From assembly GCA_025963185.1 (NCBI GenBank), contig JAOPVE010000041.1, forward strand, positions 1-33,078: a stretch of DNA of 33,078 nt, read 5' to 3'. Made by a program: the position numbers and the translations under genes. The notes beneath the pieces were generated by a model. It had not been told where the DNA came from. It was given only the letters and a program-made list of their open reading frames with translations, and ran no database searches. The number at the start of each line of letters is the position of its first letter. The first letter of the stretch is position 1. This stretch comes from Actinomycetes bacterium. GTDB lineage: Bacteria > Actinomycetota > Actinomycetes > Mycobacteriales > Cryptosporangiaceae. Of this stretch, positions 1 to 33,078 are shown one piece after another.

Positions 1-112
1 CGTGCCGGATCCGGTCCAGCACCCGCTGCGTCACCGCGGGGTCGAGCAGCGACTGCCCGGACGCGACCCGGCGCACGGTGTCGACCAGGTCATCGCGCCG
101 GATCTGCACCAT
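1..112 (-). pseudogene. Fragment of NarL/DosR-type response regulator, runs off the left edge
   Basis: Read leftward from an ATG at 112, the frame gives MVQIRRDDLVDTVRR, then SGQSLLDPAVTQRVLDR. This closely resembles the end of the receiver domain (helix 5) and the linker before the LuxR-type HTH in DosR/NarL-like regulators. The conserved stretch that should precede QIR (receiver core, phospho-acceptor Asp, Lys of LK) is absent upstream, and no ribosome binding site lies before the ATG. I infer a regulator truncated at its 5' end; the HTH would lie outside the window. Its position beside two Acg genes fits the known link between DosR and acg. A tiny intact gene is less likely. Confidence 0.5.
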
Positions 113-184
113 CCGCCGGCATCTGCAGCGCGCTCACCGGGCGGTCCCCTGCCCCGCACCACGGGCCGCCCGGTCCTGCCGGAC

Positions 185-199
185 GGGACGTCTGGCCCT
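185..199 (+). promoter_or_regulatory. DosR-box-like palindrome upstream of the nitroreductase pair
   Basis: GGGACGTCTGGCCCT matches the mycobacterial DosR core GGGACTTNNGNCCCT at all fixed positions but one. It lies 62 bp before the ATG of the first Acg gene, a normal distance for an activator site. The outer bases of the longer 20-bp consensus are not conserved. A second inverted repeat, AGGTC-AG-GACCT, follows at 229-240. The role is inferred from motif and context. Confidence 0.5.
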
Positions 200-228
200 G
201 CCATGGTCCGGCGAACCGGGTCACGCTC

Positions 229-240
229 AGGTCAGGACCT
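229..240. promoter_or_regulatory. Inverted repeat AGGTC-AG-GACCT before the Acg gene
   Basis: A perfect 5-bp inverted repeat with a 2-bp spacer lies just before the GAGGAG ribosome binding site (248-253). It could be an operator half-site pair or chance; nothing else supports it. Confidence 0.25.
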
Positions 241-261
241 GCCAATCGAGGAGCCTTCACG

Positions 262-1275
262 ATGCCCACCTATCCGAACGCCATTTCGCCGGACCGCACC
301 GAGCGGGAAGCCGCTCTGTCCGAGGCCGCGACTGCCGCCCTGCGTGCACCGTCGATCTTCAACACCCAGCCGTGGCAGTGGCGGATCACCGCCGGCGCAG
401 CCGAGCTGCGGGTGGACCGCTCACGCCAGCTCCCGATAGTGGATCCGGAGGGGCGCCTGGCCACGATCAGCTGCGGCATCGCCCTGCACCACCTGGTCAC
501 AGCTCTGGCCGCCGAAGGCTGGCAGGCCGAGGTGAGCCGGATCCCGGATCCCGCCGAGCCTGATTTCCTCGCGCGAGTCACGCTGGCCGGCCGGGCGAGC
601 AGCCCCGACCTGGCCGCGGTGCGCCACTACGAGTCCACGCTGATCCGGCACACCGACCGGCGCCCCTTCGGCAAGACAGCCGTGCCCCGGGAGACGGTCG
701 AAGCGGTGCGGGACGCGGTCGAGGCACACGGCGCCCACCTGCACGTCATCCGCCCGGATCAGCTCGTCGAGCTCATCCTCGCCGCGGGACAGGCGGCCGA
801 GGTCGAGGCCGCAGATCCCGCCTACCGTGAGGAGCTGGAAACCTGGACCCACCGGCCGGCGGCCGCGGGCGACGGGGTGCCCGCCGAGACCGCCGTCGCG
901 GACGTCCCCCGGAGAGTGCGGGTCCGGGACTTCGCCCTGGACAACGCGCCCAAGCTGGAAGCCGGAGATGACGACGACTCCGGAACCGTCTATACGGTGC
1001 TGTTCACCAACGGTGACAACCGGCGGGCCTGGCTGGAGTCCGGCGAGGCGATGAGTGCCGCACTCCTGACGGCCGTCGAGCACGGCGTTTCCGCGTCGCC
1101 GATGAGCGACCTCACGGAGGTCGCCGGGACCCAGCAAGCCCTGCGGCGCATCCTGTCCGGTATCGGTGAGCCCATGTTGGTGATCCGGCTCGGCATCAGC
1201 GATCCCGTTACCGCCGTGCCCGGAACGCCGCGCCGCTCCCCCGATGAGGTCATCGAACGCGTCGGCGAGCAATGA
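262..1275 (+). CDS. Acg-family FMN-dependent nitroreductase-like protein
   Basis: The 337-residue protein belongs to the Acg (Rv2032-like) branch of the nitroreductase fold. Visible family marks are RAPSIFNTQPWQW near residues 28-40, DRSRQLP with a following DPEGR, RHTDRRPFG around residue 130, and a C-terminal segment with MLVIRLG. Acg proteins are roughly 330 residues, duplicated-fold relatives of NAD(P)H:FMN nitroreductases; in mycobacteria they bind or sequester FMN and some lack nitroreductase activity. ATG 262 is chosen because GAGGAG lies 8 bases upstream. A second paralogue follows in the same direction after 106 bp. The DosR-box-like site at 185-199 suggests induction by hypoxia or nitric oxide, an inference. 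The substrate is unknown. Confidence 0.85.
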   Translation: MPTYPNAISPDRTEREAALSEAATAALRAPSIFNTQPWQWRITAGAAELRVDRSRQLPIVDPEGRLATISCGIALHHLVTALAAEGWQAEVSRIPDPAEPDFLARVTLAGRASSPDLAAVRHYESTLIRHTDRRPFGKTAVPRETVEAVRDAVEAHGAHLHVIRPDQLVELILAAGQAAEVEAADPAYREELETWTHRPAAAGDGVPAETAVADVPRRVRVRDFALDNAPKLEAGDDDDSGTVYTVLFTNGDNRRAWLESGEAMSAALLTAVEHGVSASPMSDLTEVAGTQQALRRILSGIGEPMLVIRLGISDPVTAVPGTPRRSPDEVIERVGEQ

Positions 1276-1381
1276 ACGCGGCGGCCGTTCAGCCCGCGAG
1301 CCACCCGCCCGGCGAGTTCCGGCGCAGCGCGTTCTGCACTGTCGCTGTGGTCCCGTCCGGCGCCGGGCAGGAGCGAGTGCC

Positions 1382-2362
1382 ATGACCGGCCATCGGCTCG
1401 ACGACGCCACCTTCACTGCCGCCGTAACCAGCGCGATCCGGGCCCCGTCGCTGCACAACAGCCAGCCGTGGAGGTTCCGGCGGGAAGGCGACACCATCGA
1501 GGTGTGGGCCGACCGCACCCGCCAGCTACCCACAGCGGATCCGGACGGATGGGCTGTCCGGCTCGCCTGCGGTGCCGCCATCCTGAACCTGCGGCTGTAC
1601 TTCAGCGCTCAGGGCCGCCCGATGAGCACCGCGCTGCTGCCGGATCCGGACACGCCAGACCTCCTCGCCCGGCTGCGGCCGGCGCCCCCGGAGTCCGCGA
1701 CCCCCGAGGACGCCGTGCTGGCTACCAAGATCGATCTGCGGCGCAGCAACCGGGCACCGTTCGCGGACGCGCCCGTTTCACTCACGGAGCAGTCCGCGCT
1801 GGCGGCCGCCGCCCACGCCGAATCCGCCGACCTGGTGTTCGTCACCGGCATGCGGGCGATCACCGACATCGCCGACCTCGTCCGTGCCGCCGACGCCGCG
1901 CTGGGCAGCAAACCGGGCTACACGGGCGAGCTGACATCGTGGACGCGGCCCGACTCGGCGTCCAGCGACGGCGTTCCCCTCGCGGCAGCCGGACCGGCGC
2001 CCGCGCCGCACGAACTGCTCACCCGGCGCGACTTCGGCGGGCCGGACGCACCCGAACACCACCGTTACGAGGGTCACCCCCTGGTTGCCGTCCTGTGCTC
2101 GTTCGGGGACGCCCCACGCGATCAGCTCATTGCTGGCGCCGCGCTGCAGCGCGTGCTGCTCACCGCGACCCAGCTGAGTCTCGTCGTGTCGATGCTGTCG
2201 CAGCCCATCGAGGTTCCCAGCGTCCGGGAGCAGTTGCGCGTCTTGGCTGGCGGCCGGGTGTCCATCCCGCAGATGGTGCTGCGGATCGGGTTCGGCGTTC
2301 CGGCACCGAAGACCGCGCGCCGGCCAGCCCAGGCAGTGATCGACGATCACGCGCCACACTGA
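1382..2362 (+). CDS. Second Acg-family nitroreductase-like protein
   Basis: The 326-residue paralogue of the preceding gene begins with the same signature: IRAPSLHNSQPWRF near residues 18-31, then DRTRQLPTADPDG. It also has LRRSNRAPF around residue 120 and a conserved tail with QMVLRIGFG. The frame is open upstream to 1244, but ATG 1382 has a GGAG about 9 bases before it and aligns with the paralogue's start, so the longer form is unlikely. It is probably co-transcribed with the first copy and followed by two strong hairpins. The pair looks like an old tandem duplication, since sequence outside the motifs has diverged widely. The enzyme activity is unproven; FMN binding is the safest prediction. 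Confidence 0.85.
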   Translation: MTGHRLDDATFTAAVTSAIRAPSLHNSQPWRFRREGDTIEVWADRTRQLPTADPDGWAVRLACGAAILNLRLYFSAQGRPMSTALLPDPDTPDLLARLRPAPPESATPEDAVLATKIDLRRSNRAPFADAPVSLTEQSALAAAAHAESADLVFVTGMRAITDIADLVRAADAALGSKPGYTGELTSWTRPDSASSDGVPLAAAGPAPAPHELLTRRDFGGPDAPEHHRYEGHPLVAVLCSFGDAPRDQLIAGAALQRVLLTATQLSLVVSMLSQPIEVPSVREQLRVLAGGRVSIPQMVLRIGFGVPAPKTARRPAQAVIDDHAPH

Positions 2363-2373
2363 ACACTGATCAT

Positions 2374-2416
2374 CGCGCTCCCCGAGCGCGTTATCACCGG
2401 CCGCGGTGAGGCCGGT
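2374..2416. terminator. Double hairpin after the nitroreductase pair
   Basis: Two perfect hairpins stand in tandem 11 bp after the stop codon. The first is CGCGCT-ccccg-AGCGCG (2374-2390), followed by TTAT. The second is ACCGGCC-gcggtga-GGCCGGT (2396-2416). They lie between convergent transcription units, so they may work in both directions. Confidence 0.6.
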
Positions 2417-2623
2417 AACGGACTGGGAGAGGAAGCCCTCGAACGCCACGATCATGCCCAGGATGTTGTCCAAAGCGTGGGCGACTCCCCCACAAGCCGA
2501 CTCACCCTGGCCTTTGTGTTCCCCGCAAGGCTGGGGTGTGGATCCTGTGCAGCCGGGACGAATCGGCCGCGCCGACGAGGCCGGCACCGCTGGCGAGGGC
2601 GTGGTCCTCCCGGACTTACAGCG
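2417..2623. other. Intergenic stretch without a recognisable gene
   Basis: Between the hairpins and the first repeat there is no supported gene. The minus frame at about 2420-2500 has coding-like third-position GC (residues AHALDNILGMIVAFEGFL) but no proper start or stop and no family I recognise; it may be a gene remnant. A single CRISPR-repeat-like sequence at 2516-2545 is judged accidental. Confidence 0.3.
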
Positions 2624-2707
2624 GTCACCCGAATTGGGCCCCCAGAAAAACAGGTATCGCAAGTTCGATCCATAAAAGACAACCTCAGCGGATCGGCGTG
2701 AAAGTAC
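2624..2707 (+). repeat. Direct repeat, copy 1 (left side of polysaccharide cassette)
   Basis: This 84-bp element begins GTCACCCGAATTGGG and ends GGATCGGCGTGAAAGTAC. It matches 7307-7391 in the same orientation at about 90 per cent, with a few substitutions and single-base indels. The indels break every frame, so it is not conserved as protein. It is less GC-rich than its surroundings. Its nature is unknown: a relic of a mobile element, a recombination site or a conserved non-coding element are all possible. Confidence 0.8.
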
Positions 2708-2784
2708 CAGCCTCGCCCAGACGGCCGGAGCGGACCTCGAAACCGTCCAGGACCAGAGCAAGGGACCGGGCCGGCTGAATGCGG

Positions 2785-5163
2785 TCAGCCGGCGCGGCCC
2801 GGTGCGTGGACGGTCCACCCGGCTGTCCGCCACCGGGCGGCGTCCAGGGCGTTCCTGCCGTCGAGGATCACCGGGACGCAGACGATGTCACGCAGCCGGG
2901 CCGGATCCAGCTCGCGGTACTCGGCCCACTCGGTGAGGTGCAGAACCAGGTGTGCGCCCTCGCACGCCTTCTCGGTCTCCAGCACGTAGTCGAGCGAGGG
3001 GAACACGGCGCGCGCGTTGTCGATGGCCTGCGGATCGTGCACCCGAACCTGCGCGCCCTGGAGCTGGAGGCTTGCGGCGACGTTGAGGGCGGGCGAGTCG
3101 CGCACGTCGTCGCTGTCGGGCTTGAAGGCCGCACCGAGGACGGCCACGTTGCGGCCCAGGAGAGATCCGCCGGCCAGGGCTCGGGCGAGGGCGACGACTC
3201 GCTGCCGGGCGCGCATGTTGACCTCGTCGACTTCGCGGAGGAAGGCCAGGGCGCCGCCGACGCCCAGCTCTTCTGCCCTGGCTCCGAACGCGCGGATGTC
3301 CTTGGGCAGGCAGCCGCCGCCGAAGCCGAGACCGGCGGACAGGAAGCGGTGGCCGATCCGTTCGTCGTGGCCGATCGCCTGGGCGAGGGTGGTCACGTCC
3401 GCGCCCGCGGCGTCGCAGACCTCGGACATGGCGTTGATGAACGAGATCTTGGTGGCGAGGAACGCGTTGGCGCTGACCTTCACCAGCTCGGCCGTGGCGA
3501 GGTCGGTCTCGATGAACGGGGTGCCCGCGGCGACGATCGGGGCGTACAGCTCGCGCAGGATCGCCGATCCGCGGCCGGCTTCGGTGCCGATGACGAGCCG
3601 ATCCGGAGTCAGGGTGTCGGCGACGGCGAACCCCTCGCGCAGGAACTCGGGGTTCCAGGCCAGGGTGGTCTCGGCGGGGGCGAGCGCGGCGATCCGCCCG
3701 GCCAGGCTGGCGGCGGTGCCGACGGGGACGGTTGACTTGCCGACGATCAGGGCGGATCGGCGCAGGTGCGGCGCGAGGCCGTCGGCTGCCGAGTGCAGGT
3801 GCCGCAGGTCCGCGGCGTGGGAGTCGGCGCGCTGTGGGGTGCCGACGCAGAGGAAGTGCACGTCCGCGGACTCGGCGGCGTCGGCGAGCGAGGTGGAGAA
3901 CCGCAGCCGTCCGGCCGCGACGTTGCGGGCGAGGATCTCGGGCAGTCCCGGCTCGTAGAACGGTGCCCGGCCGTCGGCGAGGGCCGCGATCTTGGCGGCG
4001 TCGGTATCCACACCGACTACCTCGTGGCCCAGCTCGGCCATGCACGCGGCGTGCACGGCGCCGAGGTAGCCGGTGCCGATCACGGAGATCCGCTGGGGTC
4101 GTTCAGTCACGGCGCTGACCCGGCGCGGGCGTGCGAGGGGGCCGAGCCCTTGCGGGTGCTGGCGCTGGAACCGCCAGGCGTCGGCGCACATGGCCGCGAC
4201 GTCGCGGGTCGCGTGCCAGCCCCACTCGTGGCAGACCTTCGCCGGATCGGCCACCAGCGCCGGCACGTCACCAGGGCGCCGCCCGGCGATCCGGATCGGG
4301 ATGTCCACGCCACTGACCTCAGTGAACGTCCTGACGAGCTCGCGGACCGAGGTGCCGACGCCCGTCCCGAGGTTGTAGCTGCGGTGGCCCGTGCCGTCGG
4401 CGAGGTGCTCGGCGGCGATCCGGTGCGCGACGGCGACATCCACCACGTGCAGGTAGTCCCGCACGCAGGTGCCGTCAGGGGTCGGATAGTCGCCGCCGAA
4501 GATCGTCAGCTCGGGGCGGCGGCCGACCGCGACCTGCATGAGGTACGGCATGAGGTTGCCGGGCACGCCCAGCGGATCCTCGCCGAGCAGCCCAGAAGCG
4601 TGCGCGCCGGCGGGGTTGAAGTAGCGCAGCGAGATCGCCGAGAGCTCGGGGTGGCGCGCGCACGTGTCCTCGATGACGCGCTCGCAGATCCACTTCGAGC
4701 GCGCGTACGGGCTGGCGGGGCTGGCGGGTGAGTCCTCGGTCAGGGGCTGGCCGTCGCCCTCGCCGTAGATCGAGCACGACGAGGAGAACACCAGGTTGTG
4801 CACGCCGTGCGCGGTCATGGCTTTGAGCAGCGCGACGGTGGCGCCGACGTTGCTGTCGTAGTAGTCGAGTGGGAGCTCGACCGACTCGCCGACGGCCTTG
4901 CGGGCGGCGAAGTGGACCACGGTGGCGATCCGGTGGGTGCTGAAGATCTTCTCGAGCAGGTGCGGATCGCGGGCGTCGCCGTCGTAGGCCGCGAGGATCC
5001 GGCGGCCGCCCAGGTCTTCGGCGCGGTCCAGGGCGGTAGGGGTGCTGTTGGAGTAGTCGTCGAGCACGACCAGGTCGTAGCCGTGTTCGAGTAGCTCGAC
5101 GCACGTGTGGCTGCCGATGAATCCAGCGCCGCCGGTGACGAGCACGGTGCGGGCGTTTGTCAC
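2785..5163 (-). CDS. Fused UDP-glucose 4-epimerase / UDP-glucose 6-dehydrogenase
   Basis: One uninterrupted 792-residue frame holds two enzymes. Residues 1-340 are GalE: GGAGFIGS (11-18) binds NAD, Ser129 with YARSK (Tyr153, Lys157) is the catalytic set, and the tail HPQGLGP matches the usual GalE end. Residues 357-792 are Ugd: VIGTGYLGAVHA (361-372), WNPEFLREG, VKVSANAFLATK, and the catalytic Cys618 in GGGCLPKD. Together they interconvert UDP-Glc and UDP-Gal and oxidise UDP-Glc to UDP-glucuronate. The start is GTG 5163 with GGAG about 9 bases upstream. A GTG at 4110 (residue 352) could start a separate Ugd of 441 residues, but no Shine-Dalgarno precedes it and GalE has no stop, so I favour a true fusion. 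It lies 55 bp downstream of the GT2 gene in one operon and probably supplies its sugar donors. Confidence 0.9.
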   Translation of the reverse strand: MTNARTVLVTGGAGFIGSHTCVELLEHGYDLVVLDDYSNSTPTALDRAEDLGGRRILAAYDGDARDPHLLEKIFSTHRIATVVHFAARKAVGESVELPLDYYDSNVGATVALLKAMTAHGVHNLVFSSSCSIYGEGDGQPLTEDSPASPASPYARSKWICERVIEDTCARHPELSAISLRYFNPAGAHASGLLGEDPLGVPGNLMPYLMQVAVGRRPELTIFGGDYPTPDGTCVRDYLHVVDVAVAHRIAAEHLADGTGHRSYNLGTGVGTSVRELVRTFTEVSGVDIPIRIAGRRPGDVPALVADPAKVCHEWGWHATRDVAAMCADAWRFQRQHPQGLGPLARPRRVSAVTERPQRISVIGTGYLGAVHAACMAELGHEVVGVDTDAAKIAALADGRAPFYEPGLPEILARNVAAGRLRFSTSLADAAESADVHFLCVGTPQRADSHAADLRHLHSAADGLAPHLRRSALIVGKSTVPVGTAASLAGRIAALAPAETTLAWNPEFLREGFAVADTLTPDRLVIGTEAGRGSAILRELYAPIVAAGTPFIETDLATAELVKVSANAFLATKISFINAMSEVCDAAGADVTTLAQAIGHDERIGHRFLSAGLGFGGGCLPKDIRAFGARAEELGVGGALAFLREVDEVNMRARQRVVALARALAGGSLLGRNVAVLGAAFKPDSDDVRDSPALNVAASLQLQGAQVRVHDPQAIDNARAVFPSLDYVLETEKACEGAHLVLHLTEWAEYRELDPARLRDIVCVPVILDGRNALDAARWRTAGWTVHAPGRAG

Positions 5164-5218
5164 GACTGGGCTCCGTTCTGGGTCCAGGTGGGGGCTGACC
5201 GGGTCACACCGGTCTCGG

Positions 5219-7063
5219 TCACCACAGCGAGGCGGCGAAACCGCTGGCCGGGTACCGGGTGAGTGCGGCGGCGACGGGCAGGAGCGTGAGGAGGCCGCAG
5301 AGGAACGGGGCGCCGGCCGTGGCGGCCAGCGCGGCGGGGGCGGACACCACCGAGCCGCGCGCGGCCTCGCGGGCGTGCAGGATCGGCACCGCGACGGACA
5401 CGACCGCGTAGTTCACCGCCCCGAGCAGGCAGAGCAGTACGTATCCCGGACCGTGGGCCAGCCGCTCACCGGCCAGCGCCGATCCGGAGAACAGCAGACT
5501 GACCAGCAGGTACGGGGCCATCACCCGGACGCCGAGCGGCTCGAGCCCGGCGTCGCCCTTGGGCGTGACGCGGAACGTGACGGGCCGGGGCCGCACCTTC
5601 TGGACCAGCGCGGCGGCGACCCCGTACGCGATGTACGGCCACCGGGTCAGGACGTACAGCCACAATTCCCAGCTCACGATCGGGGCGTCGGCGGGACGCA
5701 GCAGTCCGCGCCGCCGCAGGAACAGGGTGAGCGCCAGGATGCAGGCCGCAGCCGCGCACCACCGCAGCATGAACTCGCCGTAGCCGACGCGCGCCCAGGT
5801 CAGCCCGGTCACCGCGGCCACCGGGGCGAGCAGCACCCCGCCGATCATCGACAGGCTGAGCAGCGGGTAGTACGCGAGCGCGTAGAGGAACCGCAGGCGC
5901 AGCCGCCACGGGAGCCTGGGCAGGCTGCGCGGAACCAGGCCCAGGAACAGGGTGGTCAGGCTGCGGGCCCACTGGAATTCCTGGGTGATCATCGCGGCGA
6001 AGGTGACCGGTCCCTCCCCGTGGGCCGTGGCGCCGATCGCGAACGCGCCGTCCCAGCCGGCGCACTGGAACACGAACGTGGTGGAGAAGTCCTCGGCGAG
6101 CTCGGGACCGAGTCCGCCGGCCTCGCGCAGGGCCTCGGTGCGGACCGCGTAGTGCGATCCGATGCAGACCGGCGCGAGACCGCCGTTGTGCCCGGCCTGG
6201 CTGGGACCGTCGAACGTGGCCTCGCGGTGGGTCCGGCCGCGCGCCGACCAGGACCGGTCCGCGTTGGAGTCACAGACGCTCGGCGCGGCCACGTACCCGA
6301 TCCCCGGATCGCTGAACGGCCGCACCATCGCGCGCAGGTACCCGGGGGCGGGTACGTGGTCGCAGTCGAGCTGGGCCACGACGTCGTAGTCGCGGTAGCC
6401 CCAGTGGTCGTAGAAGTACGCGAGGTTGCCCTCCTTGCAGCGGGTCCGCCGGGGCCAGGTCTGCCGGTGGTAGCTGCCCACACCGCGGCGGGTCGAGACG
6501 CGGACCCCGGCCCACTCGCACCAGGCGAGGGTCTCGAACGAGGGATCCTCGTCGCAGAGCCACACGTCATACGGGCCGGGCAGGTCCTGGCCGAGCATCG
6601 CCTCCAGAGTGGCGCGGGCGGTGTCCCACGGCTCGGACGGTGCCTTCGTCACGGCGAACGCCACCCGCACGTCCGGCAGCGGTGCGCTCGGGCCGATCCC
6701 GCGTAGCCGGTTGCACGCCACGAGGAAGTAGACGGCGTTCCCGGTCAGGTACGCGAGCAGGGCGCTGCTGACCACGAACCCGCCCATGCTGGCCCGGTGG
6801 GCGGGCTGGAGCCACCAGATCCAGAACCAGGCGGACGCGGCGAGCCAGGCGGCGGTGAACAGCCGGACGGCGATCCGGTCCTCCGCGGCGAGCAGTGGAG
6901 TGAAGGTGCGGCGGCGGGCCCGGTACCGCGGACGGCGTGACGGGGCGAATACCGGCCCGCTCGCGGGAATTGCGGTCACATTTCCGCGCGACAACGTCCA
7001 GATGGCACTCGCTAACGGCGGATCGGCGAACTCCACACTCGATTCGTGCGGCGTGAAAGACAT
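5219..7063 (-). CDS. Membrane GT2 glycosyltransferase, cellulose-synthase-like
   Basis: The 614-residue integral membrane enzyme has two N-terminal membrane segments (about 65-85 and 93-117), a cytoplasmic GT-A domain (about 130-370) and roughly six more membrane segments. GT2 processive motifs are visible: D171 in CDEDP, DCD at 233-235 (metal and UDP binding), AED at 323-325 in place of TED (catalytic base), and QEFQW at 361-365 in place of the usual QxxRW. It should polymerise a sugar from a UDP donor and push the chain through the membrane. The downstream GalE-Ugd fusion points to glucose, galactose or glucuronate units, an inference. No PilZ domain is present, so direct c-di-GMP control is not indicated. 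The start ATG 7063 has AAAGGAA upstream. Product identity is unknown. Confidence 0.85.
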   Translation of the reverse strand: MSFTPHESSVEFADPPLASAIWTLSRGNVTAIPASGPVFAPSRRPRYRARRRTFTPLLAAEDRIAVRLFTAAWLAASAWFWIWWLQPAHRASMGGFVVSSALLAYLTGNAVYFLVACNRLRGIGPSAPLPDVRVAFAVTKAPSEPWDTARATLEAMLGQDLPGPYDVWLCDEDPSFETLAWCEWAGVRVSTRRGVGSYHRQTWPRRTRCKEGNLAYFYDHWGYRDYDVVAQLDCDHVPAPGYLRAMVRPFSDPGIGYVAAPSVCDSNADRSWSARGRTHREATFDGPSQAGHNGGLAPVCIGSHYAVRTEALREAGGLGPELAEDFSTTFVFQCAGWDGAFAIGATAHGEGPVTFAAMITQEFQWARSLTTLFLGLVPRSLPRLPWRLRLRFLYALAYYPLLSLSMIGGVLLAPVAAVTGLTWARVGYGEFMLRWCAAAACILALTLFLRRRGLLRPADAPIVSWELWLYVLTRWPYIAYGVAAALVQKVRPRPVTFRVTPKGDAGLEPLGVRVMAPYLLVSLLFSGSALAGERLAHGPGYVLLCLLGAVNYAVVSVAVPILHAREAARGSVVSAPAALAATAGAPFLCGLLTLLPVAAALTRYPASGFAASLW

Positions 7064-7130
7064 GCGAATTCCTTTCGCCGTCTCTGGTCATTGCCGTGGT
7101 GGGGTCCGGGCGGCAGCTGATCGGAGGCAT

Positions 7131-7159
7131 ACTTTTGCCACCCGGCTTCCGCATGTCAA
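7131..7159 (-). promoter_or_regulatory. Probable promoter of the GT2-GalE-Ugd operon
   Basis: On the minus strand a perfect TTGACA (7159-7154) is followed after 17 bp by AAAAGT (7136-7131), about 68 bp before the GT2 start. The whole 7064-7300 interval is clearly more AT-rich than the genes around it, as expected for a promoter region and a possible Lsr2 target. No gene is seen in that interval. Confidence 0.45.
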
Positions 7160-7306
7160 CTGGCCGATCTGCCCGCCTTGCCGTCATTTTCGCCACTTCC
7201 AGTAATCGGACGATAACAATGAGTCATGCTGTCGGCGCCGATACGCAGCATGAACGCGGCTGCTCCACGAATTGGTTATCGGCCGGAAACAAAAGATGTG
7301 GGCTGC

Positions 7307-7391
7307 GTCACCCGAATTGGGTCGCCAGAAAACAGGTATCGCGAAATTCGATCCACAAAAAGACAACCTCGCCGGATCGGCGTGAAAGTAC
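7307..7391 (+). repeat. Direct repeat, copy 2 (right side of polysaccharide cassette)
   Basis: This is the partner of 2624-2707, same orientation and about 90 per cent identical. It includes ACCCGAATTGGGT (a near palindrome) at its left and CGCCG-GAT-CGGCG (a perfect 5-bp inverted repeat, imperfect in copy 1) at its right. The two copies enclose the GT2 and GalE-Ugd genes. No direct duplication is seen immediately outside the copies. Confidence 0.8.
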
Positions 7392-7538
7392 TGCTCAGGC
7401 TGCTCGCCCGGACGCCGTTAGCCGAGTTGTGAGGGATGTGACCAGACCTGCCAGGATCAGTAGCCCGGCCGAGCCCGGACCCGTCCGGTGGCCACTGGGC
7501 TGTCCGCCGCTGGCGGGCGCACCCGATCCCGGGCTGAC

Positions 7539-7735
7539 TGAACCGCCCCGGCATGTCCGCGGACTTCATCTCTTGAGGAGGATGAAGTCATGTCACGTCG
7601 TTCTGGGAGCTACCCGCCAGAGTTGCGGGAGCGTGCGGTGCGGATGGTCGAGGACGCCTACTACCGTCACAACCAGCCCGGCATGACCGCGGGCGCCCCA
7701 ACAACCTGAGTCCGCGGACTCACCGGGGCGGTTCA
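7539..7735 (+). mobile_element. 197-bp deletion derivative of an IS3-family element
   Basis: The left end TGAACCGCCCCGG (7539-7551) and the right end CCGGGGCGGTTCA (7723-7735) are exact inverted complements. The match continues inward with GTCCGCGGACT after a 3-base mismatch, giving 24 of 28 matching bases. Ends of TGAACC...GGTTCA are typical of IS3 elements in actinomycetes. Inside is only a 39-codon stub of orfA; the rest of orfA and all of orfB are missing. The flanking triplets (GAC left, GTA right) are not a target duplication. It cannot move itself, but the intact ends could be moved by a transposase elsewhere. Confidence 0.75.
7590..7709 (+). pseudogene. Truncated IS3 transposase OrfA stub
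   Basis: The ATG at 7590 follows a strong GAGGAGG. The first residues, SYPPELRERAVRMVEDAY, match the N-terminus of IS3 OrfA, the start of the DNA-binding HTH. After about 24 codons homology stops, and the frame ends in TGA after 39 codons at the right inverted repeat. This marks an internal deletion that removed the rest of the element. The peptide, if made, lacks a complete HTH. Confidence 0.7.
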
Positions 7736-8007
7736 GTACCGACTCCGATGCTCCCTTGCGCGGTCGGAGATTCCGGCGGGGATCAATAGCCCGCAATACC
7801 GAACCGCGCGCTATTCCGTACGGCGCTCGATGACGTCACAACGTGTCCGAGGAGCCAGCCCCCGGCTTCCCCAGCACGCTCGGGGAACGCCCTGACGGTG
7901 CGGGGGCCGGAGCTGTACCCGAACCAGCTGTCCGACGTCCTTCTCATGGTTGACGCCTGTGTGCAGAATCAGGCGGCGCTGGACGTGCCGACGACGGGGG
8001 TCATGCC
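7736..8007. other. Leader region of the TIR-WD40 gene, possible small ORF
   Basis: No clear gene is present. A rightward frame from GTG 7898 to 8092 (64 codons) begins with RGPELYPNQLSDVLLMVDA, has coding-like codon use and overlaps the TIR start out of frame, but no family is recognised. A hairpin TTCCCC-n9-GGGGAA lies at 7867-7887. GGGGG at about 7996-8000 serves as the ribosome binding site for the TIR gene. Confidence 0.3.
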
Positions 8008-11000
8008 GTGTCCTTCAATGGGTTCATCTCCTACAGCCATGCCGCAGATGGCCGGCTTGCCCCAGCGGTGCAGCGTGGGCTGCACCAGCTAGCGAAGCCC
8101 TGGCATCGACGGCGCGCCTTATGGGTCTTCCGCGACCAGACCGGGCTGGCGGTGACCCCGGGGCTGTGGTCGTCGATCCAGAAGGCCCTGGACGGCTCGG
8201 AGTGGTTCATACTGATGGCCTCACCAGAGGCTGCGCGCTCGCAGTGGGTCAACCGCGAGATCGAGCACTGGGTCGCGATGAAGCCCGCAGATCGCATCCT
8301 TCCAGTGGTGACCGGCGGGGAGTGGCGCTGGGATCCCTCGCGAGGCGACTTCGCGGAGGACTCGACGGCGGTCCCGTCCGCGCTGCGCGGAGTGTTCGCC
8401 GAGGAACCCCTGTTCCTGGATCTGCGCTGGGCGCGCGAGGACCAGCACCTGAGTTTGCGGCACTCGCGCTTCCGGGACGCGGTGGCGCAGCTGGCCGCCC
8501 CGATGCACGGGGTGAGCAAGGACGACCTGGAAGGCGAGGACGTCCGGCAGCACAGGACGGCGCAGCGGTTGCGGGCCGCCGCGGTGACCGCGGTGGTGGT
8601 CCTGGGCCTGATGACGTCTCTGTCCGGGGCCTTCGCCGTGCGCAGCGCAGGCAAGGCGACCGCCGCCGCAGCCGAAGCGCTGCGGCAACAGCGCGTGGCG
8701 GCGAAGCAGAAGGGCAGCGCCGAGCGGTCGGCTGCGGACGCGCGCTGGCAGGAGAAGAACGCGCGCACGCAGGAGAAGCGTGCGAAGGACGCGGGGGCCG
8801 AAGCGCGGCGGCAGGACGAGAACGCGCGCCAGCAGGCCGAGAACGCGCGCAAACAGCAGGCGCTGGCGGATCAGGCGTCCGCACGCGCACGTGAGCAGGA
8901 ACGCCTGGCCCAGCAGCAGCGCGAGCTGGCCAAGCACTCCGCCGCAGACGCGACCCGGCAGAAGCAGGTCGCCGACGGCCAAGAGCGGCTCGCGCAGGAA
9001 GCCTCGGCAGAGGCCGCGCGGCAGAAGGAGCTCGCCCGGGAGCAGCAGCGGCTGGCCGACGAAGCCGCCAAGGACGCCGCGCGGCAGAAGCAGGCCGCCG
9101 AAGAGGAGCGCCGCAAGGCCGACGAGGCCGCCGCCGACGCCCGCCGCCAGCAGGACAACGCCGACCGGCAGCAACGGATCGCGGTCGGCCGTCGCGCGAA
9201 CAACGAGGCGAAGGCGGCGCTCGCGGATGACCCGAAAACTGCCGTCATGCTCAGCACCGCCGCGGCAAAGGTGCAGTCGGACGAAGAAGCGCGCAAGCAC
9301 CTCGCCGGCCTGGTCACCTCGACGCACTACGCGGGCCCACTGGGCCACTTCGTCGACGTGGCGTATCTCGGCAACGACGTGCTGCTCGCGCAGGACAATT
9401 CCCGGCTGCGGCTGTGGAACGTGGCCGACAGGGCGAATCCGTCTCCAGTGGCGGACCTCGGCGGTTACGACCAGTGGACGGCCAGTCCGAACGGACGGAC
9501 GGTCGCCGCTGCGGCCTACAACGGATCCTCGGTGTTTCTGCTGGACGTGACGAAGCCATCGGCCTCCACACCGCTCGCCGAGATCCCGGTCAGTTCGGGG
9601 GTGTCCAGTCTCACGATCAGCCCGGACGGGCGCACTCTGTTCGTGGGCGCCCAGGACTGGAGCGCCAACGACGTGGGCGACCTGTGGGATGTGTCGGACC
9701 TCCGCCGGCCGAAGCCACTCGCCACCCGGTTCGACGGCTCGGCATTCGTGGCCAAGGCCGCATTCAGCTGGGACGGGACCGCCCTGGTGACCCTGGATGA
9801 TGACGCCAAGACAACCGTGTGGAACCTGGCCGATCCCACCAAGCCGGAAAAGGCTGCCGCACTTGATGGCACGGTGTGCAGCGAAGGCGTGAACGCTATG
9901 GCCTTTCTGCCGAGAGCGCCTGAACTCGTCATCGGCTGCAACGACCACACCCTGCTCGTCGATCTGTCGAATCCGGCCGAGCCAACGGGAACCGTGTTGA
10001 TGGCTGACGTGGGCGGCAAGGTCACCTCGCTCCTCGTCAGCGCGGACGGCCGCAGGCTCGCCACCGGCGTCGAGACCGTGGTTAGCCGCGGCATCGAGAG
10101 CGGATTCGCGACCGTGTCGGAGCTGGGCGGCGCCAGCCCCGGCGTGCCGCGCGAGCTTGTCCGCGTGCCGGAGCCCGGAAAGCTGCGGGCCATGGCCCTG
10201 ACCCCGGACGGGCGAACATTGACCACCTCCGATGGGGAGGCGCTCACGAGGCAGTGGAACGTGGACGCCTACGGCGCTCCGGAATCGCGGTCCGCCCTCA
10301 CCAGCGGGGGGCAGCAGGGCCTGGCCACGGCGTTCACCCCGGACGGTCGTTCGATGCTGACTGTCGGCTCGAACCCGCAGGCAGCGGTGTGGGACGTGTC
10401 CCACCCGTCCGCCCCTGTCCGGCGGGCCAGCCCTACCGTTCACGACAAGCCGATCTACCGCGCGGCGTTCACTCCCGACGCGCGCATCCTGGCCACCGCG
10501 GACGCAGACGGCCGGGTAAGGGTCTCGGACATGTCCGATCCGGCTCACCCGGCGACCATTGCGGAGTTCGTTGCGCAGGTCATCGCGCAGGTCGGCTCGG
10601 AGGGCGAGATCGTGATCAGCCCGGACGGCAGGACGATCGCCGCGGGTACGGAGTTCGGTTCTCCCGTGCTGTGGGATGTGACCCGGGCTGGCGCCGTAAC
10701 CCGGCTCCGTCCACTCGGCAACAGCGTCATGCCGATGGCGTTCGGCCCGGACGGCCGGACCGTGGCCATCGCGGACCGGCCCGGTTCGGGGGCCTCGCTG
10801 TGGACCCTGGACGGCGCCGGGGGCCCGACTCGGGTCCGGCCGATCGGCGCCCTGGGCGGTGCATCCGTCGGAACGATTGCCTTCAGTCCGGACGGCGGGA
10901 AAGTAGCCATGGTGGGCTGGGGCACGGGTGGGCTCTGGGACGTGAGCCAGGCCCGCTCCCGCCAAACCGGTGCATTCAGTATCCGCGGGGCTACCGGCTC

Positions 11001-11358
11001 CGCCGAATTCAGCCGCGACGGCCGGACGCTAGCCATCCTGGGCCAGTACAACACGGCCTTGTGGGACGTCGCTGGCGGAGTCGATCCTGTCCAGGTCGGA
11101 GAGATACCACTCGATGCGGATCTGGTCAGTTTCCGGCTCACGGCTACGTTCAGCCCGGACGGGCGGACCCTGGCGACCGGCAAGGCCGACTACACCGGTT
11201 CCGAGGGAATCGCCGCGCTGTGGGATCTCACGAAGCTCGCCGGACTGCGCGCCGATCCCACGCTGCAGGGGTGCGCGATCACGGGCCGCGGCCTGTCGGA
11301 GGACGAGTGGGCCCGCTACATCCCCGAACTCCCGCACCGGAAGACCTGCCCGCACTGA
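8008..11358 (+). CDS. TIR domain - membrane segment - coiled coil - WD40 protein
   Basis: The 1116-residue protein starts at GTG 8008 (GGGGG 7 bases upstream). Residues 1-165 form a TIR domain: FISYSH (6-11), WVFRDQTGL (39-47), and W80-VNRE84, where Glu84 fits the catalytic glutamate of TIR NADases. Residues 190-210 form one hydrophobic helix after a basic stretch. Residues 215-400 are an Ala/Gln/Arg/Glu coiled coil with 21-residue periodicity (ARQKQxA units). After DDPKTAVML near residue 410, WD40 repeats run from 444 to 1105. I count 14 blade-like units, most with a (S/T)PDGRT motif, matching two seven-bladed propellers. The layout after the TIR copies actinomycete nSTAND-WD40 proteins, with TIR replacing the NTPase. 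With basic residues before the helix, TIR inside and propellers outside is likely. A sensor or antiphage role is inference. Confidence 0.8.
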   Translation: MSFNGFISYSHAADGRLAPAVQRGLHQLAKPWHRRRALWVFRDQTGLAVTPGLWSSIQKALDGSEWFILMASPEAARSQWVNREIEHWVAMKPADRILPVVTGGEWRWDPSRGDFAEDSTAVPSALRGVFAEEPLFLDLRWAREDQHLSLRHSRFRDAVAQLAAPMHGVSKDDLEGEDVRQHRTAQRLRAAAVTAVVVLGLMTSLSGAFAVRSAGKATAAAAEALRQQRVAAKQKGSAERSAADARWQEKNARTQEKRAKDAGAEARRQDENARQQAENARKQQALADQASARAREQERLAQQQRELAKHSAADATRQKQVADGQERLAQEASAEAARQKELAREQQRLADEAAKDAARQKQAAEEERRKADEAAADARRQQDNADRQQRIAVGRRANNEAKAALADDPKTAVMLSTAAAKVQSDEEARKHLAGLVTSTHYAGPLGHFVDVAYLGNDVLLAQDNSRLRLWNVADRANPSPVADLGGYDQWTASPNGRTVAAAAYNGSSVFLLDVTKPSASTPLAEIPVSSGVSSLTISPDGRTLFVGAQDWSANDVGDLWDVSDLRRPKPLATRFDGSAFVAKAAFSWDGTALVTLDDDAKTTVWNLADPTKPEKAAALDGTVCSEGVNAMAFLPRAPELVIGCNDHTLLVDLSNPAEPTGTVLMADVGGKVTSLLVSADGRRLATGVETVVSRGIESGFATVSELGGASPGVPRELVRVPEPGKLRAMALTPDGRTLTTSDGEALTRQWNVDAYGAPESRSALTSGGQQGLATAFTPDGRSMLTVGSNPQAAVWDVSHPSAPVRRASPTVHDKPIYRAAFTPDARILATADADGRVRVSDMSDPAHPATIAEFVAQVIAQVGSEGEIVISPDGRTIAAGTEFGSPVLWDVTRAGAVTRLRPLGNSVMPMAFGPDGRTVAIADRPGSGASLWTLDGAGGPTRVRPIGALGGASVGTIAFSPDGGKVAMVGWGTGGLWDVSQARSRQTGAFSIRGATGSAEFSRDGRTLAILGQYNTALWDVAGGVDPVQVGEIPLDADLVSFRLTATFSPDGRTLATGKADYTGSEGIAALWDLTKLAGLRADPTLQGCAITGRGLSEDEWARYIPELPHRKTCPH

Positions 11359-11627
11359 CGTGACGCGCTCCAGACAGCGCAGGCAAGCGACGCAGAGGAC
11401 TGGTAGAACAGGCCATGCCGGGCGCGGCGGCGCCGAGGTAGGCGTTCTGGTGGTCTCCGCGAACACGAGGTCGCGGACCAGGGGATCCTGCTCTCCACGC
11501 CCCAGCGTTGAACACGTCGCGGCGATGTGGCCCGATTCCGCGCGGCGGCGTCTCAGCTAGAGACAAGCATCGCCAGCCCAGCGCCATGCGAACGCTTTTC
11601 GACGCTGCCATGAACTACGCTCCGCGC
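11359..11627. other. Intergenic stretch, promoter of small gene only
   Basis: No gene is supported here on either strand. The right end holds TACGCT (11616-11621), a plausible -10 hexamer placed 6 bases before the ATG of the next gene, as expected for leaderless transcription. No good -35 is visible. Confidence 0.35.
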
Positions 11628-11855
11628 ATGAGCAAGGTCGATGCGCAGCGCGCACTGCGTGAAGCCCGGTACGCGGCTACCCGTCCGTCACCGGGCAGCC
11701 GCGGGCCCGACCCGGCCGACCGGCCCGCTCCCCCGCAAGCGGCGGAGTTGGACAGCCCGAGCGACGGGACGGAGCTGTGCGGACACCGCAGCATGGGCAG
11801 CAAGAGCTGTCGGCGGACCGCCGGACATGAGGAGAAGAGCCACCGATACAAGTGA
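11628..11855 (+). CDS. Conserved small actinomycete protein with CGH...C...GH motif
   Basis: The 75-residue protein has three parts: an N-terminal basic helix (MSKVDAQRALREARYAA), a Pro-rich middle, and a C-terminal CGHRSMGSKSCRRTAGH followed by EKSHRYK. The Cys-His...Cys...His spacing suggests a small metal-binding knuckle. I recall similar small proteins of unknown function in actinomycetes but cannot name a family. Start ATG 11628 is chosen over in-frame ATG 11586 because conserved-looking residues begin there and a -10-like TACGCT lies 6 bases upstream with no ribosome binding site, a leaderless arrangement. Neighbours give no functional clue. Confidence 0.6.
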   Translation: MSKVDAQRALREARYAATRPSPGSRGPDPADRPAPPQAAELDSPSDGTELCGHRSMGSKSCRRTAGHEEKSHRYK

Positions 11856-12047
11856 GCTGACGGCGTATCCGACGGTGGGGCGAGTTGGGCACGGACACCC
11901 GACTCAGCGACGGCACGGGTGCCCCGGACACCACGGACTGCGCGAACGTCCGCGCTGCCTGTGGCGACTCCATCGACCGCGCGGAGTGGTGATGCGTGAA
12001 GAAGTAGACACTCGCCTCGGCTCGGCGAACCGCGCGCGAGTCAACCG
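11856..12047. other. Non-coding stretch between the small gene and the broken regulator
   Basis: I see no gene. The minus frame that carries the P-loop fragment stays open to 11904, but the residues are low-complexity and unlike the family, so this is a junction sequence left after the 3' loss of the regulator. Confidence 0.3.
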
Positions 12048-12634
12048 CTGCCCGTCGGGGAACTGATCAGCGACGGCGTGTCCCCAGTGGACCGCGGCTG
12101 TCGTCTTCCCAGCGCCCGCCGGACCCGGCACCAGCACGACAGCTCCCGGCCGTCCTTCGCCCACGCCGGCCAGCAGGTCACCGAGAGCGGCCAGGACCGC
12201 CGTCCGGTCGGTGAAGCCAGCGACGTCCGGCGGGAGCTGTCGCGGCGGGCGCGGAGCGGGCGCTGTCGCGGCGGGCGCGGAGCGGGCGCCGCACCGGCCA
12301 CACCTGGGAGCGGCCCGGCACACGCCAGCTCACGCATCAGGTCCTGATAGGAGCGCCGCCAGTGCTCGGGGTCGGCCGGGCCCGGCCGCCCGGCGTGCCG
12401 GTCACATGCCCGCACGAACGCCCGGACGAACTCCCGCGAGGGCGGCGACACGCCACTCAGCTTGTCGCTGATCGTCGACCGCGCGAACGCCTCGCCGCCC
12501 TGCCGCATCAGGGCCACCAGGCCGCGGATCGACGGGCCGCCACAGTCCCGCGGCAGCTCGCGCAGCTGGTCGGCGAACCGCGCCAGCGGCGGCGCGGTCG
12601 AGCGCCGCGGCGGAGGCGGCGAGGCTCTGGTCAT
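12048..12634 (-). pseudogene. Broken HTH + NB-ARC (P-loop) regulator
   Basis: Two minus-strand frames form one ancestral gene. The first (from ATG 12634) holds an N-terminal HTH-like region (SIRGLVALMRQ, FARSTISDKLSG, FVRAFVRACDRH). The second holds LPPDVAGFTDR, the P-loop GPAGAGKTT and VADQFPDGQ, the hallmark start of an NB-ARC ATPase in AfsR-like actinomycete regulators. The frames are joined by a perfect 26-bp tandem duplication at 12236-12287. Removing one copy puts both halves in the same frame, so the duplication caused the frameshift. After FPDGQ the usual LYVNLRG is missing and homology ends at about 12048. The gene is therefore also truncated, with no Walker B, ARC or TPR parts. It is almost certainly non-functional. 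Confidence 0.75.
12236..12287. repeat. Perfect 26-bp tandem duplication
   Basis: Two identical units, 12236-12261 and 12262-12287, each begin GCTGTCGCGGCGGGC. Both reading frames of the broken regulator contain the encoded APAPRPPRQ stretch, one from each copy. As 26 is not a multiple of three, the duplication shifts the frame. A perfect match implies a recent event. Confidence 0.9.
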
Positions 12635-12806
12635 CGGCTGGCACGGTGGGGCGCGAGCTCATTGCTCAGCTCGCGCCCGACCATCGCCTGTGCGGCGCTC
12701 TACTCGACGAGATGGTCGGTGTGGGAGACGACGAACTCTCCGTGATCGGTGGACGGTACCCAGAGACCGTGGCGGCCACGGATCCGGACGCCGGGCCGCT
12801 CGGTCT
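12635..12806. other. Stretch downstream of araA with an unassigned 3' coding-like tail
   Basis: On the minus strand, just past the araA stop, a frame overlapping araA reads [18 protein letters not shown], then TDHGEFVVSHTDHLVE and a stop at about 12700. Third positions are strongly G/C, as in real genes, but there is no start codon independent of araA. It may be the remnant of a lost gene fused to the araA end. No terminator hairpin is evident. Confidence 0.25.
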
Positions 12807-14312
12807 TCAGCGGGTGGCGAGGCGATGGTAGGCCTGGGTCCAGCGCAGTTCCTGGATGAATCGGCGGACCTGGGTCGATCCGTCGATCAGGGCCAGTTCG
12901 GTACGGGTGATCTCGGCGAAGTCCCACAGGTGCTCGCTGGTCAGCGCTGTGGACAGCACGGTGTGGTGGGGTCCGCCAGCGGTGAGCCACGCCTCGGTGG
13001 AGGTGCGCAGGTCCGGCGCTGGCTTCCAGACCGCTCGCGCCACCGGCAACTTGGGCAGGGGTGCGTCGGGTTCGACGACCTCCACCTCGTTGCCGATGAA
13101 CCGGAACCGGTCCCCCACGTCGGCGATCCCCAGGATGACCGCCGGACCCGGGGCGGCGTCGAAAACCAGGCGGACCGGGTCCTCGCGGTTCCCGATCCCG
13201 AGCGGGTGGATCTCCAGGCGGGGCGTCCCCGCGGCGATGGTCGGGCACACCTCGAGCATGTGCGCGCCGAGGATCCGCTCGTGACCGGGCACCAGGTTGT
13301 AGGTGTAGTCCTCCATGAACGAGGTGCCCCCGGCCAGCCCGTGCGCCATGACCTTGAGCGCACGCAGCATGGCCGCGGTCTTCCAGTCACCCTCGCCGCC
13401 GAAGCCGTATCCGTCTGCCATCAGCCGCTGGACCGCCAGGCCGGGTAGCTGGCGGAGCCCGCCGAGGTCCTCGAAGTTGGTAGTGAACGCCGTGAACCCG
13501 CCCGAGGTGAGGAAGGACCGCAGGCCCAGCTCGATCCGGGCGCCGTACCGCAGGGACTCGTGCCGCTCGCCGCCGGTCCGCAGTTCGGGGGCGACGTCGT
13601 ACGTGCTCTCGTACTCGGTGGCGAGGGCGTCCACGTCGGAGCCGGCGATGGAGTCCACGACCGCGACGAGGTCGTTCACGCCGTAGGTGTTGACAGAGAT
13701 CCCGAACCTCAGCTCGGCCTCGACCTTGTCGCCCTCCGTCACGGCGACGTTGCGCATGTTGTCGCCGAAGCGGGCCAGGCGGCCACCACGCAGGGCGGCC
13801 GCGGCGGCCGCGGCCCGCGCCCAGGTCGCGATCCGCGCGCTCACCGCGGGATCGCTGACATGCCCGGCCACGGTCTTGCGGGCGAGGCCGAGGCGGGTCT
13901 GGATGTAACCGAATTCGCGGTCGCCGTGCGCGGCCTGGTTCAGATTCATGAAGTCCATGTCGATCTCGCCCCACGGCAGCTCGACATTGGCCTGGGTGTG
14001 CAGGTGCAGCAGCGGTTTGGCCAGCGCGTCCAGCCCCAGGATCCACATCTTGGCCGGGGAGAACGTGTGCATCCACGTGATCACCCCGAGGCAGGCGTCG
14101 TCGGTGTTCGCGTCGAGCAGCACCCGCCGGATCGCGCCCGGCTCGGTCAGGACCGGCTTCCAGACCACCTCCCACGGGATGTCCCCGGTGCTCCCGAGTT
14201 GCTTGGTGATCTCCTGCGACTGCGCGGCCACCTGGCCGAGGATGTCGTCGCCGTAGAGGCCCTGGCTCCCGGTGAGGAACCAGATCTGCCCCGGCATCGT
14301 CGCGATGCTCAT
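12807..14312 (-). CDS. araA: L-arabinose isomerase AraA
   Basis: The 501-residue enzyme converts L-arabinose to L-ribulose in the cytoplasm. Its length equals the E. coli family. The metal and catalytic residues are present: Glu307 in GGEGDW, Glu334 in SFMEDYTY, His351 in GAHMLEV and His450 in GGPHHT. The N-terminus has [11 protein letters not shown]. The frame is open 28 codons further upstream, but ATG 14312 has AAGGAG 7 bases before it and matches family starts. It is the last gene of the leftward operon, 22 bp after araD. Regulation is expected from the LacI-controlled promoter upstream of chvE, unless internal promoters exist. Confidence 0.95.
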
Positions 14313-14334
14313 GTTGCGCTCCTTCACGGGTGGG

Positions 14335-15015
14335 TCAGCGCTGGCCGTAGACGTTCTGGTACCGGTCGTAGAGCCGGTCGACGTCGGCTCGCGCAATGGG
14401 CTGCGGATCGCCGAGCTGGCGGGTCAGGTGGACGGTGCGGGCGACGTCCTCGCACATCACGGCGGCCTTGACGGCGGCCCGGGCGGTCCGGCCGATGGTG
14501 AAGACGCCGTGGTTGCGCATGAGGACCGCCGGGGAGCGGGATCCACGCAGGGTCGCCACGATCCCCTTGCCGATGTCGTCGCTGCCGATCAGCGCGAACG
14601 GGCCGATCGGGATCTCGCCCCCGAACTCGTCCGCCATCGCGGTCAGCACGCACGGGACGGGCTCGCCGCGGGCCGCCCAGGCCGAGGCGTAGGGCGAGTG
14701 CGTGTGGACCACGCCGCCGACCTCGGGCATCGCGCGGTACACGTAGGCGTGCGCCGCGGTGTCGCTCGACGGGGACAGGTCGCCCTCGACGACGTTCCCG
14801 TCCAGGTCACACAGGATCATCGTGTCCGGCGCGATCTCGTCGTAGTCGACGCCGCTGGGCTTGATGATGAACAGGCCGGCGCCGGGGACCCGGCCGGAGA
14901 CGTTCCCGGCGGTCCAGGCGACGAGGTTGTAGCGGACGAGCTCGGCGTGCAGCTCGCTGACCTCGTGGCGGACGGCCTCGATGGCCGCTGCCCGGGCCGA
15001 CCCGGCCGTGGTCAT
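14335..15015 (-). CDS. araD: L-ribulose-5-phosphate 4-epimerase AraD
   Basis: The 226-residue class II aldolase-fold enzyme turns L-ribulose 5-phosphate into D-xylulose 5-phosphate, joining arabinose to the pentose phosphate pathway. Zinc ligands are seen in VVHTHSPYA (His104, His106) and RNHGVF (His169). Asp85 in SPSSDT lies at the position of the catalytic Asp of the E. coli enzyme, with the same offset from the HTH pair. The phosphate-site motif AGNVSGR is at 36-42. ATG 15015 overlaps the araB stop by four bases (ATGA), and AAAGGCGG inside araB is its ribosome binding site, so translation is coupled. The order B-D-A differs from the E. coli B-A-D order. Confidence 0.93.
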
Positions 15016-16676
15016 GATGTGGCCGCCTTTCGCTTGATGTCGCGGAGCCGGTGCATGACGTCGTTGCCGCCCCGGCCGAAGTAGTCGTGCAGGGCGGAGT
15101 ACTCGGCGTACAGGGCGTCGTAGGCCGCGGCGCGGCGCTCGTCCGGGGTGTACGCGCCCGTCTGCTTGTGTCCCATCGCGGCCGACGCGGCGTGGACGTC
15201 GGGGTAGGCCCCCGCGGCCACGGCGGCGTGGATCGCCGATCCGAGCGCCGGACCCTGGGCCGACGAGAGCAGGGACAGCGGCCGGCGGGTCACGTCGGCG
15301 TAGAGCTGCATGAGGAACTGGTTCTTCAGGAGCCCGCCGGCCACGACCAGCTCGGTGACCGGAACTCCGGCGGCCTGGAACGACTCGATGATCTTCCGGG
15401 TGCCGAACGCGGTGGCCTCCAGGAGCGCCCGGTAGATCTCCTCGGGCCTGGTGCCGAGCGTGAGCCCGACGACGAGGCCGGACAGTTCGTGGTCCACCAG
15501 CACGGACCGGTTGCCGCTGTGCCAGTCGAGCGCGACCAGGCCGTGCTCGCCCACCGCCTGCTCGGCGGCGAGCGCGGTGAGGTACTGGTGCAGATCCAGG
15601 TTCCGCTCGGCGGCCGCGCGCTCGTACGCGGCGGGCACGGCGTTGCGGACGAACCACGCGAAGATGTCCCCCACGCCGCTCTGCCCGGCCTCGTAGCCCC
15701 ACAGTCCCGGGGTGATGCCGTCGCGGACCACCCCGCACATGCCGGCCACCTCGCCGAGCTGGTCGCTGTTCATCACGTGGCAGGTGGACGTGCCCATCAC
15801 CGCGAGCATCTGGCCCGGCTCGACGGCCTGTGCCGCGGGCGCGGTGACGTGCGCGTCGACGTTGCCCACGGCGACCGGCGTGCCCGGCCGCAGCCCGGTC
15901 CAGCGGGCGGCCTGCTCGGTCAGCCCGCCCGCCAGTCCGCCGAGCGGCGCCAGTGGCTGGGCGACCTTGGACTCGAAGAACCCGGTGAACCGCTCGTCGA
16001 GCGCGGCGAGGAAGTCCGGGGAGGGATAGGAACCGTCCTGGTAGACCGCCTTGTACCCCGCCGTGCAGGCGTTGCGCACGTACGTGCCGCAGAGCTGCCA
16101 GATGATCCAGTCGGCGGCCTCGACCCAGCGCTCGGTGCGCGCGTACAGCTCCGGATCCTCTTCGAGCAGTTGCAGGCCCTTCGCCAGCTCCCACTCGGAC
16201 GAGAGCTTGCCACCGTACCGGCCGATCCACGGCTCGCCGCGGGCGTGCGCGAGTGCGTTGATCCGGTCGGCCTGGCCCTGCGCGGCGTGGTGGCGCCACA
16301 GCTTGACGTAGGCGTGCGGGCGGTCCGCGTACTCGGGCAGGTCGCTGAGCGGAGTGCCGTCGGCGAGGGTGGGCAGCACCGTGCAGGCGGTGAAGTCGGT
16401 GCCGATGCCGATCACGTCGTCCGCGGAGGCACCGCTGGTAGCCAGCGCCTTCGGCACGGCGGTGCGCAGCACGTCGAGGTAGTCCGAGGGCACCTGGAGC
16501 GCCCAGTCGTGGGGCAGCCGCACGTCGCTGCCCGGCAGCGCGCCGGTCACCACCGCGTGGGAGTACTCGTGGACCGCGCTGCCCAGTTCCTCGCCGTCGT
16601 CCACCGCGACCACCACCGCCCGCCCCGACAGGGTGCCGAAGTCCACCCCGATGACGACGGGGCGCCGGGCCGTCAC
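15012..16676 (-). CDS. araB: L-ribulokinase AraB
   Basis: The 554-residue FGGY-family kinase phosphorylates L-ribulose with ATP. Visible features are the N-terminal phosphate loop GVDFGTLSGRA (10-20), IGTDFTACTVLP, the substrate-side GNVDAHVTAPAA, the ATP-domain MGTSTCHVM, and the C-terminal VVAGGLLKNQFLMQ with GPALGSAIHAA. Its length fits ribulokinases (about 550-570) rather than xylulokinases (about 490). The start GTG 16676 overlaps the permease stop (GTGA), and the end overlaps araD (ATGA). A much longer open frame continues rightward to 20393 in antisense-like low-complexity sequence and is not real. Confidence 0.93.
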   Translation of the reverse strand: MTARRPVVIGVDFGTLSGRAVVVAVDDGEELGSAVHEYSHAVVTGALPGSDVRLPHDWALQVPSDYLDVLRTAVPKALATSGASADDVIGIGTDFTACTVLPTLADGTPLSDLPEYADRPHAYVKLWRHHAAQGQADRINALAHARGEPWIGRYGGKLSSEWELAKGLQLLEEDPELYARTERWVEAADWIIWQLCGTYVRNACTAGYKAVYQDGSYPSPDFLAALDERFTGFFESKVAQPLAPLGGLAGGLTEQAARWTGLRPGTPVAVGNVDAHVTAPAAQAVEPGQMLAVMGTSTCHVMNSDQLGEVAGMCGVVRDGITPGLWGYEAGQSGVGDIFAWFVRNAVPAAYERAAAERNLDLHQYLTALAAEQAVGEHGLVALDWHSGNRSVLVDHELSGLVVGLTLGTRPEEIYRALLEATAFGTRKIIESFQAAGVPVTELVVAGGLLKNQFLMQLYADVTRRPLSLLSSAQGPALGSAIHAAVAAGAYPDVHAASAAMGHKQTGAYTPDERRAAAYDALYAEYSALHDYFGRGGNDVMHRLRDIKRKAATS

Positions 16677-17908
16677 GAGCCGACCTTCTTCTTGTTGTAG
16701 ATGTCGAAGCCGACCGCGGCGAGCAGCACGAGGCCCTTGATGACCTGCTGGACGTCGGTGCCGATGCCCAGCAGCGACATGCCGTTGTTGAGGACTCCCA
16801 GGACCAGGCCGCCGATGATCGCGCCGAGCACGGTGCCGACGCCGCCGCTGGCCGATGCGCCGCCGATGAACGCCGCGGCGATGGCCTCGAGCTCGAACCC
16901 GCTGCCGGCGTTGGGGGTGCCCGCGTTGAGCCGGGCTGCGAACACGAGCCCGGCCAGCGAGGCGAGGACGCCCATGTTGACGAAGACCAGGAAGACGACG
17001 CGCTGGTTCTTGACGCCGGACAGCTGGGCGGCCGGGGAGTTGCCGCCGACGGCGTAGGAGTGCCGGCCGAGCACGGTGGTCCGCATGACGAACGCGTAGG
17101 CGATGAACAGGACGATCAGGATGATGGCGACCACCGGGACGCCCCGGTAGCTGGCGAGCAGGAGCGTCATCACGGCGATGAATGCCGCGATGCCGACGCA
17201 CTTGGCGGCGAACAGCCAGGCAGGCGTGGTGTCGAAGCCGTAGCTGGCCTGCCGCCGCCGGTCCCGGATCTCCTGGCCCAGCGCGCCGGCGATGACGACA
17301 GCGCCGAGGATCAAAGTCGGGTTGTGGTAGAGCGTGTGGTAGCCGAGCTCGGGGAGGAATCCGTTGCTGATCTTCTGGAACCCGGTCGGGAAAGGCGCGA
17401 TCGACTGGCCCGACAGCAGGTACTGGGTGGCGCCGCGGAAGACGAGCATCCCGGCGAGAGTGACGATGAACGACGGGATCCCGACGTAGGCGATCCAGTA
17501 CCCCTGCCAGGCGCCGACGGCCGCCCCGATGACGAGGCAGAGCACCAGCGCCACCGGCCACGGCACGTTGTGCTTGACCATCAGCACCGCGGCGGTCGCA
17601 CCGGAGAACGCGGCGACCGAGCCCACGGACAGGTCGATGTGGCCGGTGATGATGACGATCACCATGCCGATCGCCAGGATCAGGATGTAGCTGTTCTGCT
17701 GGATGATGTTGGTGACGTTCAGCGGCCGGAGCAGGATGCCGCCGGTCCAGATCTGGAACAGCAGGACGATCAGGCCGAGGGCGACGATCATTCCGTACTG
17801 GCGCAGGTTGCTGCGGATCATGTCCCGCAGGAATTCGCCGATGCCCCGGCGCGGGGACGGCGGCGGCGGAACCGGTGCGGCGGCGGGCCGGGTTTCGATG
17901 GTCGTCAT
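16673..17908 (-). CDS. mmsB: CUT2 sugar ABC transporter permease, MmsB/GguB type
   Basis: The 411-residue membrane protein has an N-terminal Pro-rich cytoplasmic tail (1-25) and about ten hydrophobic segments. GHIDLSVGSVAAFSGA (about 89-104) is the conserved signature of ribose/xylose/multiple-monosaccharide permeases, as are FIGGASASGGVGTV and GLVLGVLNNGMSLLG near the end. It forms the membrane channel for a monosaccharide and works as a homodimer with the double ATPase encoded just upstream, whose stop lies 3 bp before this ATG. Context with araBDA indicates L-arabinose, though ChvE/MmsAB relatives carry several monosaccharides. Confidence 0.9.
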   Translation of the reverse strand: MTTIETRPAAAPVPPPPSPRRGIGEFLRDMIRSNLRQYGMIVALGLIVLLFQIWTGGILLRPLNVTNIIQQNSYILILAIGMVIVIITGHIDLSVGSVAAFSGATAAVLMVKHNVPWPVALVLCLVIGAAVGAWQGYWIAYVGIPSFIVTLAGMLVFRGATQYLLSGQSIAPFPTGFQKISNGFLPELGYHTLYHNPTLILGAVVIAGALGQEIRDRRRQASYGFDTTPAWLFAAKCVGIAAFIAVMTLLLASYRGVPVVAIILIVLFIAYAFVMRTTVLGRHSYAVGGNSPAAQLSGVKNQRVVFLVFVNMGVLASLAGLVFAARLNAGTPNAGSGFELEAIAAAFIGGASASGGVGTVLGAIIGGLVLGVLNNGMSLLGIGTDVQQVIKGLVLLAAVGFDIYNKKKVGS

Positions 17909-17911
17909 GGG

Positions 17912-19441
17912 TCAGTCCCCGCTCTTCATCATGTAGCGCATGAGGGTCTCCTGGGTTGCGTCGCCACGCGGCACTTCGCCGGTCAGCCGGCCCTCGCTGA
18001 GGGCGTAGATGCGGTCGCACAGCCCGAGCAGTTCCGGCAGCTCGGACGAGATGACGACGATCGCCTTGCCCTGGGCGGCGAGGCTGTTGATGACGGTGTA
18101 GATCTCGTACTTCGCCCCGACGTCGATGCCACGGGTGGGCTCGTCGAGGATCAGGACGTCCGGATCGGCGAAGATCCACTTGCTCAGGACGACCTTCTGC
18201 TGGTTGCCGCCCGAGAGCTTGCCGACGCCTTCGCGCACCGACGGGGTCTTGATCGACATGCTCTTGCGGAACCGCTCGGCCACGACGGCTTCCTCGTGGT
18301 CGTTGACGAGGAACCGCCGGCTCACCTTGCCCAGGGCGGCGAGGGAGATGTTGCGGGTGATGTTCTCCAGCAGGTTCAGCCCGTAGTGCTTGCGGTCCTC
18401 GGTGGCGTAGGCGATGCCGTGGCCGATCGCCTCGGAGACGCTTCGGACGCGGATCTCCTTGCCGTCCTTGACGACCTTTCCGCTGATCCCCCGGCCGTAG
18501 CTGCGGCCGAACACGCTCATGGCCAGCTCGGTGCGGCCCGCCCCCATGAGCCCCGCGAGCCCGACGATCTCGCCGCGCCGCACGTTGATCGACACCCCGT
18601 CCACGACCTTGCGGTGCTGGTCGATCGGGTGGTGCACGGTCCAGTCCTCGATGGCGAACACGACCTCGCCGATGTCCGGCGTGCGGTCGGGGAAGCGGTG
18701 CTCCAGGTCGCGGCCGACCATGCCGCGGATGATCCGCTCCTCGCTGATCGGCTCCCCGCCGACGCTGAGGGTCTCGATCGTCCTGCCGTCCCGCAGGATC
18801 GTGATCGAGTCGGCGATCCGGGTGATCTCGTTCAGCTTGTGCGAGATGATGATCGAGGTCACGCCGTGCGACTTCAGGCCAAGGATCAGGTCGAGCAGCT
18901 TGCCGCTGTCCTCGTCGTTCAGGGCCGCGGTCGGCTCGTCGAGGATCAGCAGCTTCACTTCCTTCGACAGCGCCTTGGCGATCTCGACGAGCTGCTGCTT
19001 GCCGACGCCGATGTCCGCGACGCGGGTCTGCGGATTCTCCGGTAACCCGACCCGCGCGAGCAGCGCCGTCGCGTGCGTGATCGTCTCGTTCCAGTTGATG
19101 ACCCCGCCGGACGCGTGCTCGTTGCCGAGGAAGATGTTCTCCGCGATGGACAGGTACGGCACCAGGGCGAGCTCCTGGTGGATGATCACGATGCCGCGGC
19201 GCTCGCTGGACTTGATGTCCTTGAACTCGCACGGCTCGCCCTCGAAGAAGATCTCGCCCTCGTAGGAACCGTGGGGATGCACCCCGCTGAGCACCTTCAT
19301 GAGGGTGGACTTGCCGGCGCCGTTCTCCCCGCAGATGGCGTGGATCTCGCCGGGCTGCACCATCAGGTTCACGTCCGAGAGCGCCTTGACGCCGGGGAAG
19401 GTCTTGGTGATCGAGCGCATTTCCAGGATCGGCTTGCTCAT
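17912..19441 (-). CDS. mmsA: CUT2 sugar ABC transporter ATPase, double nucleotide-binding domain
   Basis: The 509-residue protein carries two ABC domains. Domain 1 has Walker [10 protein letters not shown] (38-46) and Walker [12 protein letters not shown]. Domain 2 has the degenerate Walker [12 protein letters not shown], the signature LSGGNQQKV and Walker [13 protein letters not shown]. Degeneracy of the second P-loop (GAGRTE in place of GxGKST) is normal for CUT2 ATPases. The protein powers uptake of the sugar delivered by the ChvE-like lipoprotein. Start ATG 19441 lies 12 bp after the chvE stop; ATGs and spacing support one transcript. Confidence 0.93.
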
Positions 19442-19453
19442 CGTCTCCGCCCC

Positions 19454-20542
19454 CTACCTGAGCTGCGCGGCGGTGTAGTAGCCGGTGTCGAGGAGCACCT
19501 TGTAGTTGCCCTTGTCGACGCTCACGGGCTGGAGCAGGTACGCGGGCACGACCCTGGCGCCGTTGTCGTACTGCTTGGTGTCGTTGACCGGTGGCTTCCC
19601 GCCCGTCAGCACCGCGTCGCCCATGCGGACCGCGATCTTGGCCAGTTCCCGGGTGTCCTTGTAGACGGTCTGGGTCTGCTCCCCCGCCAGAATCGACTTC
19701 ACCGAGGCCAGCTCGGCGTCCTGCCCGGTGACGATGGGGAGCGCCTTCGAGCCGGATCCGTAGCCGACGCCTTTGAGCGCCGAGAGGATCCCGATCGAGA
19801 TCCCGTCGTACGGGGAGAGCACCGCGTCGACGGACTCTGTGGTGTAGGCCTTGCTCAGCAGGTTGTCCATCCGGGACTGTGCGAGCCCGCCGTCCCACCG
19901 CAGGGTCGCCACCTGCGCGAACTTCGTCTGGCCGCTCTTGACCTTGAGGCGGCCCTTGTCGATGTAGGGCTGCAGCACGCTCATCGCGCCGCGGAAGAAG
20001 AATCCGGCGTTGTTGTCGTCGGGGGATCCGGCGAACAGCTCGATGTTGAACGGGCCCTTTCCGGCCTTGAGCCCGAGCTTGTCGACGATGTACGAGCCCT
20101 GCAGGACGCCGACCTTGAAGTTGTCGAAGGTGGCGTAGTAGTCGACGTTCTTGCTGCCGCGGATCAGCCGGTCGTACGAGATCACCTTGATGTTCGCGTC
20201 CGCCGCCTGCTGGAGCACGTTCGTCAGCGAGGTCGCGTCGATCGCGGCGACGACCAGCAGCTTGTCGCCCTTGGTGATCATGTTCTCGATCTGCGAGACC
20301 TGGTTCTCCACGACGTTGTCGCCGTACTGGAGATCCGCCTTGTAGCCGAGCGCCTCGAACTGCTTGGCCATGTTGTTGCCGTCGGCGATCCACCGCTCGG
20401 ACGACTTCGTCGGCATCGCCAGGCCGATCGTGCCGCCCCGTTCGCCGCCCGGCGTAGTGACGCCGTAGGTGCGCCCGCAGGCCGTCGCGGCCAGGGCGAG
20501 GGCCAGCGCCAGCAGCGCTAAGACCCGGTAACTGCGGTGCAT
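19454..20542 (-). CDS. chvE: ChvE-like sugar-binding lipoprotein of the CUT2 importer
   Basis: The 362-residue periplasmic-binding-protein-fold lipoprotein has a hydrophobic signal rich in Leu/Ala ending in LAATAC (Cys22), an acceptable lipobox. The mature part begins [16 protein letters not shown], matching the ChvE/multiple-monosaccharide family, with VSYDRLI-like ([11 protein letters not shown]), [12 protein letters not shown] and [14 protein letters not shown] further on. It captures the sugar outside the membrane for MmsAB. Start ATG 20542 has a perfect GGAGG. It is the first gene of the chvE-mmsA-mmsB-araB-araD-araA operon and follows a promoter with two LacI-type operators. Confidence 0.92.
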
Positions 20543-20628
20543 GGTTCCTCCTGAAAGCCGTGGTTGCACGGCGGAATCCCGAGGGGATGACGAGGACTGT
20601 GCGGCGCCGGCCGAGCCGGAATCGCCCG

Positions 20629-20642
20629 TGTTAGCGCTAACA
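20629..20642. promoter_or_regulatory. AraR-type operator O1 before chvE
   Basis: TGTTAGCGCTAACA is a perfect 14-bp palindrome with a central CG, the typical LacI-family operator form. It lies just downstream of the predicted -10 of the chvE promoter. Its centre is 24 bp from that of the second identical site. Confidence 0.85.
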
Positions 20643-20651
20643 TTGGATCGA

Positions 20652-20679
20652 GTGTTAGCGCTAACATCGCCCATGTCAA
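20652..20679 (-). promoter_or_regulatory. Promoter of the chvE-araA operon with operator O2 inside
   Basis: On the minus strand a perfect TTGACA (20679-20674) is followed after 16 bp by TAACAC (20657-20652). A second perfect TGTTAGCGCTAACA operator occupies 20653-20666, filling the spacer and overlapping the -10. Bound repressor would block RNA polymerase directly. The distance from -10 to the chvE ATG is about 110 bp. Confidence 0.75.
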
Positions 20680-20772
20680 GAGGATGTTTCAGGGCGGTGC
20701 CGCGAGTTCGCCCGCGCCCCCGAACGGGTGGGACTGCCGTGCCTGCCGGGGCGTGCGCTACCGGGGAGGTGG

Positions 20773-21813
20773 CTACCGGGAGGTGCTCTGCCGGACGACG
20801 AGTTCCGGGGCCACTACCTGGTGCCGCGCGGCGGCGCGGCCGGCGGCCACCTGCTCGAGCACCAGCTCGATACTGCGCCGCCCCACGGCGGCGAAGTCCT
20901 GCCGCACCGTCGTCAGCGGCGGGGTGTAGTAGCCGGCCTCGGGCACGTCGTCGAAGCCCGCGACGAGCACGTCCTCGGGGATCCGCAGGCCGGCTTCGTG
21001 GAACGCCCGCAGGAGCCCGAGCGCCATCTGGTCGTTGGCGACGAACACCGCGCCGACGTCCTTGCGGCGCGCGAGCTTGCGGCCGGCCTGGTACCCCGAC
21101 GGCGGGCTCCAGTCCCCCCGCAGCGGCGCGGGTACCTCCGCCCCGGCCTCCGCCAGTTCGTCCCGCCAGCCCGCGACCCGGCTCTCGGCCTCGATCCAGT
21201 CGGCCGGGCCGGCCACGTGCCACACCGTGCGGGCGCCCCGGTCGAGCAGGTGACGGGTGACGAGCCGCGCGCCCAGTTCCTGGTCGACGCAGACCGACGC
21301 CAGACCGGGTGCGCGCCCGCCTTCGACGACGACCGCGGGCAGGTCGGGGTCGAGCACCGGCAACACCGTGCTGGTGTCCCGCAGCGGGGCGATCAGCACG
21401 ATGCCGTCGACATCGTGCATCGCGAGCCGGTCGATCGCCTCCCGGAGACTGCCCTCGGTCATCGCCTTCACGCTGGCGACGGTGACGGCGTAACCCGCCT
21501 CCCCCGCCGCCTGCTCGATGCCGAACAGGGTGCTGGCCGGTCCGTACAGCGTGGTGTCGAAGCTGACCACGCCGATCGTCTGCGACCGGCGGGTCGCCAG
21601 CGCGCGCGCCGCCCGGTTCCGCCGGTAGCCGAGCTCGCCGATCGCCTGGAGCACGCGCGAGGTGGTCTCCGGGCTGACCGACCCGGGATCGTTGAGGACG
21701 CGCGACACCGTCTGGTGGGAGACCCCGATGGCCTGCGCGACGTCGGCCATCGTCGCCGCGCGGCGAGCGGGCCGGACGGGCGGCTCGGGCAGGTCCCCGC
21801 CGGTCTCAGCCAC
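20773..21813 (-). CDS. LacI-family repressor, probable arabinose regulator (AraR-like)
   Basis: The 346-residue LacI/GalR regulator has an HTH at about 21-45 ([20 protein letters not shown]), the hinge region with [18 protein letters not shown], and a full sugar-binding domain with [19 protein letters not shown] and [25 protein letters not shown] 21813 is taken as the start because AGGGGG lies 8 bases upstream; GTG 21819 and ATG 21750 are alternatives. It lies between the CUT1/GH51 operon and the CUT2/ara operon. TGTTAGCGSTAACA palindromes are found on both its own promoter and the chvE promoter, so it probably represses itself and chvE-araA and is released by arabinose or a derivative. The effector is inferred. 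Confidence 0.9.
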
Positions 21814-21868
21814 CGCCACGTCCCCCTGACGCCTCGCACCGCCTGGCCGGCCACCGGCGCAGACCGTG

Positions 21869-21897
21869 ATGTTAGCGGTAACATCGCCGGACGCCAA
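21869..21897 (-). promoter_or_regulatory. Autoregulated promoter of the LacI repressor with operator
   Basis: On the minus strand TTGGCG (21897-21892), a 17-bp spacer and TAACAT (21874-21869) form a good promoter. The operator TGTTAGCGGTAACA (21870-21883) covers the -10 and differs from the chvE sites by one base. A weaker operator on the regulator's own promoter fits negative feedback. Confidence 0.75.
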
Positions 21898-21947
21898 GGT
21901 CACCGGGCCGCGCCGGGGACGCAGCCGCGATCCGCAGCGTGGCCGCG

Positions 21948-23456
21948 TCACGTGCCAGCCTCCAGCCGGACCATGTTCCACGACAGCGGCGGCAGGACCA
22001 CGCTCACCCGTCCGCCGTCGACCCCCATGCCGTCCAGTGGCCGGGGCGTGACGCGGCCGGGCTCGGCAGCGCTGTTCACCGCGTCCGGATCGTCGTCGAA
22101 GACCGCGACCCGCCGTGCGACCGTCAGGCTGGGGCACGCCCGCAGGTCGATGTCCAGGGCGAGCTCCTCGTGCTGGTCCCGGTTCACGGCGAACAGCGTG
22201 ACGGCACCGGACTCGTCGTCGAGCACAGCCACGGCGTCCAGCACGGGCACCTCCCCGAGCCACCGCGTCTCGTGCACAGGGCTGGCGGGCTCGACCTGCA
22301 GCACCGTGCCGCGGCCGTGCCGGGAGGTGAGCGCGAACGGGTGGAAGATGCTCTGGCGCCAGGCCGGCCCGCCGGGCTCGGTCATGATCGGGGCGATGAC
22401 GTTGACCAGCTGGGCGAGGCAGCCGATCTTCACGCGGTCCGCGTGGCGCAGCAGCGTGATCAGCAGGCTGCCGACGACCACGGCGTCCGCCACGGAGTAG
22501 ACGTCCTCGATCAGGCGTGGCGCCTCGGCCCAGCCAAGGTTCTCCTCGCCGGCGAACCGCTGCTGGTACCAGACGTTCCACTCGTCCACGGACAGGTTGA
22601 CGCGCTTGCTGTGCCGGCCCACCGACCTGGCGTGGTCGCAGGTGGCGATGACGTCCGCGATGAACCGGTCCAGGTCGACGGCGGCCGCGAGGAAGCTGTC
22701 CCGGTCGTCGCCGCGCTGCTCGTAGTAGCTGTGCAGCGAGACGTAGTCGACCAGGTCGTAGGTCTCGGCGAGGACCGTCGCCTCCCAGGTTCCGAACGTC
22801 GGCATCCGGTGGTGCGAGCTCCCGCAGGCGACCAGCTCGATCGACGGATCCACCCGTCGCATCGCCTTGGCGGTCTCGGCCGCCAGCCGGGCGTACTCCC
22901 CCGCGGTCTTGTGGCCGATCTGCCACGGGCCGTCCATCTCGTTGCCCAGGCACCAGAGCCGTACGTCGTACGGATCGGCGGATCCGTTCTTGCGGCGCAG
23001 GTCCGACCAGTAGGTCCCGCTGGGGTGGTTGCAGTACTCGACGAGGTTCCGCGCCGCGTCCACGCCTCGCGTGCCCAGGTTGACGGCCATCATCGGCTCG
23101 CTGCCGACGCCGCGCGCCCAGCGGGTGAACTCGTCGACCCCCACCTGGTTGCTCTCGATCGAGCGCCAGGCCAGGTCGAGCCTCACCGGACGCTCATCGC
23201 GGGGACCGGTGCCGTCCTCCCACTCGTAGTTGGACACGAAGTTGCCGCCCGGGTAGCGCAGCATCGGGGCGCCGAGCTCCCGGACGAGCTCGGCGACGTC
23301 GCCGCGAAAACCGTCGTGGTCCGCGGCGGGGTGGCCGGGCTCGAAGATCCCGGTGTAGACGCAGCGGCCCATGTGTTCGACGAAGGATCCGTACAGCCTC
23401 GGATCGACGGCCGAGACGCGAAGGACGGGATCGATCGTGAGCGAAGCGCTGTGCAT
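21948..23456 (-). CDS. GH51 alpha-L-arabinofuranosidase, cytoplasmic
   Basis: The 502-residue retaining glycosidase removes terminal L-arabinofuranose from arabino-oligosaccharides. The acid/base is Glu173 in CLGNEMDGPWQ and the nucleophile Glu292 in LSVDEWNVWY. Other GH51 marks are LYGSFVEHMGRCVYTGI (21-37), RYPGGNFVSNYEW (67-79) and HSYY. There is no signal peptide, so it acts on sugars already imported, consistent with its place 19 bp downstream of the CUT1 permeases. ATG 23456 has AGGGGAGA upstream. It is the last gene of the CUT1 operon; its product, arabinose, then enters araBDA. Confidence 0.93.
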   Translation of the reverse strand: MHSASLTIDPVLRVSAVDPRLYGSFVEHMGRCVYTGIFEPGHPAADHDGFRGDVAELVRELGAPMLRYPGGNFVSNYEWEDGTGPRDERPVRLDLAWRSIESNQVGVDEFTRWARGVGSEPMMAVNLGTRGVDAARNLVEYCNHPSGTYWSDLRRKNGSADPYDVRLWCLGNEMDGPWQIGHKTAGEYARLAAETAKAMRRVDPSIELVACGSSHHRMPTFGTWEATVLAETYDLVDYVSLHSYYEQRGDDRDSFLAAAVDLDRFIADVIATCDHARSVGRHSKRVNLSVDEWNVWYQQRFAGEENLGWAEAPRLIEDVYSVADAVVVGSLLITLLRHADRVKIGCLAQLVNVIAPIMTEPGGPAWRQSIFHPFALTSRHGRGTVLQVEPASPVHETRWLGEVPVLDAVAVLDDESGAVTLFAVNRDQHEELALDIDLRACPSLTVARRVAVFDDDPDAVNSAAEPGRVTPRPLDGMGVDGGRVSVVLPPLSWNMVRLEAGT

Positions 23457-23475
23457 GGATCTCCCCTTCTCTGCC

Positions 23476-24357
23476 CTAGCCCTTGAGCCCGGTACCCGCG
23501 ATGCCCTCGACGATCCGCCGCTGGAAGACCAGGAACAGCAGGACCAGCGGCAGCGCGCCGAGGATCGCCCCGGCCATCGTGTCGGCGTACCGGATCCCGT
23601 ACGCGCCCTGGACCGTCGCCAGCCCGACCGGGATCGTCATGAGCTGCGGATTCGTCAGCGTGAGCAACGGCCACAGCAGGTTGTTCCAGGTCCACACGAA
23701 GCTGAAGATCGCCACGGCCGACACCACGGGCCGGGCCAGCGGCATGATGACCTGCCAGTACACGCGCAGGAATCCGGCGCCGTCGACGCGGGCGGCCTCG
23801 TCGAGGTCGCGGGGCAGCCCGTCGAAGAACTGCTTGAAGATGAAGACCGCGATCGCGGTGGGGATCTGCGGCAGGATCACCGCCCAGTACGTGTTCAGCA
23901 GGTGCAGCCCGTTGAACTCCCGGAACTGCGGCACCATGAGCACCTGCGGCGGAATCATGATGCCGGCCAGGACGAACCAGAACACGAGCTGCCGGCGGCG
24001 GAAGCGCAGTCTCGACAACGCGAAGGCCGCCATGCTGGCCACCAGCACGGTGCACGCCGCGGTGATGGTCGAGGTGATGAAGCTCGCCGCATACCAGTTC
24101 AGGATGTCGCCCTGCTGGAAGAGCGCACGGAACGAGGCGAGCGTCGGGTTGTGGATCCACCACGTCGTCGTGGTCGTCTCGGCGTTGGGCTTGAGCGCCG
24201 TGTCCAGCGCCCAGGCCAGCGGGACCAGCCAGATGATCGCGAACGCCACGAGGACTCCGGCGCAGACCCGGTTGAAGATCCGGACGTGCCGGTCGGCCGA
24301 GTGTTCGAGCGCGGAGGCGTGCGCCTCCCGTTCCAGGGTCGCGGCGATGGTGGTCAT
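23476..24357 (-). CDS. CUT1 sugar ABC transporter permease, MalG type
   Basis: The 293-residue permease has six hydrophobic segments. The conserved EAA loop (DLDEAARVDGAGFLRVYWQV) sits between segments 4 and 5 and docks to an ATPase. The C-terminal LVFQRRIVEGIAGTGLKG is typical of MalG-like proteins. Its ATG overlaps the stop of the MalF-type gene (ATGA), indicating coupled translation. No ATPase gene accompanies the transporter, so it probably uses a shared MsiK-like ATPase, as is usual for CUT1 systems in actinomycetes. The substrate is inferred to be arabino-oligosaccharide from the adjoining GH51 gene. Confidence 0.9.
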   Translation of the reverse strand: MTTIAATLEREAHASALEHSADRHVRIFNRVCAGVLVAFAIIWLVPLAWALDTALKPNAETTTTTWWIHNPTLASFRALFQQGDILNWYAASFITSTITAACTVLVASMAAFALSRLRFRRRQLVFWFVLAGIMIPPQVLMVPQFREFNGLHLLNTYWAVILPQIPTAIAVFIFKQFFDGLPRDLDEAARVDGAGFLRVYWQVIMPLARPVVSAVAIFSFVWTWNNLLWPLLTLTNPQLMTIPVGLATVQGAYGIRYADTMAGAILGALPLVLLFLVFQRRIVEGIAGTGLKG

Positions 24358-25301
24358 GCCACGCCCTCCTTCTCCTGGTTGCGGGTGAGGACGAGCCAGA
24401 CGGCCGAGACGGCGAGTACCACCAGGAAGAACAGGGTGGACGCGGCGGCCGCGTAGCCGGTGCGGAAGTCGGTGAAGCCGACGTCGTAGATGTACTCGAG
24501 CACCGGTCGCGTGCTGTAGTTCGGGCCGCCGCTGGTCATGATGTACATCTGGTCGAACACCTTGAGCGAGGCGATGACCTGGAGCACCGCGACGAGCGTG
24601 GTGGTGCGCGCCAGCATCGGGATCGTGATCCGGCGGATCTGCTGCCACGGCCCGGCCCCGTCGATGGAGGCCGCCTCGTACAGCTCGCGGGGGATGTCCT
24701 GCAGCCCGGCCGAATACAGGACGAAGTTGAAGCCGAGCGTCCACCACAAGGTCGCGAGCGCCAGCGAGATCATGGCCCAGTTCGGATTGCCCAGCCAGTC
24801 CGGCGCCGTCAGGCCGAGGGAGGTCACTGCGCTGGTGAGCAGGCCCAGCGCGGGGGTGTAGAGCCAGACCCAGATCAGCGCCATGACCGCCGACGGCAGG
24901 ATGTACGGCGCGAAGAAGGCCAGCCGGAAGAACCAGCGCCCGCGCACCACCCGGTCCGCCAGCAGCGCGAACAGGAGCGAGAGCAGGATCAGCGGCGGCG
25001 TGGTCAGCACGGTGAACCAGATCGTGTGCCACAGCGAGGACCAGAAGTCCGCGCTGCCGAACGCCTCCGCGTAGTTGGTCAGCCCGGCGAAGCTGCCCAG
25101 GCCTGGCTTCACCAGACTGGTGTGGAAGAAGCTCATCAGGACCATGTAGAGCGCCGGGCCGATGATGAACAGCACATAGAGGATCACGAACGGGCTCAGG
25201 AATCCGGCGGCGTGCAGTGCCTGGCTCGAGTCGGTGCCCCTGCGGGGGCGGACCGGGCCGCGATCCGCCCGCGGGCGCCCGACCGTGGTGGTGGCTGTCA
25301 T
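24354..25301 (-). CDS. CUT1 sugar ABC transporter permease, MalF type
   Basis: The 315-residue permease has six membrane segments after a basic cytoplasmic tail. The EAA motif LYEAASIDGAGPWQQIRRIT and the following TIPMLARTTTLV match MalF-type subunits; YIMTSGGPNYSTRPVLEYIY is another family block. It pairs with the MalG-type protein encoded next. The start ATG 25301 lies 31 bp after the stop of the binding-protein gene, with AGGGGG upstream. Confidence 0.9.
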   Translation of the reverse strand: MTATTTVGRPRADRGPVRPRRGTDSSQALHAAGFLSPFVILYVLFIIGPALYMVLMSFFHTSLVKPGLGSFAGLTNYAEAFGSADFWSSLWHTIWFTVLTTPPLILLSLLFALLADRVVRGRWFFRLAFFAPYILPSAVMALIWVWLYTPALGLLTSAVTSLGLTAPDWLGNPNWAMISLALATLWWTLGFNFVLYSAGLQDIPRELYEAASIDGAGPWQQIRRITIPMLARTTTLVAVLQVIASLKVFDQMYIMTSGGPNYSTRPVLEYIYDVGFTDFRTGYAAAASTLFFLVVLAVSAVWLVLTRNQEKEGVA

Positions 25302-25332
25302 GCGAACCCCCTTCAGGGGAGGGCGTCGAGGG

Positions 25333-26691
25333 TCACACCGGCGAGGGCGTCTCGGCGAGGACGGAGAGCTTGGAGCGCATCTGCGCGATCGCGGCCGCTG
25401 GGGTGAGCTGGCCGGCCAGCACGGCGCCGATCGAGGAGCTCATGATGATCCCGAAGGTCGATCCGGACCCGGAGTACCAGCCGGGCGGGTCGTACACCGC
25501 GCTGTTCGCCGCGGCCGCGTAGTTCGACTGCGGCGTCAGCTTCCGGTACGCCTCGCTCGTGGCGAACGGCTGCCACGCGGGGATGTGACCCCCCTGCGCC
25601 CAGGTCAGGCTCTGGTCCAGCATGGACTTCACGAAACCCAGCGAATTGTCGAGCAGCCTGCGGTCCTGCGCCGGGTGCTTGGGCAGGACGAGGGTGTGCG
25701 AGTCGGCCTGGACCGCGTACGGGCCGCCGAACACGTTCGGAACGAGCGTCATGCTGAACGGCATCTTGGCGGTCTGGAACGTGCTGATCTCCCACTCGCC
25801 GTTCAGGTGGAAGCCCGACTGTCCGTTCGCGAACAGGGCGATGGCACCCTGGTAGTCGATGCTGGACGGCATCAGCTTCCGCTCGACAGCGAGCGTGCGG
25901 AAATAGTCCAGCACCCGCTTGGCCTTGGCGTCGTCGAGCACGATCTTGGTGCCGTTGTTCGCCAGCACACTGCCCCCGGCCTGGGCGTACATGGTCTGGA
26001 AGAACCGCCACGGGGATCCGGAGTCGCCGTTGATCCCCAGGGTGGCGCCATACTGGCCGGTCACCTTCTTGGCGCGCTCCAGGGCGTCGAGGAAGCCCTG
26101 CTGGCCGGCGATCGGTTTGAGATTGCCGGCCGAGTCCAGCAGCCCGGCCTGCTTGCAGACCTTCGTGTTGTAGAACAGCACGATCGGGTGCGTGTCGAGC
26201 GGGATCGCGTACACCTTGCCGCCGACGAGTCCGGCCTGCCAGGCGCGCTTGTTGAACTTGTCCGGAGTCATGCCGTGCCTGGCTAAGTCGTCGAGGTTCA
26301 GTTCCTGGAGCAGGCCGGCGTCCGCGAAGGTCTTCATGCGCGTCAGGTGCGAGACCGCGACGCTCGGTGGCTTGTCGCCGAGGGTCGAGAGGCTGAGCTT
26401 GGTGTAGTACGGGTTTCCCCAGGCCAGGGTGACCGCCTGGAGCCGGGTTTCCGGGTGAGCCTTCCGGTATCCGGCGAGCATCTGCTGCATGCGGACGCCG
26501 TCGCCGCCACCGAAGAGGTTCCAGTAGTCGACGGTCCCGGGATCCAGGGGGGTGTTGGTCAGGCCGGCCGCCACCGGCGACGAGCAGCCGCCGATGGCCA
26601 CCGCACCGGCCCCGCCGAGTGCCCCGAGCAGGACGCTGCGGCGGGTCAACACGGGCTGGCTGCGCGAGCGGGAAGGTGCGGAACGGTTCAT
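25333..26691 (-). CDS. CUT1 sugar-binding lipoprotein
   Basis: The 452-residue family 1 solute-binding lipoprotein has the signal TRRSVLLGALGGAGAVAIGGC (Arg17-Arg18, Cys36). The twin arginine and lipobox IGGC suggest Tat export and lipidation. The mature protein has NLFGGGDGVRMQQMLAGY, YAIPLDTHPIVLFYNT and GEWEISTF, seen in oligosaccharide binders. It leads SBP-MalF-MalG-GH51. ATG 26691 is chosen at the start of the signal; the only ribosome binding site is a weak GGTGAT, and the frame is open further upstream. No promoter is obvious in the 73 bp before it, so it is probably co-transcribed with the short LacI gene. Confidence 0.88.
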   Translation of the reverse strand: MNRSAPSRSRSQPVLTRRSVLLGALGGAGAVAIGGCSSPVAAGLTNTPLDPGTVDYWNLFGGGDGVRMQQMLAGYRKAHPETRLQAVTLAWGNPYYTKLSLSTLGDKPPSVAVSHLTRMKTFADAGLLQELNLDDLARHGMTPDKFNKRAWQAGLVGGKVYAIPLDTHPIVLFYNTKVCKQAGLLDSAGNLKPIAGQQGFLDALERAKKVTGQYGATLGINGDSGSPWRFFQTMYAQAGGSVLANNGTKIVLDDAKAKRVLDYFRTLAVERKLMPSSIDYQGAIALFANGQSGFHLNGEWEISTFQTAKMPFSMTLVPNVFGGPYAVQADSHTLVLPKHPAQDRRLLDNSLGFVKSMLDQSLTWAQGGHIPAWQPFATSEAYRKLTPQSNYAAAANSAVYDPPGWYSGSGSTFGIIMSSSIGAVLAGQLTPAAAIAQMRSKLSVLAETPSPV

Positions 26692-26742
26692 CTGATCACC
26701 GTCCTGGTGGATGCGCGCGGGCGGGATGCGCGCTGGAGGGGT

Positions 26743-26764
26743 GCGCGGGGCGGCGCCCCGTGCG
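26743..26764. terminator. GC-rich hairpin at the end of the short LacI gene
   Basis: GCGCGGGGC and GCCCCGTGCGC pair around GGC next to the LacI stop, with one unpaired base. No T-run follows. It may slow transcription or shield the upstream mRNA rather than terminate, because the next operon genes appear to depend on read-through. Confidence 0.3.
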
Positions 26765-27115
26765 CTAGGGGTTCGGGGGCGAAACGGCGGAGCCATGCAC
26801 AACGAGTTCGGCAGGCAGGTACGCCGCGAACGGCAGGTCGTCGCAGCTCGCCACCGAGCCGTCCGCGGGAACGCCCAGCCCGTGCTCGGGTAGCGCCGTG
26901 AGCGCACCGGCGGCCATGTCGTCCGTCAGCACCCCGATGGTGAGCGAGGACGTCCGGGCCAGCGCATTCGGCGCGTAGCCCAGGTCGCTCGCGGCCGCGC
27001 GGATGCGCTCAGGGGTCTCGGTGGACACCACACCGGCCTGTCCGCTGAGGACCTTGCTCGCGATCTGGAAACTCGCCCTGGAACGCGCCGCCACATCCTT
27101 CAGCGACACGTACAC
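26765..27115 (-). CDS. Internally deleted LacI-family protein (HTH plus C-terminal scrap)
   Basis: The frame encodes 116 residues, against about 340 for the family. Residues 1-66 are a normal LacI N-terminus: VSLKDVAARSRASFQIASKV (HTH), GYAPNALAR (hinge helix) and SSLTIGVLTDD (first strand of the sensor). At about residue 68 it jumps to ALTALPEHGLGVPADGSV and CDDLPFAAYLPAEL, which normally lie near residue 260-300. Thus about 190 residues of the sugar-binding domain are missing, with the frame kept. GTG 27115 has GGGAGG 6 bases upstream, and the stop is clean. It could be a dying pseudogene or a short DNA-binding protein that no longer senses sugar. It heads the CUT1 operon and diverges from the dehydrogenase gene. 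Confidence 0.75.
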   Translation of the reverse strand: MYVSLKDVAARSRASFQIASKVLSGQAGVVSTETPERIRAAASDLGYAPNALARTSSLTIGVLTDDMAAGALTALPEHGLGVPADGSVASCDDLPFAAYLPAELVVHGSAVSPPNP

Positions 27116-27136
27116 GATGCGCCTCCCACGACGAGA

Positions 27137-27175
27137 GCGAACCTTCGCGTACCCACCGCAGGGCCGAACGTTCGC
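27137..27175. promoter_or_regulatory. Pair of LacI-type palindromes in the divergent promoter region
   Basis: GCGAA-CC-TTCGC (27137-27148) and CGAACGTTCG (27165-27174, perfect, followed by C) share the pattern CGAAC-N-TTCG. Their centres are 27 bp apart. They lie between the short LacI gene and the dehydrogenase gene and are unlike the TGTTAGCG sites, so they are probably sites for the second LacI protein. Confidence 0.55.
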
Positions 27176-27262
27176 CTTACGATGGATCTTGCCCAGGGTA
27201 ACCACGACCTATCAGTATTCGCATCACGGAGCCCGCATGGCGCTGCGCCCGGAAGCCGGATC

Positions 27263-28282
27263 GTGAGAGCCGCCCGTCTGCACGGGGTGGGTGACGTGCG
27301 CCTCGGTGACGAGCCCGTTCCGCAGGTACCTGCTGGCCACAGCCTGGTGCGGGTGACCGCCGTCGGACTGTGCGGATCCGACCTGCACTGGTACTCCGAG
27401 GCCGGGATCGGCGACGCGCGCCTGGACCGTCCGCTGGTGGCCGGGCACGAGTTCGCCGCTGTGTTCGAGGGCGGCCCCCGGCACGGCGAGCGTGTCGCGG
27501 TCGATCCGGCGATCCCCTGTGGCGTGTGCGGGACCTGCCGGGACGGGCACCGCAACCTCTGCCCGCAGGTGCGGTTCGCCGGCCACGGTGACACCGACGG
27601 CGCGCTGCGCGAATTCCTCGCCTGGCCCACCACGCTGTTGCATCCGCTGCCCGCTGGGCTCAGCGATGCCGACGGCGCGATGCTGGAGCCGCTCGGAGTG
27701 GCCCTGCACGCCCACGACCTGGGTCACCTGCGGGTCGGTGCGGCCGTCGGCGTTTTCGGGTGCGGGCCGATCGGGCTGCTCCTGGTCCAGGTGGCGCGAG
27801 TGGCGGGTGCGGCGACCGTGATCGCCGTCGATCCGCTGGCGCACCGCCTCGATGCCGCGCGGCGGCTCGGAGCCACTCACACCTGGTCCCCGGACGAGGC
27901 TGGCGATCCGGCCACGCTCTCCCGGCGCGCCGGATCCGGACCGGACGGTGTGGACGTCGCCTTCGAGGTCGCGGGTGCCAACGACGCCGTCGAGATGGCG
28001 ATCGCCGCCGCGAAGCCGGGCGCGCGAGTGGTGCTCGCGGGCATCCCCGGCGACGACCGGACCTCGTTCGCAGCCTCGGCCGCCCGGCGGAAGGGGCTCA
28101 CGATCGTGCTGGTCCGGCGGATGAAGGAGATGTACCCCCGGGCGATCCGGCTGGTGGAGAGTGGACGCGTCGACGTCAGGTCCCTCGTGACGTCCCGGTA
28201 CCCGCTGGAGCAGGCGGCCGAGGCGTTCCGGGCCGCCGACGCGAGGACCGGCCTGAAGGTCGTCGTCGACGCGACCGGCTGA
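27263..28282 (+). CDS. Zinc-dependent medium-chain alcohol/polyol dehydrogenase
   Basis: The 339-residue MDR-superfamily enzyme has catalytic zinc ligands Cys37 (GLCGSD), His62-Glu63 (GHE) and Glu142 (MLEPLGVA), structural zinc cysteines 86, 89, 92 and 100 (CGVCGTCRDGHRNLC), and the nucleotide-binding GCGPIG (166-171). Its closest character is the sorbitol/threonine dehydrogenase group, which oxidise a secondary alcohol with NAD(P). It is divergent from the CUT1 operon, so a pentitol, arabinose or arabinitol substrate is plausible but unproven. GTG 27263 is the start that fits the family; an in-frame ATG 27182 would add 27 unsupported residues. A 9-codon frame (ATG 27237) ends overlapping this GTG (GTGA). 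Confidence 0.85.
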   Translation: MRAARLHGVGDVRLGDEPVPQVPAGHSLVRVTAVGLCGSDLHWYSEAGIGDARLDRPLVAGHEFAAVFEGGPRHGERVAVDPAIPCGVCGTCRDGHRNLCPQVRFAGHGDTDGALREFLAWPTTLLHPLPAGLSDADGAMLEPLGVALHAHDLGHLRVGAAVGVFGCGPIGLLLVQVARVAGAATVIAVDPLAHRLDAARRLGATHTWSPDEAGDPATLSRRAGSGPDGVDVAFEVAGANDAVEMAIAAAKPGARVVLAGIPGDDRTSFAASAARRKGLTIVLVRRMKEMYPRAIRLVESGRVDVRSLVTSRYPLEQAAEAFRAADARTGLKVVVDATG

Positions 28283-28303
28283 GGCCCTCCGGCGCCTCCT
28301 CCC

Positions 28304-29308
28304 CTATTGGCGGCCGGGCTCAGCGAGGCCGCGCCGGTAGGTGCTGACCAGCCTGTCCATCAGCGCGTCGATCCGCCCGTCGACCCGCTGCCGCGACGGA
28401 TCCTCGTCGTGCCACTCGACGATCTCCCTGGCACCCTGCTCGAACGGGACCGTCGCGGCGAACCCGGGCACCACACCGCGCAGCTTCGCGTTGTCGTACA
28501 GCGCCGAGTGCGCGAGGTCGCCGAGCAGGTGGGCTCCCCAGTCCGGGTCGGCCGCCGCGATCGCGTCCGAGGGCACGTGGACGATCCGCGGCTCCACCCC
28601 CGCGGCGGCTCCGAGGGTCCTGGCGATCTGATTCCACGTGAGCACCTCCTCGGAGGTGATGTGGAACGTGTCGCCGATCGTGCGCGGGTGACCGAGCAGG
28701 GGGACGAACCCGCGGGCGAAGTCCGTGTGGTGGGTCAGGGTCCACAGCGAGGTGCCGTCACCGTGCACGACGATCTCCTTGCCGTGCCGCATCCGGCCCA
28801 GGGTCGTCCACCCGCCCTCGAAGGGCACGGCCGTCCTGTCGTAGGTGTGCGACGGCCGCACGATCGTCACGGGAAAGCCGTCGTTGCGATACGCCGCCAC
28901 CAGCAGGTCCTCGCACGCGATCTTGTCGCGGGAGTACTGCCAGTACGGGTTGCGCAGCGGAGTGGACTCCACGATGGGGAGCCGTTCAGGCGGCGTCTGG
29001 TAGGCAGACGCGGAGGAGATGAACACGTACTGCCCGGTGCGCCCACCGAACAGCTCGATGTCGGTCCGCACGTGGCCGGGCCGGTACGCGACCCAGTCCA
29101 CGACGACGTCGAACTCGCGCCCGCCGAGTGCTTCGCGAGCTGAAGCGGGATCCCGGATGTCTCCGCGCAGCTCGGTGACCTCCGGCGGGAGCGGGCGGAT
29201 GGTGGTCTGGCCGCGGTTGAGCACGTGCAGGTCAGCGCCCGTGTCGACCGCCAGCCGTGCACACGCTGAGCTGATGATCCCGCTGCCACCGATGAAGAGG
29301 ACCTTCAC
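28304..29308 (-). CDS. Atypical extended SDR, NAD-dependent epimerase/dehydratase family
   Basis: The 334-residue protein has an N-terminal Rossmann motif VLFIGGSGIISS (3-14), NRGQTT after the second strand, DVVVDWVAY, SSASAY and a YSRDK catalytic pair (Tyr125, Lys129). IRPSHTYD-like (VRPSHTYD) and the C-terminal WNQIARTLGAAAG match the branch related to plant CSP41 and bacterial sugar-nucleotide SDRs. The activity is unknown. The start GTG 29308 is set by family alignment, with AGGGGG about 10 bases upstream. It ends 21 bp from the convergent dehydrogenase gene. It has no clear tie to arabinose use. Confidence 0.8.
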   Translation of the reverse strand: MKVLFIGGSGIISSACARLAVDTGADLHVLNRGQTTIRPLPPEVTELRGDIRDPASAREALGGREFDVVVDWVAYRPGHVRTDIELFGGRTGQYVFISSASAYQTPPERLPIVESTPLRNPYWQYSRDKIACEDLLVAAYRNDGFPVTIVRPSHTYDRTAVPFEGGWTTLGRMRHGKEIVVHGDGTSLWTLTHHTDFARGFVPLLGHPRTIGDTFHITSEEVLTWNQIARTLGAAAGVEPRIVHVPSDAIAAADPDWGAHLLGDLAHSALYDNAKLRGVVPGFAATVPFEQGAREIVEWHDEDPSRQRVDGRIDALMDRLVSTYRRGLAEPGRQ

Positions 29309-29385
29309 GGCCGGCACCCCCTGCTCGGTCCCTTGCCCGTCCCCGGATAGGCCGGTCGCGTCAATTGCCCGCGGTGGTGTGACTC

Positions 29386-29399
29386 GGCGCGAGCGCGCC
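29386..29399. terminator. Perfect hairpin GGCGCG-AG-CGCGCC
   Basis: A 6-bp perfect stem lies 71 bp downstream of the 49-codon gene stop and upstream of the SDR gene. There is no T-run. It may end the lsr2 transcript, or be chance in GC-rich DNA. Confidence 0.3.
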
Positions 29400-29469
29400 G
29401 CCGCGCGGGCCGGTTGCTGCCTTACCCACGAATGTCTCACCGCGGCGGCCGGCTCGCGACGCCGGATAG

Positions 29470-29619
29470 TTACTCCTCCGAGTGGCCCTTGAAGTCCTCG
29501 GGCTCGCCCTTGCCGCCGCCCTGCGGGTCCCGGTTGCCCAGCGCGGTCTCGGCCGGCATGTCCTCGATGCGCTGGTGAGCTTCGTCCCGCATCTCCTGCG
29601 ACGGTTCGGGGTTCGTCAT
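29470..29619 (-). CDS. Small acidic hydrophilic protein, 49 residues
   Basis: Read leftward from ATG 29619, with AGGAGA 7 bases upstream, the frame encodes MTNPEPSQEMRDEAHQRIED, then MPAETALGNRDPQGGGKGEP and ends EDFKGHSEE before TAA. It is rich in Glu, Asp and Gly and lacks hydrophobic stretches, so it is probably disordered and soluble. Codon use with strong third-position GC supports translation. It follows lsr2 after 68 bp and may share its transcript. I do not recognise a family. Confidence 0.65.
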   Translation of the reverse strand: MTNPEPSQEMRDEAHQRIEDMPAETALGNRDPQGGGKGEPEDFKGHSEE

Positions 29620-29687
29620 AGCATCTCCTGGCACTAGATGAGTGAGTCCGAAGTCTAGGCTGGTGCCCAGAGGTGAGCCGCCGGGCG

Positions 29688-30026
29688 TTACTTGCTTCGG
29701 TTGTCGTAGGCATCCTGCACGCTCGCCGGGATCCGGCCGCGGCTGCTGACCTCGAATCCGTTCTCGCGCGCCCAGTCCCGGATGGTGTTCGAATCGGCCG
29801 TTCGCCGCGGCACCCGCCCTCCGGCGTTGCGTGGCTGGCCTGAGCCGGTCCGGCCGATACGCCGGCCGGACGCCAGGTACACCGACAGGAACGCGCCAAG
29901 TTTCTCCTGCTCAGCCACCGTCAGATCGATCTCGTAGTCGTAGCCTTCGTAAGCGAACCGGATCGTCTCGGCGTCGGGCTTCCCGGAGAGGTCCGATGTG
30001 ACGCGGACAAGCACTTTCTGAGCCAC
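29688..30026 (-). CDS. lsr2: Lsr2 nucleoid-associated protein
   Basis: The 112-residue protein is an H-NS-like xenogeneic silencer of actinobacteria. The N-terminal oligomerisation domain (VAQKVLVRVTSDLSG, then YDYEIDLTVAEQEKL) is followed by a flexible Arg/Gly linker (about 54-75) and the C-terminal DNA-binding domain with TIRDWARENGFEVSSRGRIP. Arg-Gly-Arg at 96-98 is the AT-hook-like minor-groove contact. Length and order match typical Lsr2. The start GTG 30026 has GGGAG 9 bases upstream. It binds AT-rich tracts and silences acquired genes; the AT-rich spacers at 7064-7300 and 31440-31560 would be candidate targets, as inference. Many actinomycetes have more than one Lsr2; whether this is the main copy is unknown. 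Confidence 0.95.
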   Translation of the reverse strand: MAQKVLVRVTSDLSGKPDAETIRFAYEGYDYEIDLTVAEQEKLGAFLSVYLASGRRIGRTGSGQPRNAGGRVPRRTADSNTIRDWARENGFEVSSRGRIPASVQDAYDNRSK

Positions 30027-30464
30027 TGTGCGGGCTCCCTTCTGCGGCAGCACGGTGTGCAAATGAATGCGGTCAACATACACGGCGCGTAATGAAGTAC
30101 AGCCATGCCCAGGCCCGGAGGCTTCAGCGAATTGCACGGCCCACGCTTTGCCGCCACCACGAGATGTCGCCGGCTTATGTTCGAATAGAGCAGTAACGAG
30201 TCGTCATTCGCGACCGCTGTTTGCGGAATTCGGTGGCTCTCGTTCGGCGGAACCGCCTGACGTGACCGGGTATGAGCCGGGATGGAAACCCGTCCTGTGC
30301 CGAGTCCTCTAGGCACCTCCGAGCACGCACCTCCGAGCAGGCTGCGCGGCTGGTGCCGTCGAGACGTGCACTGAAGACTGCCCCGAAGGGCGTTCCTCCA
30401 CCCGTCACTGTCCGTAGACAGTTCACGAAGTGCGTCACGATCAGTCACACGGACACGGAGACCC
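30027..30464. other. Divergent control region between lsr2 and the lipoprotein gene
   Basis: No gene is supported in these 438 bp. The left 150 bp are relatively AT-rich, as expected upstream of an autoregulated lsr2. GCACCTCCGAGCA occurs twice in direct orientation around 30314-30341. A perfect inverted repeat CTGTC-CGTA-GACAG lies at 30408-30421, about 44 bp before the lipoprotein start, and could be an operator. Confidence 0.35.
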
Positions 30465-31046
30465 ATGAGCATGCATCGGATCGCCTCCCGGTTACTCGCC
30501 GGCCTGGCAGTGGCCTGTGGATCGTTCAGCATGGCGGCATGCCAGCAGGACCACGGTGCCGCCTCGGCGAACGCTGAACCCACGGCGGTCATCTCCCCGG
30601 CGCCGGCAACCACAGCGCCGACCGCCCCGGTACCCGGCGGACGGGAAGGTGACTGCCAGAAGACGTCCGGCATCATCGCCACGACCACCAGCAGCACAAA
30701 GACGTCACTGCTGCTGCCGATCACGGCGGAGAAAGCGTCGGACGTGGCGAGCGCGGCAGCGAACGCCCGCGCCGGCGTCGCAACGATCGAGGCGCCGGAC
30801 GTCAAAGCGGCGCTGCTGCGGTATGCGACCGCCATGGAACAGGTTGCCGCGCACCTGCGGAAGGCTCAGGGTTCCTCTTCGGCAGATCAGAAAGAACTCG
30901 GGCTGGCCGTCGACGCCGAGCAGGACGCCGCCAACGATGCCCTGAAGGTGACGTTCCTGTGCGCGACCCAGAAAGGGACGACCACCGGCGGGACAACGAC
31001 CACCGGCGGGACGACCACCGGCGGGACGGCGACGACCACCCCATAG
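30465..31046 (+). CDS. Putative lipoprotein with Thr/Gly-repeat tail
   Basis: The 193-residue protein starts with a signal peptide ending in SMAAC (Cys26), a likely lipobox. A Pro/Thr/Ala spacer (about 30-60) follows, then a helical region of about 100 residues with two cysteines (near 64 and 166), and a tail of TTTGG-type repeats (about 170-193). The tail comes from three near-identical 15-bp DNA units. ATG 30465 has GGAG only 4 bases upstream, so ATG 30471 may be the true start. No family is recognised. It should be anchored outside the membrane. Confidence 0.7.
   Translation: MSMHRIASRLLAGLAVACGSFSMAACQQDHGAASANAEPTAVISPAPATTAPTAPVPGGREGDCQKTSGIIATTTSSTKTSLLLPITAEKASDVASAAANARAGVATIEAPDVKAALLRYATAMEQVAAHLRKAQGSSSADQKELGLAVDAEQDAANDALKVTFLCATQKGTTTGGTTTTGGTTTGGTATTTP
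30975..31023 (+). repeat. Short tandem repeats in the lipoprotein tail
   Basis: ACGACCACCGGCGGG occurs three times (30976-30990, 30994-31008, 31009-31023), the last two directly adjoining. The units encode Thr/Gly and keep the frame, so copy number can vary without truncation. Confidence 0.8.
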
Positions 31047-31055
31047 CTCTGTGGC

Positions 31056-31358
31056 TACGCGGTCGCCTCGTGGCTCGGCGACCGCAGGCCCGGCTCCTTG
31101 TGATGCCATCGCGACCTGGTCGATCCGCAGCAGGCTGCCGTCGGCGATCACACACGCCTTTCCGCGAGCAACGTCGATGGCCTGCGCCAGCGCCGGAGCC
31201 ATGGCCAGCAACGCCAGCCCCTCCCTGACGTACCGCAGAGCGTCGCGATACCGACGGCGAAACCGCAACGCGCCAGCGGGCAGCCGCAGCGCACAGTTGG
31301 ACTCGGCCGTCCCCGGAGCGGGGGCAACCTTGCTGTTCAGCAGCCACCTCAACCACAT
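31056..31358 (-). pseudogene. Remnant of an IS5-type transposase
   Basis: The minus frame from ATG 31358 reads MWLRWLLNSKVAP, then RYRDALRYVREGLALLA and ACVIADGSLLRIDQVAM. It resembles the N-terminal HTH region and the first DDE strand (VILDGTLIxxDRV) of IS5-family transposases common in actinomycetes. The sequence is degraded, starts abruptly, and loses similarity at about 31056 against the lipoprotein tail. The rest of the catalytic domain is missing. No terminal inverted repeats were found. Confidence 0.5.
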
Positions 31359-31559
31359 CGGACAGAGCTTGGCGAAGGCTCATTGGATGCGGGAACCCCA
31401 CCATTCGTTCATCAATCAGATGGCCGTGAAACTGGTGTGAAGAAATGCGCGTTAAATTCGCGTAAGGAAAAAGAATTCCGAATGTGGTGCAACCTTGCCG
31501 CGCGCCCGCACGTGTTTCTGGCGGCGCAACAAAGCGTCCACCCATTTACGGAGGAAGAA
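31359..31559. other. AT-rich leader of the secreted-protein gene
   Basis: This 200-bp stretch is AT-rich for the window, particularly 31380-31500 (GCGTTAAATTCGCGTAAGG, AAAAAGAATTCCG). It probably contains the promoter of the secreted-protein gene and could be bound by Lsr2. No separate gene is supported. Confidence 0.35.
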
Positions 31560-32195
31560 ATGACCAGCATCAACGTTCTCGGCCGTATCGCCACCGCCGC
31601 CGCGCTCGCCGCCACCATCGTCGCGGGCCAGGCAGCCGTAGCCGCGGCCGCACCGGCCGTGCACGCCGCGCCCGCGGCCCAGGCGTCCTTCGACTGGCCG
31701 AACGCCACGATCACGCTGCCGTTCCGCAACGCCGAGGTGCCACTGCAGAACATGAACCACCAGTTCGTCGCGCTATGCCCGCGGGTGACCGCGCACTTCG
31801 CGCCGCCCTCGCCTGGCAGCACAGCCGGCGTGTACGTGAAGAACGGCTTCGAGTACTGGTTCACCGCGAAGGCCGCCGGCGACGTCAACGGTGACGGTGT
31901 GGAAGACATCGTGGCCGGGGTGAGCTGCGCGAACCAGGACGGGCAGGCGGAGTGGAACTACGTCTACACCGTCAAGAACGGCAAGCCCGCACTGCTGGGC
32001 TTCCTGACCGCGGACAACTCACTCGCGGGCTGGAGCGCAATCGGGGACGTGCACATCGCGAAGGGCCGCATCGACCTCAAGCAGACGGACAACACCTCGG
32101 ACGTCGAGATCGACCGCACCTTCACCTGGGACGGCCACAAGTTCAGCGCGGACAAGCCGCTTCCCCACGTGCCCGGTGCCGACATCGCCGTGTAA
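31560..32195 (+). CDS. Secreted protein with a calcium-loop-like motif
   Basis: The 211-residue exported protein starts at ATG 31560 behind a strong GGAGGA. A signal peptide of about 35-40 residues (INVLGRIATAAALAATIVAG, then Ala-rich) precedes the mature part. GDVNGDGVEDIVAG (about 105-118) is a DxDxDG-like loop of the kind seen in VCBS/FG-GAP and dockerin-like repeats. Only one such loop is present, so no propeller is implied. Two cysteines (CPR and SCAN) may form a disulfide. The frame is open upstream to 31383, but those residues are unlike coding sequence. The function is unknown. Confidence 0.75.
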   Translation: MTSINVLGRIATAAALAATIVAGQAAVAAAAPAVHAAPAAQASFDWPNATITLPFRNAEVPLQNMNHQFVALCPRVTAHFAPPSPGSTAGVYVKNGFEYWFTAKAAGDVNGDGVEDIVAGVSCANQDGQAEWNYVYTVKNGKPALLGFLTADNSLAGWSAIGDVHIAKGRIDLKQTDNTSDVEIDRTFTWDGHKFSADKPLPHVPGADIAV

Positions 32196-32204
32196 CCCGT
32201 CAGA

Positions 32205-32217
32205 CCCCGAGCCGGGG
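32205..32217. terminator. Hairpin after the secreted-protein gene
   Basis: CCCCG-AGC-CGGGG forms a 5-bp perfect stem 10 bp after the stop codon. No T-run follows, which is common in GC-rich actinomycetes. Confidence 0.45.
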
Positions 32218-32463
32218 CGCGGCCTACCCCGCGTCCCGGCCCGGCCGCGCACCGAGGACGACTCAGATCCAGTACAGGACGCCCTTGCGGCACGCATAGA
32301 GCAACCCCGTCACGGTCGTCAGCCCGGCGCCCCGCCGGTCGAAGATCTGCGCGCGGGGGAACGGGACACGCTCTCCACGGCGGACAACTCCGCCACGCCA
32401 GGAACTCCTCCTCGAACACGCCGCCAGCAGCGCCTCACGCCCGCCGCGCCCTCAGATTCGCCG
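32218..32463. other. Gene-free stretch with a possible minus-strand C-terminal fragment
   Basis: No intact gene is present. On the minus strand a frame reads ERVPFPRAQIFDRRGAG, then LTTVTGLLYACRKGVLYWI and a stop at 32263-32265. It has coding-like codon use but no identifiable start, and I do not recognise it. It may be the tail of a lost gene. Confidence 0.25.
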
Positions 32464-32793
32464 CTACGGGTCGTTCTCGGGAGCCAGACCGTAATCAGGC
32501 GACCGCAGTCTGTTTGGCGGCCACTGGCGAGGTCTCGGCGACAGGCCGACCGCGACGCCGCGCAGCTCGGCGGCCCGTTCCAGAAGCGCCACCGTACGTG
32601 GCAGCAGCAGCTGCCCTGCCGGGGTGAGCCTCACCGAGCGCCGATCCCGGTCGAACAGGCGGGTACCGAGGTCCCACTCAAGGGCCCTGATCTGCTGGGA
32701 CAGCGAGGGGCCGGCGATGTGCAGCCGCTCCGCCGCGCGACCGAAGTTGAACTCTTCGGCGACGGCGACGTAGTAGCGCAGCTGGCGAAGCTC
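32464..32793 (-). pseudogene. LysR-type regulator fragment without start codon or effector domain
   Basis: From 32793 leftward the frame gives ELRQLRYYVAVAEEFNFGRA, then AERLHIAGPSLSQQIRALE and RRSVRLTPAGQLLLP. This is the complete winged HTH of a LysR-type regulator. The codon where ATG is expected is GCG, and no start exists upstream in that frame near a ribosome binding site. After about 95 residues LysR similarity ends and the frame stops at TAG 32464-32466; the roughly 200-residue effector domain is absent. Both ends are therefore damaged. It diverges from a rightward SDR-like fragment, the classical arrangement for a LysR regulator and its target. Confidence 0.7.
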
Positions 32794-32888
32794 CGCCTCA
32801 CGACCGTAGAGGTGTGGGAGGTTGTGCCTACCAGCAGGGAGGATGCTGATCGTGGCGGATCGCGCCGACCGGGCCCACGGTTTTGTCT

Positions 32889-33073
32889 ATGGCCGCGACG
32901 ACGCGAACGATCATCGCCGGTGGCACTGACGGGGCCGGCCGCACGCCGGTGTCACAGCGGTCCGCCGGCTGCCGGACGGTGCCACCGGGGCCGACGCCCA
33001 GCGGCGATCGTGTGCTGATCAAATCCGCCTGGCCGGCCGTGTCGGCGGCCGACCCACGGAGAAGGGAACTGTC
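32889..33073 (+). pseudogene. Possible N-terminal fragment of a short-chain dehydrogenase
   Basis: From ATG 32889 the frame reads MAATTRTIIAGGTDGAGR, with GGTDGAGR as the nucleotide-binding glycine motif of an SDR. After about 18 residues the sequence becomes Pro/Arg-rich and unlike the fold, although the frame stays open to the window end. I infer a 3'-deleted SDR divergent from the LysR fragment. The evidence is one short motif only. Confidence 0.3.
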
Positions 33074-33078
33074 ATGGA
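33074..33078 (+). CDS. Start of a rightward gene at the window edge
   Basis: ATG 33074 follows GAGAAGGGAAC, with AAGGGA at a good ribosome-binding-site distance. Only the start codon and two bases are within the window, so nothing can be said of the product. It may have been the gene once controlled by the broken LysR regulator. Confidence 0.4.

Follow-up and report, generated by a model that had tools for sequence, protein, structure and literature searches.

Natural fusions of two nucleotide-sugar enzymes are known, one being ArnA, in which a formyltransferase is joined to a UDP-GlcA oxidative decarboxylase. In actinobacteria, UDP-glucose 4-epimerase (GalE) and UDP-glucose 6-dehydrogenase (Ugd) are encoded side by side within a conserved cluster that in relatives of the locus described here reads uxs / GT2 / galE / ugd / beta-helix. 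The uxs product is a UDP-glucuronate decarboxylase (top PDB matches UXS1) that adds UDP-xylose in most relatives' clusters, and the beta-helix protein, which looks secreted, often ends the cluster. Adjacent, separate galE and ugd genes are found in three of four same-family genomes (G001-G003), with 64-65% identity to our locus in GalE and 68-69% in Ugd, and Streptomyces and other actinobacteria also carry the two genes adjacent but separate, in the same order. An earlier sequence-based note stated that the two enzymes are normally separate proteins, which agrees with the relatives examined. In these unfused relatives galE stops a few residues past an NPxGY motif and ugd opens with an ATG or GTG codon immediately ahead of TVIGTG; the start and stop frequently overlap, as GTGA or TGATG, with overlaps of 1-4 nt at junctions L009, L010, L011, and L041 and further examples across the g146 genus. 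The closest relative of the Ugd studied here (73%) comes from Nocardia vinacea, where a uxs-GT2-ugd cluster without galE is present (L040:3129-7311).

The window analyzed here is a stretch of 33,078 nt from a draft actinomycete genome (G000; 5.38 Mb in 547 contigs, 93% complete). On its minus strand, galE and ugd form one open reading frame of 792 codons (5163..2785), with a GTG start at 5163, a stop at 2787..2785, and no stop codon between the two halves, as the earlier note had read it. The calculated mass of the 792 aa product is 83.9 kDa. The GalE start is preceded by a GGAG Shine-Dalgarno (SD) sequence (5171..5174, minus strand) whose duplex with the anti-SD is predicted at -8.4 kcal/mol. 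Residues 1-340 (4144..5163) constitute the GalE domain, which matches TIGR01179 in an NCBIfam search at 400 bits against a cut-off of 262 (residues 7-339; profile positions 2-331/332) and retains the GGAGFIG, SSSCSIYG, and YxxxK motifs expected of GalE proteins. Residues 357-790 (2794..4095) constitute the Ugd domain, which matches TIGR03026 at 423 bits against a cut-off of 190 (residues 358-771), contains all three expected Pfam domains (PF03721, PF00984, and PF03720, each exceeding its cut-off), and preserves GTGYLG, NPEFLREG, and the GGGC catalytic-Cys loop (GFGGGCLPKD). Both enzymes are complete, as previously proposed. The Ugd half scores 376 against the TuaD equivalog cut-off of 700, which leaves its specificity for UDP-Glc presumptive. 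A linker of ~16 residues, 341-356 (4096..4143), with the sequence HPQGLGPLARPRRVSAVTERPQR, separates the domains. In a structure model built with 24 homologous sequences the halves adopt two separate folds joined by a flexible, apparently disordered link (pLDDT < 50 at 340-353); at an overall pTM of 0.53, the way the model positions one domain against the other carries no information.

The reading frame begins 55 nt downstream of a GT2 gene (5219..7063, minus strand) encoding a cellulose-synthase-like processive glycosyltransferase, the adjacent polymerase that the earlier note had recognized. The window copy of the cluster retains GT2-galE-ugd; uxs and the beta-helix gene do not adjoin it, and a uxs-like gene lies on another contig. 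Separate GalE and Ugd paralogues are present elsewhere in the genome. The window also contains an L-arabinose utilization cluster (12807-26907, minus strand) with arabinose isomerase, a class II aldolase, sugar ABC transporters, and an alpha-L-arabinofuranosidase C-terminal domain. On the plus strand (8008-11358), a gene encodes a protein of 1116 aa that combines an N-terminal TIR-like region with WD40 propellers downstream of it and may serve in defence or signalling; the TIR assignment is weak, falling just under the Pfam cut-off, with a weak ThsB-like PADLOC match.

The junction retains traces of an ordinary operon pair. Window GalE reads HPQGL and then continues for 16 further residues straight into ugd, where an internal GTG (4110..4108, minus strand; ORF nt 1054) occupies the ugd start position of unfused relatives. 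This GTG is part of a gene-overlap relic, GTGACTGA (4103..4109, minus strand), at which both alternative frames close, by a TGA in frame +1 (4109..4107; ORF nt 1055) and a TGA in frame +2 (4105..4103; ORF nt 1059). Stops are scarce in these two frames (12 and 5 per 2379 nt), and from these counts we estimate the chance of both falling within three codons of the old start at ~0.001. With both relic stops lying exactly at the internal GTG, shifting the frame by one base, forwards or backwards, at any point of the tail would yield an ordinary overlapping pair. Loss of an in-frame galE stop by point mutation was ruled out because none of the tail codons from HPQGL to the internal GTG lies within a single substitution of a stop, and an indel is therefore the shortest path to the fusion. 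A candidate site is a run of five C residues (4137..4141, minus strand), one of two such runs in the reading frame, which follows the final residues of GalE and precedes the start of ugd, inside the critical 30 nt.

We consider the most probable reading, with a probability of roughly 0.6, to be a lineage-specific translational fusion of an overlapping galE-ugd pair by a small natural indel. The ancestral genes would have shared a few bases and been translationally coupled, as their counterparts in relatives are; the 3' tail of galE, which is not conserved, would have gained one base (+1) or, with the same effect, lost two (-2), abolishing the galE stop. Ribosomes would now run from galE across the short disordered linker into ugd and make an 84 kDa protein in which both enzymes are complete and independent. 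We infer that the indel is present in the organism and not merely in its assembly, and that the fusion protein is made and active. That the fused frame is real in the cell, whether or not some separate Ugd is also produced, is probable overall.

An assembly or base-calling artefact could produce the same junction: if a false insertion or deletion of one base had entered the galE tail, perhaps at the C5 run, a pair that overlaps by GTGA in the organism would appear joined in the assembly. Removal of one base yields ...CCG TGA, precisely the overlap type of the relatives; the fusion is known from a single draft genome in 547 contigs and is not conserved, and the authors of GeneTack regard singleton frame oddities as mostly indels or errors (PMC3711429). 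Codon usage is neutral, the present frame not being favoured over the frame with a stop (-1.5 against -0.4), which is compatible with an artefact and proved uninformative as a means of dating or locating the frame change. A sequencing error was rightly listed in the earlier note as what would overturn the fusion, and such an error is possible; it is made less likely by a codon-model scan of 444 kb of stretches from this genome, in which frameshift-like junctions were not in excess (5 per 444 kb, compared with 10 per 417 kb in the finished genome of the relative G001). The absence of an SD sequence ahead of ugd also counts against an artefact, as a mistake in the assembly would leave the element in place. 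The anti-SD duplex at the internal GTG reaches -3.7 kcal/mol, against a median of -3.3 for random 20-mers from the same genome, which bears out the earlier remark that this GTG has no SD. At 13 other ugd starts (12 from unfused pairs and one from the second fusion described below) values range from -5.8 to -11.3, so that among the 14 junctions compared only the one in the window lacks the element. Because ~20% of overlapping gene junctions in the same genome have equally weak SDs, this is moderate evidence only. An artefact, then, is an unlikely explanation, though the strongest competitor to a natural indel.

Less likely again is a correct DNA sequence with two products, the read-through fusion and a separate Ugd initiated at the internal GTG. 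The GTG still sits at the ancestral ugd start, in coupled pairs a downstream gene can be translated even if its SD is weak (PMC3711429), and in the second fusion the in-frame ugd start retains a strong G-rich SD (-10.0). At the window junction, however, there is no stop, and hence no termination to feed re-initiation, and the internal GTG itself lacks an SD.

In close to 2,000 look-ups of genomes, some of them repeated from one search to the next, stop-free in-frame galE-ugd genes were found only in the window and in genome G689; in four further genomes (G316, G1490, G1446, and G1774) galE and ugd are in frame, yet stops are present. Among the matches listed from a plasmid search, adjacent genes were seen and no clear fusion at comparable identity, and the literature searched, with incomplete coverage, yielded no report of a natural GalE-Ugd fusion. 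The search for similar proteins in actinobacteria proposed earlier thus returned no conserved class, the sole other case being the 826-aa G689 protein (L143/L148; L148:3095-5575). There, a poly-G run at the overlap doubles as the SD of ugd, and a single G decides between a fusion and two genes: G689 has seven G residues and is fused, whereas its sister species G578 (L224) has six, a GTGA overlap, and an intact stop. G578 and four other congeners examined all keep the overlap and the stop. The one-G difference from this sister species identifies G689 as an independent event, or as an error at the run of seven G, and provides a precedent for fusion by one base. Shared ancestry of the two fusions was considered and rejected: in a tree of the concatenated proteins, whose deep branches are weakly supported, the two fusions are placed apart from each other among unfused pairs, and the sister species of G689 are unfused. 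Slippage might occur at homopolymers in the tail of galE (the C5 run of the window, six or seven G in the G689 genus), an idea to which we assign little probability; if it were correct, the operon would toggle between making GalE and Ugd as two proteins and making them as one tethered enzyme with both activities, and the polysaccharide synthase would receive a different supply of UDP-sugars. Beside the G689 pair (L143:135-1424, plus strand) an ORF judged by eye to resemble a GH53-type endo-galactanase is a hint of a galactose-containing polymer.

The earlier note had suggested that the fusion channels UDP-glucose to UDP-Gal and UDP-GlcA. Strictly speaking, this would not be channelling, since GalE and Ugd both consume UDP-glucose and no intermediate is passed along. 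A conserved bifunctional enzyme selected for channelling would fit the polymerase in the same operon and the second in-frame case in G689; such an enzyme is nevertheless highly improbable, as the fusion is missing from all other operon-bearing relatives examined, the two fusions stand apart among unfused pairs in the tree (with weak deep support), and the two enzymes compete for a single substrate. Most likely, the product of a natural indel would be a pair of tethered enzymes that supply the neighbouring GT2 with UDP-GlcA and with UDP-Gal or a different C4 epimer, the tether probably providing fixed stoichiometry and co-location. At most, the fusion would fix a 1:1 co-supply of UDP-Gal and UDP-GlcA beside the synthase, a putative benefit. 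At the position that we take to be the GalE gate, equivalent to Tyr299 of E. coli, the alignment places Leu in the window GalE and its cluster homologues. With Leu at this presumed gate GalE may accept a wider range of substrates and, given the UDP-xylose that uxs adds in most relatives, could conceivably epimerize UDP-Xyl or UDP-GlcA.

The locus is a clean illustration of how a single step can turn an overlapping operon pair into a bifunctional enzyme, and its ancestral junction can still be read. Should the protein be real, tethering both UDP-glucose branches beside a processive glycosyltransferase would allow a test of whether fixed stoichiometry affects polymer supply. Should the assembly be in error, the locus is an ordinary galE-ugd operon. 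The window gene is a sporadic, rare new fusion of known enzymes and does not represent a conserved actinobacterial protein class. Gene order and neighbours are those of the actinobacterial uxs/GT2/galE/ugd/beta-helix cluster (G001-G003 and Streptomyces L038, L041, and L049), with identities of 57-65% in GalE and 63-69% in Ugd; there the two proteins are encoded separately, by genes whose junction carries both a stop and an SD, while the window gene is a single frame with no SD at the junction. The G689 gene shares the domain order, the lack of a stop, and the operon, and differs in its longer linker and in the strong G-rich SD kept at its internal GTG. ArnA, PDB entries of which appeared among the structure matches, involves other enzymes, is conserved across species, and has an established function. 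Yeast Gal10 (PDB 1z45, matched in the search) is likewise a naturally bifunctional sugar enzyme with GalE as its N-terminal half; the partner of GalE is a mutarotase there and a UDP-glucose dehydrogenase in the window.

Follow-up and report, generated by a model that had tools for sequence, protein, structure and literature searches.

The window, a 33,078-nt stretch of an actinomycete contig (JAOPVE010000041.1, Cryptosporangiaceae), contains at 8008-11358 of the plus strand a GTG-initiated open reading frame that is uninterrupted by stops, and it raises the question of what a TIR domain might do at the head of a protein made up of a membrane helix and WD40 repeats. The encoded protein of 1116 aa comprises, in this order, a TIR domain, the helix, a coiled coil of about 165 aa, a neck of helices, a WD40 region with 14 blades, and a tail (Table 1). 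A Pfam scan of the whole protein found no NTPase family, and the AlphaFold model, computed from a 23-sequence alignment, has a mean pLDDT of 82, the TIR domain and the greater part of the propellers being modeled with confidence. Pfam, hydropathy, AlphaFold, and Foldseek hence agree with the initial annotation, which had read the frame as a TIR protein with one membrane helix, 14 blades, and no NTPase. The modules themselves are known; what is novel is the little-noticed combination that spans the membrane, as well as a stalk that is unique among the relatives sampled. Our answer, to which we give about an even chance, is that the protein is a single-pass, receptor-like TIR NADase that carries its propellers outside the cell and would cleave NAD+ upon clustering.

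Table 1. Positions of the features discussed, in the window or, for the last entry, in the loci of relatives.
Feature	Position	Strand	Basis
TIR domain, residues 1-176, with the S78-x-W80-x3-E84 motif (candidate NADase active site)	8008..8535	+	AlphaFold, Foldseek, Pfam, invariant residues
Single membrane helix, residues 193-211, preceded by an Arg-rich segment	8584..8640	+	Hydropathy, K+R bias
Coiled-coil stalk insert, 21-residue (63-nt) repeats	8641..9183	+	Helix-neck distance compared with relatives, tandem repeats, model helices
Helical neck common to relatives, residues about 393-449	9184..9354	+	Alignment, model helices
Two WD40 propellers, 14 blades, residues 450-1073	9355..11226	+	Model strands, Foldseek, Pfam
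C-terminal tail with cysteine pair C1089/C1114	11236..11355	+	Present in 46/46 family members
MITE-like IS3-type relic, 56-nt arms, 71% complementary	7537..7737	unassigned	Inverted repeat, sequence reading
Broken HTH-STAND NTPase regulator, frameshifted, ending just after Walker A	11904..12634	-	Weak Pfam matches, two frames
Recurring protein of ~210-290 aa near relatives	L037:12390-13121, L040:6146-7009, L050:1324-1956, L057:12435-13169, L058:7333-7974, L146:9603-10220, L150:7002-7769, L156:5894-6649, L158:8371-9135, and others		

Regarding the TIR head, the Pfam model TIR_2 matches residues 6-103 with 27.2 bits, just below its curated cut-off of 28, while ThsB_TIR matches with 21.8 bits, above its cut-off of 21.2. 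Modeled alone, the domain reaches a mean pLDDT of 91 and a pTM of 0.88, and its best solved Foldseek matches are the TIR domains of RUN1, L6, EcThsB, BtTir, SPARTA, and AbTir. The TM-scores of these matches are moderate (about 0.4-0.6), which we count, together with the weak sequence likeness to known TIRs (27 bits), against the reading as an NADase receptor. Glu84, which had been put forward as the candidate catalytic residue, is the glutamate of SQWVNREI (S78-Q-W80-V-N-R-E84). In the alignment, Y9, D43, W80, E84, and W88 are invariant in all 46 family members and S78 is kept in 45; the glutamate was read from its alignment column, a WxxxE regular expression having misplaced it in two relatives and left a third blank. 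When the family was compared by profile with solved structures, its W-x3-E fell on that of PdTIR, BtpA, and BtTir; SARM1 has it as well, shifted by a gap. A list of proven NADases includes several TIRs of bacteria and plants (PMC8494770). The window protein shares its TIR fold and the W-x3-E glutamate with the NADases AbTir, PdTIR, RUN1, and SARM1, but its TIR domain belongs to a distinct subfamily with a longer C-terminal part and continues into a membrane helix and propellers. The invariance of Glu84 and its arrangement, which is that of known TIR NADases, speak for the proposed role, although conservation of a glutamate is by itself no proof of activity; at the level of sequence, the protein probably possesses an NAD+-cutting TIR domain. 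A TIR scaffold without NADase activity, which would assemble and recruit partners as in animal TLR adaptors, could explain why the TIRs of TLR1, MyD88, and TRIF are also found among the fold matches. We consider such a scaffold unlikely: The glutamate and the nearby W, D, and Y are invariant in 46 divergent members, and the profile matches lean toward PdTIR, SARM1, and AbTir, whose NADase activity is known or listed.

Only one hydrophobic stretch of the protein exceeds the threshold (mean Kyte-Doolittle value 2.04). In 46 proteins, the 20 residues before the helix contain on average 5.5 K+R and the 20 residues after it 3.5 (paired P=1e-7; this and the following P values are optimistic because related sequences are not independent), which places the N-terminus inside. 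The two cysteines of the tail, invariant in the family, are spaced by 23-27 in the 22 members measured, and the remaining ectodomain contains no cysteine in 27 of the 46 members, two in 13, and one or three in 6. In small samples of further WD40 proteins, 7/18 with a helix and 0/7 without have the tail pair, a difference that is not significant (P=0.13); the remaining cysteines are less frequent in those with a helix (2.6 vs 8.3 per 1000 residues, P=2e-5). Taken together, the charge bias and the cysteine patterns favor disulphides in an oxidizing space outside the membrane. They support the prediction that the TIR domain is cytoplasmic and the propellers are extracytoplasmic, in line with the topology assigned by the initial annotation.

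The blade count is borne out by the model, in which the propeller region contains 55 strands, corresponding to 14 blades of four strands each, a single strand having gone undetected. In Foldseek, about 650 columns align with double seven-bladed propellers, 1nr0 among them, and many WD40-type and propeller models of Pfam match the C-terminal region. The full model also matches Apaf-1, and the best-known WD40 propellers belong to cytoplasmic proteins; both facts would suit a protein whose helix is no true anchor, or whose C-terminus lies inside, and whose propellers act as Apaf-1-like cytoplasmic sensors. Since the hydrophobic segment is found in essentially all relatives and is accompanied by the charge bias, the invariant cysteine pair, and a cysteine-poor ectodomain, we judge this arrangement to be very improbable and retain the propellers outside as the preferred reading.

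Is this plan a peculiarity of one locus? About 45 relatives share it, and it occurs in 3-6% of the actinomycete genomes sampled: Judged by sequence, it is a family and not a single case, a point that the initial annotation had missed. With residues 1-231 as query, matches were obtained in 8/200 genomes of the order, 12/395 of the class, 15/247 of one large genus of the class, and 4/198 of the phylum, the window's own genome being counted wherever a sample contained it; no relative matched in phage records. Plasmid matches stem from Streptomyces longwoodensis, S. cynarae, Methylorubrum extorquens, Rhizobium, and Sinorhizobium. One relative with the same plan outside the actinomycetes is found in Methylorubrum, and in the Sinorhizobium plasmid protein TPR-like repeats appear by reading to replace the propellers. 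In the full-length relatives examined, a TIR domain is followed by one helix, the neck, the WD40 region, and the tail. On the conjugative plasmid pCMU01 of M. extorquens (L056:4878-10844), two adjoining TIR-membrane-WD40-like genes differ in their TIR types, and the window's own genome carries on the minus strand of another contig (C35, locus L055) a second WD40 fragment with the same cysteine-pair tail that runs off the contig end. The family is widespread and apparently unstudied: Database names are generic ("TIR domain-containing protein"), and no description of TIR-membrane-WD40 proteins was found in the open-access literature searched, which does cover related conflict systems (PMC7159879, PMC8195603).

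The relatives also clarify the origin of the plan, which had been interpreted as that of nSTAND-membrane-WD40 proteins with a TIR domain in the place of the STAND ATPase. This interpretation is corroborated by locus L039, where two nSTAND1-WD40 genes directly precede two TIR-membrane-WD40 genes. In BLASTP, the TIR and nSTAND1 (PF20703) proteins of this locus are 54-57% identical over 709-734 aa (~715 aa); the match begins in the membrane helix or shortly ahead of it and extends to the C-terminal end, while the heads differ. Consequently, heads are exchanged on a common membrane-WD40 chassis. Actinobacterial nSTAND1-membrane-WD40 proteins resemble the window protein from the helix and neck through the WD40 region to the cysteine pair at the C-terminus, whereas the latter has a TIR head of about 190 aa, lacks the nSTAND1 NTPase, and has gained a stalk of about 165 aa. 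Across nine genomes, WD40 proteins of the same layout carry as heads a Ser/Thr kinase, kinase+nSTAND1, nSTAND1, HTH+nSTAND1, or TIR+nSTAND1, and the heads of this chassis are all signaling or conflict modules. The actinobacterial kinase versions (L089, L097, L100), which we take to be PkwA-like, have the putatively cytoplasmic enzyme head, the single helix, and the WD40 ectodomain in common with the window protein, and several of them the tail cysteine pair, but their head is a kinase and not a TIR domain.

Within the family, the oddity of the window copy is its long stalk, which by sequence comparison exceeds that of the relatives by about 165 aa, an oddity that the initial annotation had missed. 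The distance from helix to neck is 181 aa in the window protein and 11-21 aa in 22 relatives. An alignment-free offset of 187, compared with a median of 17 in relatives, matches this result, whereas the 46-member alignment misplaced the stalk (gap of 100-136 in the relatives); the one outlier of the alignment-free check is low-scoring (L152 at 101, score 30), and its near twin L150 lies at 28. The insert consists of 21-residue units of three heptads, with autocorrelation peaks at 21, 28, 42, and 63 and tandem DNA repeats of 21 and 63 nt. AlphaFold places helices at residues 239-311 and 333-404, and the model breaks at 221-242 and 310-335, where pLDDT falls under 50. If continuous and fully helical, the stalk would by inference extend to at most about 24 nm, which is comparable with the thickness of a Gram-positive wall. 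In the neck that follows, A392 and A419 are nearly invariant in the alignment of relatives.

We then asked what the surroundings of the gene may tell about its role. The initial annotation had located it between an IS3 relic and a broken regulator, in accessory DNA typical of defence genes. Both flanking elements are present: Upstream, a 201-bp inverted repeat encloses the start of an IS3-type transposase-like frame, and on the other side HTH_31 and AAA_16/nSTAND_NTPase5 pieces lie in two frames, all below curated cut-offs. The remainder of the claim fares less well, as G+C content (0.703, compared with 0.694-0.718 in the longer flanks) and codon usage resemble those of the neighborhood. The further neighbors, among them GT2 and UDP-sugar enzymes and an arabinose locus, serve mostly sugar metabolism and transport, and PADLOC matched no defence system in ten neighbors. 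A ThsA-type partner was not found either, the neighbors scanned with Pfam containing no SIR2, SLOG, or Macro family; the window copy is an orphan without a conflict-system partner and of host-like composition. The relic and the broken regulator, as well as the absence of a promoter-like match in a scan restricted to the sigma-70 consensus, would be expected of a decaying or unexpressed orphan in a degraded patch. The intact 1116-codon frame, the presence of all invariant residues, and the native codon usage make such decay highly unlikely. Two small elements adjoin the gene. Just before it lies an out-of-frame fragment (about 7890-8006, plus strand; ELYPNQLSDVLLMVDACVQNQ / ELYPNQLSDVLLMVDACVQNQAALDV), by eye faintly caspase-like and maybe the remnant of another gene. 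A small ORF at 11508-11855 (plus strand) ends in CGHRSMGSKSCRRTAGHEEKSHRYK, a possible Cys/His zinc-binding tail; it has no Pfam match and no copy adjoining the relatives.

Around the relatives, conflict genes do occur. In L145, a tandem SLATT_3-SLATT_1 gene (10313-11221, minus strand) overlaps the start of the TIR-membrane-WD40 gene by a few bases, and the two are possibly a signal-effector pair; in L057, a CyanoTRADDas_TM gene (TRADD-N-associated) lies upstream of the TIR gene. These neighbors, those in L039, and the signaling and conflict heads of the chassis count in favor of the receptor-like TIR reading. Moreover, a protein of about 210-290 aa recurs near the TIR-membrane-WD40 genes in 13/42 loci (Table 1). 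Its core reads ETVTRVSTQPL...REALTSLYGLFATTRETLK...ELRPFLSKWHP and is often preceded by N-terminal membrane helices; the members scanned gave no Pfam match above cut-off, and none was found in the window's own, incompletely assembled genome.

In L038, L043, L047, and L052, a MoxR-DUF58-TgpA transglutaminase operon adjoins the TIR-membrane-WD40 gene, and these loci also encode a secreted propeller/fn3-type protein. We rejected this operon as an obligatory partner, since it accompanies only 4/42 loci and is absent from the window. It is nevertheless one of the observations that would agree with a non-defence role, in which a protein of the same topology monitors the envelope or development in a multicellular actinomycete and the TIR domain signals rather than kills; the use of the same chassis by Ser/Thr kinases and the position of the window gene among carbohydrate genes, with native codon usage, point the same way. 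Patchy occurrence, plasmid copies, and conflict-gene neighbors look more like accessory defence than housekeeping, and we regard the sensor role as possible, though doubtful.

For the receptor-like TIR NADase, we envisage the following course: The N-terminal TIR domain would reside in the cytoplasm, one helix would span the membrane, and the coiled-coil stalk would raise the two seven-bladed propellers into or through the cell wall. There, the propellers might bind a ligand or partner, or sense damage. Binding would cluster the receptors so that the TIR domains assemble inside and Glu84 cleaves NAD+, an activity that we assume from TIR enzymes in general. The outcome would be either NAD+ depletion with growth arrest or death, or an ADP-ribose-type signal. 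A role in phage defence is plausible. The bolder proposal of an undescribed class of cell-surface innate immune receptors, TLR-like in plan, in which WD40 propellers outside directly gate a cytoplasmic TIR NADase without an NTPase switch and this member, its sensor raised through the wall on the longer stalk, detects phages or competitors before entry, is one that we put forward as speculative and rather improbable.

Known systems resemble this arrangement in part. The window protein is linked to Thoeris ThsB by the ThsB_TIR match and by EcThsB among the fold matches, yet ThsB pairs with a ThsA effector, for which no counterpart was found in the window. Animal Toll-like receptors likewise combine a repeat ectodomain, one helix, and a cytoplasmic TIR domain; the likeness is one of working principle, without any claim of descent, as the window protein has the reversed N-to-C order with an N-terminal TIR domain and WD40 instead of LRR repeats. 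To our knowledge, work on TIR proteins in bacterial defence has so far dealt mainly with sensors or effectors of the cytoplasm. If our reading is true, a TIR enzyme coupled directly across the membrane to a propeller on the outer side would represent the bacterial equivalent of an immune receptor at the cell surface; as a simple, single-gene system, it would make the activation of a TIR NADase across the membrane testable. The common chassis with its exchangeable heads (TIR, nSTAND1, TIR-nSTAND1, kinase) lends itself to a natural domain-swap experiment.
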